Assembly: GCF_021608265.1 (NCBI RefSeq)
Contig: NZ_JAKIHP010000001.1
Coordinates: 496,001-560,000, forward strand
DNA length: 64,000 bases
Reading direction: 5' to 3'
Source of the DNA: Flavobacterium wongokense
GTDB taxonomy: Bacteria > Bacteroidota > Bacteroidia > Flavobacteriales > Flavobacteriaceae
The notes below the pieces were generated by a model. That model searched no databases. It saw only the letters and a list, made by a program, of their open reading frames with translations, and was not told the DNA's origin. Within the stretch, counting starts at the first letter, position 1, and each line of letters starts with the position of its first letter. Shown here in pieces: positions 1 to 64,000 of this stretch. Made by a program: the position numbers and the translations under genes.

Positions 1-795
1 TTAGCCAAAGAACTTTTCGAAAAAGCCAATGATATTTTAGGTTTCCGCATTACAGACATTATGTTTGAAGGCACAGCCGAAGAATTAAAAGAGACCAAGG
101 TTACCCAACCTGCGGTTTTTTTGCATTCTGTAATTTTAGCCAAAACCTTAAACATCAAACCGGATATGGTTGCGGGACATTCGTTGGGCGAATTTTCAGC
201 CTTGGTTGCCAATGGTGCCTTATCTTTTGAAGACGGTTTGAAGCTGGTTTCAAAAAGAGCCTTAGCAATGCAGAAAGCCTGCGAAATTACGCCTTCGACC
301 ATGGCTGCTGTTTTAAATCTGGATGACAAAATCGTAGAAGATATTTGTGCGTCGATTGATGGTGTTGTTGTTGCGGCAAATTATAATTGTCCCGGACAAT
401 TGGTAATTTCCGGAGAATACAAGGCAGTGGAACTCGCTTGTGAAAAAATGAAGGAAGCCGGAGCAAAACGCGCTTTGATTTTGCCTGTTGGTGGTGCATT
501 CCATTCCCCGATGATGGAACCAGCAAGAGAAGAATTGGCTGCAGCCATTGAAGCTACTACTTTCTCTACTCCAAGCTGCCCTGTTTATCAGAATGTCACT
601 GCTTCTGCAGTTTCTGATGCCAGTGAAATCAAGAAAAACCTAATCATTCAACTGACTGCTCCGGTAAGATGGACGCAATCGGTACAACAAATGATAAAAG
701 ACGGCGCAACAAGCTTTACCGAAGTTGGGCCAGGGAAAGTACTGGTTGGATTGGTTGGTAAAATCAATAACGAAGTTGAGACAATTTCAGCATAA
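1..795 (+). CDS. fabD: Malonyl-CoA:ACP transacylase FabD (5' truncated by window edge)
   Basis: The reading frame is open from base 1, so the N-terminus lies outside the window. The enzyme moves malonyl groups from CoA to acyl carrier protein to feed fatty acid elongation in the cytoplasm. The nucleophile elbow GHSLGEF (about 175-195) carries the catalytic Ser, and GGAFHSPMM further on carries the catalytic His. The C-terminus, with FTEVGPGKVL, is typical of the family. About 264 residues are visible of a usual 290-310. A small lipoprotein gene follows after 19 bases on the same strand and may be co-transcribed. Family assignment is secure. Confidence 0.96.
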   Translation, partial: LAKELFEKANDILGFRITDIMFEGTAEELKETKVTQPAVFLHSVILAKTLNIKPDMVAGHSLGEFSALVANGALSFEDGLKLVSKRALAMQKACEITPSTMAAVLNLDDKIVEDICASIDGVVVAANYNCPGQLVISGEYKAVELACEKMKEAGAKRALILPVGGAFHSPMMEPAREELAAAIEATTFSTPSCPVYQNVTASAVSDASEIKKNLIIQLTAPVRWTQSVQQMIKDGATSFTEVGPGKVLVGLVGKINNEVETISA

Positions 796-814
796 ATAAT
801 TAAAATTTTTAACC

Positions 815-1084
815 ATGAAGAAACTAATCTTATCCCTTGCCTTTGCTGCAATGATTGTATCCTGCCAGGAGAAAACCAAGGAAAAAATTGAAGACGCTAC
901 CGACGCTGTAGGAACTGAAGTAGAGCAAAAAATAGATACTGTTGGCCAAAAGATAGATACTCTGGGCAACAAGATAGATGCTGCAGCAGATTCAGTAACA
1001 TCGAAAACAAAACGCGCTGTTGAAAAAGGTGCCCAAAAAGTTGAAGAAGGTGCCCAAAAAGTAAAAGACGCCGTGAAGAAATAA
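815..1084 (+). CDS. Small helical lipoprotein, function unknown
   Basis: The 89-residue product has a lipoprotein signal: a hydrophobic stretch ending in a lipobox-like MIVSC, with Cys17 as the predicted lipidated residue. The mature part is highly charged and carries short amphipathic repeats (KIDTVGQ/KIDTLGN, then two copies of KGAQKVEEGAQK type). This resembles apolipoprotein- or YtxH-like helices lying along a membrane or envelope surface. It follows fabD closely and is closed by a strong terminator. No enzymatic motif is visible. A gene of similar style, also short, lipidated and repetitive, lies at 6935-7162. The role is unknown; an envelope or stress role is only inference. Confidence 0.75.
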   Translation: MKKLILSLAFAAMIVSCQEKTKEKIEDATDAVGTEVEQKIDTVGQKIDTLGNKIDAAADSVTSKTKRAVEKGAQKVEEGAQKVKDAVKK

Positions 1085-1090
1085 CAAAAA

Positions 1091-1117
1091 AGCCTTGAAA
1101 TCTCAAGGCTTTTTTTA
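1091..1117. terminator. Bidirectional intrinsic terminator
   Basis: The arms AGCCTTGA and TCAAGGCT form an 8-bp stem with a short loop. Runs of A precede it and runs of T follow it, so it can stop transcription from the lipoprotein gene (plus) and from galE (minus), whose stop codon starts at 1120. Confidence 0.85.
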
Positions 1118-1119
1118 TT

Positions 1120-2133
1120 TTAACTTCTAATCTTCTGTTCCCATTTCCAGGCCGAAGTCAGTGCGTCTTCCAAAGAAAGTTCCGCCTTCCATCCTAAAAC
1201 ATCATTGGCTTTATCGGTACTGGCATACGCCGAGATTACATCTCCGCTCCTTCTGTCTACAATTTTATACGGCAGCTTTTGTCCTGAAATTTTTTCAAAA
1301 GCATGAATCACTTCCAATACAGAGCTTCCTTTTCCGGTTCCCAAGTTGAAAATCTCAACTTTATCCTGATTTTGTTTTTTCAATAAACGCTGCAATGCCA
1401 CAACATGGGCTTTGGCAACATCAACAACATGAATATAATCGCGGATACAGGTTCCGTCCGGTGTTGGGTAATCATTTCCAAAAACAGATAATTCCTTTCT
1501 TAAACCCAGCGCGGTTTGCGTAATGAATGGCACTAAGTTTTGTGGAACTCCAAGTGGCAATTCACCAATCTCGGCCGTTGCATGAGCTCCAATTGGATTA
1601 AAATAACGCAGCAATACCGAATTAAGATTGGTAACATTGGCAACATCAAAAATGATTTCTTCGCCAATCTGCTTGGTGTTTCCATACGGAGACATTGCCG
1701 GCTGTACGGAAGCGTTTTCGGTGATTGGCATTTTTTCGGCCTGGCCATAAACGGTACACGACGAACTGAAAATAAAATTAGCCTGAGGCAGATTCGTCAG
1801 TTCCTGTAAAATATATACCAACGCATTGATATTGTTTTCGTAATACAACAAAGGGTTTTCAACGCTTTCACCAACGGCTTTTGAAGCTGCAAAATGAATT
1901 ACGCCCGCAATATCCTTATGTTTATTAAAGAAATTTTGGACTGCCGGTTTATCCCTTAAATCAATGTTTTCGAATAGTGGTTTTTTACCTGTAATTTTTT
2001 CAATGCCATCAAGTACATCAACAGACGAATTAGAAAGATTGTCAATAGCGACTACCTCAAAACCTTCATTTTGTAATTCAACAACTGTGTGTGAACCTAT
2101 AAATCCTAAACCACCTGTTACAACTATCTTCAT
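1120..2133 (-). CDS. galE: UDP-glucose 4-epimerase
   Basis: This 337-residue short-chain dehydrogenase/reductase-type epimerase interconverts UDP-glucose and UDP-galactose using tightly bound NAD. The Rossmann motif GGLGFIGSH is at residues 7-15. The catalytic Tyr150-x3-Lys154 (YGNTK) follows the SSSCTVYG segment near residue 125. The length is normal. It starts 3 bases after the upstream DegT-type aminotransferase, so the two form an operon that probably supplies nucleotide sugars for surface glycans. A related GalE-type epimerase acting on UDP-GlcNAc is the main alternative. Confidence 0.93.
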   Translation of the reverse strand: MKIVVTGGLGFIGSHTVVELQNEGFEVVAIDNLSNSSVDVLDGIEKITGKKPLFENIDLRDKPAVQNFFNKHKDIAGVIHFAASKAVGESVENPLLYYENNINALVYILQELTNLPQANFIFSSSCTVYGQAEKMPITENASVQPAMSPYGNTKQIGEEIIFDVANVTNLNSVLLRYFNPIGAHATAEIGELPLGVPQNLVPFITQTALGLRKELSVFGNDYPTPDGTCIRDYIHVVDVAKAHVVALQRLLKKQNQDKVEIFNLGTGKGSSVLEVIHAFEKISGQKLPYKIVDRRSGDVISAYASTDKANDVLGWKAELSLEDALTSAWKWEQKIRS

Positions 2134-2136
2134 CTG

Positions 2137-3267
2137 TTATTTTAAAAATTCTAAAACGCTGTCTGTAATAAATTTTATCTGATCGTCTTCAAGTTCGGTA
2201 TGCATTGGCAGCGAGATTACTTCTTTCACCAATTGGTTGGTTACCGGAAAATCTTCTTCCTTGTATCTTGAATCGACATAAGCTTTTTGCGAATGCAGTG
2301 GAATTGGATAATAAATTGCACATGGAATTCCTTTATCCAAAAGATGCTGCATTAGTGCATCCCTATCGGCATCAATGATTCTCAAAGTATATTGGTGGAA
2401 AACATGGTCATCACCGTTTTCGTCAAATGACGGAGTGATGATGTTTTTATGATTGCCCAAAGCCGCATTGTATTTTGACGCTGCTCCTCTTCTTGCCGAA
2501 TTATACTCATTAAGCAATGGTAATTTTGCATCCAAAACCGCAGCCTGTAAACTGTCCAAACGCGAATTCACACCCACAACATCATGATGGTAGCGTACAT
2601 ACATTCCGTGATTTACAATTCCGCGTATCGTATGAGCCAAAGCATCGTCATTGGTAAAAATTGCACCACCATCACCATAGCATCCTAAGTTTTTAGATGG
2701 GAAAAACGAGGTTGAGGAAACGTGTCCAATCACTCCTGCCTTCTTTTTGCTTCCGTCTGAAAAAGTACAGTTGGCACCAATTGCCTGAGCGTTATCTTCG
2801 ATTACATATAAGTTATGCTCCTTTGCAATTTGCATGATGGCTTCCATATTGGCAGCTCTTCCGAATAAATGCACCGGAACAATCGCTTTGGTTTTTGGCG
2901 TAATCGCTTTTTTGATAGCGTCAAGCGAAATGTTCATATCATCCAAATTTACATCAACCAAAACCGGAGTCAACTGCAATAATGCAATAACCTCAACGGT
3001 GGCGGCAAAAGTAAAATCGGCTGTGATCACTTCATCACCCGGTTTCAAACCCAATCCCATCATGGCAATTTGTAGAGCATCGGTTCCGTTGGCACATGGA
3101 ATTACATGTTTTACATCCAGATACTGTTCAAGGTTTTTTTGGAACTCATGAACTTTTGGTCCATTGATATAGGTTGTAGTATCTAAAACTTCCTGGATGG
3201 AAGCATCAACTTTGGTTTTTATTTTTTCGTATTGACTTTTTAAGTCAACCATTTGTATTTTCTTCAT
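2137..3267 (-). CDS. DegT/DnrJ/EryC1/StrS-family PLP aminotransferase
   Basis: This 376-residue type I-fold PLP enzyme transfers an amino group to a keto-sugar nucleotide in polysaccharide or glycan precursor synthesis. The start at 3267 gives MKKIQMVDLKSQY, the usual family N-terminus; an in-frame extension to 3327 would run through the promoter. The segment EDNAQAIGA (Asp near 158) contacts the pyridine nitrogen. SFFPSKNLGCYGDGGAI carries the PLP-binding Lys at about residue 192. It sits 3 bases upstream of galE. The sugar substrate cannot be told from sequence; WecE, ArnB and PglE-like roles are all possible. Confidence 0.9.
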   Translation of the reverse strand: MKKIQMVDLKSQYEKIKTKVDASIQEVLDTTTYINGPKVHEFQKNLEQYLDVKHVIPCANGTDALQIAMMGLGLKPGDEVITADFTFAATVEVIALLQLTPVLVDVNLDDMNISLDAIKKAITPKTKAIVPVHLFGRAANMEAIMQIAKEHNLYVIEDNAQAIGANCTFSDGSKKKAGVIGHVSSTSFFPSKNLGCYGDGGAIFTNDDALAHTIRGIVNHGMYVRYHHDVVGVNSRLDSLQAAVLDAKLPLLNEYNSARRGAASKYNAALGNHKNIITPSFDENGDDHVFHQYTLRIIDADRDALMQHLLDKGIPCAIYYPIPLHSQKAYVDSRYKEEDFPVTNQLVKEVISLPMHTELEDDQIKFITDSVLEFLK

Positions 3268-3286
3268 GATACTGAAATTTGAGATG

Positions 3287-3318
3287 CAAAAGTAAGAAAT
3301 TCTAAAGTAGAATTTCAA
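3287..3318 (-). promoter_or_regulatory. Flavobacterial promoter for aminotransferase-galE
   Basis: On the minus strand a TTG (-33) is followed after 21 bases by TACTTTTG, matching the Bacteroidota -7 consensus TAnnTTTG. It lies just upstream of the ATG at 3267 and supports that start. Confidence 0.75.
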
Positions 3319-3361
3319 GTTCCGCAAAAGAAACGTACTTTAGCGCAACAAATTTTTGAGG

Positions 3362-4597
3362 ATGCTTTTTCTGTATAATATAGTATTGATTTTTGCTTCA
3401 CAGGTTGTGAAACTGCTGGCGCTTTTTAGTCCGAAAATAAAGCTCTTTGTTGAAGGAAGGAAAAGTGTTTTTCAAACTTTAAGCAGTAAAATCAATACAG
3501 GAGACAAAACCATCTGGTTTCACGCCGCCTCTCTCGGCGAATTTGAACAGGGACTGCCTGTGATGGAAAAAATCAAAATCCAGTATCCCAACCATAAAAT
3601 TGTAGTGACGTTTTTTTCCCCTTCGGGCTATGAAGTCCGTAAAAACAACACTATTGCTGATGCTACTGTTTACCTGCCTTTGGATACAAAATCAAATGCG
3701 AGGCAATTTCTGAAACTGGTGCATCCCGATTTGGTTTTCTTTATCAAATATGAATATTGGCCGAACTACCTGAACGAGTTGAAAAAGCTGAACATCAAAA
3801 CCTATCTGATTTCAGGAATTTTCAGGGAAAACCAGGCGTTTTTCAAATGGTATGGAGGTTTTTACAGGAATGCCTTGAAAGCTTTTGATTACTTTTTTGT
3901 TCAGAATGAAAGTTCGAAAAAATTATTGCAGAGCCTTAATTTCAATAATGTAAAAATCTCGGGCGATACCCGATTTGACCGTGTTGTCGCAATTTTGGAA
4001 CGGGACAATTCATTGGATTTTATTAAACAATTCAAGAACAACACCATTACAATTGTAATTGGAAGTTCGTGGCCAAAAGACGAGAGTTTGTTGGTGGATT
4101 ACATCAATCAGCCCAATGAAAAAGTAAAATTCATCATTGCGCCACACAATATCAAACCGGATCAGATTCAGGAATTGAAAAATTCGATTTCCAAAAAAAC
4201 GATTTTGTTTTCGGAAAAAGAGAATGTCGATTTATCCTCATTTGATGTTTTGATTGTGGACACGATTGGCATTTTGACCAAAATCTATAGCTATGCCGAT
4301 GTTGCTTATGTTGGTGGCGGATTTGGAAATCCCGGTGTTCACAACATTTTGGAACCGGCAACCTTCGGCATTCCGATTGTTGTAGGCCCGAATTTCTCTC
4401 ATTTTGCCGAAGCTGCGGCTTTGGTACATCAGGAAGGCTGTGTTTCGATTTCGAATCAAAATGAACTCAACGATGCGTTTTCCAATTTGATTTCGAACGA
4501 AGACATCCGTCACGAAAAAGGCCACATCTGTTCGACTTTCGTGCAGATGAATAAAGGCGCAACCGATGTTATTTTGCAACACATTGGTAACAATTAA
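3362..4597 (+). CDS. waaA: 3-deoxy-D-manno-octulosonic acid (Kdo) transferase
   Basis: This GT30 enzyme adds Kdo to lipid A precursor at the inner membrane, linking lipid A to the LPS core. From the ATG at 3362 the protein has 411 residues; an in-frame TTG at 3356 is less likely. An N-terminal hydrophobic segment (FLYNIVLIFASQVV) gives membrane attachment. The motif HAASLGEFEQG carries the catalytic Glu at about residue 60. The C-terminal half has the GT-B donor region with VDTIGIL, YVGGGFGNPGVHN and LEPATFGIPIVVGP. It is divergent from the aminotransferase-galE operon, consistent with an envelope sugar neighbourhood. It is also known as kdtA. Confidence 0.95.
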   Translation: MLFLYNIVLIFASQVVKLLALFSPKIKLFVEGRKSVFQTLSSKINTGDKTIWFHAASLGEFEQGLPVMEKIKIQYPNHKIVVTFFSPSGYEVRKNNTIADATVYLPLDTKSNARQFLKLVHPDLVFFIKYEYWPNYLNELKKLNIKTYLISGIFRENQAFFKWYGGFYRNALKAFDYFFVQNESSKKLLQSLNFNNVKISGDTRFDRVVAILERDNSLDFIKQFKNNTITIVIGSSWPKDESLLVDYINQPNEKVKFIIAPHNIKPDQIQELKNSISKKTILFSEKENVDLSSFDVLIVDTIGILTKIYSYADVAYVGGGFGNPGVHNILEPATFGIPIVVGPNFSHFAEAAALVHQEGCVSISNQNELNDAFSNLISNEDIRHEKGHICSTFVQMNKGATDVILQHIGNN

Positions 4598-4634
4598 TAT
4601 AAAACAAATACCTACTTCTATAAAATTTACAATC

Positions 4635-6776
4635 ATGAGATTACTAAAACTCCTTTTACTTTTTGTCTTTGTACAAGTATCGGCACAGCAAGGTGGCATG
4701 TGGATTCCTTCATTATTGAAAGGGATGAACGAAAGCGAAATGAAAAACCTTGGTATGAAAATCACAGCCGAGCAGATTTATTCGATTAACAAGTCAAGCT
4801 TGAAAGATGCTGTTCCGCAATTCAACGGAGGTTGTACTTCGGAAGTTATTTCGGATAAAGGGCTGATTTTGACCAATCACCACTGCGGCTTTGATGCCAT
4901 TCAAAACCATTCGTCTGTTGAACACGATTATATTACTGATGGTTTTTGGGCTTACAAAATGGAAGACGAATTACTCAACAAAGGGATGGTCGTTTCATTT
5001 GTGGTAAGGATTGACGATGTAACAACTAAAGTTCTTGAAGGAACAGCTTCACTAACAGAAGCCGACAAACAAAAGAAGATCCAGGAAAATATCGCTAACC
5101 TTACCCGGACATCTCCAAAGGAATCCTGGCAGGATAATATGATTAAGACTTTTTATAATGGAAATCAGTATCTGCTTTTTGTAACTGAGACTTTTAAAGA
5201 CATTAGGTTGGTTGGTGCGCCGCCAAGTTCGATTGGAAAATTTGGTGATGTTACCGATAACTGGGTTTGGCCAAGGCATACCGGTGATTTTTCATTGTTT
5301 AGGATTTATGCCGATAAGGACAATCGCCCTGCAGAATATGCTGCCGACAATGTGCCTTACAAGCCAAAATATTATTTCCCGATTTCAATTAAAGGGTTAA
5401 AGGAAAACGACTTTACGATGGTTATGGGTTATCCGGGAACTACTCAGGAATACCTGCCTGCGGTTGCCGTTGAACAAATCCTGACTATTATCGACCCAAC
5501 AAAAATTGAACTTCGCGATGTTACGCTTAAAGTCCAGGACGGATTCATGCGAAAAGACAATGCCATTAAAATACAGTATGCCGCAAAAAATGCAACTATT
5601 GCCAATGCCTGGAAAAAATGGAAGGGAGAAATCAAAGGTTTGAAAAAAGCCAATGCGGTTGGTGCCAAGCAGCAATTTGAAAAACAATTCCAGGAAAAAG
5701 TCAATGCAACAGGAAAACAGGCAGAATACGGAACCTTATTGGCTGATTTTGAAAAAAATTATGCTGAAATAAAAGATTATGCCTTAGCCAAAGCATTTTG
5801 GGATGAGACTGTTATCCGAAACGGCGAACTACTTTCTGCAGGTTACAAATTGTATCAACTGGAACAATTATACAATACCAAAGGTGAACAGGCTTTCAAC
5901 GACAGAAGGAACACTTTGATAAATGGTTGGGATGAGTTTTATAAAGACTTTAATGCAGCGGTTGACCAAAAGGTTTTTGAGCAGTTGATAGACATTTACA
6001 GCAAAAAATATCCAAAACAATTTTTACCGGCTTCAATGGAAAATATCAATCCGGAAGTTTTGTCGAATGAAGTTTTCACCAAATCCCAATTGGTGAGCTT
6101 TGATAAAGTCAAAGCCATATTGTTGGGTGATGCCAAAACCGTTATTGAAAAACTTAATAATGATAAAGGATATCAGGTTACAAAAGCTATGGCGGATGCG
6201 CATCTAAAAAACGTAGCACCAAAATACGATGAAATCAATCTGAAGATCACTGCAACCCAAAGAACCTATATGAAAGCCATATTGGAACTATTTCCAAAAA
6301 ACAGGATTTTCCCCGATGCGAATAGCACGCTTCGTGTGACTTATGGAAAAATAAAAGGATACAAACCTAATGACGCTGTTATTTATGAACCATTCACCTA
6401 TCTAGATGGCGTTATCGAAAAATACATTCCTGGTGATTATGAATATGATGTTTCAAAGAAACTGATTGATTTATACAACAAAAAGGATTACGGAGTTTAT
6501 GGTGTAAATGGTAGAATGCCATTGGATTTCATTGCAACCAACCATACAACAGGAGGAAATTCGGGAAGTCCGGCGCTTGATGCAAACGGTAATTTGATCG
6601 GGTTGAATTTTGACAGGGTTTGGGAAGGAACGATGAGTGATATTTACTATTCTCCTGAGATTTGTAGGAACATTATGGTTGATATTCGCTACGTTTTGTT
6701 TATTGTAGATAAGTTTGCCGGAGCTGAAAATTTGATTAAAGAGTTAAAAATCATCACTCCACAAAAGAAAAAATAA
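4635..6776 (+). CDS. S46 family dipeptidyl-peptidase, DPP11-like (Asp/Glu-specific)
   Basis: This 713-residue periplasmic serine peptidase removes dipeptides from the N-termini of peptides. The start at 4635 gives a signal peptide (MRLLKLLLLFVFVQVSAQ); the longer in-frame start at 4566 would bury it. The catalytic His region NHHCGF is near residues 81-86. TGGNSGSPAL has the nucleophile at Ser643. Exactly 18 residues later, in LNFDRVWEG, is Arg661. In Porphyromonas gingivalis DPP11 the pair is Ser655/Arg673, where Arg gives acidic P1 specificity; DPP7 has Gly there. The spacing match supports a DPP11-type enzyme. The gene lies 37 bases after waaA. Confidence 0.9.
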   Translation: MRLLKLLLLFVFVQVSAQQGGMWIPSLLKGMNESEMKNLGMKITAEQIYSINKSSLKDAVPQFNGGCTSEVISDKGLILTNHHCGFDAIQNHSSVEHDYITDGFWAYKMEDELLNKGMVVSFVVRIDDVTTKVLEGTASLTEADKQKKIQENIANLTRTSPKESWQDNMIKTFYNGNQYLLFVTETFKDIRLVGAPPSSIGKFGDVTDNWVWPRHTGDFSLFRIYADKDNRPAEYAADNVPYKPKYYFPISIKGLKENDFTMVMGYPGTTQEYLPAVAVEQILTIIDPTKIELRDVTLKVQDGFMRKDNAIKIQYAAKNATIANAWKKWKGEIKGLKKANAVGAKQQFEKQFQEKVNATGKQAEYGTLLADFEKNYAEIKDYALAKAFWDETVIRNGELLSAGYKLYQLEQLYNTKGEQAFNDRRNTLINGWDEFYKDFNAAVDQKVFEQLIDIYSKKYPKQFLPASMENINPEVLSNEVFTKSQLVSFDKVKAILLGDAKTVIEKLNNDKGYQVTKAMADAHLKNVAPKYDEINLKITATQRTYMKAILELFPKNRIFPDANSTLRVTYGKIKGYKPNDAVIYEPFTYLDGVIEKYIPGDYEYDVSKKLIDLYNKKDYGVYGVNGRMPLDFIATNHTTGGNSGSPALDANGNLIGLNFDRVWEGTMSDIYYSPEICRNIMVDIRYVLFIVDKFAGAENLIKELKIITPQKKK

Positions 6777-6800
6777 ATTTCTTAAGCCTATCTTAAGTTT

Positions 6801-6816
6801 TGGCACGATTATTGTT
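6801..6816 (+). promoter_or_regulatory. Candidate sigma-54 (-24/-12) promoter
   Basis: TGGCACG, four bases, then TTGTT closely resembles the sigma-54 consensus TGGCACG-N4-TTGCW. The only deviation is T for C in the -12 dinucleotide. It sits inside a dyad TTTTGGC/GCCAAAA (6798-6804 and 6818-6824), about 120 bases before the Ala-rich lipoprotein gene. Confidence 0.45.
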
Positions 6817-6889
6817 AGCCAAAAGCCGAAGTAAAATATGGGTTTTTTAAAAAAATTTAAAAAATTATTTTAACCTATTAAAAAATTTA

Positions 6890-6897
6890 TATCTTTG
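6890..6897 (+). promoter_or_regulatory. -7 promoter element of the Ala-rich lipoprotein
   Basis: TATCTTTG matches TAnnTTTG exactly, 38 bases upstream of the ATG at 6935. The preceding region is very A/T-rich, with no clear TTG at the expected -33 spacing. Confidence 0.6.
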
Positions 6898-6934
6898 CCT
6901 CGAATTAATAATTAACCTTTTATAATTAAGTAAG

Positions 6935-7162
6935 ATGAAAAAAGTATTTTTAAGTTTAGCTGTTATTGCTGCATTAACTGTAGTATCTTGTAAACAAGCT
7001 GATGCTAACGCTGAAGCTGCTGTTGATTCAACTGCTGTTGAGGCTGTTGACACTGCTGCTGCTGCTGTTGATACTGCTGCTGCTGCTGTTGATACTGCTG
7101 CTGCAAAAGTTGAAGACGCTAAAGAAGCTGTTGAAACTGCTAAAGAAGAAGTAAAAAAATAA
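6935..7162 (+). CDS. Ala-rich repetitive small lipoprotein
   Basis: The 75-residue protein has a lipoprotein signal ending in VVSC, with Cys at about residue 20. A very low complexity body follows: VDTAAAA is repeated three times (last copy VDTAAAK), then an Ala/Glu/Lys helix (VEDAKEAVETAKEEVKK). The repeats are built almost entirely from GCT codons, so the DNA carries in-frame 21-base repeats prone to slippage. Its composition resembles small envelope lipoproteins that form a single long helix. It has its own -7 element and possibly a sigma-54 promoter, plus a strong terminator. The function is not recognisable. Confidence 0.75.
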   Translation: MKKVFLSLAVIAALTVVSCKQADANAEAAVDSTAVEAVDTAAAAVDTAAAAVDTAAAKVEDAKEAVETAKEEVKK

Positions 7163-7193
7163 TTAGTAAACACTAATCGTTTTTTAAAGATTT

Positions 7194-7222
7194 AAAGCCA
7201 CGCAATTGCGTGGCTTTCTTTA
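7194..7222. terminator. Bidirectional terminator, 24-base perfect palindrome
   Basis: AAAGCCACGCAA followed by its exact reverse complement (7194-7217), then a T-rich run. It separates the Ala-rich lipoprotein (plus) from the convergent DUF1508 gene (minus), whose stop codon is at 7225-7227. Confidence 0.85.
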
Positions 7223-7224
7223 TT

Positions 7225-7590
7225 TTAGGAATTTTCGAAATCAATTGGCCCGAAAATTTCATCACTACTGGAGAAATCCAAGACTTCAGATTTCGAAATA
7301 TATTTTACTATTTCATCCATTCCCTTTTGCATCATGAGTTCAGTAGAGTATTTCCTGCTGGTTGCAAAGCTCTTTTCGTCCAATATGATTTTAAAGAAAT
7401 ATTTTCCTCGGGAAGTTCTAAATTTCATAAAAGTGAAATTTTCAGTAGAGTTTCTTAGTATTTCAATTTCGTCCTCACATTCAAATTTCAATTCATAACT
7501 ATTGCTGGTAAAAATAGTTTTCCCCTTTCGGGAAACAAATTCAAATTTGTAAAAGTCATTTAAGCGTTTGCTGATAACAAAAGTTCCCAT
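7225..7590 (-). CDS. DUF1508 (YegP-like) protein
   Basis: This 121-residue protein is made of two YegP-type repeats. The first contains YKFEFVSRKGKTIFTS and the second FKIILDEKSFATSRKY, each followed by a helix (EDEIEILRN; GMDEIVKYIS). The start at 7590 (MGTFVISKR) is chosen because the longer frame to 7692 runs through the tRNA-Leu gene and its terminator. DUF1508 proteins are small, usually cytoplasmic and of unknown biochemical role. The gene lies downstream of the tRNA pair on the same strand, separated by their terminator. Family assignment is good; function is unknown. Confidence 0.8.
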   Translation of the reverse strand: MGTFVISKRLNDFYKFEFVSRKGKTIFTSNSYELKFECEDEIEILRNSTENFTFMKFRTSRGKYFFKIILDEKSFATSRKYSTELMMQKGMDEIVKYISKSEVLDFSSSDEIFGPIDFENS

Positions 7591-7617
7591 AGGAGATTTT
7601 AAGGCATTTAAAAACAA

Positions 7618-7648
7618 AAAAAGCTCCAAACATAGTTTGAAGCTTTTT
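7618..7648 (-). terminator. Terminator of the tRNA-Gly/tRNA-Leu transcript
   Basis: On the minus strand AAAAAGCTTCAAAC pairs with GTTTGGAGCTTTTT (one G-U pair) around a 3-base loop, followed by a T run. It lies directly 3' of tRNA-Leu. Confidence 0.8.
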
Positions 7649-7649
7649 G

Positions 7650-7735
7650 TACTCAGAGCGGGACTTGAACCCGCACGAACATTGCTGTTCACTGGATTTT
7701 AAGTCCAGCGTGTCTACCAATTTCACCATCCGAGC
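7650..7735 (-). tRNA. tRNA-Leu (anticodon TAA)
   Basis: The minus-strand sequence folds as an 86-base class II tRNA. Acceptor arms GCTCGGA and TCTGAGT pair and are followed by an A discriminator. The D-arm contains GGTAGACAC, and the anticodon stem-loop reads GGACTTAAAATCC with anticodon TAA. A long variable arm (GAACAGCAATGTTC) and a T-arm with GGTTCAAGTCC complete it. The long variable arm and the anticodon identify leucine. CCA is not encoded. It is transcribed after tRNA-Gly, with 14 bases between the two genes. Confidence 0.95.
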
Positions 7736-7749
7736 AGAATGATATCTTG

Positions 7750-7822
7750 AGCGAAAAACGGGGCTCGAACCCGCGACCTCGACCTTGGCAAGGTCGCGCT
7801 CTACCAACTGAGCTATTTTCGC
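7750..7822 (-). tRNA. tRNA-Gly (anticodon GCC)
   Basis: The minus strand gives a 73-base cloverleaf: acceptor GCGAAAA/TTTTCGC, D-arm AGCTCAGTTGGTAGAGC, anticodon loop CTTGCCAA with anticodon GCC, and T-arm GGGTTCGAGCCC. It is the first gene of a two-tRNA transcript. CCA is not encoded. Confidence 0.95.
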
Positions 7823-7870
7823 ATTTACATTATTTGTTAGAACAGCAATACTTATGCAGTATTGCGGATG

Positions 7871-7900
7871 CAAATGTAATACTTAAATTGAATAATACAA
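7871..7900 (-). promoter_or_regulatory. Promoter of the tRNA-Gly/tRNA-Leu operon
   Basis: The minus strand reads TTG, 19 bases, TACATTTG: a full match to the TTG-N(17-23)-TAnnTTTG promoter. An 8-bp hairpin (GCAATACT/AGTATTGC, 7845-7865) lies right at the expected transcript start, in the leader that RNase P would remove. Confidence 0.8.
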
Positions 7901-7966
7901 ACGTTTTTTTTGAAAAAAACTTTGACCCAACATAATCAACTGATACACAAAATTCAGTAGCTGGAT

Positions 7967-10573
7967 TTATTTTTTCTGAAGCATTCTTTTTAATTCATTT
8001 AGCTTCATCAAAGCCTCTATCGGTGTTAGGGTATTGATGTCTAATCCCATGATATCTTCCCTTATTTCCTCCAATAATGGGTCGTCAAGATTGAAGATAT
8101 TGAGCTGCATCTCGTCCTTTGCCGACTTTATTCCGCTAAGCGATTCACTGGAGTGGTTCTTTTCCAGTTTCTTTAAAAGTTTCTGCGCTTTTTGAATAAC
8201 CATCTGTGGCATTCCCGCCATTTTAGCTACATGGATACCAAAACTATGGGCGCTTCCTCCTGCAACCAACTTTCTGATAAAAAGAACCGTATCTTTTAAC
8301 TCCTTTACCGAAACATTGTAATTCCTGATTCTTGGAAGCAATTCGGTCATCTCGTTCAGTTCATGATAATGCGTCGCAAAAAGGGTTTTTGCCCTTGCCG
8401 GGTTTTCATGTAGGAATTCAGCAATTGCCCAGGCAATCGAAATTCCATCATAAGTACTTGTACCGCGCCCAATCTCATCCAATAAAACCAAACTCCTATC
8501 TGAAATGTTATTCAAAATCGAAGCCGTTTCATTCATTTCAACCATGAAAGTAGATTCACCCATCGAAATGTTATCACTCGCTCCTACCCTTGTAAATATT
8601 TTATCTATAACTCCCATTCGGACTTTCTCAGCTGGAACAAAACTTCCCATTTGAGCCAGTAAAACAATCAAGGCTGTTTGTCTCAGTATTGCCGATTTTC
8701 CGGACATATTAGGGCCCGTAATCATAATCACCTGCTGCGTTTCCCTATCCAAAAAAACATCATTGGGCACATACGGCACTCCAACCGGCAGTTGCTTTTC
8801 AATTACCGGATGACGGCCATTGGTAATTTCCAATTCAAATGATTCATCCAGCATTGGGCAAACATAATTATTTTCGATAGCGAGCTGTGCAAACGAAATT
8901 AAACAGTCCAACTGCGCAATTAAGTTGGCATTTAGCTGTACTTGTTTTATATAGGTAGAAATCCAACTAACCAACTGCTCAAACAACTGGCTTTCTATAT
9001 GATGGATTTTTTCTTCGGCACCAAGGATTTTGGTTTCGTATTCCTTTAATTCTTCTGTGATGTATCTTTCGGCGTTGACTAAAGTCTGCTTTCGGATCCA
9101 TTCCGCAGGAACTTTGTCTTTATGTGTATTTCGTACTTCTATATAATATCCAAAAACATTATTAAAGGAAATTTTCAGTGAAGAAATTCCGGTTGCTTCT
9201 GATTCGCGTTTTTCAATTCCTTCCAGAAACTCCTTACCTGAAAAAGCAATGCTTCGCAATTCATCCAATTCGGCATGAACTCCGGTTGCAATGGCGTTTC
9301 CTTTTGCAATAGCAACAGGCGCATCCTGATTTAAAGTTGCCTGTATTTTTTCGCGAAGTAAATCACAGGCATGAAGGCTGTCGCCAATGGTGCGAACCGC
9401 TTCCTGCTTACTTTCAAGGGCAATGGTCTTTATCGGAATGATAGCGTCCAACGATTCTTTTAGATATATGACTTCACGTGGAGAAATTTTTCCGGTTGCA
9501 ACCTTAGAGATTAAACGCTCCAAATCGGAAATCTGCTTGATTTGGTATTGCATTTTTTGAAACACTTCTTCATTATCCTTTAGAAAAGAAACCACTTCAT
9601 GACGGTTCCTGATTTTGTGGATATCCTTCAAAGGCAAGGCCAGCCAACGTTTCAACAAACGTGAACCCATTGGCGAAAGCGTTTTATCAATGACATCCAA
9701 AAGTGTAACAGCGTTTTGGGAATGACTGTGGTACAATTCCAGGTTGCGGATGGTAAAACGGTCCATCCATACATATGCATCCTCAGCAATACGCTGAATG
9801 TTGGTGATGTGCTGTACTTTATTGTGTTGCGTTTCTGATAAATAATACAAAATTGCTCCTGAGGCAATGATTCCATCAGTCAATTCCTCAACACCAAAAC
9901 CTTTAAGTGAATTCGTCTGGAAATGATTGTTCAGGGTTTCATTTGCATAATCTTCCTTATAAACCCAATCTTCGAGATAAAAAACATTGAATTTTTCGCC
10001 AAAGATTTCCTTGAATTGGTTTCGATTGTTTTTCTGGATTAAGATTTCACTCGGGCTGAAGTTTTGCAAAAGCTTGTCGATATACTCGTCATTCCCTTGT
10101 GATGTCAGGAACTCGCCCGTAGATACATCCAAGAAGGAAACCCCTAATTGTTTCTTTCCAAAATAAACCGATGCCAGGAAGTTATTCGACCTGGACTGCA
10201 ACACTTCATCATTCATGGAAACTCCCGGAGTAACCAATTCGGTTACACCACGTTTGACAATGGTCTTGGTCATTTTTGGATCTTCGAGCTGATCACAAAT
10301 GGCAACCCGAAGCCCGGCTTTTACAAGTTTCGGCAAATACGTATTTAAGGAATGATGCGGAAAACCAGCCAAAGCCGTTTCGGTTTCGCTTCCTGCTCCG
10401 CGTTTCGTTAAAACAATGCCTAAAATTTTGGAAGCACGAATGGCGTCCTCGCCAAAAGTTTCATAAAAATCACCTACCCTAAATAACAGGCATGCATCGG
10501 GATATTTTCTTTTTATCTCGTTGTATTGCTTCATTAAAGGAGTTTCTTTCGTAGAAGTTTCTTTGGCTGCCAA
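7967..10573 (-). CDS. mutS: DNA mismatch repair protein MutS
   Basis: This 868-residue protein recognises base mismatches and small loops, then uses ATP to signal repair. The N-terminal mismatch-binding motif [11 protein letters not shown] contains the Phe-x-Glu wedge at about residues 32-42. The C-terminal ATPase has the Walker [10 protein letters not shown] and the Walker B-type segment [12 protein letters not shown], then the ATHYHEL motif. The length is normal. The start codon at 10573 is TTG; the encoded N-terminus ([17 protein letters not shown]) matches the usual Flavobacterium MutS N-terminus, whereas the first internal ATG (10534) would cut 13 conserved residues. It stands alone, divergent from the DUF1573 gene. 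Confidence 0.97.
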
Positions 10574-10691
10574 TGGTTTCGGAATTAATTTTAGTGGAAG
10601 CGAATTTAAATATTTTCGGATGATTAAACACTTCTTAAAAAAATTAATTTAACCTTAAGACAAAAAAAACAGGAGCATTCTAAATTTTGAA

Positions 10692-10699
10692 TAGATTTG
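10692..10699 (+). promoter_or_regulatory. -7 promoter element before the DUF1573 gene
   Basis: TAGATTTG matches TAnnTTTG, 28 bases upstream of the ATG at 10727. No clear -33 TTG is seen. Confidence 0.45.
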
Positions 10700-10726
10700 T
10701 CTCAGAAACTTAAATACTATATAAAA

Positions 10727-11200
10727 ATGAAAAGAATTATTTTATTAGCTGCAATTACTGTTTTTGGTGTTGCAACTAGCAATGCACAAGCTAAAAAAGC
10801 AACTACTAAAAAAGCAGAAACTCCAGCTGCAGCAGCAACTCCAAAAGTTGATGGTGCCGGAATGGTTTTCGAAAATGAAACAATTGATTACGGAACAATC
10901 CCTCACAATGCTGATGGAAAAAGAGAATTCGTTTTCACAAACAACGGTAACAAACCTTTAACTATCGAAAGTACTCAAGGATCATGTGGTTGTACAGTAC
11001 CTTCTAAACCAGAAGGCGCAATCGCTCCAGGAGCAAAAGGTGTTATTGGCGTAAAATATGCTACTGACAGAGTTGGTGCATTTACAAAAACGGTTACTGT
11101 AAAATCAAATGCTGTAGGACAGGAAACTAAAGTTCTTACTATCAAAGGTACTGTTTTACCAGACGCTCCTGCTGACGGTGCAGCTCCAACTAAGAGTTAA
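10727..11200 (+). CDS. Exported DUF1573 domain protein
   Basis: The 157-residue product starts at ATG 10727 with a signal peptide (MKRIILLAAITVFGVATSNAQ). A short Lys/Thr/Ala-rich linker follows. Then comes one DUF1573 domain, an immunoglobulin-like ASH/PapD-type fold, with the hallmark segments FENETIDYGTIPHNADGKREFVF, NNGNKPLTIESTQGSCGCTVP and APGAKGVIGVKY. These proteins are very common in Bacteroidota and are exported to the periplasm or envelope; their exact role is not established. The Cys-Gly-Cys in GSCGCT is characteristic of the family. A terminator follows at once, so the gene is monocistronic. Confidence 0.88.
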   Translation: MKRIILLAAITVFGVATSNAQAKKATTKKAETPAAAATPKVDGAGMVFENETIDYGTIPHNADGKREFVFTNNGNKPLTIESTQGSCGCTVPSKPEGAIAPGAKGVIGVKYATDRVGAFTKTVTVKSNAVGQETKVLTIKGTVLPDAPADGAAPTKS

Positions 11201-11222
11201 TATCACTTAATTATAATTCAAG

Positions 11223-11252
11223 AAAGTCCCGGTTTTTCGGGACTTTTTTTTT
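11223..11252 (+). terminator. Intrinsic terminator after the DUF1573 gene
   Basis: AAAGTCCCG and CGGGACTTT form a 9-bp stem followed by a run of T. Confidence 0.9.
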
Positions 11253-11255
11253 GAA

Positions 11256-11263
11256 TATCTTTG
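11256..11263 (+). promoter_or_regulatory. -7 promoter element of the TrmH-family gene
   Basis: TATCTTTG, an exact TAnnTTTG match, lies 17 bases before the ATG at 11280 and directly abuts the preceding terminator. This implies a very short leader. Confidence 0.6.
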
Positions 11264-11279
11264 CCAAAAACGAAAAGAA

Positions 11280-11810
11280 ATGCGCAAGCTTGAAAATAAG
11301 GAACTGGAAAGAAAATCAATTGAGGACTTCAAGGAAGCTGAAAAAACCCCGATAATAATTGTGCTCGATGACATCCGAAGCCTGCACAATATTGGTTCTG
11401 TATTCAGGACTTCCGATGCTTTTTTGATTGAGAAAATATATTTGTGTGGCATCACTGCGATTCCGCCCAATAAGGAAATCCATAAAACCGCGCTTGGCGC
11501 AACAGAAACGGTAAGCTGGGAATATCAGAAAGATGTTTTATCCGTAATCGAAAACCTTAAAAAAGAAAATGTTTCCGTTTTTGCCATCGAGCAAGTGGAA
11601 AATGCGGTCTTCCTTCAGGATTTTAAAGTGGCAAAAGATAAAAAATACGCGTTGGTTTTTGGCAACGAAGTTTTTGGTGTTTCTCAAAAAGCCATTGAAA
11701 TCTGCGACGGAACTATTGAAATCCCACAATTGGGCACCAAACATTCCCTGAATATTTCAGTAAGCGCCGGTATAGTGGTTTGGGATTTATTTAAAAAAAT
11801 GAAACACTAA
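11280..11810 (+). CDS. TrmH/SpoU-family RNA 2'-O-methyltransferase
   Basis: This 176-residue SPOUT methyltransferase transfers a methyl group from S-adenosylmethionine to a ribose 2'-OH in tRNA or rRNA. The three SPOUT motifs are present in order: LDDIRSLHNIGSVFRTSD (motif 1, with the Arg that contacts RNA), ALVFGNEVFGVS (motif 2), and PQLGTKHSLNISVSAGI (motif 3, the knot segment with Ser and Asn). It lacks the N-terminal RNA-binding extension of RlmB-type enzymes, so it is closer to the short TrmH group. Its stop codon overlaps the 3' end of the convergent folK fusion by 4 bases. Which RNA it modifies cannot be read from sequence. Confidence 0.9.
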   Translation: MRKLENKELERKSIEDFKEAEKTPIIIVLDDIRSLHNIGSVFRTSDAFLIEKIYLCGITAIPPNKEIHKTALGATETVSWEYQKDVLSVIENLKKENVSVFAIEQVENAVFLQDFKVAKDKKYALVFGNEVFGVSQKAIEICDGTIEIPQLGTKHSLNISVSAGIVVWDLFKKMKH

Positions 11811-12943
11811 TTAGCGATTTTTTGCTGGATTTCATTCAGCACAAAAACATAATCTTCCTGATTGTTCTGAAAATCCCTATTGGTAACGTCAATGATTAAT
11901 ACATTCAAATTCTTCTGCGATTTGATATAATCCAAATAACCATTATTGATTTTTTCAAGGTATTCTGCCGGAATTTCCTGTTCGTAACTCCTTCCTCTTT
12001 CGCGAATGTTCTTCAAAAGCCTTTCCGTACTCTGGTACAAATAAATATACAAATCGGGTTTGGGCATTTCCTTATAGATAATGTCAAACATTGTTTTATA
12101 CAAACGGAATTCATCTTCCGCGAGAGTGACTTTAGCAAAAATCAACGATTTGAAAATGTGGTAATCGGCAACGATAAAATCCTTAAACAAGTCAAACTGC
12201 GCCAAATCATCGGAAATCTGCTGATATCGGTCAGCCAAAAATGACATTTCCAACGGAAAGGCATAACGGCTTTGGTCTTCATAGAATTTTGGCAAAAACG
12301 GATTATCCGCGAAACGTTCCAAAACCGTTTTGGCATTGAAATCTTCGGCCAATTTATTGGTCAATGTGGTTTTACCTGCTCCAATATTTCCTTCAATGGC
12401 AATATAATTGAAATGATCCAGTTTTAATTTTGAAAGCGGGATTTCCAGATTCTGAATCACTTTACAATTGCTTTTATCTTCGGAAATAACCAGCAACTCA
12501 TGCAAATATTTTTGCAGAATCGGATGGCGCCAATCCAGATTCAAATCTTTCATTGGCAACAAAACAAAAAGCCTGTTCTGCATTTCAGGATGTGGCACCT
12601 GAAGCTTTTCTGAAGCGATGATTTCCTCATCAAAAGCAATGACATCAATGTCGATAATCCTAGGCTGATAACCTTCCGCTTCAGAACGAACCCTTCCCAA
12701 AGCCTCTTCAAGCAAAAGCACCTCTTCAAGGATTTGATGTGCCGATTTATGAGTATGGATTACAAGTGCACAATTATAGAATTTTTCGCTTTCAAAACCC
12801 CAGGATGGCGTTTCATAAAGCTTGGAAACCCTTATGATTGTTCCAATTTCATTGTGCAGGTTTTCAATGCAACGCTCAATGTTTTCGAGACGATTGCCCT
12901 GATTGCTACCTAACGATAAAATGACCTGATGCTGCTTTTTCAT
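11807..12943 (-). CDS. folK: FolK (HPPK)-deoxynucleoside kinase fusion
   Basis: This 378-residue protein has two domains. Residues 1 to about 155 are 6-hydroxymethyl-7,8-dihydropterin pyrophosphokinase (HPPK), a folate biosynthesis enzyme: LSLGSNQGNR at the start, then GRVRSEAEGYQPRIIDIDVI (about 83-102), with the Asp pair that binds Mg-ATP. Residues from about 178 form a deoxynucleoside kinase that phosphorylates nucleosides for dNTP salvage: P-loop IEGNIGAGKTT (183-193), the ERFADNPFL substrate segment, and the LID-type Arg region RERGRSYEQEI. This fusion is known in Bacteroidota. It couples folate and nucleotide supply in one polypeptide, though direct functional coupling is inference. Confidence 0.94.
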   Translation of the reverse strand: MKKQHQVILSLGSNQGNRLENIERCIENLHNEIGTIIRVSKLYETPSWGFESEKFYNCALVIHTHKSAHQILEEVLLLEEALGRVRSEAEGYQPRIIDIDVIAFDEEIIASEKLQVPHPEMQNRLFVLLPMKDLNLDWRHPILQKYLHELLVISEDKSNCKVIQNLEIPLSKLKLDHFNYIAIEGNIGAGKTTLTNKLAEDFNAKTVLERFADNPFLPKFYEDQSRYAFPLEMSFLADRYQQISDDLAQFDLFKDFIVADYHIFKSLIFAKVTLAEDEFRLYKTMFDIIYKEMPKPDLYIYLYQSTERLLKNIRERGRSYEQEIPAEYLEKINNGYLDYIKSQKNLNVLIIDVTNRDFQNNQEDYVFVLNEIQQKIAN

Positions 12944-13071
12944 GGAAGCACAAATTAACTAAAACTATTTTAGAATAATTGCAAAAAACAGCCGACTGTT
13001 AATAACATTTTCTCAACAATAAAAATCTTAAAAGTTCCCTAAATAATAACCATCTTCTCGTTAAAAGGAAC

Positions 13072-13079
13072 TAAATTTG
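13072..13079 (+). promoter_or_regulatory. -7 promoter element of the AsmA-like gene
   Basis: TAAATTTG matches TAnnTTTG, 32 bases before the ATG at 13112. No TTG at the usual -33 distance is seen. Confidence 0.5.
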
Positions 13080-13111
13080 TTAAAATAAAGCGTAACTAAA
13101 TCTACCATACC

Positions 13112-15730
13112 ATGTTAAAGAAAATCCTAAAAATCGTTGGAATTATTGTATTGCTGTTGGTCATTTCAGCATTTGCAATTCCCTATTTCTTTAAGGATCA
13201 GATAAAAGCCCGGATTTTGACTGCAATCAATGAAAAAGTGGACGCTAAAGTGGCTTTCGCTGATGCCGATTTGAGTTTGTTCCGAAGTTTTCCGAATGCA
13301 AGCGTTTCCATTGAAAAATTATCCATTATCAACAAAGCACCTTTTGAGGGTGATACTCTGGTTGCCTTTGAGGAACTCGACCTGAAAATGTCCATTAAGG
13401 AATTATTCAATAATGAAAACGAACCGATGAACATTGACGGCATTACCTCTAAAAATGGTTTGATCAATATCATTATCGATAAGAATGGCGTTGGTAATTA
13501 TGACATTGCGCTAAAGGATGACGAAAAAGGTGATGGCGGAAAAAGCAAACCGCTTTCATTAAAGATAAAGGAATATTCTGTTGAGAATTTCAAATTCAAA
13601 TTCACTGATGAAAAGTCGAAACTCCGAATGGTTTTAGACAGCATCAACCACGAAGGAACCGGAGATTTTGCCCAATCAAAATTAGATTTGAATACCAAAA
13701 CGACCACAACGGTTTCCTTGGATATGGACAAATCCAATTATATGAAAAATGTAAAGCTTTCGCTGGATGCGGTTCTTGGAATTGATTTGGATAACAGCAA
13801 ATATACTTTCAAGCAAAATAAAGCAAAAATCAACGAGCTGCCTTTGGAGTTTGACGGTTTTATCCAAATTGTCGAAGCCGGACAGCAATATGATTTGAAA
13901 TTCAAAACGCCAACTTCCTCATTCAAGAATTTTCTCGGATTGATTCCGGCGCAATATTCCAGCAACCTGAAAGACGTAAAAACCAGTGGTGATTTTACCG
14001 TTGCTGGTTTTGCCAAAGGCTTGTATTCGGAAACTTCGGTACCAAAATTCAATATCGAAATTGCGTCGAATAATGCGTCTTTCCAATATCCGAATTTGCC
14101 AAAATCGGTACAAAATATTGTCATCGACACCAAAATCATCAACGAAACCGGTGTGATGAATGACACTTATATAAATCTCGATAAATTGTCATTCAAAATT
14201 GACCAGGACGAATTCAATGCAAAGGCAAACATCAAAAATGTGGCTGAGAATGCATTGGTAAATGCAGCTTTAAAAGGAACCATCAATCTTGGGAATCTTA
14301 CCAAAGCCTATCCTGTGAAATTGGACAAACCTTTAAGCGGAATCCTGAAAGCCGACGTTACTACAGAATTTGACATGCAATCGGTTGAGAAAAGTGATTA
14401 CGCGCGAATCCGGAATGCGGGAACCATAGATTTGACTGGTTTTAATTATACGGATGAGAATGGGAAAACCATGAAAATCAGCAAAGTCTTAGTCTCATTC
14501 GACCCAAGCCGTGTCAACCTGAAACAATTCAATGCTACAACCGGAAATACGGATTTGGCCGTGAATGGCGTGCTCGAAAACTTCTACGGATTCGTATTCA
14601 AAAACCAGGAATTGAAAGGAAACTTTAACCTGGTTTCAAATCAGCTGGCAGTGAGCGACTTCATGACTTCGGAAACGGATGCCAAAAAGGAAAATGCCAA
14701 ACCTGCGGAAGCGATGAAGATTCCGGCATTCTTAAACTGCACTTTAACTGCTAGAGCGAATACTGTTTTATACGATAATTTAGTTCTGAAAAATGTGTCC
14801 GGAAAAATCATCATCAAGGATCAAAAGGCTACTTTGGAAAATGGTAAAACTGATATTTTTGGTGGTTCGATTGCTTTCAATGGCGATGTTTCGACCAAAG
14901 AAAAAGTATCGAAATTCAATATGGATTTAGGTTTGAATGGTGTCGACATCCAACAGACTTTCACCCAATTGGACATGATGAAAAAAATCGCTCCAATTGC
15001 AGGAATCATTAACGGGAAACTAAATTCCAAAATAAAGGTTTCCGGAAACCTGAAAGACAAGGAAATGGCTCCTGATTTGAACAGCATCAATGGGGATTTA
15101 TTGGGACAATTGCTTTCGACAACAGTCAACTCAAGCAATTCGGCCTTACTAAACCGTTTGGATGACAAACTGGGTTTCATCGATTTGAAAAAATTGAATT
15201 TAAATGATTTGAAGGCGGCACTAACCTTCAAAGACGGGAAAGTCAACATCAAACCTTTTGACATCAAATACCAGGACATCAAAGCAACCATTGGCGGAGC
15301 GCACGGCTTTGACCAAAACATGAATTATAATGTGAAGCTTGATGTCCCAGCGAAATATTTAGGAACAGAAATCAATAATTTAATTGCGAAATTAACTCCG
15401 GCTGAAGCCAAAAAATTTGAAACCATACCTATAAATGCAATACTTACGGGTAATTTTAAAAACCCGAATGTATCAACAGATATCAAACAGGCGACGACAA
15501 CTTTGGTGACAAATTTGGTCAAACAACAAAAAGAAAAATTAATTACCGGTGGAAAAGATGCCCTAAACGGCATCATCCGAAATGCGACAAAACCAAAATC
15601 GGATACAACCAAAACGAGTACTAGTACCAATGTGAAAAATTCGGCTAAGGATTTGCTCAACGGCTTGTTCAACAAAAAGAAAAAAGAGGAACCGAAAAAA
15701 GCAGAACCTGCTCCGGCCACAACAAAATAG
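13112..15730 (+). CDS. AsmA family protein
   Basis: This 872-residue envelope protein has a single N-terminal membrane anchor (KIVGIIVLLLVISAFAIPYFF) followed by a long beta-rich region typical of AsmA/TamB-type proteins. AsmA-like proteins bridge the inner membrane and periplasm and are thought to carry lipids between membranes. The N-terminal segment (VAFADADLSLFRSFPNASVSIEKLSI) and the C-terminal AsmA_2-type region (IAGIINGKLNSKIKVSGNLKD and DIKYQDIKATIGG) are recognisable. The end is low complexity: Thr/Ser/Lys, then basic. A second AsmA-like gene at 31621-34404 shares the same architecture. A terminator follows directly. Confidence 0.88.
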   Translation: MLKKILKIVGIIVLLLVISAFAIPYFFKDQIKARILTAINEKVDAKVAFADADLSLFRSFPNASVSIEKLSIINKAPFEGDTLVAFEELDLKMSIKELFNNENEPMNIDGITSKNGLINIIIDKNGVGNYDIALKDDEKGDGGKSKPLSLKIKEYSVENFKFKFTDEKSKLRMVLDSINHEGTGDFAQSKLDLNTKTTTTVSLDMDKSNYMKNVKLSLDAVLGIDLDNSKYTFKQNKAKINELPLEFDGFIQIVEAGQQYDLKFKTPTSSFKNFLGLIPAQYSSNLKDVKTSGDFTVAGFAKGLYSETSVPKFNIEIASNNASFQYPNLPKSVQNIVIDTKIINETGVMNDTYINLDKLSFKIDQDEFNAKANIKNVAENALVNAALKGTINLGNLTKAYPVKLDKPLSGILKADVTTEFDMQSVEKSDYARIRNAGTIDLTGFNYTDENGKTMKISKVLVSFDPSRVNLKQFNATTGNTDLAVNGVLENFYGFVFKNQELKGNFNLVSNQLAVSDFMTSETDAKKENAKPAEAMKIPAFLNCTLTARANTVLYDNLVLKNVSGKIIIKDQKATLENGKTDIFGGSIAFNGDVSTKEKVSKFNMDLGLNGVDIQQTFTQLDMMKKIAPIAGIINGKLNSKIKVSGNLKDKEMAPDLNSINGDLLGQLLSTTVNSSNSALLNRLDDKLGFIDLKKLNLNDLKAALTFKDGKVNIKPFDIKYQDIKATIGGAHGFDQNMNYNVKLDVPAKYLGTEINNLIAKLTPAEAKKFETIPINAILTGNFKNPNVSTDIKQATTTLVTNLVKQQKEKLITGGKDALNGIIRNATKPKSDTTKTSTSTNVKNSAKDLLNGLFNKKKKEEPKKAEPAPATTK

Positions 15731-15734
15731 AATA

Positions 15735-15766
15735 AAAACCCTTTCCAATCGAAAGGGTTTTTTATT
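15735..15766 (+). terminator. Intrinsic terminator after the AsmA-like gene
   Basis: AAACCCTTTC and GAAAGGGTTT form a 10-bp stem with a 5-base loop, followed by T-rich sequence. Confidence 0.9.
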
Positions 15767-15820
15767 TGTCATTTCTTCAAAAAGAAGTTGGTAAAAATTT
15801 CCTTATTACATTCAGTCTTC

Positions 15821-15828
15821 TACCTTTG
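15821..15828 (+). promoter_or_regulatory. -7 promoter element of malic enzyme
   Basis: TACCTTTG matches TAnnTTTG, 20 bases before the ATG at 15849. Confidence 0.6.
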
Positions 15829-15848
15829 TATTTATCAAAATAAAGACC

Positions 15849-18143
15849 ATGCATAAAGATAGTAAACGAAGAGAAGCACTTTTATACCACGCGAAACCCG
15901 TTCCCGGGAAAATTGCTGTGGTGCCAACCAAAAAATATGCAACGCAAAGGGATTTGTCATTAGCCTATTCTCCTGGCGTTGCCGAACCTTGTTTGGAAAT
16001 TGCCAAAGACGTTAACAACGTTTATAAATATACTTCCAAAGGAAACCTGGTTGCGGTAATCAGTAACGGAACTGCAGTTTTAGGATTGGGAGACATTGGT
16101 CCCGAAGCCTCAAAACCGGTTATGGAAGGAAAGGCTTTGCTGTTTAAGATCTTTGCTGATATTGATGTTTTTGATATTGAAGTTGACACCAAAGATGTAG
16201 ACGCTTTCATTGAAACGGTTAAGAATATTGCGCCGACTTTTGGCGGAATCAACCTTGAGGATATCAAAGCTCCTGAATCTTTTGAAATTGAAAGACGTTT
16301 GGTTGAAGAACTGAACATCCCGGTGATGCACGACGACCAACATGGAACTGCGATTATTTCTGCAGCAGCTTTATTGAATGCTGTTGAATTGGCCGGAAAG
16401 AAAATGAATGAAGTAAAGATGGTCATTTCAGGAGCTGGCTCTGCGGCCATTGCCTGTGCCAATTTATATGTTTCCTTTGGCGTAAAAGCAGAAAACATTT
16501 TGATGTTCAACAGCAAAGGTGCGCTTAGAAAAGACGACCCGAAAATTTCAGTAGAGCAAAAAAAATATGCTACTGATAAAAAAGTTTCTCCGTCCTTACA
16601 GCAAGCTATGGAAGGCATCGACGTTTTTGTCGGGTTGTCAACCGGAGACATTGTTACTCCAGACATGTTATTGGGCATGGCCAAAAAACCTATCGTTTTT
16701 GCAATGGCAAATCCAAATCCTGAAATAAACTATGACCTGGCAATCAAAACCAGGAAAGACATCATCATGGCAACTGGTCGTTCAGACCATCCTAACCAGG
16801 TGAATAATGTACTTGGTTTTCCTTATATTTTCCGTGGCGCACTTGACGTGAGGGCTACCAAGATTAATGAAGACATGAAAAAAGCAGCGGTTGTTGCTTT
16901 GGCAGAATTAGCAAAAGAGTCCGTTCCGGAGCAGGTGAACATTGCCTATGGCGAAACCAAACTGAACTTTGGCAAGGATTATATCATTCCGAAACCTTTT
17001 GACCCAAGACTGATTGCAAAAGTACCGCCAGCTGTGGCAAAAGCCGCAATGGCGTCAGGCGTTGCTTTGCAGCCGATTACCGATTGGGAAAAATATGAAG
17101 AGGAACTTTTAGAGCGTTTAGGCTCTGATAATAAAATGGTCCGTTTGCTTACCAACCGTGCGAAAACTGATCCGAAACGCGTGGTTTTTGCCGAAGCAGA
17201 TCACTTGGACGTTTTGAAAGCTGCGCAGATTGCACACGAAGAAGGAATTGCACTTCCTATTTTATTAGGAAATAAGGAAGTGATTTTGGAACTTAAAGAG
17301 GAATTGGGATTTGATGCCGATGTTCCGATTTTTGATCCAAAAACAAAGGAAGAAGACAAACGAAGATTGCGCTATGCCGACAGCTATTGGAAATCAAGGC
17401 AGCGAAGAGGCATATCATTATTGGATGCCCAAAAATGGATGCGTGAGCGAAATTATTTTGCAGCAATGATGGTGAATGACGGTGATGCCGACGCTATGGT
17501 TTCGGGTTACTCCAGAAGTTATCCTTCTACGGTGAAACCCTTGATGCAGTTAATCGGGAAAGCTCCGGGAATTACATTGATTGCCACTGCAAATATGATG
17601 ATGACCAATCGTGGGCCAATGTTCCTTTCCGATACGGCGATTAACCCGAATCCAACTGCAGATGAATTGGCAAAAATTGCTTTGATGACTGCCAAAACCG
17701 CAAGGATGTTCGGAATGGAACCGGTGATTGCAATGGTTTCGTTTTCCAATTTTGGTTCGTCTGCACATGAAAGCGCCAATAAAGTCCGTGAAGCAGTAGC
17801 TTATCTGCATAAATATTACCCGGATTTAATTGTAGATGGAGAAATCCAAACCGATTTTGCGCTGAATGCTGAAATGCTAAAAGCCAAATTCCCTTTCTCT
17901 AAATTGGCTGGAAAAAAAGTCAATACCCTGATTTTCCCTAACTTGGAATCGGCCAATATTACCTATAAACTCCTGAAAGAACTTTACAAAGTGGATTCTG
18001 TAGGACCAATCATGTTGGGAATGGAAAAAGCGGTCCATATTTTCCAATTGGGAGCCAGTGTGGAAGAAATGGTAAATATGGTTGCAGTTGCGGTTGTTGA
18101 TGCCCAAGAAAAAGAGAAAAGAAAAAAGATGTCTGCCAAATAG
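15849..18143 (+). CDS. maeB: NADP-dependent malic enzyme with C-terminal phosphotransacetylase-like domain
   Basis: This 764-residue MaeB-type protein oxidatively decarboxylates malate to pyruvate with NADP+, giving NADPH for biosynthesis. The N-terminal malic domain has LAYSPGVAEPC, NGTAVLGLGDIGPEASKPVMEG and the metal-binding HDDQHGTA. The NAD(P) domain has VISGAGSAAIACANL (Rossmann Gly-rich loop, about residue 195) and FAMANPNPEI. From about residue 430 there is a phosphate acetyl/butyryltransferase-like domain (RVVFAEADHLDVLKAAQIA; DAMVSGYSRSYPSTVKP). In MaeB this domain is generally regulatory, binding acetyl-CoA, rather than catalytic. The length matches MaeB proteins. Confidence 0.95.
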   Translation: MHKDSKRREALLYHAKPVPGKIAVVPTKKYATQRDLSLAYSPGVAEPCLEIAKDVNNVYKYTSKGNLVAVISNGTAVLGLGDIGPEASKPVMEGKALLFKIFADIDVFDIEVDTKDVDAFIETVKNIAPTFGGINLEDIKAPESFEIERRLVEELNIPVMHDDQHGTAIISAAALLNAVELAGKKMNEVKMVISGAGSAAIACANLYVSFGVKAENILMFNSKGALRKDDPKISVEQKKYATDKKVSPSLQQAMEGIDVFVGLSTGDIVTPDMLLGMAKKPIVFAMANPNPEINYDLAIKTRKDIIMATGRSDHPNQVNNVLGFPYIFRGALDVRATKINEDMKKAAVVALAELAKESVPEQVNIAYGETKLNFGKDYIIPKPFDPRLIAKVPPAVAKAAMASGVALQPITDWEKYEEELLERLGSDNKMVRLLTNRAKTDPKRVVFAEADHLDVLKAAQIAHEEGIALPILLGNKEVILELKEELGFDADVPIFDPKTKEEDKRRLRYADSYWKSRQRRGISLLDAQKWMRERNYFAAMMVNDGDADAMVSGYSRSYPSTVKPLMQLIGKAPGITLIATANMMMTNRGPMFLSDTAINPNPTADELAKIALMTAKTARMFGMEPVIAMVSFSNFGSSAHESANKVREAVAYLHKYYPDLIVDGEIQTDFALNAEMLKAKFPFSKLAGKKVNTLIFPNLESANITYKLLKELYKVDSVGPIMLGMEKAVHIFQLGASVEEMVNMVAVAVVDAQEKEKRKKMSAK

Positions 18144-18179
18144 TTTTTGTATTATTGTACAGATATTGCGCACAGATTC

Positions 18180-18207
18180 TTGCAGTTCAAGAATTTTGCT
18201 ATATTTG
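18180..18207 (+). promoter_or_regulatory. Promoter of ruvA-sprA
   Basis: TTG (18180-18182), 17 bases, then TATATTTG (18200-18207) fits the flavobacterial -33/-7 promoter. The ATG of ruvA is 20 bases downstream. Confidence 0.7.
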
Positions 18208-18227
18208 GATTTAGATTTTAGTAAAAA

Positions 18228-18809
18228 ATGATCGCACACATTCAAGGAAAATTAGTCGAAAAGTCGCCTACCGAAGTTGTTATAGACTGCAATGGCGTGG
18301 GTTACCACATTAATATTTCCCTGCATACCTTTTCATTACTCCCAAATACCGATTTTATAAAACTATTTACACACCTTCAAATCAAGGAAGATGCGCATTC
18401 ATTATTTGGTTTTGTAGAAAAATCAGAAAGAGAACTGTTTAAATTATTACTTTCTGTTTCCGGCATTGGTGCAAGCATTGCAAGAACCATGTTGTCATCA
18501 TTGGACCCAAAACAAATAATCCATTCCATCGCTAACGGAGATGTTGGAACGATTCAGTCCTTAAAGGGAATTGGTCCAAAAACTGCCCAACGCGTAATAT
18601 TGGATTTGAGGGATAAAGTGTTAAAAATCTATGATTTGAGCGAAATTTCAATGCCACAACACAATATTTCGCGGGAAGAAGCGTTATCTGCTTTGGAGGT
18701 ATTGGGTTATGTGAGGAAAAATGCAGAAAAAGTGGTGGATAAAATCATCAAGGAAAATCCAGAAGCCGGAGTTGAAACAATAATCAAACAAGCATTAAAA
18801 AATTTATAA
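18228..18809 (+). CDS. ruvA: Holliday junction branch migration protein RuvA
   Basis: This 193-residue protein binds four-way DNA junctions as a tetramer and recruits the RuvB motor. Domain I is the OB-fold (MIAHIQGKLVEKSPTEVVIDCNG). Domain II contains two helix-hairpin-helix motifs (LLSVSGIGASIA and LKGIGPKTAQRVILDL). Domain III is the C-terminal RuvB-binding three-helix bundle (EEALSALEVLGYVRKNAEKVVDKI). The length is normal. sprA begins 3 bases after the stop codon, so the two are co-transcribed. ruvA next to sprA is an arrangement conserved in flavobacteria, although the two functions are unrelated. Confidence 0.97.
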   Translation: MIAHIQGKLVEKSPTEVVIDCNGVGYHINISLHTFSLLPNTDFIKLFTHLQIKEDAHSLFGFVEKSERELFKLLLSVSGIGASIARTMLSSLDPKQIIHSIANGDVGTIQSLKGIGPKTAQRVILDLRDKVLKIYDLSEISMPQHNISREEALSALEVLGYVRKNAEKVVDKIIKENPEAGVETIIKQALKNL

Positions 18810-18812
18810 TTC

Positions 18813-21800
18813 TTGGAAACAATATACTATACCAAACCATATTCAAACCTTAAAAAACTGCTCTTAGTATTTATTTTACTACTAAGCGCTTCCGTTTTTT
18901 CCCAAGTAAATCCGGCTGTTGTCGACAGTACAGGTTATTCTACAGGAAGGATAGAAATACAAAATCCAAACAGCATCGTCAATGCCTATACTTATGACGC
19001 TGCCACTAATAGATACATTTACACCAACACGGTTGACGGTTTCAACATCAATTATCCTATTATCTTAACGCCTGAACAGTATGAAGAATTGGTACTTCGT
19101 GAGTCGATGCGTGAATATTACAAGAAAAAATCCAGCGCAGTGGATCATGGTACCGAACAGGACAAAAAGGATTTATTGCCCCGGTATTATGTCAATTCCA
19201 GTTTCTTCGAAACCATTTTTGGTTCCAATACGATAGATGTAAAACCCACAGGATCCGTCGAGATGGATTTAGGTGTCCGATACACCAAGCAAGACAATCC
19301 TTCATTTTCACCAAGAAACCGGTCACAGACTTCTTTTGATTTTGACCAAAGGATCAGCATGAGTTTGAACGGAAAAGTGGGAACCCGATTGAGTGTAAAC
19401 GCAAATTACGATACCGAGTCAACCTTTGCCTTTCAAAATCTTATCAAACTCGAATACGCTCCGACAGAAGACGACATCATCCAAAAAATTGAGGTCGGAA
19501 ACGTGAGCATGCCGCTGTCCAATTCGCTTATCCGTGGTGCGCAGAGTTTGTTTGGGGTCAAGGCCCAATTGCAATTTGGTAAAACTACCATAACCGGAGT
19601 ATTCTCAGAGCAAAAATCACAGACGAAATCGGTTACGGCACAAGGTGGCGGAACCATTCAGGATTTCGAATTGTTTGGTTTGGATTACGACAATGACCGA
19701 CACTTTTTCCTATCACAATACTTCAGGAACAAGTACGACCAGGCATTGCAGAATTATCCTTTCATCAACAGCCGTGTACAAATCACAAGGATTGAAGTTT
19801 GGGTAACCAATAAACAAAACCGTGTAAGCACCACCAATAACAACTTAAGGAACATCATCGCGCTTCAGGATTTGGGAGAATCTGAACTTACTGGTCTAAC
19901 ACGTCAGCAGGTAGTAGCTGTAGATGATGATCAGTATACTGGTGCAAATACCTTTTTTGTGGCACCAATAGATACTCCAACAGATAACGGAAACAACCGT
20001 TATGATCCCGAATTAATTACAGCCGGTGGCGGTTTATTAAATCAAAACATCAGGGACATTGTAACTGCGAGTGCTGGTTTTAATAACGTTGTAGCCGTTG
20101 ACGAAGGAACCGATTATTCGAAATTGGAAAACGCGAGAAAGTTGGCTTCCAATGAATATACATTCCATCCGCAATTAGGATACATCTCTCTGCAACAGCG
20201 TTTGTCGAATGACGAGGTTTTGGCTGTTGCATACCAATATACAATTGGTGACCAGGTTTACCAGGTTGGGGAATTTGGTACCGATGGTGTTGATTCTACT
20301 GTAATTACCAATCCAGGAGCTACAGACCAAACCATATCAACACAGAGTTTGGTTGTGAAAATGCTGAAAAGCAGTTTAACAAACGTTCAAAAACCAATTT
20401 GGAATCTGATGATGAAAAACATTTATCAGATTCAGGGTGGCTATCAGTTACAACAGGAAGATTTCAGATTTAACATCTTATACACTGACCCTTCACCGTT
20501 AAATTACATAACGCCCGCAAACGGAGCACTTCCCCCTCCATTGCCTGCAGGTGTTGCAGAAACACCATTGTTAAAGGTATTTGATGTTGATAAACTGAAT
20601 TACAATAATGACCCTCAGGCTGGTGGAGATGGTTTCTTCGATTTCATTCCGGGATTGACAGTTGATCAACAAAATGGGCGTATCATTTTTACATCTGTTG
20701 AGCCTTTTGGTAAACTCCTATTCGAAAAACTACGTTCAAGCCCTTCTGAAAATTATTATGGAAATCCAACTACCGTTGACTATAATGATAATCAGAAAAA
20801 GTACGTTTTCAGGAATATGTATACCGGAACCCAGGCTTCGGCTTTACAGGATGCTGAAAAAAATAAGTTCCAGTTAAAGGGGCGTTACAAATCTTCTGGT
20901 GGAGACGGAATTCCGATTGGTGCATATAACGTTCCAAGAGGTTCAGTCGTAGTTACCGCTGGCGGAAGGGTACTTCAGGAAGGAATTGATTATAGCGTAA
21001 ACTATCAGGCTGGAAGAGTTCAGATTTTGGACCCATCATTACAGGCCTCAAATACGCCTATTCAGGTTTCTGTTGAGAACAACTCTACTTTTGGTCAGCA
21101 AACCAGAAGGTTTATGGGATTCAATATAGAGCACAAATTCTCGGATAAATTATTGCTTGGTGCTACTTTCATCAAAATGACTGAAAGACCGCTTACCAGC
21201 AAATCAAATTACGGGCAGGAATCGGTGAACAATACCATTTTTGGCTTCAATGCCAATTATTCGACAGAAGTCCCATTCCTTACGCGAATGGTGAATAAGC
21301 TGCCAAATATGGATACTGATGTTCCATCGAACTTCTCATTGCGCGGTGAAATAGCATTCTTAAAACCTGATGCTTCCAAAACGGATCAGTTTGAAGGGGA
21401 AGCAACAGTATATGTAGATGATTTTGAAGGTTCGCAAACTACCATTGACATGCGTTCTCCGCTTTCGTGGAGTTTGTCCTCGACACCTAAAAAACCTTTG
21501 GTATCGGATTATCCAGACTTTGGATCAGCTGCTACCACTTTAGATTATGGTTATAAAAGAGCTAAATTAAACTGGTACAGCATCGACCCTACAATTTACA
21601 CTTCTACGCCTGGAGGCATTGGCCAGGATGGGGTTTCTATTAACAGCACCCGAAAAATCTTCAGCCGCGAGCTATTCCCAAACACACAAATACAGGTTGG
21701 GCAGTCTCAGATAATCAATACTTTTGACTTAACATACTATCCTCAGGAAAGAGGACCTTACAACTATAATCCTGCAGCCCTTCCAAGTGGATTTTCTGCT

Positions 21801-24800
21801 ACGGATGCTCCGAATAACTTTGGTGGAATCATGCGTGCCATCAACTCTACCAACTTTGAGCAAAGTAATGTGGAGTACATTCAGTTTTGGGTGATGGATC
21901 CTTATTATGATGATGGAAATCAACCTGCTGAAGCAGATCATAACAATGACGGAAGCGTTTATTTCAACCTTGGTGAAATATCCGAAGACGTACTGAAGGA
22001 TTCGCGAAAACAATACGAAAATGGTCTGCCTGCTAATCCGGCTACATCAAACACAACCAATCCAACGATTTGGGGACGTGTACCTTCTTCGCAATCACTT
22101 ATCTATGCCTTTGACGTAGATGGTGCTAACAGAGCTGCGCAGGACGTTGGTTTTGATGGATTTAGTAGTGCCAGTGAAAAAACACTTGCCAATATCGGTG
22201 CGGGGTATCAGGCCTTGGATGATCCTGCGGGCGATGATTATCAGTATTTTTTAAATGCTGCCGGTTCTGCCTCTACGGTTTTTGACCTTTATAAAAATTA
22301 CAACGGTACAGAAGGAAACTCACCTGTGAGTATTAATGATGCCAACAGAGGTTCTACGACCATTCCGGATGTTGAGGATATCAACAGGGATAATACGATG
22401 AATGAAGCAAATGCCTATTACGAATATAAAATTGTAATGGCACACCATTCTGACCCAAGAATGCAGGTGGGGCAAAACTTCATTACCGATATGGTTGAAA
22501 CAGACATTCAGCCATCAGAAGTTCCAAACCAGCATGCAACAAAAGCAAGATGGTACCAGTTCAAAATTCCTGTAGCACAACCTACAAATGTAGTTGGTTC
22601 CATTTCAGATTTCCGTTCCATCCGTTTTATGAGAATGTTCATGACCGGATTCGACAAACCGATTACGCTTCGTTTTGGTACGCTTGATTTGGTTCGTGGA
22701 GAATGGAGACGTTATGAAAATTCATTCCAGCAGGGCGATTCCGATCCAACAGACGACAACACTAATTTTGATGTATTGGCTGTTAACATTGAGGAAAATG
22801 CACAACGTGAACCTATTCATTATGTATCACCTCCGGGAGTAATTCGTGAAGAAACAGCAGTAAACACAGGACAGGTTATAGCTCAAAATGAGCAATCACT
22901 TTCGTTAAGGGCTTCAGGACAAGGATTGGAAATAGGAGATTCAAGAGCCGTATTCAAAAATGTGGATGTTGATATGCGTCAGTATGGTAAATTAAAAATG
23001 TTTTTACATGCGGAGTCATTAACTGATGGGGCTCCATTACAAAACGACCAAATGAGTGCATTCATCCGTTTCGGGAATGACTTTACCAATAATTTCTATC
23101 AAATTGAGAAAAAGCTGAAAGTAACCGCACCTGGTGAAACTACAGCAGTAGCTATTTGGCCCGAAGAAAATGAAATCAATGTGGCAATGTCAAACCTGAC
23201 TGCGATGAAGGTTAGAGCATTGAATATTGACGCAGCATTGCTGGATATTGACGGTGTTTACTATCCTGATGATGATCCTGCCCTTGCTCCTGATGGTGAC
23301 GGTGAACCTACCCTTCGTTTGGGAATTAAAGGAACGCCAAACTTTGGATTGGTTAGGACGTTGATGGTGGGTATTAAGAATAGTACTGTTGCTCCGAATG
23401 CTGAACGCGTTCGTGGAGAAGTTTGGTTCAATGAATTGCGTCTTGCCGATATGGATAATAAAGGTGGTATGGCCGCTGTATTGAACATGGACACCAATCT
23501 TGCGGATTTTGCCACAATTTCGGCAACCGGAAGAATGAGCACAATTGGTTTCGGAGCTTTGGAACAAGGACCTCAGGAAAGAAGCCGTGAGGATGTAAAA
23601 CAATATAACATTGTAACGAATCTAAGTTTAGGCAAATTATTGCCAAAAAAATGGGGAATCAATTTACCTTTCAATTATGCCGTTGGTGAAGAAATCATCA
23701 CGCCGGAATACGACCCTTTCAACCAGGATATCAAATTGGAAGAAATGTTGGCCAATACAACTGACCCATTAGAAAGGTCCAATATTGAAAACCGTGCACT
23801 TGATTTCACCAAGAGAAAAAGCATCAACTTTATCGGAGTTAAAAAGGAAAGGTCTCAGGAACAAAAACCGCATGTTTACGATCCTGAAAATTTAACGCTT
23901 TCCTATTCGTACAACCAGGTTGAAAAGCACAATTACGAAATTGAAAATTATATGGACAAGCAGGTAAACGCTACTGTAGATTATACCTTTGCTTTCCAGA
24001 ACAAACCAGTTGAGCCGTTTAAGAAAACCAAATTCCTAAAGAAAAGTTCTTATTGGAAACTACTAAGCGACTTTAACTTTAATTACCTGCCGGCGAGCAT
24101 TTCGTTCAGCAGTAATATTATCAGGCAATACAACAAACAACAGTTCCGACAGGTTGATGTTGTTGGAATCGATTTGGATCCGTTGTACAGAAGAAATTAT
24201 TTGTTCAACTATCAATACGGATTTAATTACAACCTGACAAAATCATTAAAAATCAACTTTACTGCTGCTTCACACAATATCGTCCGTAATTATATGGATG
24301 CCGAAAACAGGCCGGATAACAGCAATACCATTTGGACCGATTTCTGGAACATTGGTACGCCAGATCAGCATAATCAACAGATTGTCATAAATTATGAGCT
24401 GCCGATTAACAAGCTTCCATTCCTGGCATTTGTAAAATCGACCTATTCGTATACCGGAGATTACAATTGGCAAAAAGCACCATTAGGCTTTTCGCGTATT
24501 CCATCATCGGCAGACCCAACGGTTTTTTATGATTTAGGAAACACCATTCAGAATGCGGCTTCACATCGTTTGAATACGGTATTGACGATGGAGACTTTCT
24601 ATAAATACATTGGATTGGGTAAAAAACCTGCAACTGCTGCGGCACCAAAACCTGCTGCTCCAAAACCAGGTGATAAAGTAACTCCTGTAAAAGCGCAGCC
24701 AGCCAAAACCACCAATGTATTCCTTGATGGTTTAAAAGGTGTTCTGACCAGTGTGAAAAACATCCAGATTAATTATACCCGCAACGAAGGAACGATGCTT

Positions 24801-26165
24801 CCGGGATATTTGCCAAGCTTAGGATTCTTTGGTACTGCTAAACCAACTTTGGGCTTTGTCTTTGGTTCGCAGGATGATGTACGTTATGAGGCTGCGAAAA
24901 ATGGCTGGTTGACCACATCGCCTGATTTTAATCAAAACTATACGCATGTAATTACCAAAACATTGGATGTTACGGCCAACATGGATTTATTCCCTGATTT
25001 CAAAATTGATTTGAATGCCAACAGGACTTATGCCGACAACTTCTCGGAGCAATTTACAACAACCGAAACTCCCGATGCAAATGGGGATTACTACCATTCA
25101 GAATCACCGTATAATTTTGGGAACTTCTCGATTTCTACCATTATGCTGAAAACATCGTTTAAGGCAAGTGACGAAAATGGTTCCTCTGCTTTCAACGATT
25201 TTAGGGAAAACAGGATTATCATTGCCAACAGGCTTGCCGAACAATATTACGGAACAACAACTTTCCCAAGATATGGTATCGAAGTACCGCTTCCGGCTCC
25301 GGGCAGCCCTGACTATAATTTCATAGCAGCCAACCAAGGATACCCTGTAGGATTTGGTAAAAACAACCAGGCCGTATTGATTCCTTCTTTCCTGGCAGCT
25401 TACACCGGATTGTATACAACAGGCTATGGAGATGCCGCCAAAGGAATATCTTTTGACGCATTCCGAAATATCCCTATTCCAAACTGGACAATCAAGTACA
25501 ACGGATTGATGCGCTACGGTTTCTTTAAGGAACGTTTCAAACGTTTCTCTATCCAGCATTCCTATAGAGCGTCGTATACAATTAACTCGTTCCGTTCGAA
25601 TCTTGATTACAATCCAAATTCTGCAACGCAGGATAATGGAGGAATTGGTAACTTCTATAACAAAACCATCATTGGAAACATCAACTTAGTAGAGCAATTC
25701 AACCCGCTGATCCGTGTTGACTTTGAGATGAAAAATGCATTCAAGATCTTAGCCGAAATCAAAAAAGACCGAAGCTTATCGATGAGTTTTGACAACAACT
25801 TATTGACCGAAGTGCAAGGAAAGGAATTCATCGTAGGTCTGGGTTACCGTTTCAAAGATGTAATTTTCTCATCGCAATTGGCGGACAATCCAACGGGGAT
25901 TATCAAGAGTGATATCAATTTGAAAATTGACTTCTCCTACAGGAACAACAAAACCATTGTGCGTTATTTAGATTACGATAACAACCAATTGGGTGGTGGG
26001 CAGAATATCTGGTCGGCAAAATTAACAGCAGATTATTCATTCAGTAAAAACCTGACTGCGATTTTCTTCTATGACCATTCATTCTCAAAACCAGTTATTT
26101 CCACTTCGTTCCCGTTAACGAATATCAGGGCCGGATTTACGATGCGATATAATTTTGGAAACTAA
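18813..26165 (+). CDS. sprA: SprA, outer-membrane translocon of the type IX secretion system / gliding protein
   Basis: This 2450-residue protein is the giant outer-membrane beta-barrel through which T9SS cargo crosses to the cell surface. In Flavobacterium it is also required for gliding. The start is TTG at 18813: it is the only start that keeps the signal peptide (LKKLLLVFILLLSASVFSQ), and an in-frame stop, that of ruvA, lies 6 bases upstream. The N-terminal region has PIILTPEQYEELVLRESMREYY and VDLGVRYT-like barrel strands; repeated SprA segments and a C-terminal strand ending in RAGFTMRYNFGN follow. An Ala/Pro/Lys-rich low-complexity insert lies around residues 1937-1970. T9SS cargo genes occur later in this window (34.5, 58.0 and 61.2 kb). 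Confidence 0.95.
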   Translation: METIYYTKPYSNLKKLLLVFILLLSASVFSQVNPAVVDSTGYSTGRIEIQNPNSIVNAYTYDAATNRYIYTNTVDGFNINYPIILTPEQYEELVLRESMREYYKKKSSAVDHGTEQDKKDLLPRYYVNSSFFETIFGSNTIDVKPTGSVEMDLGVRYTKQDNPSFSPRNRSQTSFDFDQRISMSLNGKVGTRLSVNANYDTESTFAFQNLIKLEYAPTEDDIIQKIEVGNVSMPLSNSLIRGAQSLFGVKAQLQFGKTTITGVFSEQKSQTKSVTAQGGGTIQDFELFGLDYDNDRHFFLSQYFRNKYDQALQNYPFINSRVQITRIEVWVTNKQNRVSTTNNNLRNIIALQDLGESELTGLTRQQVVAVDDDQYTGANTFFVAPIDTPTDNGNNRYDPELITAGGGLLNQNIRDIVTASAGFNNVVAVDEGTDYSKLENARKLASNEYTFHPQLGYISLQQRLSNDEVLAVAYQYTIGDQVYQVGEFGTDGVDSTVITNPGATDQTISTQSLVVKMLKSSLTNVQKPIWNLMMKNIYQIQGGYQLQQEDFRFNILYTDPSPLNYITPANGALPPPLPAGVAETPLLKVFDVDKLNYNNDPQAGGDGFFDFIPGLTVDQQNGRIIFTSVEPFGKLLFEKLRSSPSENYYGNPTTVDYNDNQKKYVFRNMYTGTQASALQDAEKNKFQLKGRYKSSGGDGIPIGAYNVPRGSVVVTAGGRVLQEGIDYSVNYQAGRVQILDPSLQASNTPIQVSVENNSTFGQQTRRFMGFNIEHKFSDKLLLGATFIKMTERPLTSKSNYGQESVNNTIFGFNANYSTEVPFLTRMVNKLPNMDTDVPSNFSLRGEIAFLKPDASKTDQFEGEATVYVDDFEGSQTTIDMRSPLSWSLSSTPKKPLVSDYPDFGSAATTLDYGYKRAKLNWYSIDPTIYTSTPGGIGQDGVSINSTRKIFSRELFPNTQIQVGQSQIINTFDLTYYPQERGPYNYNPAALPSGFSATDAPNNFGGIMRAINSTNFEQSNVEYIQFWVMDPYYDDGNQPAEADHNNDGSVYFNLGEISEDVLKDSRKQYENGLPANPATSNTTNPTIWGRVPSSQSLIYAFDVDGANRAAQDVGFDGFSSASEKTLANIGAGYQALDDPAGDDYQYFLNAAGSASTVFDLYKNYNGTEGNSPVSINDANRGSTTIPDVEDINRDNTMNEANAYYEYKIVMAHHSDPRMQVGQNFITDMVETDIQPSEVPNQHATKARWYQFKIPVAQPTNVVGSISDFRSIRFMRMFMTGFDKPITLRFGTLDLVRGEWRRYENSFQQGDSDPTDDNTNFDVLAVNIEENAQREPIHYVSPPGVIREETAVNTGQVIAQNEQSLSLRASGQGLEIGDSRAVFKNVDVDMRQYGKLKMFLHAESLTDGAPLQNDQMSAFIRFGNDFTNNFYQIEKKLKVTAPGETTAVAIWPEENEINVAMSNLTAMKVRALNIDAALLDIDGVYYPDDDPALAPDGDGEPTLRLGIKGTPNFGLVRTLMVGIKNSTVAPNAERVRGEVWFNELRLADMDNKGGMAAVLNMDTNLADFATISATGRMSTIGFGALEQGPQERSREDVKQYNIVTNLSLGKLLPKKWGINLPFNYAVGEEIITPEYDPFNQDIKLEEMLANTTDPLERSNIENRALDFTKRKSINFIGVKKERSQEQKPHVYDPENLTLSYSYNQVEKHNYEIENYMDKQVNATVDYTFAFQNKPVEPFKKTKFLKKSSYWKLLSDFNFNYLPASISFSSNIIRQYNKQQFRQVDVVGIDLDPLYRRNYLFNYQYGFNYNLTKSLKINFTAASHNIVRNYMDAENRPDNSNTIWTDFWNIGTPDQHNQQIVINYELPINKLPFLAFVKSTYSYTGDYNWQKAPLGFSRIPSSADPTVFYDLGNTIQNAASHRLNTVLTMETFYKYIGLGKKPATAAAPKPAAPKPGDKVTPVKAQPAKTTNVFLDGLKGVLTSVKNIQINYTRNEGTMLPGYLPSLGFFGTAKPTLGFVFGSQDDVRYEAAKNGWLTTSPDFNQNYTHVITKTLDVTANMDLFPDFKIDLNANRTYADNFSEQFTTTETPDANGDYYHSESPYNFGNFSISTIMLKTSFKASDENGSSAFNDFRENRIIIANRLAEQYYGTTTFPRYGIEVPLPAPGSPDYNFIAANQGYPVGFGKNNQAVLIPSFLAAYTGLYTTGYGDAAKGISFDAFRNIPIPNWTIKYNGLMRYGFFKERFKRFSIQHSYRASYTINSFRSNLDYNPNSATQDNGGIGNFYNKTIIGNINLVEQFNPLIRVDFEMKNAFKILAEIKKDRSLSMSFDNNLLTEVQGKEFIVGLGYRFKDVIFSSQLADNPTGIIKSDINLKIDFSYRNNKTIVRYLDYDNNQLGGGQNIWSAKLTADYSFSKNLTAIFFYDHSFSKPVISTSFPLTNIRAGFTMRYNFGN

Positions 26166-26200
26166 GCCAAATTTTCAATAAAAATTTACATATCAAATCT

Positions 26201-26208
26201 TATCTTTA
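26201..26208 (+). promoter_or_regulatory. Possible -7 element of gcvH
   Basis: TATCTTTA differs from TAnnTTTG only in the last base and lies 21 bases before the gcvH ATG. gcvH may therefore be transcribed apart from sprA. Confidence 0.4.
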
Positions 26209-26229
26209 CAGTCTAAAAATAAATACCAA

Positions 26230-26610
26230 ATGAATATACCTAGCAATTTAAAGTATACTAAAGACCACGAATGGGTTTTGATTGATGGCGATGTTGCCAC
26301 TGTTGGCATCACCGATTTTGCACAAAAGGAATTGGGCGATATCGTGTATGTTGAAGTAGAAACTTTAGACCAGACTCTTGACAAGGATGAAGTTTTCGGA
26401 ACTGTGGAAGCAGTAAAAACCGTATCTGATTTGTTCCTGCCTTTGAGCGGTGAAATCATCGAATTCAATGATTCGTTGGAAGTGAGCCCGGAAGCTGTGA
26501 ATTCAGATCCTTATGGAAAAGGGTGGATGATTAAGCTAAAATTCTCAGATGCTTCTGAAGTAGACGACTTACTTTCAGCTGATGCCTACAAACAACTTAT
26601 TGGTGCTTAA
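26230..26610 (+). CDS. gcvH: Glycine cleavage system H protein
   Basis: This 126-residue lipoyl carrier protein shuttles the aminomethyl intermediate between the P, T and L proteins of glycine cleavage in the cytoplasm. It begins [24 protein letters not shown], and the lipoylated Lys is in the segment [14 protein letters not shown] at about residue 63. The end ([14 protein letters not shown]) is typical. The length is normal. The genes for P, T and L are not nearby. Its last 29 bases overlap the start of the vanZ-like gene in another frame, suggesting coupled translation. Confidence 0.96.
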
Positions 26611-26989
26611 AAAAGGATTGTTCAGCCTGGCTGTTGGCTGGACTGTAGTAATCGCTTTTTTATGCCTGGTAAAATTTAACGATTTACCGTCATTAGGCTT
26701 CACGGTTTCAAGCTTAGACAAATACGTCCACATCACTTTGCATTTTGTGTTTACGATGCTTTGGGGATTTTACTCGCGCCAGAAATGGAATCAGATTGAG
26801 CTCAAAAGAATCTTCATCGTTGTTTTATTCTCGATTGGATATGGCATACTGATTGAAATTCTGCAGGAACTCGTCACCACTACAAGGCATGCCGACATTT
26901 TGGATGTTTTGGCAAACTTTACCGGAGCAATGATAGCGTTCCTCACATTTGTGCTGATTAAAAAGCTAAAAAAAGCAAACCATTCATAA
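26582..26989 (+). CDS. VanZ family membrane protein
   Basis: This 135-residue protein has about four membrane segments: [55 protein letters not shown] and [18 protein letters not shown]. The VanZ-like hallmarks are the [10 protein letters not shown] segment and [11 protein letters not shown]...[15 protein letters not shown], with conserved acidic and His residues inside or near the membrane. The VanZ family includes a teicoplanin-resistance protein, but most members, including this conserved flavobacterial neighbour of sprA and gcvH, have no established function. It starts inside the 3' end of gcvH. A terminator follows. Confidence 0.88.
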
Positions 26990-26991
26990 TA

Positions 26992-27018
26992 AAGTCCCGA
27001 TTAGTCGGGATTTTTTTT
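26992..27018 (+). terminator. Intrinsic terminator after vanZ
   Basis: TCCCGA and TCGGGA pair around the 4-base loop TTAG, followed by eight T. It ends the ruvA-sprA-gcvH-vanZ cluster. Confidence 0.85.
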
Positions 27019-27055
27019 ATTTTTATCCCACAATATCACGAATTGCCATATTTTA

Positions 27056-29179
27056 ATGAAAATGAAAAACTTACTCCCGATTATATTCCTCTTTTTAGCT
27101 GTGTTTTCGAACGCACAGGTTTCCCAAAAAACAACCGAACGTTTTCCCGTTTTCCCTTCCTGTGAAGGTTTGGAATTCCAGGCTTTGGAAACCTGTTTTA
27201 ACAACCATGTGCAGGATTTTGTATACAACAATTTCAAGGTGCCTGACAATTTGAAGCAAAAAGATTTTAAAGGAAACATCATCGTGCTTTTTGAAGTGAG
27301 CGATAACGGAAGTTTTAAGGTAATTTATGTCGATGCCGTTGATGAGTCTTTGGTTGCAGAAAGCAAAAGGGTGTTTGAAAAAATGCCAAAGATAAAACCC
27401 GCAACCTATAACGGGATTCCAACCTATACCAAATACACCATCAAAATCGGAATTCCGCTGAAAAGCGTTGCCGAAATGCAGGCCGAAAAAGAAGCCAAGG
27501 CTTTGGCCGAAAAAAAATCGGATATCTATAAACCGAATGAAAAACACCTGACCGAACTGGACAGCATGAAGTTCAAAAAGTTTGAAAATCCACAATACGA
27601 AAGCCACATCAACATTCCGTTTTCGCATAGCTATTATTCGCAGTTTGATGCGCAGCTGAACCAGATTGGCGCCAATAACCATACAGCATCCAAACCCTAT
27701 CCTTATGCCGAAGTCAACAAATATTACAACCTGAAGGAAGCCAACCAGGCGATTGCCAAAAACAAAACCGAATGGTGGGGAAGGAAATTGTGGAACGAGA
27801 ATTTTGTCGAAATCCAGGGCGAGGATTATTGGTTTACCCTCAACCCTATTTTTGATGTGCAGTTTGGAAAAAGCGACCCGAGTGTTTCGAGTTATACTTA
27901 CATCAATACCCGAGGATTGCAGTTTAACGGTGGTTTGGGCAAAGGCCTGAATTTTACAACGACTATTTACGAAAGCCAGGGAAGGTTTGCGGATTATTTC
28001 AACAGTTATGCCGAATCGATTAAGCCTGATGGAGGAAACCCTGCGATTATTCCGGGAATCGGAATTGCAAAGGAGTTCAAATCGGATGCTTATGATTTTC
28101 CAATGGCTGAAGCCAATTTGTCGTATACGCCAAGCAAGTTCATCAACCTGAATCTGGGTTATGGCAAAAACTTTATTGGGGATGGTTACCGTTCGCTGTT
28201 GTTGGGAGATGGTGCCAGCCCGTATCCTTATTTCAAACTGAACACTACTTTTTGGAAAATAAAATACACCAACATTTACACCTGGCTTAAAGATGTTCGC
28301 CCTGAAGTTACTGAAGACCGAACTTACGCAACCAAATTTGCAGCCAGCCATTACCTGAGTTTGAACCTTTCAAACCGTTGGAATATTGGAATGTTTGAGT
28401 CGGTGGTGTGGACCAATAAGAACAACCGTGGTTTTGACATGAGTTTTGTAAACCCAATCATTTTCTATCGTACAGTAGAGTTTTCTTCTTCGGCGCGAAG
28501 CGGGAATGCCTTATTGGGATTGACCTCGAAATACAAAATCAGCAACCAGGTAAATGTTTACGGACAGTTTTTGCTTGACGAATTTTCGTTAAATGACATG
28601 AAAGCGGGCAACAAAAGCTGGAAAAACAAATACGGTTACCAGTTGGGCGCCAAATATTACAACGCCTTCAACATCAAAAACCTCTTGCTTCAGGTGGAAT
28701 ACAACCATGTGCGTCCTTATGTGTATGCGCACAGCGAAGCGATTACCAACTACGGGCACAACAACCAGAGCTTAGGCCACCAATGGGGCGGAAATTTCAA
28801 GGAATTCATTGCGATTGCGCGTTATCATAAAGGACGTTATTTTGCCGATGCCAAAGTTACTTTTGGGGAACGCGGACTGGACTATAACACTGCCGACAAC
28901 AACTTCAACTACGGAAGCAATATTTATTTGAGCTATAACGAAAATCGTCCTTACGACACCGGAGTTAATATTGGGCAGGGAAATAAAACCAGCATCTTCA
29001 TTGCCGATCTGCAGGCTGGTTATCTGATTAATCCTTCAACCAATATGAAACTGTTTGGAAGTTTTATTTATCGAAACTTCAGTCCAACCACCGAAACTGA
29101 AACTGCCATTAAGGAAAGTACCACTTGGTTTTCTGTTGGGTTGAGATGTGATATCTTTAACTGGTATTTTGATTATTAG
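27056..29179 (+). CDS. remB: RemB-like gliding motility protein with TonB C-terminal-like and beta-barrel regions
   Basis: The 707-residue product has a signal peptide (MKMKNLLPIIFLFLAVFSNAQ). A TonB C-terminal-like domain spans about residues 65-140 (KGNIIVLFEVSDNGSFKVIYV ... IPTYTKYTIKIGIPL). A charged linker (AEMQAEKEAKALAEKK) leads to a long region of alternating aromatic strands ending in SVGLRCDIFNWYFDY, as in an outer-membrane barrel. The architecture and the position just downstream of sprA-gcvH-vanZ match RemB of Flavobacterium johnsoniae, a gliding-associated protein; this rests on recall of that locus, not a search. If the assignment is wrong, it is a TonB-domain outer-membrane protein of unknown role. 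A second ATG at 27062 is an equally possible start. Confidence 0.72.
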   Translation: MKMKNLLPIIFLFLAVFSNAQVSQKTTERFPVFPSCEGLEFQALETCFNNHVQDFVYNNFKVPDNLKQKDFKGNIIVLFEVSDNGSFKVIYVDAVDESLVAESKRVFEKMPKIKPATYNGIPTYTKYTIKIGIPLKSVAEMQAEKEAKALAEKKSDIYKPNEKHLTELDSMKFKKFENPQYESHINIPFSHSYYSQFDAQLNQIGANNHTASKPYPYAEVNKYYNLKEANQAIAKNKTEWWGRKLWNENFVEIQGEDYWFTLNPIFDVQFGKSDPSVSSYTYINTRGLQFNGGLGKGLNFTTTIYESQGRFADYFNSYAESIKPDGGNPAIIPGIGIAKEFKSDAYDFPMAEANLSYTPSKFINLNLGYGKNFIGDGYRSLLLGDGASPYPYFKLNTTFWKIKYTNIYTWLKDVRPEVTEDRTYATKFAASHYLSLNLSNRWNIGMFESVVWTNKNNRGFDMSFVNPIIFYRTVEFSSSARSGNALLGLTSKYKISNQVNVYGQFLLDEFSLNDMKAGNKSWKNKYGYQLGAKYYNAFNIKNLLLQVEYNHVRPYVYAHSEAITNYGHNNQSLGHQWGGNFKEFIAIARYHKGRYFADAKVTFGERGLDYNTADNNFNYGSNIYLSYNENRPYDTGVNIGQGNKTSIFIADLQAGYLINPSTNMKLFGSFIYRNFSPTTETETAIKESTTWFSVGLRCDIFNWYFDY

Positions 29180-29198
29180 AAAGTAAGTGAATTGCTTT

Positions 29199-29330
29199 TG
29201 ATAGCCCCGACAGAAGCAGGCTACCCTGCCTGCCGGCAGGCGGGCATGTAGCGCGAATGGCGGGAGCATTAGTGAAAAGAAATACAAACGTCCGCTCCTA
29301 AAAATAGATTCCCGCCTTCGCGGGAATGAC
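29199..29330. repeat. GC-rich dispersed-repeat-like element with palindromes, acting as bidirectional terminator
   Basis: Between convergent remB and the GHMP kinase lies a GC-rich block unlike its surroundings. It contains a 14-base perfect palindrome GCCTGCCGGCAGGC (29228-29241) and the hairpin ATTCCCGC-CTTC-GCGGGAAT (29308-29327). Its text (starting at GATAGCCCCGA and including CTCCTAAAAA) resembles small repeats scattered in Flavobacterium genomes, from memory. The last hairpin probably also ends transcription. Confidence 0.6.
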
Positions 29331-29336
29331 AAAAGA

Positions 29337-30248
29337 TTACAATATCATCTCCCCATAAGGCACCACAACCTCAAAGCCTTTGCTTTTAAAATAAGCTGTT
29401 GGGTTTTCCTTTGAAATACTCATAACAAAATCGCCGCCCCAGGCACCAAGGCTTTTGATGACGCCGTTAAAATCGGGGAATAGTGCTTCCCTAACTGTGG
29501 ATACTTCGAGGACGTTGCTCATTTCGATTTCGTGGTTTTGTAGTGCTATGGCAAATTCCTTTGCGGTTTTGGCTGCAATTACTTTTTCGGTAATGGCGTT
29601 TATTTTGGCGATGCTTTTATCGATATTTCCTTCCCTGCCATAATACGCCGCAATTGCTGCTTTACTGTTTTGCTTTTTGTTTAGGTAGACAAAGAAAATC
29701 TTGTCGGTATAATCGGGATTGAAGTGGATGCATTCCACAATCGGTTTTTCATTCACCAATTGATAGAGGATTGCCGAATTATTCTGCGCACAGGCGATGT
29801 CGTAACCGCTGCCACCAAAACTGGTTTTCAATAATTCGAAAGCATCAATTTTGAGCCATTGCGCAATGTTGTTGATGAGTGTAGACGATGTCCCCAAACC
29901 CCAGAATTTAGGAAATGTCAGTTCGGTTTTGATGCTGTAGCCTTTTGATTTTGTAATAAAATCGGGATTCATCCGATACGCTTCGTGCAGGATTTCGATT
30001 AAGGTGTTCCTGATGTTTTTGGCATTGTCAAAACGTTCCTTTCGGATAATGGATGCAAACGGAATGTTGTCTTCAAACCAAATGCTGCCATCGCTGTCGA
30101 AGCTTTTCCAATGGATGATTTCCCCTTCAGCTTCTTCGATGGTTAGGTTTTGCCCAAATTTTGTAGGCAGTGCAAAGGCTTTGGCGCCGTCAAGCACCAA
30201 ATATTCCCCAGTGATTAGGAGCTTGCCGTTGCTGTAAAAAGTGCTCAC
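29337..30248 (-). CDS. GYDIA-family GHMP kinase (mevalonate pathway-associated)
   Basis: This 303-residue GHMP-superfamily kinase begins FYSNGKLLITGEYLVLDGAKA, the substrate-binding start of mevalonate and phosphomevalonate kinases. It has the ATP-binding motif FWGLGTSSTLINN and the diagnostic GGSGYDIACA that names the Bacteroidota GYDIA family. A late Gly-rich loop (LGAWGGDFVMS) is the third GHMP motif. The start codon is GTG at 30248 and overlaps the stop of HMG-CoA reductase (GTGA), so translation is coupled. That pairing strongly suggests a kinase of isoprenoid precursor synthesis; which step it serves (mevalonate or phosphomevalonate) is not settled by sequence. Confidence 0.88.
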   Translation of the reverse strand: MSTFYSNGKLLITGEYLVLDGAKAFALPTKFGQNLTIEEAEGEIIHWKSFDSDGSIWFEDNIPFASIIRKERFDNAKNIRNTLIEILHEAYRMNPDFITKSKGYSIKTELTFPKFWGLGTSSTLINNIAQWLKIDAFELLKTSFGGSGYDIACAQNNSAILYQLVNEKPIVECIHFNPDYTDKIFFVYLNKKQNSKAAIAAYYGREGNIDKSIAKINAITEKVIAAKTAKEFAIALQNHEIEMSNVLEVSTVREALFPDFNGVIKSLGAWGGDFVMSISKENPTAYFKSKGFEVVVPYGEMIL

Positions 30249-31564
30249 GGTTTTCTTAAATTTTCAATGAATGAAACGACCGCCGAGTGTGAAATCGTAT
30301 TATTTTCAAAATGGGTTTTGATCATTTTGCGCTCTTCGGCATTGGTTTGGTATTGGTTAAGGATGTTGTTGATGTGCATTTTCATGTGTCCTTCCTGGAT
30401 TCCGGTTGTGGTCAACGAGCGCAAGGCGGCAAAATTCTGCGCCAAACCGGTTACTGCAACAATCTGCATCAATTCCTGTGCAGAAGGTTTCCCCAAAATT
30501 TCCAAAGCGGTTTTTACCAAAGGATGCAACGAAGTCAATCCGCCAACAGTCCCCAAAGCCAATGGGATTTCCATCCAAAAGCTAAAGATTCCGTTTTCGA
30601 TTTTGGCATGCGACAAACTCGAATATTTCCCCGAACGCGAAGCATAGGCATGCACTCCGGCTTCAACCGCACGGAAATCGTTTCCTGTTGCCAGAATTAC
30701 TGCGTCAACTCCATTCATGATTCCTTTGTTGTGTGTCACCGCGCGGAAAGGCTCAACTTCGGCGATGTTTACAGCCTGGACGATTTTCTCGGCAAACAAT
30801 TGCGGGTTTTCTATTTTCTTTTCGGCCAGTTCTTCTACCCTGCACGAAACTTCGGCACGGACTACACAATTCGGAACATAATTCGAAAGGATGCTCATCA
30901 CAATCGTAATCTCCTTTTCAGCTTCATTAAAATCGGCGTGGTTTTGGGCTTCCTGCTTTAGTGTTTTTGCCAATTGCTCGAGGCACGAATTGATAAAGTT
31001 GGCACCCATGCTGTCCTTGGTTTCAAAAGTCGCATGCAGTTGAAAGTAGTGTTCCAATTCGCCTGTTTTATTCCGAAGTTCCAACGAAGTGATTCCGCCG
31101 CCACGCTTTTGCATGTTGGCAGTAATGCTTTCTGTGGAAGCAATTAAAGTTTGTTTTACTGCATCAAAAAAACGCTGCAGTTTCACCGAATCGCCATTAA
31201 ACAGGAAATGTACCTGCCCTATTTTTTCGGTGTTTAGAACCGTTGCCTTAAACCCGCCACGGGTTGCCCAGAATTTTGCCGATTTTGCAGCCGCAGCCAC
31301 CACCGAACTTTCCTCAATTACCATGGGTACCGAGTAGTATTTGCCGTTGATTAGGAAGTTGGGCGCAATTCCCATCGGAAGATAGAAATTGGTTATCGTG
31401 TTTTCTATAAACTCATCGTGAAGCTGCTGGAGTTTGACATCACTGTTCCAATATTGCTTAATGGTCGCAACGGCTTCAGCTGGCTTGGCGAAGTATTCGT
31501 TTGCAATCCAGTTGATTTTTTCTTCTTTGGTTAGTTTTGAAAATCCTGCAACGGAGTTATTCAT
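30245..31564 (-). CDS. Hydroxymethylglutaryl-CoA reductase (class II)
   Basis: This 439-residue enzyme reduces HMG-CoA to mevalonate, the committed step of the mevalonate route to isoprenoids. Class II features are ENTITNFYLPMGIAPNF near residue 55, the catalytic stretch GIMNGVDAVILATGNDFRAVEAG around 280-300, and LALGTVGGLTSLHPLV. A His near the C-terminus of the catalytic core (EGHMKMHINNIL) is the usual proton donor. Class II enzymes can run in either direction, and automatic annotation often labels them degradative. In flavobacteria, with the GHMP kinase directly coupled downstream, a biosynthetic role is more likely. Confidence 0.93.
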   Translation of the reverse strand: MNNSVAGFSKLTKEEKINWIANEYFAKPAEAVATIKQYWNSDVKLQQLHDEFIENTITNFYLPMGIAPNFLINGKYYSVPMVIEESSVVAAAAKSAKFWATRGGFKATVLNTEKIGQVHFLFNGDSVKLQRFFDAVKQTLIASTESITANMQKRGGGITSLELRNKTGELEHYFQLHATFETKDSMGANFINSCLEQLAKTLKQEAQNHADFNEAEKEITIVMSILSNYVPNCVVRAEVSCRVEELAEKKIENPQLFAEKIVQAVNIAEVEPFRAVTHNKGIMNGVDAVILATGNDFRAVEAGVHAYASRSGKYSSLSHAKIENGIFSFWMEIPLALGTVGGLTSLHPLVKTALEILGKPSAQELMQIVAVTGLAQNFAALRSLTTTGIQEGHMKMHINNILNQYQTNAEERKMIKTHFENNTISHSAVVSFIENLRKP

Positions 31565-31590
31565 GGTTAATAGTCTGTGTTTAGGAATAG

Positions 31591-31598
31591 CAAAGATA
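31591..31598 (-). promoter_or_regulatory. -7 promoter element of HMG-CoA reductase
   Basis: The minus strand reads TATCTTTG, an exact TAnnTTTG match, 26 bases before the ATG at 31564. It suggests transcription independent of the AsmA-like gene upstream. Confidence 0.6.
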
Positions 31599-31620
31599 AG
31601 CTTTACTTACTTTTCTGAAA

Positions 31621-34404
31621 CTATTTTATTATCGGATCCGAAGGTCCATCCGGAGTCGGTTCCTGGCCTTCCTCATACTCCACTTCCTTCAAATCGGCGG
31701 TTTCCCTTCCGAGGCTTACCTTAGGATTGTCCTTGGTTCCGGTGATTTTCAATGGAATTCCGATGATGCCCAATGGTGGCAATCCGAGTCGCATCTTGAT
31801 ATTCAAATCGCCGTCAAAGCTGGTCTGACCTTCAATCCGCGGACGGAAACCGGCAACCTTAAACTTAAAGCGTTCGATATTGATGATGTTATTTTTGATA
31901 TGGGTCGTGATATCCACTTTGGTCACATCCGGATCGTTGAGCGCGCCTTTTCCTGTTTTTTGACTTACAGCGCCAAACATTTTAAACCCTTTCATTTTTA
32001 CCTTTTTCACCGAAAGCGTTCCGCCACCAACAAGTGATGGATAAATAGGCTGCATATTGCCATTTAATTTTCCGGCCACCTTATAATTTAGCGAAATGAT
32101 TCCTTCGGCATTTTCGGCGGCTGAAGCCATTTCACGGAACAGTTTTACTTCTTTGTAAGCGCGTTTGACATCAAAATCCTTTGCGTTGATCTTGAAATCG
32201 AAATTAGCCAGCTTCGGAGTTTCGCTTGCATAAACCACATCTGTTTTCACATTGCAGCCAATGATGTCCACGCTGCTGTTTTTAAGCATCAGTTTTCCTT
32301 CGCTGATCAGCATGCTTCCGTCTAATTTTTCCAAAATCAGGTCTTCAAAATTGATTTTACCTGCCGTGGCGTCAAATTGTATGTCGAGATTTGGCGGAAC
32401 GACCACCACTCCGGATTCAACCGGAGGTTTTGTTTCGGATGTTGTTGATTCTTGTGTTTTCTCTGCATCTGCATTCGACATAAATTCATCAACATTGATG
32501 TAATCCGACTTAAGGTTGAAATTTCCTTTTAAAACCGCTTTATTGGTCAACACATAGTCAATGACATTCTGCAGGTAACCCGACATTTTAAAATCGGATT
32601 GGCCGTAAGTTGCCGAGAAGAAATGGAAATTCATTTTATCCTGGTTGAAAATGAATGTCCCTTGATTGATTACAAAAGGTTTTGGCAGATATTCTGAAGT
32701 TGCCCTGATGTTGCGCAATCGCAAAGTCCCGCTGTTTTCGAGATTTTTGTAATTGCCATTCATCGCATCCTGTTGGGAACCCTTAAACGCAACATCGGCA
32801 TAGACGTAACCATCCAAATCGAGTCCTTTTCGGGAGAAAACTTTGTAGATTCGTGCCAAATTCAATTCGCCTTTGGCTTTGATATCATAATTGATGTTCT
32901 CGAAATTACTCAGGTTTGCCTTGACATAGATTGGTTTTTCCTCAAAATCGAAGGAAGCCTTATGGATATTTACCGCCAAATCCTTTAGCGTTCCTTTGCT
33001 GTCTGTAATTGTTGCGAGGACGTTAATATCCTTTATCGGATTTGGATAATAAATGCTTTTTACATAACCCGTGATTAGCGAAAGCTTACCATTAGTTACC
33101 GGAATCCTGCTGTTCTTTTTGTCATAAACGCCATTCGATTTGATGTCCATTTCGAGTACACCACGCAAATCCATATTCTGCAATCCCAATGCTTCATCCA
33201 TTTTTTTCAGGTTGATTTTGGATGCAATCCTGGCGTTGATTATGGGTTTGGACAAACCTCGGGTTTTGACAATTGCCTTGAAATAATCCTTATCGACATT
33301 AAAGAAAATCGAATCAAGGTTTACCTGTAACTTTTCCACGTCAAGCGAAGGCAGTTTGGTATCAAAATTCAGGAAAATATTCGAAGCCGGAAATGGCGCG
33401 TCATTATAATTGATAAAACCGTCACGGATTTTCATATTGAAAGCCAAATCGGGTTTGAGGTTTTTGGAAGCGACGTATTTTCCTTTGAGTGTCAACAGCA
33501 AATCGGTACTTCCCTTCACTTTAGCCTTGTCGAGCCACGTTACATAATGAGGCGGCATTGCGGTGAAAAAATCATTCAGTTTGCTTCCCTCGGATTTGAT
33601 TTTGAAATCCATATCATAACCATTGCTCAGGAAGTCGAACCTTCCTTTGAATTCAACCGGAAGCTTGTTGATTTTCAGATTGTTCTGTTCAAAAACAAAT
33701 GCCAACGAGTTGGTGTTGATTTTAGTAATCAGATCGGCATTGACTTTTTTGTTTTTCAGGTATTGTTCGCCATCATAGGAAAAATCGAAATCCTCAATAT
33801 CGGCTTCGGTATATAAATCGAAAATCGCCTTATCCAAATCGCCATTACCCACATAATTAAAGCCATTGGCATCGATGAGGATTTTGGTGGATTTGTCATC
33901 ATAAATGATATGCGTGTTTTCGATGGCAATTTTTTCGAGTTTTAAGGACGAATCGGAAGATTTCGTATCGGTAGCCTTTTCATCGGAATTGTACACATTG
34001 TAATTGGCTTCGCCTTTGGCATTGACCTTTACATTGACCAAAGCATCCGAAACATAAATCTTATCAATGTTGACTTTTTTGTCAAACAATAAGGACTTCA
34101 CATTAATCCCGAATGCTACTTCATTGGCAGAAAGCAGGGTTTCCTTTTGGAATGGTGCTGAGCCTTTTAGCGAAAAATCGGTAAGCGTTAAAGTCAGTGA
34201 CGGGAAATGATTGAAGAACGAAAGATTGGCTTCCTTGAAATCGAGTTCGCCGTTTAGTTTCTGGTTGGCGAATGATTTTACTTCTTCGGCAATCCTGCCG
34301 GGAAAAAGTATTGGAATCAAAAACAACAACAACAAAATAGAACCAATGGTAATACCAGTGATTTTTAGGATTTTGACAACTATTGATTTTGATGGTTTTT
34401 TCAT
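31621..34404 (-). CDS. AsmA-like C-terminal region protein
   Basis: This 927-residue envelope protein has an N-terminal membrane anchor (IVVKILKITGITIGSILLLLFLIPILF) and a long periplasmic beta-rich part. The opening segment after the anchor (LDFKEANLSFFNHFPSLTLTLTDFSL) parallels the AsmA protein at 13112-15730. The C-terminal AsmA_2-like region includes KVAGKLNGNMQPIYPSL and RFKFKVAGFRPRIEGQTSFDG. The end is acidic and Pro-rich (EGQEPTPDGPSDP), whereas the other copy ends basic. Such proteins are linked to lipid transfer and outer-membrane integrity. It lies upstream of HMG-CoA reductase on the same strand, with no evident functional link. Confidence 0.87.
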   Translation of the reverse strand: MKKPSKSIVVKILKITGITIGSILLLLFLIPILFPGRIAEEVKSFANQKLNGELDFKEANLSFFNHFPSLTLTLTDFSLKGSAPFQKETLLSANEVAFGINVKSLLFDKKVNIDKIYVSDALVNVKVNAKGEANYNVYNSDEKATDTKSSDSSLKLEKIAIENTHIIYDDKSTKILIDANGFNYVGNGDLDKAIFDLYTEADIEDFDFSYDGEQYLKNKKVNADLITKINTNSLAFVFEQNNLKINKLPVEFKGRFDFLSNGYDMDFKIKSEGSKLNDFFTAMPPHYVTWLDKAKVKGSTDLLLTLKGKYVASKNLKPDLAFNMKIRDGFINYNDAPFPASNIFLNFDTKLPSLDVEKLQVNLDSIFFNVDKDYFKAIVKTRGLSKPIINARIASKINLKKMDEALGLQNMDLRGVLEMDIKSNGVYDKKNSRIPVTNGKLSLITGYVKSIYYPNPIKDINVLATITDSKGTLKDLAVNIHKASFDFEEKPIYVKANLSNFENINYDIKAKGELNLARIYKVFSRKGLDLDGYVYADVAFKGSQQDAMNGNYKNLENSGTLRLRNIRATSEYLPKPFVINQGTFIFNQDKMNFHFFSATYGQSDFKMSGYLQNVIDYVLTNKAVLKGNFNLKSDYINVDEFMSNADAEKTQESTTSETKPPVESGVVVVPPNLDIQFDATAGKINFEDLILEKLDGSMLISEGKLMLKNSSVDIIGCNVKTDVVYASETPKLANFDFKINAKDFDVKRAYKEVKLFREMASAAENAEGIISLNYKVAGKLNGNMQPIYPSLVGGGTLSVKKVKMKGFKMFGAVSQKTGKGALNDPDVTKVDITTHIKNNIINIERFKFKVAGFRPRIEGQTSFDGDLNIKMRLGLPPLGIIGIPLKITGTKDNPKVSLGRETADLKEVEYEEGQEPTPDGPSDPIIK

Positions 34405-34408
34405 AGGG

Positions 34409-34416
34409 CAAAAATA
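34409..34416 (-). promoter_or_regulatory. -7 promoter element of the second AsmA-like gene
   Basis: The minus strand reads TATTTTTG, which matches TAnnTTTG. It is only 4 bases before the ATG at 34404, so the transcript would have almost no leader; treat as tentative. Confidence 0.35.
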
Positions 34417-34468
34417 ACAAGCTTATTCATACTAAAAAAAAATATGGTAACTATTTTACCAAAAACAA

Positions 34469-34497
34469 AAAAGCCACGTATTGAAAACGTGGCTTTT
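34469..34497 (-). terminator. Terminator of the alpha-amylase gene
   Basis: AAAAGCCACGT and ACGTGGCTTTT form an 11-bp stem. On the minus strand the stem is followed by a T-rich tract. It lies 34 bases beyond the amylase stop codon. Confidence 0.85.
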
Positions 34498-34531
34498 AAG
34501 CAAACTTAAATTATTATAACTAACTCTAACC

Positions 34532-37384
34532 TTATTGTTTGATCAATTTCAATGTTTTTGAAGCATTGTTGCTTCCAATAGCTTTAACTAAATAAACGCC
34601 ATTTCTTAAGTCATTGATATCGAATTGTGTTTCTTCTGAAATGATATTGTCGTATGATTTTATCATTTGACCTGTAATCGAATAGATTTCAACCTTAGCC
34701 ACTTCACCTTTAATGCTGAAGCTTCCCTTAGTTGGATTTGGATATAAACTTACCGTATTGATAAGGTTAAAATCGGTATCCGCCAATAAAGCCGGTTGGT
34801 TTCCATACACACGGAACTGGCCTGCTCCTAAACTAATCGCAGCTGTAGTACTGGCAACATTCACTGTGGTGTTGTCCATCAGGTTGTACCAGGTTCCTGT
34901 ATAAGGAAAATCAGGAGTGATATTGAGTGTTGATGTTCCGAAATTTGCCAAAATAACCACATTTTTCAATTGGGTTGACGGGAATGAATTATTGTAAACA
35001 TAAACCCTTTGCAGCAAATTATTCCCGTTAGGGCTCACAGCATAACTACCGTTGAAAACCGGATTATCCCTTTTTAGCTGGATGAATTTGGCCCAATTGT
35101 TATAAACGGCAGCACGTTGTGAAACGCCCAACCAGTTGTTGGCCCATTGCGGTTGTGGTTTGGTTGCCAATTTACAATCGCCGGCTGTGGCATCTACTTC
35201 GGTATTGACTGTATTGTCTGTACAGGTATAGATGGAAACATTCATTCCCAAATCGCCAAAGCCCCAAATCATTTTTGGCCCTGGAACCAATAAGGAAATA
35301 GCACCTACAGAAGACATACGGGTTAAGCAATTGTTCAAACTTCCTACAGGAGGATTTGTTCCTGCTCCAACTCCGTAAGTGATTCCCGAATACATGATTC
35401 GTTCCTTATCGTGGCTTTCAGGATAACCCATCAATCTTTTTGAGGTAAAACCGTGCGCGTCGCTACCAATTCTGGTAATATCTGCACCGGTTGTATAACC
35501 CATCATTAATTGGGAATACGCATAGGTCATTTCGCCCCACATCATTACTCCTTTGCTAGGTGTTTCACCTGTTCTGTAATTGGCCCATTGCTGCTCCTCG
35601 CTGTCGATACCCAAGTGCTCAAAAATCACGTACTGATAAGGATCAAGCGTCCATTCATAATCAGCATATTCCTTTAATATTGCAACACGGTCTGCCTGAT
35701 AGGCATTGGTACAGGTATCGTCGCCTGCTGTACAGGCTTGGGTGAACCCTTTGGTCAAATCCCAACGGAATCCGTCGATCTTGAACTCATTGGTCCATTC
35801 CCTGATTACTCTTTTTACAAAGTATTTGGTGTAGGCAGAGGAATGATTGAAATCATTTCCAACTCCGTAACTGTGCCTTGCTGTCGTATTGAAATAAGGA
35901 TTGTCTGTAGCTGGTGCTCCATAACCTGTATTCGTAGGGTCATTTTGCCACATTCTTACCATAGGGCATCTTCCGAAAGCATGGTTTAAGGCAACGTCAA
36001 GAATAACCGCAATGCCATTTTGATGGCATAAGTCTACGAATTCCTGCATTTTTTCTTTAGAGCCATAAAATTTATCCAAAGCCATATGGAAAGCGGTATT
36101 GTATCCCCAGCTTTCATTGCCTTCATATTCCATTACCGGCATTAATTGAATTGCCGTTATCTTTAGATTTTTAAAGTAATCTATCCTGTTTATTAAGGAT
36201 TGGAAAGTCCTGCTGGCGTCAAAATCCCTTATCAAAACTTCATAAACCACTAAATTGTCCTTATTAGGCTTAACGAAATTGGTTGTTGCGCTGCTCCATG
36301 GATAAGGAGTCTGGCCTGTTTTTAAAACGGTAACCTCATATTGCTGTCCTGCCGGATATACCGGCATATTAGGATAATTTGCTGCTGGAATGCCCGAGTC
36401 ATCATAAGGAGAAAGCACCAATGTAGAAAAAGGATCCGCTGTTTTGATAACTGCCTGTGAATTGGTTGTTGGAGTCTGATCTACTACCCAATATTGGTAC
36501 GTGTTGTTTACGCCTGGAGTAAGGCCGGTAAGTTCCAACCAAAATTTACCAGTTGAAGGGTCTTTTTTCATGGCATAACTACTATCCGGTGACCAGTTAT
36601 TAAAACTTCCGGCAACATATACAAAATCTTTTCCCGGTGCTGTTAAAACAAGTGTAGCCCTTGAAGTATCAGAGGAATTATAATTAATCCCGTCTTCAAG
36701 CCCTGAGCCTAATGCTTCGTTTACAGTAGTCGGAACTACAATAACACTGAATTTTTTGGTAAATGTTGTTGCGCCCTGAGTTATTCTTAACTCATAGCTT
36801 TTGTTGTTTGTTATTCCGTTATCCGAATAAGAATAAGATGTTCCCGATGCTGTATTGATACTTACACCGTTTGCAAATAAATTATAATCTGCAGAACCGT
36901 TGGTATTGTTTGCCGAGATGGACAGATTCTGTCCTGAATTGATAATGGTTGTAGTATTTTCGGTTGGTGTTACCAATGCCGATTGAAACGCTCCTACATT
37001 CAGGAAGGTATCGGCAGTTTGAGGAGATCCTGTAGAACCTCTTAATACAACGCAAATCTGTGTTATCGAACTTGTTGTTGGAATTCCAAAATAAGTATAC
37101 AGATCAGGCCCAAGCGTTAAGGTGTAGTTTGTACCCGATACAAAAGTCAGGGCTGGCTGAGTTGTATTATTACCCCAGGTTCCTTTCACGGCTGTCCATT
37201 GCACACCATTCACTGTTAGTCCAATGTGGGCATAGATGATACCAGAATAACTTGCTAAAGGCGTTCCCGCCTTATTGAAATTTAACGTCACGACTCCTTC
37301 AGCAATTGCAGGTGAAGGCGTGGTTGTTATCTGGGAAAAACTTACCGAGGAAACCAGTAAGAAAAATAAAATAATTTTTTTCAT
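34532..37384 (-). CDS. Secreted GH13 alpha-amylase with T9SS sorting domain
   Basis: This 950-residue enzyme cleaves alpha-1,4 glucan outside the cell. It has a signal peptide (MKKIILFFLLVSSVSFSQ), an N-terminal beta domain, and an E-set/CBM48-like domain (KDFVYVAGSFNNWSPDSSYAM, about 260-285). The GH13 barrel follows, with region I ILDVALNHAFG, region II GFRWDLTKG (Asp nucleophile), region III around IFEHLG (Glu) and region IV ESHDKERI. The tail (SLYPNPTKGSFSI ... NGVYLVKAIG ... TLKLIKQ) is a type A T9SS sorting domain. Export therefore needs the SprA system. It is the last gene of the minus-strand starch cluster but sits behind a terminator-like palindrome. Confidence 0.95.
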   Translation of the reverse strand: MKKIILFFLLVSSVSFSQITTTPSPAIAEGVVTLNFNKAGTPLASYSGIIYAHIGLTVNGVQWTAVKGTWGNNTTQPALTFVSGTNYTLTLGPDLYTYFGIPTTSSITQICVVLRGSTGSPQTADTFLNVGAFQSALVTPTENTTTIINSGQNLSISANNTNGSADYNLFANGVSINTASGTSYSYSDNGITNNKSYELRITQGATTFTKKFSVIVVPTTVNEALGSGLEDGINYNSSDTSRATLVLTAPGKDFVYVAGSFNNWSPDSSYAMKKDPSTGKFWLELTGLTPGVNNTYQYWVVDQTPTTNSQAVIKTADPFSTLVLSPYDDSGIPAANYPNMPVYPAGQQYEVTVLKTGQTPYPWSSATTNFVKPNKDNLVVYEVLIRDFDASRTFQSLINRIDYFKNLKITAIQLMPVMEYEGNESWGYNTAFHMALDKFYGSKEKMQEFVDLCHQNGIAVILDVALNHAFGRCPMVRMWQNDPTNTGYGAPATDNPYFNTTARHSYGVGNDFNHSSAYTKYFVKRVIREWTNEFKIDGFRWDLTKGFTQACTAGDDTCTNAYQADRVAILKEYADYEWTLDPYQYVIFEHLGIDSEEQQWANYRTGETPSKGVMMWGEMTYAYSQLMMGYTTGADITRIGSDAHGFTSKRLMGYPESHDKERIMYSGITYGVGAGTNPPVGSLNNCLTRMSSVGAISLLVPGPKMIWGFGDLGMNVSIYTCTDNTVNTEVDATAGDCKLATKPQPQWANNWLGVSQRAAVYNNWAKFIQLKRDNPVFNGSYAVSPNGNNLLQRVYVYNNSFPSTQLKNVVILANFGTSTLNITPDFPYTGTWYNLMDNTTVNVASTTAAISLGAGQFRVYGNQPALLADTDFNLINTVSLYPNPTKGSFSIKGEVAKVEIYSITGQMIKSYDNIISEETQFDINDLRNGVYLVKAIGSNNASKTLKLIKQ

Positions 37385-37401
37385 AGAATTTTGCTTTGTG
37401 A

Positions 37402-37430
37402 AAAAAGGCTATTCTAAGAATAGCCTTTTT
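37402..37430 (-). terminator. Strong palindrome between the SusE-like gene and the amylase
   Basis: AAAAAGGCTATTCT and AGAATAGCCTTTTT form a 14-bp perfect stem around a single base. On the minus strand it reads as an intrinsic terminator, yet its last base is only 17 bases from the amylase start codon. Confidence 0.75.
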
Positions 37431-37450
37431 ATCATTTTAATAAAACTTAA

Positions 37451-38221
37451 TTATTGTAAAGTAATGGTGTACGAGGCTGGAGGCATGCCACCGACCGTTG
37501 ATGTACTGAAATTAGCAACCACTGTGTAAGTTCCTGTAACAGCCACCGGAATATCGGCACCGTTAGATTCCAAACTTAAATCGTTACCATTATCACCAAA
37601 GTTTACTGACCATCCATCATCTAACCTGAATTTAAACGCATTTCCACCGGTCAATTCCATTGTAATGGAATATAAATGAGTGGTTAAATCGTAATCCATG
37701 TTGGTATCAGAACCCCATCCTGTAGGAGTAGCGCTTCCGATGATACCCCAGTTTGGCCAGGCAGGGTATGGTGTCATGTTCAATGTGATTGTGTTGGATA
37801 CCTGAGGAAGGGCGGCTAAACTACCCACAGTAGCCTTCACGCGCACGTCAACAGAACCTGGAACAAAAGGAGCAATACCTGCGTTTAACGCAGCTGCATT
37901 TAAATCTCCTATCGTAAATGCTTTGAATTTCTCATTAGTAGTAGCAACTACTGTAGGCGAAGCAAAGTTATTCCCTGCCTCATCAAACTCAATGTTGTAA
38001 CTAACTACAGTCTGTGTACCATTATAGAACGCGTGATCCCAAACAATAGTAGTAGCAGGATCATTTGGAGAATTATGGTCTAACGCAATATCAACCGTTG
38101 AAGGTGTCTTTAATACGGGAGCCGTACCTTCAGTCACAGCTGTTCTGTCTTCTACATCATCTGTACAGGAGAAAGCAACAACGCTAACAAAAGCAATTAA
38201 AAGTTTAATACTGTTTTTCAT
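37451..38221 (-). CDS. SusE/SusF-like starch-binding outer-membrane lipoprotein (one binding module)
   Basis: This 256-residue lipoprotein has the signal MKNSIKLLIAFVSVVAFSC, with Cys19 lipidated. Residues about 30-150 form a SusE-type N-terminal Ig-like domain. One C-terminal starch-binding module follows, starting at NWGIIGSATPTGWGSDTNMDY and including FKFRLDDGWSVNFGDNG, with exposed Trp residues suited to stacking on glucose. It is the fourth gene of the susC operon, 16 bases after the preceding SusE/F-like gene, and shares the first 12 residues with it. It holds maltooligosaccharide at the cell surface next to SusCD. Confidence 0.9.
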   Translation of the reverse strand: MKNSIKLLIAFVSVVAFSCTDDVEDRTAVTEGTAPVLKTPSTVDIALDHNSPNDPATTIVWDHAFYNGTQTVVSYNIEFDEAGNNFASPTVVATTNEKFKAFTIGDLNAAALNAGIAPFVPGSVDVRVKATVGSLAALPQVSNTITLNMTPYPAWPNWGIIGSATPTGWGSDTNMDYDLTTHLYSITMELTGGNAFKFRLDDGWSVNFGDNGNDLSLESNGADIPVAVTGTYTVVANFSTSTVGGMPPASYTITLQ

Positions 38222-38237
38222 CTTTATATTTTTAAAA

Positions 38238-39233
38238 TTATAATTGTGTAATAGTATACGTCAATCCCGTAAAATCTGCAGTAACCAAATAAGTACCTGG
38301 TGCTGCAATCGGGATATTTCCACCTCCGTTATCCAAAGTTAGGTCGCCGCCATCATCACCATAATTAGTTCCCCAGTCATGGTTTAATCTGAATTTAAAG
38401 CTACCTGCACTCATGTTCATGATGATAGAATACTTCATAGTTACCGGATTCCAGTCCATAAGTGTATCTGATCCCCACCCTGTTGTTGTTGCATCACCAA
38501 TGATACCCCATGCATCCGGAATAGCGGTGATGGTATACGTATGGTTAACAAAATCAGCAACAATAGTATAGTTACCTGCAGTCACAGGAATATTACCACC
38601 ATTAGCTTCTAATGAAAGGTTGTTTCCATCATCACCATAGTTAGTAGTCCAGCTGTTGTCCAATCTGAATTTGAATTCACCTGTTGTCAAAGCCAACGAA
38701 ATTGAATACGTTTCAGTAATAGGGTTGAATGTCATCGCAGTACTATTGTCCCATCCTAGTGGTGTTGCACTACCGATGATTCCCCAGTTTGGCTGGTAAG
38801 GCGTAACTTTTAGTGTAAACGAGTTTGAAACTCCTGAAGGAGCACTGATACGAACGTCCATTAGTCCTTCAGTTCTAGGCTCTAACCCTAAGGCTTTAGC
38901 GGTTGAATCTAAAGTTCCGGCAGTAACATCCAAAAAGTGTTCAGTAGTAGTACCTATTGCTAACGGTGCAGCAAAATCGGTTCCTGCAACAGCAGCTTCA
39001 ACTGTATACGTTACATCAGTGCCTGTAGGGTTATCACTGTCAGTCCAAACAAAAGTAGTTGCAAGGTTACTTAATTTAGTCCCATCAACAACAATATTAA
39101 AACCTGAATTTGGCGTGAGTAGTTTCAAACCTGACTCAGGCACAACAGCTCCGGTATCCTGAACATCTTCCGTACAAGCCGAAAAAGAGAATAGTCCAAC
39201 AAAAGCTATTAATAATTTAATTGAGTTTTTCAT
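38238..39233 (-). CDS. SusE/SusF-like starch-binding outer-membrane lipoprotein (two binding modules)
   Basis: This 331-residue lipoprotein has the signal MKNSIKLLIAFVGLFSFSAC, with a lipidated Cys. A SusE-type N-terminal domain is followed by two tandem starch-binding modules. Each opens with WGIIG.AT..GW and contains FKFRL(D/N).(S/D)W.TNYGDDG; the first runs about residues 150-240 and the second about 240-331. The single module of the downstream neighbour (37451-38221) is clearly related, so this pair arose by gene and domain duplication. It lies 12 bases after susD in the same operon. Confidence 0.92.
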   Translation of the reverse strand: MKNSIKLLIAFVGLFSFSACTEDVQDTGAVVPESGLKLLTPNSGFNIVVDGTKLSNLATTFVWTDSDNPTGTDVTYTVEAAVAGTDFAAPLAIGTTTEHFLDVTAGTLDSTAKALGLEPRTEGLMDVRISAPSGVSNSFTLKVTPYQPNWGIIGSATPLGWDNSTAMTFNPITETYSISLALTTGEFKFRLDNSWTTNYGDDGNNLSLEANGGNIPVTAGNYTIVADFVNHTYTITAIPDAWGIIGDATTTGWGSDTLMDWNPVTMKYSIIMNMSAGSFKFRLNHDWGTNYGDDGGDLTLDNGGGNIPIAAPGTYLVTADFTGLTYTITQL

Positions 39234-39245
39234 AATGATCTTGTA

Positions 39246-40835
39246 TTAATATCCAGCATTCTGGGTTAAGTTCTTATTTGCCTTAAGTGAGTTGGCAGGA
39301 ATTGGGAATACTTTATATTTTTCGTCAATTGACGTACCATTCAAGCTGTTTCCTTTCCAAGCCCAGTTATAACCGGTAGTATACTTTCCGAAACGGATCA
39401 AATCCTGTCTTCTGTGTGCTTCCCAGTGTAATTCTCTCGCTCTTTCATCTAAAATGAATGCTAAGTTTGCAGCACCTACAGGAGCACTATTGGCTCTTGT
39501 TCTCAAGTCATTGATATAACCTAAAGAAGTTGCATCTGCATTTGGAGTTGAAGAAGCATTTGTAGCACCATCATTTCGCATCTGAGCTTCTGCATACATT
39601 AAATATACGTCAGCCAATCTGAACAATGGGAAATCAGTATCCACAAAAGTAGAGTTGATTCCGGCTACACCTGCTGATGTTTTGTTTGAGAATTTTGACA
39701 GGATAAAACCTTGGCTTTGCGTTGAAATATTCGCAATATCGATTGTTCTTGACCCTGCGTAAATAGTATTTCTGGTGTCTGTCGAAAATTCTGCTCCGTC
39801 AAACTTCTGAACCATTTGTTTTCTCAACCTTAAGGCTCCACCCCAACCTCCAACACCAAGTGCTGAACCGTTGTTTTCAAGAGAACCTACTTCACCATTG
39901 ATGATAACAGTAGTTGCACCATAGTTTTGGGTAACCACTCCATCAGACTGAAGCGTGAAAATCATTTCTGATGAGTTGTGGTTGTCTGCAGTGAAATTGT
40001 ACAGATAGTTTGGATTTAAGGTATATCCACCTGCAATAATGTTATTACATTGTGTCATACAGTCAGCATATCTTGCTGTTCCTGTATATACTTCTGCATT
40101 CAGGTAGATTTTAGCCAAAATCATTTGAGCTACAGCTTTATCCAATCTACCATACTCATTAGTTCTTGCTGGCTTCAAATCAGGCATAACTGCATTTAAT
40201 TCACTTTCGATAAAAGTAAATAATTGCGTTCTGTCGTATTGTGGCCCTGAAGAGTTGATTGGCGAAGTTTCATCATAGAACGGTGCTTTACCAAACAAAT
40301 CCATCATATTGTAATAAGCCATTGCTCTTAACACCCTAACTTCCTGTCTGTAAGTTGCAATGTCTGCCAAATCAGTTGGATTGGTAATGCCTCGGCCTGC
40401 CAGTTTTTGTGGCGTTGACTGTCTTAAAAAGTCATTTGCCAAAGCTACTTCAGCCATAGTCCTACTGAACATCCCCAACAAGATTGGGTTTGCTGCTCCC
40501 CAGGTATTTCTTTGTAATTCGGCAACACCTTCGTCACCTTCATAACTCCAAACTACCTCATCTGTAGTCAAATCCTGTAGGTACCAAAGGCATCTACCGT
40601 ATTGACTTGTTCCTGCGTCGATTCCCTGAAGGAATGAAGAACCCGCATCACGCGTACCGGTCAATGATAAATTACCATAAACACCCGCTAATGCTTGTTT
40701 GTATCCCTGTGGAGTCGAAAATAAAACTTCTGGATCGAGTAATGACTCATCCGGAGAAGCTACATCCATATCGCTTGTACAGGAAAAAAGTCCTGTCATT
40801 AAAGCGAGAGATAAAATTAATGTTACTTTTTTCAT
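39246..40835 (-). CDS. SusD/RagB family nutrient-binding lipoprotein
   Basis: This 529-residue outer-membrane lipoprotein has the signal MKKVTLILSLALMTGLFSC with lipidated Cys19. It forms the lid of the SusCD transporter and binds the glycan at the cell surface. Typical features are N-terminal helical repeats (LDPEVLFSTPQGYKQALAGVYGNL), the segment RVLRAMAYYNMMDLFGKAPFYDE, LAKIYLNAEVYTG, and the C-terminal end FILDERARELHWEAHRRQDLIRFGKY ... YKVFPIPANSL. It begins 10 bases after susC. The ligand is inferred to be starch-derived maltooligosaccharide from its neighbours. Confidence 0.96.
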   Translation of the reverse strand: MKKVTLILSLALMTGLFSCTSDMDVASPDESLLDPEVLFSTPQGYKQALAGVYGNLSLTGTRDAGSSFLQGIDAGTSQYGRCLWYLQDLTTDEVVWSYEGDEGVAELQRNTWGAANPILLGMFSRTMAEVALANDFLRQSTPQKLAGRGITNPTDLADIATYRQEVRVLRAMAYYNMMDLFGKAPFYDETSPINSSGPQYDRTQLFTFIESELNAVMPDLKPARTNEYGRLDKAVAQMILAKIYLNAEVYTGTARYADCMTQCNNIIAGGYTLNPNYLYNFTADNHNSSEMIFTLQSDGVVTQNYGATTVIINGEVGSLENNGSALGVGGWGGALRLRKQMVQKFDGAEFSTDTRNTIYAGSRTIDIANISTQSQGFILSKFSNKTSAGVAGINSTFVDTDFPLFRLADVYLMYAEAQMRNDGATNASSTPNADATSLGYINDLRTRANSAPVGAANLAFILDERARELHWEAHRRQDLIRFGKYTTGYNWAWKGNSLNGTSIDEKYKVFPIPANSLKANKNLTQNAGY

Positions 40836-40846
40836 ATTTCTTTTTT

Positions 40847-43795
40847 TTAAAATTTCACGTTAGCTCCAACTTGTAATTGGCGCTGTTTTGGATAAATTGT
40901 TAAATCAAGTCCATTTTTATCAACTTCAGGATCTAAGCCTGTGTATTCCGTAATGGTAAATACATTCTGGCATCCTACAAATAATCTAAGGGACGCTTTT
41001 CCTTCTAACCATTTCGGGAAGGTATACCCTACTGTAATGTTGTCCATTTTCAAATAAGATCCGTTTTCGATCCAAATATCTGACAAAGGCAGTTTACTAT
41101 CCGACTGGGTTACGAAATCTGTACTCAAAACATTCGTTGGAAGATTTTGAAGTGCATTACCTGCATTCAATCTCTGGTATTGTGCTCTACCTGCATTTAC
41201 ACCATTGAAGATTCGGTTTCCTAAACTTGCTCTCATATTGAAAGAGAAATCAAGGTTTTTGTAAGTCATGTTAGACGCGAATCCGAAAGTCACCTTAGGT
41301 GCATTGTTTTTGTAGATGTATTTGTCATCAGCGTTGATGATACCGTCACCATTTAAATCGGCATAAGCTCCTTCAATTGGTTTTCCTGCAGCATCATACA
41401 ATTGCTTGTAAACAAAATAAGAATTAGGTGCGTATCCAACCCTGTGGATCTGAACCTGTGTACCTGTACCGGTTACACTGTCCCCAGTCCTGATATCAGA
41501 AGTGTTGTAAAGCTCTGTGATTTTTCTGTCGAAATGTGACGTATTGAAATTCACGTTCCAGTTAAAGCTATTCGTTTTAACCGCTTCCACATTAAGGCCA
41601 AACTCAATTCCTTTAGTAACCATGCTTCCGATATTTTGGTAAACAAAGTTAGAGAAGTTACCTCCATCAGAAACCGGAGTAAGAGCCAAAAGGTCTTTTG
41701 AATCCTTATAGTAAACATCCAAAGTTCCACTTACCCTGTTTTTGGCAATTCCAAAATCAATTCCAGCGTTGTAAGTTGTAGTTTCCTCCCATTTGATGAT
41801 TTCATTAAATGCTCGGGAAACTGCAATTGGCACAGGAACGGTTCCAAAAGTAATTTGTGAAGTACTGGTTCCGGTATCATATTGTTGTAGGTAAACCAAT
41901 GAGTTATCCTCTCCGATATCCTGTTGCCCGGTAATACCCCATCCTAATCTCAGTTTCAAATCAGAAATTCTTCCGTTTTCTTTCAATAAATCCTTGTTCA
42001 GCTTCCAGGCAAAACCAACCGCAGGGAAGTTCCCGTAACGGTTTTCCTTAGCGAACCTTGAAGAACCATCTCTTCTGTAAGATAAGGTCAATAAATATTT
42101 GTCATCGTAGTTAAAGTTGGTTCTACCAAAGAAACCAACGGTTACTACAGGTACTTTATATTGTGCCACCGTCGGGATGTACCCTGGAGCTAAAATATTA
42201 TTTGACGCATAATTTCCTCTTTCTGATTTTTGGTAAGAGTAACCTGCTGTGAAATCAAATACTGTTTTACCAAAAGTTTTAGCGTATACTAAATAGGAGT
42301 CAAACAATTTAGTCCTTCTAATAGAAGTTGAATATTCATCATTTCCATAAGGAATATTGTTGTTTTGTCCTGCCGATGCAGCATCTGCACCTACAAGTTT
42401 GATCCTTCGACCTTGTCCTTCATCAAAACCACCATTTACTACCAAACGAAGTTCTGGGAAGAAATGGAATTTATAATCCATCTCGATGTTTCCAAAAATC
42501 CTGTCGTACAATCCTTTATCTGAAGTTTGTAACAATTCCGCAACCGGGTTTCTTGGTGTTTGTGGAATCAAAGAACCATCAGGGTTGTAGTATTCATGGA
42601 ATCCTCCGTATGGAGATGCCGGGTCATAAACCGGTTGTGTTGGGTCATAGTTAATCGCATTTCCTTCAACACCATTTGCAAAACGGTTTCTCTCATTAGA
42701 GTAGTTTGCATTGATCTTGAATTTCAAATGATCTTTAAATATAGATGGATTTAACGACACGCCCACTGTATTCCTGTTAAATGAATTGGTTAATCTCAAA
42801 CCTTCCATATAGGTGTTCCCTATAGTAAGTCTCGATGGAATCGCACCAAAAAGGTTTCCTCTTATCGATAGGTTGTTATCTACGTAATCTGTTCTTCTGT
42901 AGATTTCATTCTGCCAATCTGTATTTGCAGTACCTAAACCATTAAATGTAGGGCTCGTAGGAATTAACTCCGGATGTTGAGCAACAATGTCCCTGAACTG
43001 ATCTGCACTGAATACGTCAACCGTATTGATTACCTTACCTGAACCATACATAAAATTATAATCTACGGCTAAAGTCTTACCTCCTTTTTTGGTAGTAATA
43101 AGGATTACACCATTCGAAGCACGGGAACCGTAAATTGCAGTTGCCGAAGCATCTTTCAATACAGAGATAGATTCTACTGTACTTGGGTTAAGTGAAGCTA
43201 AAAATGAAGTCGCTCCCGTTCCGGTAGTATTGTCCAAAGGCAGACCATCGATAACAATCAATGGATCATTCGAAGCGAACAACGACGAACCTCCCCTAAT
43301 CCTGATGGTAGACCCTGATCCAGGAGATCCCTGAGTGTCAACAGTAACACCGGCAATCCTACCATTCAATAAGTTTTCTGTGGTAACATTCGAACCTTTG
43401 TTAAAATCCTTGGCTGCCAATACCGATACAGAACCGGTGGCATCCTTTTTCTTAACAGAACCATAACCAACCTGAACTACAACTTCCTGTAGCTGGTTAG
43501 CACTTTCCACTAAGCTGATATTAACAGATTTCTGGCCCGAAAAACCCACCGTCTGAGAGTCATATCCGATAAAAGAAAAGACGATTTTGTCTCCACTTTT
43601 AAGTCCTCCCAATTGGAATTTTCCGTCAAAATCTGTTGTGGTGCCGTTTGATGCACCTTGAACAGTTACGTTTACGCCTGGTAATGGCTGACCTGATTTG
43701 CTATCAGACACAACCCCACTTAAAGTGCTCTGAGCGAGAACACTAAAAGGCAGCAATAGGAATAAAAATAACAACTTTTTGTAAATTGTTTTCAT
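40847..43795 (-). CDS. SusC/RagA family TonB-dependent outer-membrane transporter
   Basis: This 982-residue TonB-dependent receptor imports oligosaccharides across the outer membrane using proton-motive energy. It has a signal peptide (FLFLLLPFSVLAQ), an N-terminal carboxypeptidase-D-like domain (STLSGVVSDSKSGQPLPGVNV, about 22-95), a TonB box region (LQEVVVQVGYG), and the SusC plug with IRIRGGSSLFASNDPLIVIDG. Then comes the long barrel, ending in QVGANVKF. It heads the minus-strand operon susC-susD-SusE/F-SusE/F. A palindromic operator lies about 110 bases upstream and the LacI regulator is divergent. Starch or maltodextrin is the inferred substrate. Confidence 0.96.
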   Translation of the reverse strand: MKTIYKKLLFLFLLLPFSVLAQSTLSGVVSDSKSGQPLPGVNVTVQGASNGTTTDFDGKFQLGGLKSGDKIVFSFIGYDSQTVGFSGQKSVNISLVESANQLQEVVVQVGYGSVKKKDATGSVSVLAAKDFNKGSNVTTENLLNGRIAGVTVDTQGSPGSGSTIRIRGGSSLFASNDPLIVIDGLPLDNTTGTGATSFLASLNPSTVESISVLKDASATAIYGSRASNGVILITTKKGGKTLAVDYNFMYGSGKVINTVDVFSADQFRDIVAQHPELIPTSPTFNGLGTANTDWQNEIYRRTDYVDNNLSIRGNLFGAIPSRLTIGNTYMEGLRLTNSFNRNTVGVSLNPSIFKDHLKFKINANYSNERNRFANGVEGNAINYDPTQPVYDPASPYGGFHEYYNPDGSLIPQTPRNPVAELLQTSDKGLYDRIFGNIEMDYKFHFFPELRLVVNGGFDEGQGRRIKLVGADAASAGQNNNIPYGNDEYSTSIRRTKLFDSYLVYAKTFGKTVFDFTAGYSYQKSERGNYASNNILAPGYIPTVAQYKVPVVTVGFFGRTNFNYDDKYLLTLSYRRDGSSRFAKENRYGNFPAVGFAWKLNKDLLKENGRISDLKLRLGWGITGQQDIGEDNSLVYLQQYDTGTSTSQITFGTVPVPIAVSRAFNEIIKWEETTTYNAGIDFGIAKNRVSGTLDVYYKDSKDLLALTPVSDGGNFSNFVYQNIGSMVTKGIEFGLNVEAVKTNSFNWNVNFNTSHFDRKITELYNTSDIRTGDSVTGTGTQVQIHRVGYAPNSYFVYKQLYDAAGKPIEGAYADLNGDGIINADDKYIYKNNAPKVTFGFASNMTYKNLDFSFNMRASLGNRIFNGVNAGRAQYQRLNAGNALQNLPTNVLSTDFVTQSDSKLPLSDIWIENGSYLKMDNITVGYTFPKWLEGKASLRLFVGCQNVFTITEYTGLDPEVDKNGLDLTIYPKQRQLQVGANVKF

Positions 43796-43826
43796 ACATT
43801 TTGTTTAGGTTAAAAAATAATTTTGT

Positions 43827-43847
43827 GCTTATACTTTTGACTTCGAA
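43827..43847. promoter_or_regulatory. Conserved leader motif, copy 1 (susC side)
   Basis: GCTTATACTTTT-G-ACTTCGAA on the plus strand lies 32 bases upstream of the susC start codon. Copy 2 (45367-45386), before the MFS gene, is identical except for one missing G. Because the genes diverge, the motif is antisense in the susC leader and sense in the MFS leader. Confidence 0.55.
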
Positions 43848-43903
43848 TGTTAAATTTATGTAAAAATTGGAACATACCTAATAAACAACAGTTAAATGTC
43901 TAC

Positions 43904-43917
43904 CGAAAACGTTTTCG
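43904..43917. promoter_or_regulatory. Probable LacI-family operator O1
   Basis: CGAAAACGTTTTCG is a perfect 14-base palindrome with the central CG step typical of LacI/GalR operators. It lies between divergent susC and lacI, so it could control both. Confidence 0.7.
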
Positions 43918-43982
43918 TGTTGAAAAGTTTTTGTTTTTTATAATTTATTAACGCTAAAATTGACGGAATAAAAATTATCAAC

Positions 43983-43990
43983 TACCTTTA
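43983..43990 (+). promoter_or_regulatory. -7-like element of the lacI-family gene
   Basis: TACCTTTA is one base from TAnnTTTG and lies 29 bases before the ATG at 44020. Confidence 0.4.
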
Positions 43991-44019
43991 TTCAGAAATT
44001 ACTATTTATCAAATTCACA

Positions 44020-45042
44020 ATGATGAGAAAAAAAGTCACTTTAAAACAAATTGCCAAAGAGCTTGACGTATCAATATCTACCGTTTCTAAATCATTGAAA
44101 AACAGCCTGGAAATAAGTGAAGACACCCGACAAAAAGTACAGGCATTTGCCAAACTTTACAACTACAAACCCAACAATATTGCGCTGAGTTTAAAAAACA
44201 AGAAAACCAAGACAATTTGTATTATTATTCCTGAAATTATCCATCATTTTTTTGCAACGGTAATCAGTGGCGTTGAAAATGTTGCCAATGAAAATGGCTA
44301 TAACGTATTGGTCTGCCTTTCTGACGAATCCTTTGACAAAGAGGTAATTAACATGGAAATGCTCGCCAACGGAAGCATAGACGGTTTTATCATGTCGCTT
44401 TCAAAGGAAACCCAGCAAAAAAAGGATTTCCACCACATCGTCGAAGTCATCAACCAGGGAATGCCTGTGGTAATGTTTGATCGCGTTACCAATGATATTT
44501 TGTGCGACAAAGTCATCATTGACGACAATCTGGCCGCCTTTGACGCGACACAATTCCTTATCGATAAAGGATTCAAAAAAATAGCCCTGATCACCACTGT
44601 AGACTATGTCAGCGTTGGAAAACTCCGAACCGAAGGCTATATAAAAGCATTAAAAAACAACGATTTAAAAGTAGATGAAAATCTAATCCTTCGAATTGAA
44701 GACACCGAAAACTTTGAATCTTCGATTGAGAATTTGATACTCAACAACGAACTCGACGCTATTTTTGCAGTCAACGAATTGTTTGCCGTTACGGCTATAA
44801 AATTGGCGCGCAAACACGACATCAAAGTTCCGGAAGCGCTTTCCATCGTAGGCTTTACCGACGGAATCATTTCAAAATATTCTACACCAAGCATTTCCAC
44901 CGTTAGTCAGAACGGGATTAAAATGGGAGGCAAAGCAGCCAAGATGCTTATCGAAAGGCTGGAATCGGAAGAGGAAGTCGAAGAACAATACAAAACCGAA
45001 GTCATCGAAACCGAATTGGTAGAACGCGAATCCACCAAATAA
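44020..45042 (+). CDS. LacI/GalR-family transcriptional regulator of the starch locus
   Basis: The 340-residue protein starts with a LacI helix-turn-helix (VTLKQIAKELDVSISTVSKSLKN, about residues 5-27) and the hinge-helix segment YKPNNIALSLKNKKTKTI. A periplasmic-binding-protein-like sugar-sensing core follows (IIPEIIHHFFATVISGVENVANENGYNVLV ... GMPVVMFDRV ... LDAIFAVNELFAVTAIKLARK ... LSIVGFTDG). It sits between the susC and MFS operons and a palindromic site lies in each regulatory region. Sequence does not say whether it represses or activates; the position of site O2, upstream of the MFS promoter, would suit activation. The ligand is probably maltose or a maltooligosaccharide. Confidence 0.93.
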   Translation: MMRKKVTLKQIAKELDVSISTVSKSLKNSLEISEDTRQKVQAFAKLYNYKPNNIALSLKNKKTKTICIIIPEIIHHFFATVISGVENVANENGYNVLVCLSDESFDKEVINMEMLANGSIDGFIMSLSKETQQKKDFHHIVEVINQGMPVVMFDRVTNDILCDKVIIDDNLAAFDATQFLIDKGFKKIALITTVDYVSVGKLRTEGYIKALKNNDLKVDENLILRIEDTENFESSIENLILNNELDAIFAVNELFAVTAIKLARKHDIKVPEALSIVGFTDGIISKYSTPSISTVSQNGIKMGGKAAKMLIERLESEEEVEEQYKTEVIETELVERESTK

Positions 45043-45114
45043 CCTCTATTTACTTACTATCAAAAAGCTGTTTGAGACCTGTTTCAACAGGATTTTATGC
45101 AGTATTGGTTCAGA

Positions 45115-45190
45115 GTGTGTCCGATGTGTGTGCGATGTGTGTCCGATGTGTGTCCGATGTTTTGGCTTTTTTATCGGACACACATCGGAC
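45115..45190. repeat. Four 11-bp tandem repeats merging into an 18-bp perfect inverted repeat
   Basis: GTGTGTCCGAT is repeated four times without gaps (45115-45158; the second unit has one change). The segment 45141-45158 then pairs perfectly over 18 bp with 45173-45190 around a 14-base T-rich loop. It lies about 70 bases after the lacI stop codon. A terminator role is possible, but no T tract follows the stem. It makes up part of the 403-base gap 45043-45445; the rest of that gap holds operator O2, the MFS promoter and its leader. Confidence 0.8.
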
Positions 45191-45275
45191 TCATCCCGCA
45201 ATGATTACGCTCACAAGGTGAATAAAGCATTGATATTGCCGGATTTGGATTGGTTAATACGGTTAGTTATCAACA

Positions 45276-45289
45276 AAAAAACGTTTTCG
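45276..45289. promoter_or_regulatory. Probable LacI-family operator O2
   Basis: AAAAAACGTTTTCG matches 12 of 14 positions of palindrome O1 (43904-43917), with the central AAAACGTTTTCG intact. It lies about 56 bases upstream of the MFS -7 element. Confidence 0.6.
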
Positions 45290-45344
45290 TAACCCGCTTT
45301 CGTTAATTTTTTTAATCAAAAAGACCTCAACTTAAATTCTTTAT

Positions 45345-45352
45345 TATCTTTA
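45345..45352 (+). promoter_or_regulatory. -7-like element of the MFS-pgmB-GH65 operon
   Basis: TATCTTTA, one base from TAnnTTTG, gives an expected transcript start near 45359 and a leader of about 87 bases. Confidence 0.45.
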
Positions 45353-45358
45353 CGACAA

Positions 45359-45420
45359 TTATCAAAGCTTATACTTTTACTTCGAACTAAAAAAAGTTTT
45401 GATAAGCACACCGCTTATCG
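45359..45420 (+). promoter_or_regulatory. MFS leader: leader motif copy 2 and competing hairpins
   Basis: The leader holds the motif GCTTATACTTTTACTTCGAA (45367-45386). Two mutually exclusive pairings exist: TTATCAAA (45359-45366) with TTTGATAA (45398-45405), or GATAAGC (45401-45407) with GCTTATC (45413-45419). Shared bases 45401-45405 mean only one can form at a time. Confidence 0.4.
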
Positions 45421-45445
45421 TATTATAAATCAGTAAATTACGATA

Positions 45446-46975
45446 ATGGAAAAGCGTAAATTAAGTTTCTGGCAAATCTGGAATATGAGTTTCGGATTTC
45501 TGGGGATACAAATGGGTTTTGCTCTGCAGAATTCAAATGTTAGTAGGATATTCCAAACTCTAGGCGCAAAAATTGATGACATCCCAATCCTTTGGGTGGC
45601 TGCTCCTTTAACCGGATTAATTATTCAACCCATCATTGGCTATTTCTCAGACCGGACCTGGACCAGGCTCGGCCGAAGAAAACCTTATTTCCTTGTCGGA
45701 GCCATTTTAGCATCCGCAGCCTTGTTCATCATGCCCAATTCACCCGTTTTGTGGTTTGCAGCCGGAATGTTATGGATAATGGACGCTTCCATTAATGTTT
45801 CTATGGAACCTTTCAGGGCTTTTGTGGGAGACAATCTTCCCGAAAAGCAACGCACCTTAGGTTTTGCAACGCAAAGTTTCTTTATCGGGATTGGCGCTTA
45901 CGTAGCTTCCAAACTGCCTTTGATTTTAACCCATTTAAATGTTGACAATACGGCACCGCTTGGGATTATCCCCGATTCGGTGAAGTATTCGTTCTACATT
46001 GGTGGTGTTGCTTTCATCGTAACCGTTCTTTGGACTGTAATTACCTCCAAGGAATATTCACCAGAGGAAATGGAAGCGTTTGAGAAACACAAGGAAACCG
46101 AATTCAAAAAAGAGGTGCATTCTCCGGAATGGTTTTCAAAAAACGGGACTTCCCATTTAAGAAAAGGGCTTTTATTTTTAGCCATCGGGATTTCCTTTTC
46201 GTTCCTGATTTATGAGTTGGATTTAAAGAAAGATTTATATGTTCTTTCCTTAGGAATGATCAGCCTTGGAGGATTGGCAATGACCATTTCGGGATTAATG
46301 CAGCGTGCGAATAATACCGAAAATGGTTTTGTAACCATCATGAATGATTTTCAGTTTATGCCAAAAATCATGAAACAGTTGGCATGGGTGCAATTCTTCT
46401 CGTGGTTTGCGCTTTTTTCTATGTGGATTTACACCACGCTTGCCGTTACGCAACACATTTACGGAACTACTGATACGACTTCAGAAGCGTATAATACCGG
46501 AGCAAACCAGGTTGGCGAAATGTTTGCCAACTACAACCTGATTGCTGCGATTGCCGCATTCCTGCTGCCATTATTGGCAAAATACACCAGCAGGAAATTT
46601 ACGCATTTCATTGCTTTAACCTGTGGTGGCTTTGGTTTGATTTCCATTTATTTCATTTCAGAACCAACCGTTTTCACCATGGAATGGCTGCCAATGATTG
46701 GTGTTGGAATTGCCTGGGCGAGTATCCTTTCCATTCCGTATGCAATGCTTTCCGGAGCATTACCTTCCAGCAAAATGGGTTACTATATGGGAGTTTTCAA
46801 CTTCTTTATTGTAATCCCGCAATTGGTTGCTGCTTCCATTTTAGGATTTTTAGTTTCTAAATTCTTTAACAGCGAACCTATTTATGCCCTATTGATTGGT
46901 GGCACGTCAATGATTCTAGCAGGAATCATTTCGCTTACCATAAATGACAAATCGAAAATTATAATTAATGACTAA
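45446..46975 (+). CDS. MFS transporter for maltose/maltodextrin uptake
   Basis: This 509-residue inner-membrane protein has about 12 membrane segments and belongs to the sugar-porter-like MFS group seen beside maltose genes in Bacteroidota. It begins LSFWQIWNMSFGFLGIQMGFALQNSNVSRIFQTLGA and has the loop motif DRTWTRLGRRKPYFLVG between segments 2 and 3. A large cytoplasmic loop follows the sixth segment. It heads the plus-strand operon and overlaps pgmB by 8 bases. With the cytoplasmic phosphorylase encoded two genes downstream, it is the likely route of maltose across the inner membrane; substrate is inferred from context. Confidence 0.9.
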   Translation: MEKRKLSFWQIWNMSFGFLGIQMGFALQNSNVSRIFQTLGAKIDDIPILWVAAPLTGLIIQPIIGYFSDRTWTRLGRRKPYFLVGAILASAALFIMPNSPVLWFAAGMLWIMDASINVSMEPFRAFVGDNLPEKQRTLGFATQSFFIGIGAYVASKLPLILTHLNVDNTAPLGIIPDSVKYSFYIGGVAFIVTVLWTVITSKEYSPEEMEAFEKHKETEFKKEVHSPEWFSKNGTSHLRKGLLFLAIGISFSFLIYELDLKKDLYVLSLGMISLGGLAMTISGLMQRANNTENGFVTIMNDFQFMPKIMKQLAWVQFFSWFALFSMWIYTTLAVTQHIYGTTDTTSEAYNTGANQVGEMFANYNLIAAIAAFLLPLLAKYTSRKFTHFIALTCGGFGLISIYFISEPTVFTMEWLPMIGVGIAWASILSIPYAMLSGALPSSKMGYYMGVFNFFIVIPQLVAASILGFLVSKFFNSEPIYALLIGGTSMILAGIISLTINDKSKIIIND

Positions 46976-47621
46976 AAAAGCATTCATCTTCGACCTCGAT
47001 GGCGTTATTGTAGACACCGCTAAATACCATTTTTTGGCGTGGCAGAAAATAGCGGCCGATTTGGGAATCGAATTTACACCAGAACACAACGAAGAATTAA
47101 AAGGCGTTAGCCGCGTCCGTTCTTTGGAAATTATTTTGAAGCTCGGGAATATTGAAGCCTCAGAAGAAAGCAAAAACAAATGGCTGCACCAAAAAAACGA
47201 AGATTACCTCTCTTATATCAAACACATGGACGAAAGCGAACTGCTTCCGGGCGTTATGAATATTTTAGAGTTTATTAAAGAGAAAAAACAACTGATTGCC
47301 TTGGGCTCGGCAAGTAAAAATGCCCGCCTTATTTTAGAGAAGGTAAAGATTTTGCATATGTTCGATGCCATTGTTGATGGAAATGACGTAACCAATGCAA
47401 AACCAAATCCTGAGGTTTTCGTCAGAGGCGCAAAATTATTAAACGTGAGCAACGAAAACAGCATGGTTTTCGAAGATGCCGTAGCCGGAATCCAGGCTGC
47501 CAACATTGCCAACATGACCAGCATCGGAATTGGCGATGAGAAAATATTACATGAAGCAAAATACAACTTTAAAGATTTTACGTTTATGGACACTTCGTTT
47601 ATCGAAGCCTTCATAAAATAA
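46968..47621 (+). CDS. pgmB: Beta-phosphoglucomutase
   Basis: This 217-residue HAD-superfamily enzyme converts beta-glucose-1-phosphate to glucose-6-phosphate in the cytoplasm. Motif I is FDLDGVIVDTAKYHFLAW, with the Asp nucleophile at residue 9 and the acid/base Asp at 11. The cap segment ELKGVSRVRSLEIIL is typical of this enzyme rather than general HAD phosphatases. Motif II is LGSASKNA, and motifs III/IV are KPNPEVF and VFEDAVAGIQAA. It overlaps the MFS gene by 8 bases and is followed closely by the GH65 gene, whose product makes its substrate. Confidence 0.95.
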   Translation: MTKKAFIFDLDGVIVDTAKYHFLAWQKIAADLGIEFTPEHNEELKGVSRVRSLEIILKLGNIEASEESKNKWLHQKNEDYLSYIKHMDESELLPGVMNILEFIKEKKQLIALGSASKNARLILEKVKILHMFDAIVDGNDVTNAKPNPEVFVRGAKLLNVSNENSMVFEDAVAGIQAANIANMTSIGIGDEKILHEAKYNFKDFTFMDTSFIEAFIK

Positions 47622-47651
47622 AATTGAATGATCAAAGGAAAAAACAACAAC

Positions 47652-49955
47652 ATGAATCAAGATTATATCAAACCAGACAACTGGTCAATCATAGAAGAAG
47701 GATTTGACTTAGACCAGGTTAAATCCTCCGAAAGCCTTTTCAGCATTGGAAATGGTGCCATGGGACAACGTGCCAATTTTGAAGAAAAATACTCTGGAGC
47801 AACATTCCAGGGAAGCTACATAGCCGGAATTTATTACCCTGACAAAACCAAAGTGGGCTGGTGGAAAAACGGTTATCCTGAATATTTCGCCAAAGTATTG
47901 AATGCGCCAAACTGGATCGGAATCGACATTGAAATCAACGGTGAAAATCTCGATTTGGCTGCCTGTAAGGAAGTGAAAAACTTCCGCCGCGAGCTGAATA
48001 TGAAAGAAGGAATCTATGACCGTTCGTTCGAGGCAACTTTGCAGAACGGCACACAAATAGCAGTAAACGTTCGTCGTTTCCTTTCTTTGGATTTGGACGA
48101 AGTGGGTGTAATCAATTATGAAATCACACCGCTTAACAATGATGCCAAAATCCTTTTCAAACCGTATGTTGATGCCGGAGTGCACAACGAAGACGCCAAC
48201 TGGGAAGAGAAATTTTGGGAACCATTAAACGTTACCAATTCAGGAAATGAAGCTTTTGTTACGGCAAGAACGTTCAAAACGCATTTCACGGCTACTACCT
48301 TTATGCAGAATACGATTTTGCTGAATGGCAAAAACCAAAACGCCTTGCCGTCAAATGTTGAATCATCAAAAGAAAAAGTCCAGTTTACCTATGAAGCCGC
48401 TGCGGCTAAAGGACAAACTGCTTCGATACAAAAACTGGGTGGTTATACGGTTTCGATGAACCACAAAAATACGCAGTTAGCAGCTGAAAATGTCATCAAA
48501 GAAGCATTACAGGAAGGCTATGAAAACCTATTGATTCAACAAATCAGTGAATGGGCGAAAATCTGGGAAATGAGCGATATCACCATTGAAGGCGATGTAA
48601 AGGCGCAACAGGGAATCCGTTTCAATATTTTCCATTTGAACCAAACGTATCTAGGAAAGGATTCGCGTTTGAATATTGGCCCAAAAGGATTTACCGGAGA
48701 AAAATACGGCGGTTCGACTTATTGGGATACCGAAGCCTATTGCATTCCGTTTTATATGGCGACCAAAGACCAGCATGTTGCAAGGAATTTGTTGGCTTAC
48801 CGCTACAATCATTTGGAAAAAGCCATAGAAAATGCCAAGAAATTAGGTTTTAAAAATGGCGCAGCTTTATATCCGATGGTTACGATGAATGGTGAGGAAT
48901 GCCATAACGAATGGGAAATTACCTTTGAGGAAATCCATAGGAATGGCGCTATCGCTTTTGCGATTTTCAACTATTACCGATTCACCGGTGACTACTCCTA
49001 TATTCCCGAAAAAGGTTTGGAAGTCCTAATTGGAATTGCGCGTTTCTGGCATCAGCGAGCTACTTTTTCTACCCATAAAAACCAATATGTGATTTTGGGT
49101 GTTACAGGCCCGAATGAATACGAAAACAACGTCAACAATAATTTCTATACAAATTATTTGGCCAAATGGTGTATCGATTATGCCATTGAACAAATTGAAC
49201 GCGTGGAAAAAGAATACAGTTCGGATTTTGCCCGAATCATGAGCAAAGTTAAATTGGATGCAACTGAAATCGGACATTGGAAAAAAGTCGCCGACCATAT
49301 GTATTTTCCATTTTCGGAAGAACACGATGTGTATCTACAGCAAGACGGCTTCCTAGATAAAGAACTCGTGAAAGTCCACGATTTGGATAAATCACAACGT
49401 CCAATCAATCAAAAATGGTCGTGGGACAGAATCCTTCGTTCGCCTTACATCAAACAGGCCGATACTTTACAGGGATTCTATTTCTTTGAAGACCATTTCA
49501 GCAAGGAACAACTGGAAAAGCACTTCGATTTTTATGAGCCGTTTACTGTTCACGAAAGTTCACTTTCTCCTTGCGTGCACTCGATTCAGGCGGCGACTCT
49601 AGGAAGAATGGAACAAGCGTATACCTTCTATCTACGAACTTCGCGTTTGGATTTGGATGACTACAACAAGGAAGTTGAGGAAGGCCTTCACATCACTTCG
49701 ATGGCGGGAACCTGGATGAGCATCGTGGAAGGTTTTGGCGGAATGCGTGTCAAAAATGACGAACTGCATTTTGAACCAAGAATCCCAAAAGACTGGGATG
49801 GTTATTCCTTTAAAATCAATTTCAGGAACCAAATATTGAAAGTTTCCGTGCATCAGAACGAAACCAAATTTGTACTTGAGGGTGAAACTCCAATTACCGT
49901 TTATGTAAATGGAACAGCGGTTTCTGTCGAGCCAAATAGCCTGGTGACTGTTTAA
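47652..49955 (+). CDS. GH65 family phosphorylase, probably maltose phosphorylase
   Basis: This 767-residue cytoplasmic enzyme (no signal peptide) splits an alpha-glucosyl disaccharide with phosphate, giving glucose and beta-glucose-1-phosphate. The N-terminal beta-sandwich (SLFSIGNGAMGQRANFEEKYSG) is followed by an (alpha/alpha)6 barrel. The segment ECHNEWEITFEEIHRNGAIAFA carries the general-acid Glu, and the phosphate-site region HESSLSPCVHSI comes later. The start at 47652 (MNQDYIKPDNWS) is preferred; an in-frame ATG at 47628 is possible. Its partner pgmB is 6 to 30 bases upstream. Trehalose or kojibiose phosphorylases share the fold, but the starch setting favours maltose. Confidence 0.92.
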   Translation: MNQDYIKPDNWSIIEEGFDLDQVKSSESLFSIGNGAMGQRANFEEKYSGATFQGSYIAGIYYPDKTKVGWWKNGYPEYFAKVLNAPNWIGIDIEINGENLDLAACKEVKNFRRELNMKEGIYDRSFEATLQNGTQIAVNVRRFLSLDLDEVGVINYEITPLNNDAKILFKPYVDAGVHNEDANWEEKFWEPLNVTNSGNEAFVTARTFKTHFTATTFMQNTILLNGKNQNALPSNVESSKEKVQFTYEAAAAKGQTASIQKLGGYTVSMNHKNTQLAAENVIKEALQEGYENLLIQQISEWAKIWEMSDITIEGDVKAQQGIRFNIFHLNQTYLGKDSRLNIGPKGFTGEKYGGSTYWDTEAYCIPFYMATKDQHVARNLLAYRYNHLEKAIENAKKLGFKNGAALYPMVTMNGEECHNEWEITFEEIHRNGAIAFAIFNYYRFTGDYSYIPEKGLEVLIGIARFWHQRATFSTHKNQYVILGVTGPNEYENNVNNNFYTNYLAKWCIDYAIEQIERVEKEYSSDFARIMSKVKLDATEIGHWKKVADHMYFPFSEEHDVYLQQDGFLDKELVKVHDLDKSQRPINQKWSWDRILRSPYIKQADTLQGFYFFEDHFSKEQLEKHFDFYEPFTVHESSLSPCVHSIQAATLGRMEQAYTFYLRTSRLDLDDYNKEVEEGLHITSMAGTWMSIVEGFGGMRVKNDELHFEPRIPKDWDGYSFKINFRNQILKVSVHQNETKFVLEGETPITVYVNGTAVSVEPNSLVTV

Positions 49956-49968
49956 CAAATTACAATCC

Positions 49969-50002
49969 AACCCTTTCGGACTTATCTGAAAGGGTTTTTT
50001 AT
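49969..50002 (+). terminator. Terminator after the GH65 gene
   Basis: AACCCTTTC and GAAAGGGTT pair around a 10-base loop and are followed by TTTT-rich sequence. It separates the MFS-pgmB-GH65 unit from the glycosidase unit downstream. Confidence 0.85.
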
Positions 50003-50014
50003 TTTAATATTACA

Positions 50015-50130
50015 CGTCAGTTCGAGTGTTTTTTATGGAATGCAATGGAATAAAAAATGTATCGAGAACCGTCGTTTGCAGAAAGCTTCTCGATACATTT
50101 TTGGCTTCGCCAAAAACACTCGAAGTGACG
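50015..50130. repeat. Nested inverted-repeat element (about 116 bp)
   Basis: The outer arms, CGTCAGTTCGAGTGTTTTT (50015-50033) and its complement at 50112-50130, differ at one position. Inner arms AAAAATGTATCGAGAA (50053-50068) and its exact complement (50087-50102) sit inside them. A further small hairpin TTGGCTTCGCCAA lies at 50101-50112 (one T counted twice with the inner arm). No coding capacity is evident. Confidence 0.8.
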
Positions 50131-50187
50131 ATATACAATATAAACGACTATAAAGCCTTAATCCTATTTATGGTAAAAACAAATACA

Positions 50188-52020
50188 ATGAAAAAACTAC
50201 TCTTCTCCCTACTGATTTCTATCTCTGCCTTTGCGCAGATTGACCGTGTTGAACCTCCGTTTTGGTATTCGGGAATGACACTGTCAAAAGTGCAGATTCT
50301 ATTTTATGGCAAGAACATCGCGCAATATGACGTTGCCGTTTCCAACAACATTGTCATCGACAACATCAAAAAAACAGAAAATCCCAATTACGTTTTTGTA
50401 ACGATTGATACTAAAAATGCTCCGGTTTCTGAGCTGACCTTTAGTTTCAAAAGCAAAGGCAAAGTGGCGCTTACGCAAAAGTATGAGCTCAAACAAAGAA
50501 GGCAAAATTCCAAATTCCGAAAAGGTTATGACAGTTCGGATATGATTTATTTGATTATGTCGGACCGATTTGCCAATGGAAATCCAAAGAATGACAGTGA
50601 TAATTCATTAAATGAAAAAGCCGATCGAAGCAATCCCAACGGAAGGCACGGTGGCGATATCGAAGGCATCATTAAAAACCTGGATTATATCAAAGAGCTT
50701 GGCGCAACAGCCGTTTGGCCAACACCGCTTTGCGAAGACAACGATCCAAAAGGTTCGTACCACACTTATGGGCAGTCGGATGTTTATAAGATTGATCCGC
50801 GATTTGGGACCAATGAAGATTACCTGCGTTTGAGCGCCGAACTCCACAGCCGTGGGATGAAAAATATTTTGGATTATGTGACCAATCATTGGGGTTACCA
50901 GCATTGGATGTACAAGGATTTGCCGACTTACGACTGGGTGCACCAATTCCCGGGTTATTCGCAATCGAATTACCGGATGACTACGCAGTTTGACCCGAAT
51001 GCTTCAGACATTGATGCCAAAAACTGCATGGACGGCTGGTTTGTGCCTTCGATGCCCGATTTGAACCAGTCGAATCCTTTGGTTTTGAATTACCTGATCC
51101 AAAATGCAATCTGGTGGATTGAATACGCCGATTTGGATGGTTTCCGTGTGGATACCTATTCGTATAACGACAAGGAAGGAATCTCAAAATGGACCAAAGC
51201 AATCCTTGACGAATATCCAAATTTCAATATTGTAGGCGAAGTCTGGATGCACAACCAGGCACAAATGGCTTATTGGCAGAAAGACAGTAAGATTGGCGCC
51301 ATTGAAAGTTACAATTCCTATTTGCCGTCGGTGATGGATTTTACGTTGCACGATGCTTTTGGTTCGGTTTTCAATGAAGATAAAGGCGAATGGGACAAAG
51401 GAATGATCAAAGTCTATGACAATTTTGTCAACGATTTCCTGTATCCAAACATTAATAACATCTTGGTTTTTGCCGAAAACCACGACACCAATCGTTTTAA
51501 CTCAGCCTATAAAAAAGACTTCAGGAAATACCAAATGGCTATGACGCTTTTGGCAACAATACGTGGAATCCCGCAGTTGTATTACGGTTCTGAAATTGGA
51601 ATGGATGGTGATAAAGGCAAAGGCGATGGCGATATCCGCCATGATTTCCCCGGAGGTTGGAATGGCGACAGCAACAATGCATTTACGAAGGCCGGAAGAA
51701 ATGAGGAACAAAACAAATTCTATGATTTTACTTCCAAACTTTTCAATTGGAGAAAATCAAAGGACGTGATTCATTTTGGCAAAATGAAGCACTATATTCC
51801 GGTAAATAATGTGTATGTTTATTTCCGTTATAACGAAAAGGAAAGTGTGATGGTCGTTATCAATAACAGTAACGAAACCCAGACTTTCAAAACCAATCGT
51901 TTTGCCGAAAGCATTCAAAATCATTTGGGCGGAAAGGACATTTTCTCAGGAAAAATGATTGATTTGAAAAACGATGTTTCCATCGAAGGAAAATCGGTAT
52001 TGGTATTAGAATTAAAATAA
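50188..52020 (+). CDS. GH13 cyclomaltodextrinase/neopullulanase-like (SusA-type) enzyme
   Basis: This 610-residue periplasmic enzyme is chosen to start at 50188, giving a signal peptide (MKKLLFSLLISISAFAQ); the longer frame from 50026 runs through the inverted-repeat element. Residues about 20-110 (IDRVEPPFWYSGM...VQILFYGKNIA) match the cyclomaltodextrinase N-terminal domain. The GH13 barrel has region I ILDYVTNHWG, region II GFRVDTYSY (nucleophile Asp), region III VGEVW (Glu) and region IV AENHDTNR. A C-terminal cyclomaltodextrinase-type domain follows. It probably linearises or shortens imported maltodextrins, as SusA does. It is the first gene of a three-glycosidase unit. Confidence 0.94.
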   Translation: MKKLLFSLLISISAFAQIDRVEPPFWYSGMTLSKVQILFYGKNIAQYDVAVSNNIVIDNIKKTENPNYVFVTIDTKNAPVSELTFSFKSKGKVALTQKYELKQRRQNSKFRKGYDSSDMIYLIMSDRFANGNPKNDSDNSLNEKADRSNPNGRHGGDIEGIIKNLDYIKELGATAVWPTPLCEDNDPKGSYHTYGQSDVYKIDPRFGTNEDYLRLSAELHSRGMKNILDYVTNHWGYQHWMYKDLPTYDWVHQFPGYSQSNYRMTTQFDPNASDIDAKNCMDGWFVPSMPDLNQSNPLVLNYLIQNAIWWIEYADLDGFRVDTYSYNDKEGISKWTKAILDEYPNFNIVGEVWMHNQAQMAYWQKDSKIGAIESYNSYLPSVMDFTLHDAFGSVFNEDKGEWDKGMIKVYDNFVNDFLYPNINNILVFAENHDTNRFNSAYKKDFRKYQMAMTLLATIRGIPQLYYGSEIGMDGDKGKGDGDIRHDFPGGWNGDSNNAFTKAGRNEEQNKFYDFTSKLFNWRKSKDVIHFGKMKHYIPVNNVYVYFRYNEKESVMVVINNSNETQTFKTNRFAESIQNHLGGKDIFSGKMIDLKNDVSIEGKSVLVLELK

Positions 52021-52024
52021 AAAT

Positions 52025-54400
52025 ATGAAAAAGCTACTTTTAGTATTATTTATAACATCCATTTCGTTTGCCCAAAATGCAAACCGGAAATTCCTATCGG
52101 TCAAAAATAATAAAACCCATTATACGGTTGAAACCAGCGACGGAACTTATCAATTTAGGTTTTACTCCCAAAAAACGGTTGAAACCACGTTTATCCCAAA
52201 AGGAGAAAGTTACAATTCAAATTCTCATGCAGTGGTACAAAAACCAATCTCTAATAACGGTTGGTTTATTAATATCAAGGAAAATATAGAGTTTGGCCAT
52301 GATGGAATTACAGTAAGGATAGTAAGATCGCCCTTCCAGATTTCGTATTATAACAAGGGTAAATTCCTCTTTTCTGAAAAAGCCGGCTATACCAAAGTAA
52401 ACGATTCCACCGAAACCTTGTCTTTCAATTTAGACAATTCCGAAGCACTTTATGGCGGTGGCGCGAGAGCGTTGGGAATGAACCGTCGCGGTAATCGCCT
52501 GCAGTTGTACAACCGCGCACATTATGGTTATGGTGATTCCGCACAATTGATGAATTTCTGTATTCCATTGGTGCTATCATCCAAATTATATGCGGTTCAT
52601 TTTGACAATTCTGCCATTGGCTATCTGGATTTAGACAGCAAAAAAGACAATACACTGACCTACGAAACCATTTCGGGAAGAAAAACCTATCAGGTCATTG
52701 CGGGAGATAATTGGACCGATTTAGTTGGAAATTATACCAACTTGACCGGGAAACAGCCTTTATTGCCGCGTTGGTCTTTGGGCAATTTCTCAAGCCGTTT
52801 CGGATATCATTCACAGGAAGAGGTCGAAAATACCATCCGTAAATTTGAAGACAATAATATTCCCGTTGATGCCATTATCCTCGATTTGTATTGGTTTGGA
52901 AAATCAGTTAAGGGAACGATGGGGAATTTGGAATGGGATAAGGATAATTTCCCAAATCCGGATAAAATGATTTCTGATTTGAATGCTAAAGGTGTAAAAA
53001 CGATACTCATTACCGAGCCATTCATACTCACAACCTCATCTAAATGGCAGGAAACCGTAGATAAAAAAGTATTGGTAACCGACAAAACCGGGAAACCGGC
53101 AACCTGGGATTTCTATTTCGGGAACACCAGTGTTGTCGATATTTTCAAACCCGAAGGAAAGGATTGGTTTTGGAATGTCTACAAAAGATTAATCAATCAG
53201 GGCGTTGGCGGCATGTGGGGCGATTTGGGCGAACCTGAAGTGTTCCCGTCAAAGGCAATCACTGTTGGTGGCAAAGCCGATGAAGTCCATAATATTTATG
53301 GCCACAATTGGGCCAAATTAATCGCCGATGGCTATAAAAAGGATTTTCCAAATCAACGGCCATTTATTTTGATGCGTGCCGGATATTCGGGCTCACAGCG
53401 TTTTGGAATGGTGCCCTGGAGCGGTGACGTAAGCAGAGGTTGGGGCGGATTACAAAGCCAAATGGAAATCGCGCTGCAAATGGGAATGCAGGGATTGGGG
53501 TATATGCACTCGGATTTAGGCGGATTTGCCGGAGATTATTTTGACAACGAATTGTATCTACGCTGGCTGCAATACGGAGTCTTCAATCCGATATTCCGTC
53601 CGCATGCGCAGGAAGAAGTCGCTTCTGAAGTGGCGCGAAAAGATGTCAAAACCATGGCTAAAGCCAAAAAATCTGTGGAACTTCGTTATCAATTAATGCC
53701 TTATAATTACACCTTGTCTTTTGATAACAACCAAAAAGGAACTCCGTTAATGCGTCCGTTGTTTTTTGAAGAACCCGACAATAAGGAATTAACAGCTGAT
53801 GCAGGAACTTATTTTTGGGGGAATGATTTTTTGGTTCATCCGGTCACTATTCCAATTGGCGAGGAACCAACTTATTTTGAAATTTATTTCCCGAAAAGCA
53901 ATAACTGGTTTGATTTTTACACAGGCAAAAAACATATCGGTGGAAAAAAGGAAATGGTTGAAATTAAAGAGGATTACATTCCGACCTTCGTTCGTGGCGG
54001 AAGTTTCATCCCTATGATTGAAACAATTCAAAACACGACAAAATATTCGTTAGCCAATTTCAACCTGCATTATTATTTTGATGAAAGCGTGGCGAATTCC
54101 TCCGGAAAATTATACAATGACGATGGTGCTACGCCGAATGCCTTTGAAAAAGGACAATACGAAATGCTGAATTTTACAAGCACCAATAACAGTAAAGCTC
54201 TGACTATAAAACTGAGTTCGACTGTTGGAAAAAATTATGCTTCCGCAGATAAAAATGTTTCGGTATTGATTCATAACATCAAAGCCAAGCGTATTTTTGT
54301 AAATGGCCAGGAACAGGTTTACAAAAGATTTGCCGAGCCATTACAGGTGAATGTCACCATGACCAAAGGAACGCCTTCTGAAGTTAAAATTGAATATTAA
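52025..54400 (+). CDS. GH31 family alpha-glucosidase (SusB-like role)
   Basis: This 791-residue periplasmic enzyme has the signal peptide MKKLLLVLFITSISFAQ. The GH31 core includes PLLPRWSLGNFSSRFGYHSQEEV and the nucleophile motif GMWGDLGEPEVF (Asp400). MRAGYSGSQRFGMVPWSGDVSRGW follows, with the probable acid/base Asp468. The end of the barrel is the GH31 segment YMHSDLGGFAG plus C-terminal beta domains. It releases glucose from the non-reducing ends of maltooligosaccharides. In Bacteroides the comparable step is done by the GH97 SusB, so this is a different family filling that place. It lies 4 bases after the GH13 gene. Confidence 0.94.
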   Translation: MKKLLLVLFITSISFAQNANRKFLSVKNNKTHYTVETSDGTYQFRFYSQKTVETTFIPKGESYNSNSHAVVQKPISNNGWFINIKENIEFGHDGITVRIVRSPFQISYYNKGKFLFSEKAGYTKVNDSTETLSFNLDNSEALYGGGARALGMNRRGNRLQLYNRAHYGYGDSAQLMNFCIPLVLSSKLYAVHFDNSAIGYLDLDSKKDNTLTYETISGRKTYQVIAGDNWTDLVGNYTNLTGKQPLLPRWSLGNFSSRFGYHSQEEVENTIRKFEDNNIPVDAIILDLYWFGKSVKGTMGNLEWDKDNFPNPDKMISDLNAKGVKTILITEPFILTTSSKWQETVDKKVLVTDKTGKPATWDFYFGNTSVVDIFKPEGKDWFWNVYKRLINQGVGGMWGDLGEPEVFPSKAITVGGKADEVHNIYGHNWAKLIADGYKKDFPNQRPFILMRAGYSGSQRFGMVPWSGDVSRGWGGLQSQMEIALQMGMQGLGYMHSDLGGFAGDYFDNELYLRWLQYGVFNPIFRPHAQEEVASEVARKDVKTMAKAKKSVELRYQLMPYNYTLSFDNNQKGTPLMRPLFFEEPDNKELTADAGTYFWGNDFLVHPVTIPIGEEPTYFEIYFPKSNNWFDFYTGKKHIGGKKEMVEIKEDYIPTFVRGGSFIPMIETIQNTTKYSLANFNLHYYFDESVANSSGKLYNDDGATPNAFEKGQYEMLNFTSTNNSKALTIKLSSTVGKNYASADKNVSVLIHNIKAKRIFVNGQEQVYKRFAEPLQVNVTMTKGTPSEVKIEY

Positions 54401-54404
54401 AATC

Positions 54405-56054
54405 ATGAACAAGATCAACCTACTGTTACTTTCTTTTTTGCTTTGCGGAATGACTTTCGCTCAGAAAAAAAAGCCTGTAACTCCAAAAACACCTTTTGTC
54501 TGGGAAGGCGCCAACGTTTATTTTATCGTTACCGACAGATTTAACAACGGTGACAAAACCAACGACCACACTTTCAACCGCAATAAACCAACTGGGAAAT
54601 TACGTGGTTTTGAAGGCGGTGACATCCGTGGGATTATTCAAAAATTGGATGAAGGTTATTTTACCAATCTTGGAATCAATGTCATCTGGATGACTCCGAT
54701 TGTAGAGCAAATCCACGATGGGGTTGATGAAGGAACTGGTTTTACCTATGCTTTCCATGGGTATTGGACTCGCGACTGGAGTTCGTTGGACCCGAGTTTC
54801 GGAACCAAAAAAGATTTGGCGGAGTTGGTTCAGAAAGCACATGCCAAAGGAATCCGGATTATGCTCGATGCAGTAATCAACCACACAGGACCGGTAACTT
54901 CCGAAGATTCGGTTTATCCAAGCGATTGGGTTCGGACTTCTCCAAAATGCACGTATAACTCTTATGATACTTACATCAATTGCACGCTTGTAGAAAACCT
55001 TCCGGATGTTAAAACCGAAAGTAATGAGAACACAAACCTGCCTTCATTTTTATCCAATAAATGGAAAAACGAAGGTCGTTATGAAAAGGAAGCTGCCTCA
55101 CTTGATGCTTTTTTTGTTAAAACCGGTTTTCCAAGAGCGCCAAAATATTATATCATGAAATGGCTGGCAGATTATATTACGGAATTCGGAATTGACGGTT
55201 ACAGGGTTGATACCGCCAAGCACACTACTGAAGATGTTTGGGCCGATTTCAGGAAGGTTTGTGATATGGCTTTCGCCGAATACAAGAAAAACAATCCAAA
55301 AAAAGTTTTGGACGACAATCCGTTTTTTACCGTTGGTGAAGTCTATGGCTACAATATTGGCAACAAAAAATTCTATGATTTTGGCGATAAGAAAGTCAAC
55401 TATTTCGAAAATGGTTTCACTGGTTTAATCAATTTTGATTTTAGGAATGAAGCCAAAATGAACTATGAAGCGTTGTTTTCCAAATATTCCGACATCCTGC
55501 ATAATGATTTAAAGGGAAATACGGTAATGAATTACATTTCTTCGCACGATGACGGCTACCCTTATGATAAAGACCGTGAAAGGCCTTTTGAAAGCGGTAC
55601 AAAATTATTATTGGCACCTGGAATTTCCCAGGTTTATTACGGTGATGAGACTGCGCGTCCTTTGAATATTGAAGGCGCTCAAGGCGATGCAACATTGCGT
55701 TCCAACATGAACTGGAATGACCTTGACAACAACCGGAACAAAAAGGAAATCTTGGCGCACTGGCAGAAATTAGGCCAGTTCCGAAAAAAGCACCCGGCAG
55801 TTGGTGCCGGAATACACAACCAGATTTCAGGTGGCCCTTATGTTTTCAGCAGGATTTATTCCAAAGGAAAATATACAGACAAAGTGGTTATTGGGCTTGA
55901 CCTGAATAAAGGCCAAAAAAATGTATGGATTGGAAGTGTTTTCGCAAACGGAACCAAAGTGAGGGATGCTTATTCGGGAAAAACTGCTGTCGTAACAAAA
56001 TCCTCGGTTACGCTCAATACAGATTTCGGTATTGTTTTATTGGAAAAAATCTAA
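54405..56054 (+). CDS. GH13 alpha-amylase (periplasmic)
   Basis: This 549-residue protein has the signal peptide MNKINLLLLSFLLCGMTFAQ from the start at 54405. The GH13 barrel is shown by VYFIVTDRFNNGD near the N-terminus, region I MLDAVINHTG, region II GYRVDTAKH (nucleophile Asp), region III TVGEVYG (Glu) and region IV SSHDDG. It lacks the cyclomaltodextrinase N-terminal domain of the 50188 enzyme and the T9SS tail of the 34532 amylase. So the three GH13 enzymes of the locus act in different places or on different chain lengths. It begins 4 bases after the GH31 gene. Confidence 0.93.
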   Translation: MNKINLLLLSFLLCGMTFAQKKKPVTPKTPFVWEGANVYFIVTDRFNNGDKTNDHTFNRNKPTGKLRGFEGGDIRGIIQKLDEGYFTNLGINVIWMTPIVEQIHDGVDEGTGFTYAFHGYWTRDWSSLDPSFGTKKDLAELVQKAHAKGIRIMLDAVINHTGPVTSEDSVYPSDWVRTSPKCTYNSYDTYINCTLVENLPDVKTESNENTNLPSFLSNKWKNEGRYEKEAASLDAFFVKTGFPRAPKYYIMKWLADYITEFGIDGYRVDTAKHTTEDVWADFRKVCDMAFAEYKKNNPKKVLDDNPFFTVGEVYGYNIGNKKFYDFGDKKVNYFENGFTGLINFDFRNEAKMNYEALFSKYSDILHNDLKGNTVMNYISSHDDGYPYDKDRERPFESGTKLLLAPGISQVYYGDETARPLNIEGAQGDATLRSNMNWNDLDNNRNKKEILAHWQKLGQFRKKHPAVGAGIHNQISGGPYVFSRIYSKGKYTDKVVIGLDLNKGQKNVWIGSVFANGTKVRDAYSGKTAVVTKSSVTLNTDFGIVLLEKI

Positions 56055-56055
56055 A

Positions 56056-56715
56056 ATGCACAAAATAGGTCATCGCGGGGCGAAAGGCTATGTCGCCGAA
56101 AATACTTTGGCTTCGTTCCAAAAAGCGATTGACTTAAATGTTGACGGAATCGAGCTTGATGTTTATTTATGCCAATCTGGTGAAGTGGTTGTTATCCATG
56201 ACGAAACCATTGACCGGACAACTTCAGATACTGGTTTTGTAAAGGATTTTTCAGCAGCAGAATTGGAAGTTTTAGGAATTCCAACCCTGAAAGCTGTTTT
56301 CGAATTGATTGACCGAAAGTGCTTTATCAACGTTGAACTCAAATCTTTTGAAACTGCTGATAAAGTTGTAGGAATCATTGAACAGTTTATTTCAGGAAAG
56401 AATTGGGATTATGCCGATTTTGTCGTCTCAAGCTTTGACTGGAATGCACTGCAGCAGGTACATTTCCTGAATGATAAAATTAGGATTGGAATTTTGACCA
56501 ACACCGATTTAGACCTGGCTATGGCTTTCGCCAAATTCATAAAAGCGTATTCCATTCATCCGTACTATCATTTGCTTACTGCTGAAAATGTTGTGCAGAT
56601 GCAATCCAAGAATTTTAAAGTCTATCCGTGGACCATCAATGAGCCGGAAGATATTATCTTTGTTAAATCGCTGCAGGTTGACGGCATCATTACAGATTTT
56701 CCAGATAGGATATGA
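56056..56715 (+). CDS. Glycerophosphodiester phosphodiesterase
   Basis: This 219-residue protein hydrolyses glycerophosphodiesters to glycerol-3-phosphate and an alcohol. It begins KIGHRGAKGYVAENTLASFQKAI, the family signature with catalytic His and Arg-Gly, followed by GIELDVYLCQSGEVVVIHDETIDRTT, with metal-binding Glu/Asp and the second catalytic His. The final strand (YPWTINEPEDI...VDGIITDFPDRI) is also diagnostic. There is no signal peptide, so it is cytoplasmic. The start at 56056 lies 1 base after the amylase stop. Its coupling to the starch genes looks positional rather than metabolic. Confidence 0.95.
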   Translation: MHKIGHRGAKGYVAENTLASFQKAIDLNVDGIELDVYLCQSGEVVVIHDETIDRTTSDTGFVKDFSAAELEVLGIPTLKAVFELIDRKCFINVELKSFETADKVVGIIEQFISGKNWDYADFVVSSFDWNALQQVHFLNDKIRIGILTNTDLDLAMAFAKFIKAYSIHPYYHLLTAENVVQMQSKNFKVYPWTINEPEDIIFVKSLQVDGIITDFPDRI

Positions 56716-57935
56716 ACTCAAATTTCGACATAATCATTGTTGGTGGCGGTGCAGCTGGTTTTTTTACCGCTATCAATATCGTTGAAAACAATCCCAAACT
56801 AAAAGTGGCTATTCTCGAAAGAGGTAAAACCGTTTTGGAAAAAGTGCGCATTTCAGGTGGCGGAAGATGTAATGTGACCCACGCCTGTTTTATCCCGAAT
56901 GACCTGGTTAAGTTTTATCCTCGTGGCGAAAAAGAGCTGCGCGGTCCTTTTCATCAGTTTTGTTCGGGTGATACCATTGATTGGTTTGAAAAACACGGAG
57001 TGGAGCTCAAAATTGAAGATGATGGCCGGATGTTCCCAACTTCAGACAGCTCCCAAACCATTATCGATTGCTTTACATCGGCAACCCAAAAACTTGGAAT
57101 TCCCGTTTTGACCGGTCAAAGCGTTCAGGCGATTTTTGATGCAGGCGATTACTGGAAAGTGGAAACCAATCACGAAACTTTTGTTTGCCGAAAATTAATC
57201 CTGACTACAGGCAGCAATCCAAAAATCTGGGAAATGCTGATGCAATTGGGGCATAGCATCGTTTCGCCCGTTCCTTCGCTTTTCACTTTCAACATCAAAG
57301 ATTCCAGGATTAAGGATTTGATGGGTGTTTCGGCTTTCGCCAAAGTTACTGTAAAAGGAAGCAGACTGGAAGCGAGTGGCCCATTGTTAATCACACATTG
57401 GGGAATGTCCGGTCCCGGAATTTTAAGGCTTTCCGCTTGGGGCGCACGAGAATTATTTGACAAAAACTATCAATTCATCATTCAGGTAAATTGGCTCAAC
57501 GAAGTCACTTTTGAAGAGGCAATGGATACTTTGAAAGACCTGAAACAAGAGCACGCCAAAAAAGTCGTAAGCAAAAAATCGCCGTTTGAGTTTCCAAACC
57601 GTTTGTGGGAAAGTTTGGTTTTGGCGTCATCAATTGACAGCGAAATGAAATGGGCTGACTTATCCAAAAAACAATTGACTGATTTGGCAAACCAACTTAC
57701 CAATGGAGAATTCCGGGTAAATGGTAAAAGCACTTTTAAGGAAGAATTTGTAACTGCGGGCGGAATTGATTTAAAGGAAATCAACTTCAAAACCATGGAA
57801 AGCAAGTTGCACAAAAATCTTTTTTTTGCTGGTGAAATTGTAAACATTGATGCCATTACGGGTGGTTTTAACTTTCAAAACGCCTGGACATCAGGCTATA
57901 TTCTGGCACAATCCCTGACAGAAGATTTCTTATAA
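56712..57935 (+). CDS. HI0933-family NAD(P)/FAD-dependent oxidoreductase
   Basis: This 407-residue flavoprotein opens with the dinucleotide-binding motif IIIVGGGAAGFFTAINI (residues about 6-22). The family segment KVRISGGGRCNVTHAC comes next, then a middle domain with LLITHWGMSGPGILRLSAW. It ends with TAGGIDLKEINFKTMESK...LFFAGEIVNIDAITGGFNFQNAWTSG, the second FAD-binding region typical of HI0933/YhiN proteins. The reaction and substrate of most family members are not established. Its ATG overlaps the stop of the phosphodiesterase gene (ATGA), so the two are translationally coupled. Confidence 0.93.
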   Translation: MNSNFDIIIVGGGAAGFFTAINIVENNPKLKVAILERGKTVLEKVRISGGGRCNVTHACFIPNDLVKFYPRGEKELRGPFHQFCSGDTIDWFEKHGVELKIEDDGRMFPTSDSSQTIIDCFTSATQKLGIPVLTGQSVQAIFDAGDYWKVETNHETFVCRKLILTTGSNPKIWEMLMQLGHSIVSPVPSLFTFNIKDSRIKDLMGVSAFAKVTVKGSRLEASGPLLITHWGMSGPGILRLSAWGARELFDKNYQFIIQVNWLNEVTFEEAMDTLKDLKQEHAKKVVSKKSPFEFPNRLWESLVLASSIDSEMKWADLSKKQLTDLANQLTNGEFRVNGKSTFKEEFVTAGGIDLKEINFKTMESKLHKNLFFAGEIVNIDAITGGFNFQNAWTSGYILAQSLTEDFL

Positions 57936-57942
57936 TTTAACA

Positions 57943-57971
57943 TTGTAGTTTACTCAAAATCAGTAAATTTG
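57943..57971 (+). promoter_or_regulatory. Promoter of the CUB/FN3 protein genes
   Basis: TTG (57943-57945), 18 bases, then TAAATTTG (57964-57971) is a full flavobacterial promoter match, 26 bases before the ATG at 57998. Confidence 0.75.
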
Positions 57972-57997
57972 GTTTCCTAACAAAAAACTAAACTGAC

Positions 57998-60900
57998 ATG
58001 AAGAAAACTTTACTATTAATCTTCTTCCTTTTTTTAGCTACAGCAAACTCAATTTATTCTCAAGAATGTGGAGATGTTTTCACAGATCCGGCAGGAGCTT
58101 CAGCTAATTACACAAACAATATGGATTACACAGTAACCATTTTCCCTTCCAATCCGGGAGAACTGGTTACGGTTACCTTTACAGCATTTAATACCGAAGC
58201 CAATTGGGATGCCTTATATGTTTTTGATGGAAATTCAATAGCGGCACCGCAGATTGCCAGTACCAATCCTGCAGCAAATGTTCCGGGTGGACTTGCCGGA
58301 GGATATTGGGGTACGGTAATTCCGGGTCCATTCACTTCCACAGCTATTGATGGTAGTTTGACTTTCAGGTTCAGAAGTGATAATACCGGTGTCCGTGCAG
58401 GCTGGGTTGCCAATATTACCTGCGAAGTGCCTTCAAGCTGTCCAACTCCCGGAGGAGTAAATGCAACAGCAATCACAAGCACAACAACCAATATCAACTG
58501 GACCCAGACAGGTTCGCCTACAAGCTGGGAATTCGAAATACTGCCAGCAGGGAATCCACAAACGGGTAATCCATCGGGGCCAGCGTATAGCGGACCTTTA
58601 CCTCTTTCGATTACTGGTTTATTACCAAACACCTGCTATGTTGTCTATGTCAGGGCATTATGCTCGGGAACTGAAACGAGTAACTGGTCGCATGACTATA
58701 CCTTTTGCACCCAGGCCGCTCCTCCGGTATGCGGCGGACAATTTGTTGACAATGGCGGGCCTAGCGCAAATTATACCGACGGCTCAGATGTAACCACCAC
58801 TATCTGCCCTCCAACTACCGGAGATCTTGTTACAGTTACCTTCACTTCATTTGATACCGAAACCAATTTTGATGCCCTGTATGTTTTTAATGGGAATTCA
58901 ATAGCTGCACCACAAATTGCGAGTACAAACCTGGCTGCAAATGTTCCAGGCGGATTAGCCGGAGGTTATTGGGGAACAACCATTCCCGGGCCATTTACTT
59001 CAACAAGTGCTGATGGCTGCCTGACCTTTAGGTTTAGAAGCGATCCTTCTATAAATAGGACCGGTTGGATTTCTAATGTAAGCTGTGGACCAGCGCCAAC
59101 GTGTAGGACTCCATCCAATCTTACAGCAAGTGCAATAACTCCTTATTCCGCTACATTTAACTGGACCCAGCCTGCAAATCCTGATACCAGTGTAGCTACT
59201 CATTGGGAAGCATTAGTATTACCAGCAGGTTCGCCGGCACCTACGGGCCCCGGAATTCCTGTTCCCGATGCATCAGGTATGACCTGGATTGCTACTGGGC
59301 TGATGCCAAGTACCTGTTTTACTTTTTACGTAAGGGCAATATGTTCTACGACAGACCATAGTGCGTGGACTTCCGTTAATTTCTGTACTTCAATTGCACC
59401 TCCTGCGTGTGGTGGAACATTCGTTGACAATGGTGGACCAACTGCAAATTATACTAGTGCTTCCGATAACACTTATGTCATTTGTCCAACAAATCCGGGT
59501 GAAATTGTTACAGTCGTATTCAATACATTTGATACCGAAGCCAATTGGGATGCTTTATATGTTTTTGACGGAAATTCGATTTCAGCTCCACAAATTGCAA
59601 GTACAAATCCGGCAGCAAATGTTCCTGGAGGATTGGCCGGAGGTTTTTGGGGAACAACCATTCCCGGGCCTTTTACTTCAACAAGTCCGGATGGCTGCCT
59701 GACTTTCAGGTTCAGAAGTGACAATACGGGTAACAGGGCAGGTTGGTTTGCAAGTGTTAACTGCGTACCCGATGCTGATAAAGTTGTTTTGGTAGCCTTT
59801 ATAGATGCCAACAGCAATGGCATTAAGGATACAGGGGAATTGTTATTTCCAAATGGGAATTTCATTTATCAGCAGAACAACAACGGGACCAATATAAATG
59901 GGTATTCTCCAACAGGCCAGTTTGCCTTATATGATGCTAATGCATCCAACACCTATAACTTTAGCTATCAGATTCATCCGGGTTACGCTCCTTATTATAA
60001 TTCGGGAACAACAACCTACAGCAACATTAGCATAGCCGCCGGAAGTGGATCCCAATTTTTATATTTCCCAATTACAAATACACAGCATTACAGCGATGTC
60101 ACTATTTCAATTTCGCCAGTTTATCCTGCAAGGCCAGGGTACAATTATATTAATAGAATTACTTATAGGAATTATGGAACTTCGACAGCAAGCGGAACGA
60201 TAACATTTACAAAACCAGATGCCATAACAACATACACTGTAAGCCAGACTGGGACAAATCCCAATGCAACAGGCTTTTTCTATGCTTTTACAAATCTCCA
60301 GCCAAATGAAGGCAGAACCTTCATTGTTACGATGACTGTGCCTTTGGTTCCGGTCGTAACCCTAAATCAATTACTCACATCTACTGTTTCTGTTACTGCT
60401 CCTGCGGATGATATCAATCCGAATAATAATTCTGATTCCAATTCTCAGATTGTAGTCAATTCGGCTGACCCTAATGATAAAATGGAATCCCGTGGAAAAA
60501 CGATTCCGTTCAATACTTTCGCTCCGGATGATTATTTCCTTTACACCATCAGGTTCCAAAACAACGGAACCGCCAATGCAATTGATGTTAGGGTTGAAGA
60601 TGTGCTCAATGCAAAAATTGACGAAACGAGTGTTTTAATGGTAAGCGCGAGCCACAATTATACTATGAAGCGAATCGGAAATCAATTGATTTGGGATTTC
60701 AAAAACATCTACCTGACCACTGCAACGGCAAATGAAACGGCCAGTAGAGGTTATGCCCAGTTCAAGGTTAAATTGAAACCTGGATTCCAGGCAGGAGATA
60801 TCATTCCGAATAACGCTTCGATTTATTTCGATTCTAATCCGGCAATTGTAACGGCAAACTTCAACAGTAAATTTACCGTTCCATTAAGTGTTACTGATTT

Positions 60901-61150
60901 TGATGCCAACAGTTTGGTTTTATATCCAAATCCGGCGACTAATTTAGTTCAGGTTGATTTGATAAACACTAACGAGCAGTTGAAAAAAGTAGTCTTCTAT
61001 GACCTTCTTGGAAAAGCAGTAAAATCGGTAGATAATATTGGTACGGAAAGACTTTCAGTTGATGTTTCCGATTTATCGAAAGGAGTTTACCTTGTAGAAA
61101 TAAGTTCAGAGACAAATATTAAAATAACCAAGAAATTAATAGTACAATAG
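57998..61150 (+). CDS. Secreted CUB-FN3-CUB-FN3-CUB protein with T9SS sorting domain
   Basis: This 1050-residue protein has a signal peptide (residues 1-22). Three CUB-like domains (about 24-142, 245-363 and 471-589) alternate with two fibronectin type III-like domains (147-238 and 369-464). A segment with VVLVAFIDANSNGIKDTGELLF follows. Next is a DUF7619-type domain (DPNDKMESRGKTIPFNTFAPDDYF ... FDSNPAIVTANFNSKF, about 820-965). A type A T9SS tail (LVLYPNPATNLVQVDL ... KGVYLVEIS ... KKLIVQ) ends it. It is exported by the SprA system and anchored or released at the surface, perhaps for adhesion; no enzymatic motif is visible. CUB1 lacks the second Cys pair found in the other copies. Confidence 0.9.
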   Translation: MKKTLLLIFFLFLATANSIYSQECGDVFTDPAGASANYTNNMDYTVTIFPSNPGELVTVTFTAFNTEANWDALYVFDGNSIAAPQIASTNPAANVPGGLAGGYWGTVIPGPFTSTAIDGSLTFRFRSDNTGVRAGWVANITCEVPSSCPTPGGVNATAITSTTTNINWTQTGSPTSWEFEILPAGNPQTGNPSGPAYSGPLPLSITGLLPNTCYVVYVRALCSGTETSNWSHDYTFCTQAAPPVCGGQFVDNGGPSANYTDGSDVTTTICPPTTGDLVTVTFTSFDTETNFDALYVFNGNSIAAPQIASTNLAANVPGGLAGGYWGTTIPGPFTSTSADGCLTFRFRSDPSINRTGWISNVSCGPAPTCRTPSNLTASAITPYSATFNWTQPANPDTSVATHWEALVLPAGSPAPTGPGIPVPDASGMTWIATGLMPSTCFTFYVRAICSTTDHSAWTSVNFCTSIAPPACGGTFVDNGGPTANYTSASDNTYVICPTNPGEIVTVVFNTFDTEANWDALYVFDGNSISAPQIASTNPAANVPGGLAGGFWGTTIPGPFTSTSPDGCLTFRFRSDNTGNRAGWFASVNCVPDADKVVLVAFIDANSNGIKDTGELLFPNGNFIYQQNNNGTNINGYSPTGQFALYDANASNTYNFSYQIHPGYAPYYNSGTTTYSNISIAAGSGSQFLYFPITNTQHYSDVTISISPVYPARPGYNYINRITYRNYGTSTASGTITFTKPDAITTYTVSQTGTNPNATGFFYAFTNLQPNEGRTFIVTMTVPLVPVVTLNQLLTSTVSVTAPADDINPNNNSDSNSQIVVNSADPNDKMESRGKTIPFNTFAPDDYFLYTIRFQNNGTANAIDVRVEDVLNAKIDETSVLMVSASHNYTMKRIGNQLIWDFKNIYLTTATANETASRGYAQFKVKLKPGFQAGDIIPNNASIYFDSNPAIVTANFNSKFTVPLSVTDFDANSLVLYPNPATNLVQVDLINTNEQLKKVVFYDLLGKAVKSVDNIGTERLSVDVSDLSKGVYLVEISSETNIKITKKLIVQ

Positions 61151-61169
61151 TTTAGATAAAATAACAGCC

Positions 61170-63665
61170 ATGAAGAAATTTTTATTTTTAAGCCTCATCC
61201 TTTTTTTAGGAGTTTCAAATGTCCATTCACAAGCTTGTGGGGATGTTTTTACCGATCCAGGAGGACCAAACGCAAATTTTGCCAACAATACGGATTATAC
61301 GGTAACCATCTGCCCTTCGAATCCGGGTGATGTGGTGACTGTAACCTTTACGTCATTCGGAATGGAAATGAATTATGATGGTTTGTATGTTTTTAATGGA
61401 AATTCGATAACTGCACCACAGATTGCGAGTACAAATGTAGCAGGAAACGTTCCTGGTGGTTTGGCAGGCTGGTATAGTGGTTCAACTATTCCAGGCCCTT
61501 TTACTTCAACAAGTCCTGATGGCTGTCTGACTTTCAGGTTTAGGAGTGATAATTCGGTGACTGGACCAGGGTGGATTGCGAATGTAACCTGTGCTCCCCG
61601 ACCATCATGCACCATTCCAACAAATCTTACGGTAAACAGCATCACACATAATTCTGCTAACTTTAACTGGGTACAAGCTGCCAATCCTGATTCCAGTGTT
61701 GCCAATACCTGGGAATGCATCGTGCTTCCTGCCGGTAGTCCTGCGCCAACTGCAGGATCAACCGGATATGTCGTTGCTACAGCAAATCCTTTTGTCATCA
61801 CTGGGCTTAGCGCTCTAACCTGTTATACTTGTTATGTAAGGGCAGTTTGTTCGCTGAGTGATAACAGCGATTGGTCTACAGGAGTTAATTTCTGCACTCT
61901 TATGGCACCGGCAGAATGTGGCACCCAATTCACAGACAATGGCGGCCCTTCGGCCAATTATAGTTTTTCAAATGGAGGTACCGATAGTATTACCACAATA
62001 TGCCCTACAAATCCTGGAGATACCGTTACGGTCTTATTCAATTCATTTAGTACCGAAGCCACTTGGGATGCTTTATATGTTTTTGATGGAAACTCAATAG
62101 CCGCGGCACAAATTCCGAGTTCCAATCCGGCAGGGAATGTTCCTGGTGGTTTGGCTGGCGGTTTTTGGGGCAATGTAACTCCTGGCCCATTTACCTCGTC
62201 AAGCCCTGATGGCTGCCTGACTTTCCGATTTAGGATGGATGGCTCTGTCACTTATCCTGGCTGGGTTGCCGATGTCATCTGTACGCCAAATCCGGGCAAA
62301 GTGATTTTAGTCGCTTTTGTGGATGCAAACAACAATGGCGTTAAGGAAACAAGTGAGTTGTTATTTCCAAATGGAAACTTTATTTACCAGCAAAACAATA
62401 ACGGAACAAATATAAATGGCTATTCGCCATCAGGCCAATATGTTTTGTATGATAACAATACTTCAAATACGTATGATTTCAGTTATCAGCTCCAATCTCA
62501 ATTTGCCCCTTATTATGATTCGGGCACCACAACCTTTAACGATATCTCTGTTGGAACCACAACCCAAATTTTGTATTTCCCGGTTCTCTTAACGCAAACC
62601 TATAATGATGTGTCAATTTCATTGGCACCTTATGTCGCTCCAAGACCAGGATATACGTATCTGAACCAAATCAGGTATAAAAATCGCGGAATTGCAACAA
62701 CCAACGGAAGCATTACCTTTACCAAACCTCCACAGATAAATACATTTACCGTATATCCACAAACAGGCATCGTAATGAATCCGACCGGATTTACTTATAA
62801 CTTTACCAATCTTCTGCCAAATGAAACCAGGATATTGAATGTTACGATGGACGTTCCTTTGGTTCCAATCGTAAATGCAAATGACCTGCTTACTGACAGT
62901 GTTACCATTTCGGCACCAGCCAATGATATCGATTTGACCAACAATTCAAGCTCCAATTCGCAGATTGTAGTCAACTCACTTGACCCGAATGACAAAATGG
63001 AATCACGTGGAAAAACCATTCCGTTTGACAGTTTCGCTCCTGATGATTATTTCTTTTACACCATCCGATTCCAAAATAACGGAACTGCAAATGCAATTGA
63101 TGTAAGAATTGAGGATCTGCTCAATGCACAAATAGATGAAACTACAGTACAAATGGTCGCCTCAAGCCATGAGTACACGATGAAAAGAATCAATAATCAA
63201 TTGGTTTGGGATTTCAAAAACATATTCCTGAACATGGCAAGTGTTAATGAAGCCGGAAGTAGAGGTTATGTTCAGTTCAAGGTGAAATTGAAACCCGGAT
63301 TCCAGGCCGGAGATATCATTCCGAATAATGCATTCATTTATTTTGATTCCAACCCGGCAATTGTTACGGCTACTTTCAACAGTAAATTTATAGTACCGTT
63401 AAGTGTTGCTGATTTTGATTCCGATAGTTTGGTTTTATATCCAAACCCTGCGACCAATTTGGTTCAGGTTGATATGGTAAACACGAACGAACAATTGAAA
63501 AGAGTCGTATTCTATGACCTTCTTGGAAAAGCTGTAAAAACAGTTTCAACAATTGCAACTCAAAGCCTGGGCATCGATGTTTCCGATTTGTCAAAAGGCG
63601 TTTATTTGGTAGAAATTGTTTCAGAGAGCAATCTGAAACTCACTAAAAAACTAATCATCCAATAA
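61170..63665 (+). CDS. Secreted CUB-FN3-CUB protein with T9SS sorting domain (paralogue 2)
   Basis: The 831-residue protein has a signal peptide (MKKFLFLSLILFLGVSNVHSQ), one CUB-like domain, one FN3-like domain, a second CUB-like domain, the VILVAFVDANNNGVKETSELLF segment, a DUF7619-type domain and a type A T9SS tail ending KKLIIQ. From the VILVAF segment to the end it is very similar to the protein encoded at 57998. Relative to that one it lacks one CUB-FN3 unit. The gene starts 19 bases after the upstream paralogue and is followed by a terminator, so the two form an operon. Both CUB domains keep all four Cys. Confidence 0.9.
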   Translation: MKKFLFLSLILFLGVSNVHSQACGDVFTDPGGPNANFANNTDYTVTICPSNPGDVVTVTFTSFGMEMNYDGLYVFNGNSITAPQIASTNVAGNVPGGLAGWYSGSTIPGPFTSTSPDGCLTFRFRSDNSVTGPGWIANVTCAPRPSCTIPTNLTVNSITHNSANFNWVQAANPDSSVANTWECIVLPAGSPAPTAGSTGYVVATANPFVITGLSALTCYTCYVRAVCSLSDNSDWSTGVNFCTLMAPAECGTQFTDNGGPSANYSFSNGGTDSITTICPTNPGDTVTVLFNSFSTEATWDALYVFDGNSIAAAQIPSSNPAGNVPGGLAGGFWGNVTPGPFTSSSPDGCLTFRFRMDGSVTYPGWVADVICTPNPGKVILVAFVDANNNGVKETSELLFPNGNFIYQQNNNGTNINGYSPSGQYVLYDNNTSNTYDFSYQLQSQFAPYYDSGTTTFNDISVGTTTQILYFPVLLTQTYNDVSISLAPYVAPRPGYTYLNQIRYKNRGIATTNGSITFTKPPQINTFTVYPQTGIVMNPTGFTYNFTNLLPNETRILNVTMDVPLVPIVNANDLLTDSVTISAPANDIDLTNNSSSNSQIVVNSLDPNDKMESRGKTIPFDSFAPDDYFFYTIRFQNNGTANAIDVRIEDLLNAQIDETTVQMVASSHEYTMKRINNQLVWDFKNIFLNMASVNEAGSRGYVQFKVKLKPGFQAGDIIPNNAFIYFDSNPAIVTATFNSKFIVPLSVADFDSDSLVLYPNPATNLVQVDMVNTNEQLKRVVFYDLLGKAVKTVSTIATQSLGIDVSDLSKGVYLVEIVSESNLKLTKKLIIQ

Positions 63666-63670
63666 TAGAA

Positions 63671-63697
63671 AAGCCCAGTATCAATCTGGGTTTTTTT
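63671..63697 (+). terminator. Terminator after paralogue 2
   Basis: CCCAG (63674-63678) and CTGGG (63686-63690), with flanking A/T pairs, form a short hairpin followed by seven T. Confidence 0.75.
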
Positions 63698-63781
63698 ATA
63701 ACTATTTGTTATACTGCAAAATAATCATTCTAAATAATCTAAAACCTTGTCATTTTTTATTCAAAGCATCCAAAAAAAATC

Positions 63782-63789
63782 TATATTTG
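63782..63789 (+). promoter_or_regulatory. -7 promoter element of the third CUB gene
   Basis: TATATTTG matches TAnnTTTG, 22 bases before the ATG at 63812. With the terminator at 63671 it shows that the third gene is a separate transcription unit. Confidence 0.6.
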
Positions 63790-63811
63790 AATGTCTATAA
63801 ACCAACAAAAC

Positions 63812-64000
63812 ATGAAAAAAACTTTACTCTTAGCATTTGTCTTTTCTGTAGGATTATTTAGCTTAGGCTATTCACAAGGATGCGGAACCACTTTTACCGA
63901 TCCAGGAGGAGATGCAAATTATGCCAACAACACCGACTACACCATAACCATTTGCCCAGATAGTCCGGGAGATATGGTAACGGTGACCTTTACAACATTT
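63812..64000 (+). CDS. Third CUB-domain secreted protein (3' truncated by window edge)
   Basis: The first 63 residues are visible: a signal peptide (TLLLAFVFSVGLFSLGYSQ) and the beginning of a CUB-like domain (CGTTFTDPGGDANYANNTDY ... TICPDSPGDMVTVTFTTF). This is the same opening as the two upstream paralogues, and it keeps the Cys of TICP. The frame remains open at base 64000. By analogy it should continue into further CUB/FN3 modules and a T9SS tail, but that cannot be seen here. Confidence 0.85.
   Translation, partial: MKKTLLLAFVFSVGLFSLGYSQGCGTTFTDPGGDANYANNTDYTITICPDSPGDMVTVTFTTF

Follow-up and report, generated by a model that had tools for sequence, protein, structure and literature searches.

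The susC and MFS operons and their shared motif

The window (the whole analysed stretch of 64,000 nucleotides, positions 496,001 to 560,000 of contig NZ_JAKIHP010000001.1 of Flavobacterium wongokense) contains two divergent starch operons, one led by a susC-like gene and the other by an MFS sugar transporter gene, with a LacI-family regulator gene between their leaders. Genes were assigned from open reading frames and Pfam (the regulator from Pfam), and promoter boxes from sequence and from the box position of -12..-5 relative to the start given in the promoter passage of PMC9723704, with the genus spacing added for susC. The operator role of the two LacI-type sites is putative.

37451-38221 and 38238-39233: SusE-type genes, after susD
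39246-40835: susD, after susC
40847-43795, minus strand: susC-like TonB-dependent receptor gene, ATG at 43795
43796-43846, minus strand: predicted susC 5' UTR, 51 nt, from the predicted start
43827-43846, minus strand: susC pairing segment, predicted +1 to +20 of the mRNA, UCGAAGUCAAAAGUAUAAGC (sequence, co-evolution, cofolding)
43846, minus strand: predicted susC +1, from the -7 box
43851-43858, minus strand: predicted susC -7 promoter box TAAATTTA
43904-43917: putative LacI-type operator CGAAAACGTTTTCG, upstream of susC
44020-45042, plus strand: LacI-family regulator gene
45278-45290: putative LacI-type operator AAAACGTTTTCGT, upstream of the MFS gene
45345-45352, plus strand: predicted MFS -7 promoter box TATCTTTA, at the consensus position
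45357, plus strand: predicted MFS +1, from the -7 box
45367-45386, plus strand: MFS pairing segment, the 3' end of the 5' arm of helix H1 plus its loop (sequence, folding, cofolding)
45446-46975, plus strand: MFS sugar transporter gene, ATG at 45446
46968-47621: HAD hydrolase gene, downstream of MFS
47628-49955: GH65 gene, downstream of MFS
50026-52020: cyclomaltodextrinase-like amylase gene, downstream of MFS
52025-54400: GH31 gene, downstream of MFS
54390-56054: alpha-amylase gene, downstream of MFS

The initial annotation had described one motif in both leaders, and this two-place repeat was confirmed: GCTTATACTTTTACTTCGAA, the exact 20-base copy, lies on the plus strand at 45367-45386 in the MFS leader, and GCTTATACTTTTGACTTCGAA, with one extra G, on the plus strand at 43827-43847 in the susC leader. 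Since susC is read from the minus strand and the MFS gene from the plus strand, each leader RNA is the reverse complement of the other over the motif, as had been claimed, except for one bulged C (at +8 of the susC segment), and the window pair has a cofolding ddG of -14.8 kcal/mol. The complementarity begins at the predicted first or second nucleotide (+1/+2) of the susC mRNA, and the susC ATG follows 31 nt downstream of the segment; among genus susC leaders having the -7 box, 116 of 134 show a spacing of 6 nt from the box to GAAG. Transcript starts downstream of the motifs, which would speak against a role as RNA, are not what the boxes predict: both starts are placed at or upstream of the motifs, so that both copies fall inside the leaders.

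Within the window by itself, an equally good match on either strand arose in 7 of 5000 dinucleotide shuffles of both intergenic regions, a probability of about 0.001 that is suggestive, not decisive; it is the comparative data below that are decisive in establishing the motif pair as real. An own-genome motif search allowing 0-2 extra bases found no place beyond these two. A gapless genome search with TCGAAGTAAAAGTATAAGC (at most 3 mismatches) returned four places, one being the MFS copy and the other three each carrying 3 mismatches, whereas the reversed control pattern returned six; the susC copy is missing from this list because its alignment requires a gap, and since the control pattern yields more places, the genome holds no third copy above chance. 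The initial annotation had found no third copy by eye. A separate sRNA gene carrying the segment was rejected, there being two genome copies only and others at chance level. The motif as a LacI operator, which the initial annotation had already discounted, was likewise rejected: it is non-palindromic, and the operators are separate, upstream, of different sequence and 56 and 76 bases away. Rfam 15, searched over 43700-45600, gave 10 matches at E<=5 and none at gathering score, and a known riboswitch or other Rfam RNA was rejected; the top sub-threshold matches (45126-45205) were miRNA models on a low-complexity hairpin.

Complementarity of the leaders in Flavobacterium and in other genera

The LacI regulator is matched at E<=1e-130 in 314 of 398 Flavobacterium genomes, and the gene order susC-lacI-MFS is kept. 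We compared 150 genus loci, a non-random set taken from among the best LacI matches listed (30 + 116 + 4 places), and the leader alignment proposed in the initial annotation showed that the susC and MFS leaders remain complementary throughout the genus. Identity-only local alignment over 85 nt placed 24 of 139 cognate pairs above the 99th percentile of shuffles and was dropped, as cognate pairs could not be separated from the AT-rich background; duplex energy, partner exchange and anchored cores were therefore used instead. The predicted duplex energy of own pairs had a median of -26.3 kcal/mol, compared with -11.6 kcal/mol when susC was shuffled, and 127 of the 139 pairs fell below the 1st percentile of shuffles, in a set that still included L050 and L146 with a wrong susC start. 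Exchanging partners within the genus cost 11.6 kcal/mol on average, with a positive cost in 93% of genome pairs. On the LacI protein tree, with Fitch parsimony, 117 both-side changes were counted against 35.7 expected (87 to matching letters); a gap was counted as a letter here, so these event counts are approximate and can be inflated by shifts. Towards its middle, the genus duplex frequently has mismatches or bulges (match 0.68-0.82). Differences between the copies were G:U-compatible in 34 cases and of the mirror type in 44, giving no wobble asymmetry.

The leader element follows the regulator: at E<=0.001 in 37 genus genomes, it was present in 22 of 23 with a LacI orthologue and in 0 of 14 without. 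Two loci are true exceptions, L013, in which the MFS element is lost and the susC segment degraded, and L237 (genome G030), in which LacI, susC and MFS are present and the leader has decayed. The latter, picked for its lack of an element match and outside all locus counts, scores 16.6 bits, elsewhere, with R1, a model of the MFS leader built from 45 genus leaders picked by script for diversity, and a TTCGAAGTAAAA core persists on both of its sides. L050 and L146 were rejected as exceptions, their susC start being mis-assigned and the motif present, as was L083, which was merely poorly aligned. L090 and L119 carry inserts and retain both segments.

Beyond the genus, the leaders were complementary at all 54 testable loci from 53 other genera, so that the pair is present in related starch loci, where its absence would have pointed to chance. 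The match had a median of 17/18 and reached at least 16 at 45 of the 54 loci; the four control regions per locus reached 15 at most. Because these loci were chosen by R1 on the MFS side, the susC side is the only unselected test there. On the LacI protein tree of these loci, again with Fitch parsimony, 53 same-branch both-side changes were found (3.94 expected), 47 of them to matching letters; in these match and tree counts, the short copies L157, L158, L160, L162 and L172 were replaced by L183-L186, and L187 has no susC side. Of 1381 partner exchanges compared among the 54 loci, 1118 lost base pairs and 1 gained them. The complementarity is thus family-wide and kept by concerted change: within one family, 16 of 17 core columns changed in concert, and rewritten motifs are retained on both sides (e.g., L161, L175 and L201). 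Five susC leaders were predicted beforehand from the MFS side, of which three were right within 1-2 bases and one partly; for the fifth, the contig ended. Among the loci examined, we found no genome with susC and MFS far apart. Copy differences in other genera were G:U-compatible versus mirror at 11:0 with ends trimmed to the match and 15:8 untrimmed; since the asymmetry is clear only once ends are trimmed, we count it as weak support for RNA pairing. The first genus wobble count left out L013, L050, L083, L146 and L074 (score under 13), and the 34:44 and 11:0 counts left out L013, L050, L146, L083, L022, L142 and any row lacking a usable core, with duplicate cores counted once.

Predicted mutually exclusive helices in the MFS leader

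The MFS leader carries three predicted helices, all on the plus strand:

45357-45448: whole MFS leader element, predicted +1 to AUG (R1 match 95.5 bits)
45359-45370: H1 5' arm, TTATCAAAGCTT (folding, genus conservation)
45394-45405: H1 3' arm, AAGTTTTGATAA (folding, genus conservation)
45401-45407: H2 5' arm, GATAAGC, overlapping the H1 3' arm (conservation in 45 sequences, RNAalifold)
45413-45419: H2 3' arm, GCTTATC (conservation in 45 sequences, RNAalifold)
45415-45422: H3 5' arm, TTATCGTA, overlapping the H2 3' arm (genus conservation)
45439-45446: H3 3' arm, TACGATAA, its last base the A of the MFS AUG (genus conservation)

Since their arms overlap, full H1 and H2 are mutually exclusive, as are H2 and H3, and the helices are conserved in this arrangement across species of the genus. 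Over the 45 genus sequences, paired cells amount to 88.1% for H1, 100% for H2 and 95.3% for H3; all 7 H2 pairs can form in 45/45 sequences, and H2 is the RNAalifold consensus fold. Compensatory both-side changes are few (2, 1 and 1 pairs across H1, H2 and H3; covariation term -0.17), and the three predicted helices rest on conservation with little covariation. The only other R1 match in the own genome is weak (E 0.49) and lies at the same place on the opposite strand. The window leader folds moderately better than its shuffles (z -1.75). In other genera, judged by eye, H1 and H2 are retained and H3 is often different; many have a start-codon helix of another sequence with little H2 overlap.

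With H1 removed in folding, the probability of H2 rose from 0.13 to 0.59 in the genus (up in 123 of 134 leaders) and from 0.12 to 0.76 in other genera (up in 39 of 41); H3 was lowered in the genus. Start-codon accessibility increased from 0.455 to 0.537 in the genus (with increases in 102 and decreases in 8 of 140) and from 0.407 to 0.473 in other genera (with increases in 30 and decreases in 5 of 51), a predicted gain that is modest. The genus folding of H1 loss kept 112 of 139 leaders, and the other-genus folding of H1 removal 51 of 54. Blocking the pairing segment alone in other genera barely moved H2 (0.20 to 0.24; increases in 17 and decreases in 8 of 43), so a switch there would require a long duplex opening all of H1.

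Proposed pairing of the two messages

The in-step change of both stretches suggests direct control of one message by the other, and we consider it probable that the susC mRNA, by its 5' end, base-pairs in trans with the switch in the MFS leader, moving it from H1 to H2; activation of MFS translation is the outcome we favour. Without susC mRNA, the MFS leader would fold as H1 plus H3, H1 holding the pairing segment within its 5' arm and loop. Pairing in trans over about 17-20 bp would open H1, upon which H2 could form, using part of the H1 3' arm, and H3 would be weakened; in the genus, H3 lies over the MFS start codon and shares part of H2, and its weakening might free the start codon, so that the transporter would be made when susC mRNA is present. 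We infer physical pairing in the cell, the opening of H1 and, from folding, the direction; activation of MFS translation has about an even chance of being the true one. It is conceivable, at slightly less than even chances, that the susC mRNA serves family-wide as both message and trans activator, its first 17-20 nt being read by a switch in the MFS mRNA, with inner-membrane sugar import translated only while the outer-membrane porin message is present.

The pairing may be real and have another outcome, namely repression of MFS or an effect chiefly on the susC mRNA through protection of, or attack on, its 5' end; we regard this as the less likely course, though one to be taken seriously. The susC segment lies at the predicted extreme 5' end, where pairing can alter mRNA stability, the MFS start codon gains little accessibility, and known trans-acting mRNAs mostly stabilise their partners, according to the relevant passage of PMC9217812. 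Against this, structure and switch-like features are found on the MFS side; losing H1 shifts most genomes towards H2 and reduces H3 in the genus; and, in the window, the segment lies 31 nt upstream of the susC start codon. The initial annotation had left two readings side by side, pairing of the leader RNAs and a protein site bound in either orientation. Concerted changes, the start at the predicted susC +1/+2 and the conserved hairpin of the MFS copy strongly support the former, and the latter is disfavoured. We judge it improbable that both promoters carry one asymmetric site, oppositely oriented, for a DNA-binding protein, with the co-variation reflecting shifts of specificity: both copies do lie just downstream of -7 boxes, the genus differences lack a wobble bias (34 versus 44) and the untrimmed bias of other genera is moderate (15 versus 8), but inside a single family concerted changes affected 16 of the 17 core columns, the rewritten motif of L201 included, and the block is non-palindromic and variable in length and spacing. 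Functionless direct repeats flanking lacI and kept alike by gene conversion are very unlikely; the copies are direct repeats on the plus strand about 1.5 kb apart, yet the matching tract spans just 17-20 bp, ends sharply and is flanked by unrelated sequence, and copies still match where inserts lie beside lacI (L090, L119/L236). Chance likeness of AT-rich leaders, to which the in-window probability and the few pairs separated by identity alone might point, has a negligible probability and is refuted by the comparative data, with 54/54 matching loci in other genera and both-side changes far above expectation inside and outside the genus.

If the proposed pairing is true, outer-membrane starch uptake (SusC) would be tied to the inner-membrane step (MFS) by a co-evolving pair of 5' leaders without any sRNA gene. 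RNA pairing at the 5' region of the susC mRNA of a polysaccharide-utilisation locus is described for FopS and GibS of Bacteroides thetaiotaomicron, and FopS, in the relevant passage of the same source (PMC11697453), is encoded by separate sRNA genes, whose products pair with the start region of susC and repress it. Here, the partner would be another mRNA's leader, and the susC message would be bound at its predicted 5' end; no separate sRNA gene of this type was found in the genome, and the segment ends 31 nt upstream of the ATG in the window, not at the start region. The cis-encoded sRNAs of Bacteroides PULs that Cao et al. described in 2016 are reportedly also antisense to the susC leader region, but encoded opposite the susC region itself, whereas here the complement lies in the other operon's leader, 1.5 kb away.

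Trans-acting mRNAs include irvA-gbpC (Streptococcus mutans), hly-prsA (Listeria), and gdpS-sarS and vigR-folD/isaA (Staphylococcus aureus). In the passages of PMC9217812 and PMC5419742 that treat such mRNAs, the acting part is a 5' UTR, CDS or 3' UTR and the target a CDS or 5' UTR, which is mostly stabilised, and vigR is given in the former as the fourth bacterial case to its authors' knowledge. As in these, part of one coding message would pair with a second mRNA and alter its fate, and selected complementarity beyond chance between the two predicted leaders was found; unlike in these, complementary 5' leaders of neighbouring operons, a multi-helix partner and family-wide co-evolution are involved. 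The family-wide concerted changes are independent evidence for selection keeping an mRNA-to-mRNA pairing. Control of one mRNA by another is known and rare, and its leader-to-leader, family-wide form appears to be new.

In trans-activated leader switches, natural sRNA activators melt an inhibitory hairpin, as do synthetic toehold and taRNA riboregulators. Here too, a trans RNA would open an inhibitory fold and free a start codon, but the part of activator would fall to a functionally linked transporter's mRNA instead of a dedicated sRNA. The successive, mutually exclusive helices of the MFS leader resemble those of trp-type attenuators; in contrast to these, inspection by eye showed no terminator U-run following H2, and the last helix covers the start codon.

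A motif pair in the leaders of two divergent operons

The initial annotation had described a 20-base motif in two copies, and both are present: one at 45367-45386, in the MFS leader, and one at 43827-43847, with one G more, in the susC leader. No third copy had been noticed by eye, and none stood out above chance: a genome-wide search found the motif twice, and a looser search returned only chance-level places besides the known pair (four hits, one of them the MFS copy, where a reversed control pattern had six). Shuffles of both intergenic regions gave an equally good match in 7 of 5000 trials; the window by itself is therefore only suggestive of a motif pair beyond chance. ORF analysis confirmed that the flanking genes read in opposite directions, which is why the two leaders are reverse complements at the motif, as had been stated. 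A LacI-family gene sits between them.

43795, leftward: start of susC, in an operon of susC, susD and SusE-type genes
45446, rightward: start of the MFS gene, in an operon MFS-HAD-GH65-amylases-GH31

At 45115-45200, 3' of lacI, four 11-bp tandem units (GTGTGTCCGAT) are followed by their inverted complement; the resulting long hairpin, perhaps the lacI terminator, is the source of sub-threshold miRNA matches in Rfam. Rfam 15 gave no match at gathering score. At locus L056, lacI is followed by another kind of short tandem array, with units like CCCGAGATACTC. Tandem repeats with a 21-base period (a multiple of three) at 7016-7148 and 926-1068 are probably repetitive coding sequence.

Distribution and co-evolution within the genus

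In a set of 100 genomes (the own one plus others of the genus and the order), 61 had a LacI match at E<=0.001; at E<=1e-130, 314 of 398 genus genomes had one. Our genus set comprised 150 loci (30 + 120) drawn from the best LacI matches listed. The order susC-lacI-MFS occurs in the first 30, save L009, which ends short of susC; the susC side was available in 143 of the 150 loci, the MFS side in 146 and both in 139. By eye, the element was seen in all of 141 distinct MFS leaders but that of L013, some with a changed helix (in L072 the last helix, H3, is disrupted). R1, a model of the whole element built from 45 MFS leaders, matches 53 of 57 loci. As for the four misses, the contigs of L056 and L120 stop shortly after lacI, the element of L119 sits farther on, and in L013 the MFS element is gone and the susC segment also degraded, with the susC, lacI and MFS genes still there. 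Scanned against 37 whole genus genomes (E<=0.001), R1 hit 22 of the 23 that have the LacI orthologue and none of the 14 that lack it; in the one exception, G030 (locus L237), the MFS leader has decayed, the TTCGAAGTAAAA core survives on both sides, and the three genes are still present. About 1 kb of extra sequence lies between susC and lacI in L090 (G411), and between lacI and MFS in L119/L236 (G248); both pairing segments are still in place at each.

The duplex energy of own leader pairs was -26.3 kcal/mol at the median, compared with -11.6 when susC leaders were shuffled, and lay under the 1st percentile of the shuffles in 127 of 139 loci. Exchanging partners between two genomes cost 11.6 kcal/mol on average, the cost being positive in 93% of comparisons. 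Alignment by identity alone did not separate own pairs (just 24 of 139 over the 99th percentile), because the leaders are AT-rich. Across 142 aligned genus loci the two sides match at 0.93-1.0 in the TCGAAGT block, then at 0.68-0.82 in ten columns, at 0.53 and 0.46, and finally at 0.31 and 0.13. On the LacI tree of the genus there were 117 cases of change on both sides within one branch, where 35.7 were expected, and 87 of these led to matching letters; 292 changes fell in susC alone and 232 in MFS alone.

Other genera and blind predictions

At E<=0.001, R1 matches 57 of 249 family genomes, two in the genus of the window (own included) and the other 55 in 54 genera; all 26 matches among 246 genomes sampled across the order fall within the same family. 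The susC side played no part in choosing these loci. A LacI gene adjoins the element in all 28 first-returned other-genus loci and a recognised MFS gene in 27 of them; after 32 more stretches were added, both sides were available in 54 of the 55 genomes (53 genera). The best 18-nt match had a median of 17 and a minimum of 14 (at least 16 in 45 of 54), whereas for four control regions per locus the medians were 12-13 and no value exceeded 15. Foreign pairs reached a median of 15, just two letters below the 17 of own pairs, because many genera have one motif in common. In the 17-column core 96.7% of cells are pairable, a share that shuffling of partners lowered to 86.8% (89.3% being the highest value in 1000 shuffles); partner exchange lost pairs in 1118 of 1381 comparisons, left 262 unchanged and gained in one. 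Joint changes of both sides, on a single branch and in a single column, numbered 53 where 3.94 were expected, and 47 of them led to matching letters; 30 changes fell in susC alone and 17 in MFS alone.

The susC-side sequences expected in five loci (L183-L187) were written down before those sides were fetched. Agreement was to within one or two bases for L184 (GAGAGGTAAAAATATAA, one G:U), L185 (TAGAAGTGAAAATATA) and L183 (GAGAAGTAAAAATAA), the last being below the usual length, as foretold. For L186 the first 13 bases agree and the last part does not; the sequence of L187 stops short of susC. The strongly divergent pair of L201, GTGTAAGAAGAAG and GTGTACGAAGAAG, keeps its complementarity. The possible pairing of the two leader RNAs raised in the initial annotation thus finds computational backing, as complementarity and co-evolution, both in the genus and beyond it.

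Probable RNA pairing, the MFS leader helices and a possible switch

The segments might act as a DNA site or as pairing RNAs, and RNA pairing predicts transitions of the G:U-compatible rather than the mirror kind. Other genera showed 11 G:U-compatible against 0 mirror transitions and 9 transversions with ends trimmed to match (42 distinct cores), and 15 against 8 with 21 transversions untrimmed (37 distinct cores); the genus showed no bias (34 against 44; first count 38 against 42). The wobble test therefore weakly supports RNA in other genera and is silent in the genus. Position also favours RNA. The susC -7 box (TAnnTTT[AG]), a predicted promoter box missing in 5 of 139 genus leaders, precedes GAAG by 6 nt in 116 of the 134 that bear it; in 44 of 54 leaders from other genera it stands 4-5 nt ahead of the base where pairing begins. 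With such a box placed at -12 to -5 from the transcript start, as described in PMC9723704, pairing would begin at the predicted susC +1 or +2. Box-to-helix spacing on the MFS side varies more than that on the susC side. Transcript starts downstream of the motifs had been held to exclude an RNA role; the predicted susC start falls where pairing starts, and the predicted MFS +1 coincides in the window with the start of H1, the first of three successive helices.

H1, 45359-45370 with 45394-45405: pairing segment in the 5' arm and loop
H2, 45401-45407 with 45413-45419: bases in common with the 3' arm of H1
H3, 45415-45422 with 45439-45446: bases in common with H2; extends to the AUG

In 45 aligned genus sequences 88.1% of cells are pairable in H1, 100% in H2 and 95.3% in H3, with few changes on both sides of the helices. 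Minimum-energy folds contain, by eye, H1 and H3 in most genus leaders folded, that of the window included, whereas H2 is what the alignment gives as consensus, a result to be expected were both states important. The MFS leader of the window folds just moderately better than shuffles (z -1.75); the complex of the two window leaders is 14.8 kcal/mol better than the folds apart, and for other genera this gain has a median of 13.2, which drops to 7.9 when the partners are foreign. When the pairing segment alone was blocked in 112 genus leaders, the predicted probability of H2 rose from 0.09 to 0.51, with a gain in 100 of 109, and that of H3 fell from 0.83 to 0.46, with a loss in 97 of 109; in other genera this had hardly any effect on H2 (0.20 to 0.24). 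Removal of the whole of H1 raised H2 to 0.59 in the genus and 0.76 in other genera, and made the start codon more accessible (0.455 to 0.537 and 0.407 to 0.473, respectively). In many other genera (L155-L214) the start-codon helix is, by eye, of the AATAGTAT...ATACTATT kind and not TTATCGTA...TACGATAA; the last helix has therefore been replaced and H1 and H2 kept, which makes the final switch step less certain there.

Structure near the start codon is described as tuning translation in F. johnsoniae (PMC6847099), FopS sRNAs as repressing susC translation in Bacteroides (PMC11697453), and trans-acting mRNAs as rare (PMC9217812, PMC5419742). No paper on such a susC-MFS leader pair was among the matches listed, by title and start of abstract, which is weak evidence because the search covered open-licence papers and the best matches listed. 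Computation shows the complementarity, co-evolution and predicted positions of the two segments; pairing in the cell and its activating direction are what we infer. Most probably, starch would derepress the locus, as the LacI-type operators suggest, and susC mRNA would be made; its 5' end would pair with the loop of H1 in the MFS leader, opening that helix and letting H2 form, and H3 would be left without its 5' arm, so that the MFS start codon would become free.

The putative LacI-type operator upstream of susC (43904-43917) has two main forms in the genus leaders of L003-L032, CGAAAACGTTTTCG and CTATCACGTTTTCGTA, and several MFS upstream regions carry ACTACAACCTTGTAGT instead. A second LacI-family gene, outside the window (G000:C1:1164234-1165247, own genome), is 54% identical to that of the window, and its relatives, at about 48-56% identity, occur in many genus genomes among the matches listed.
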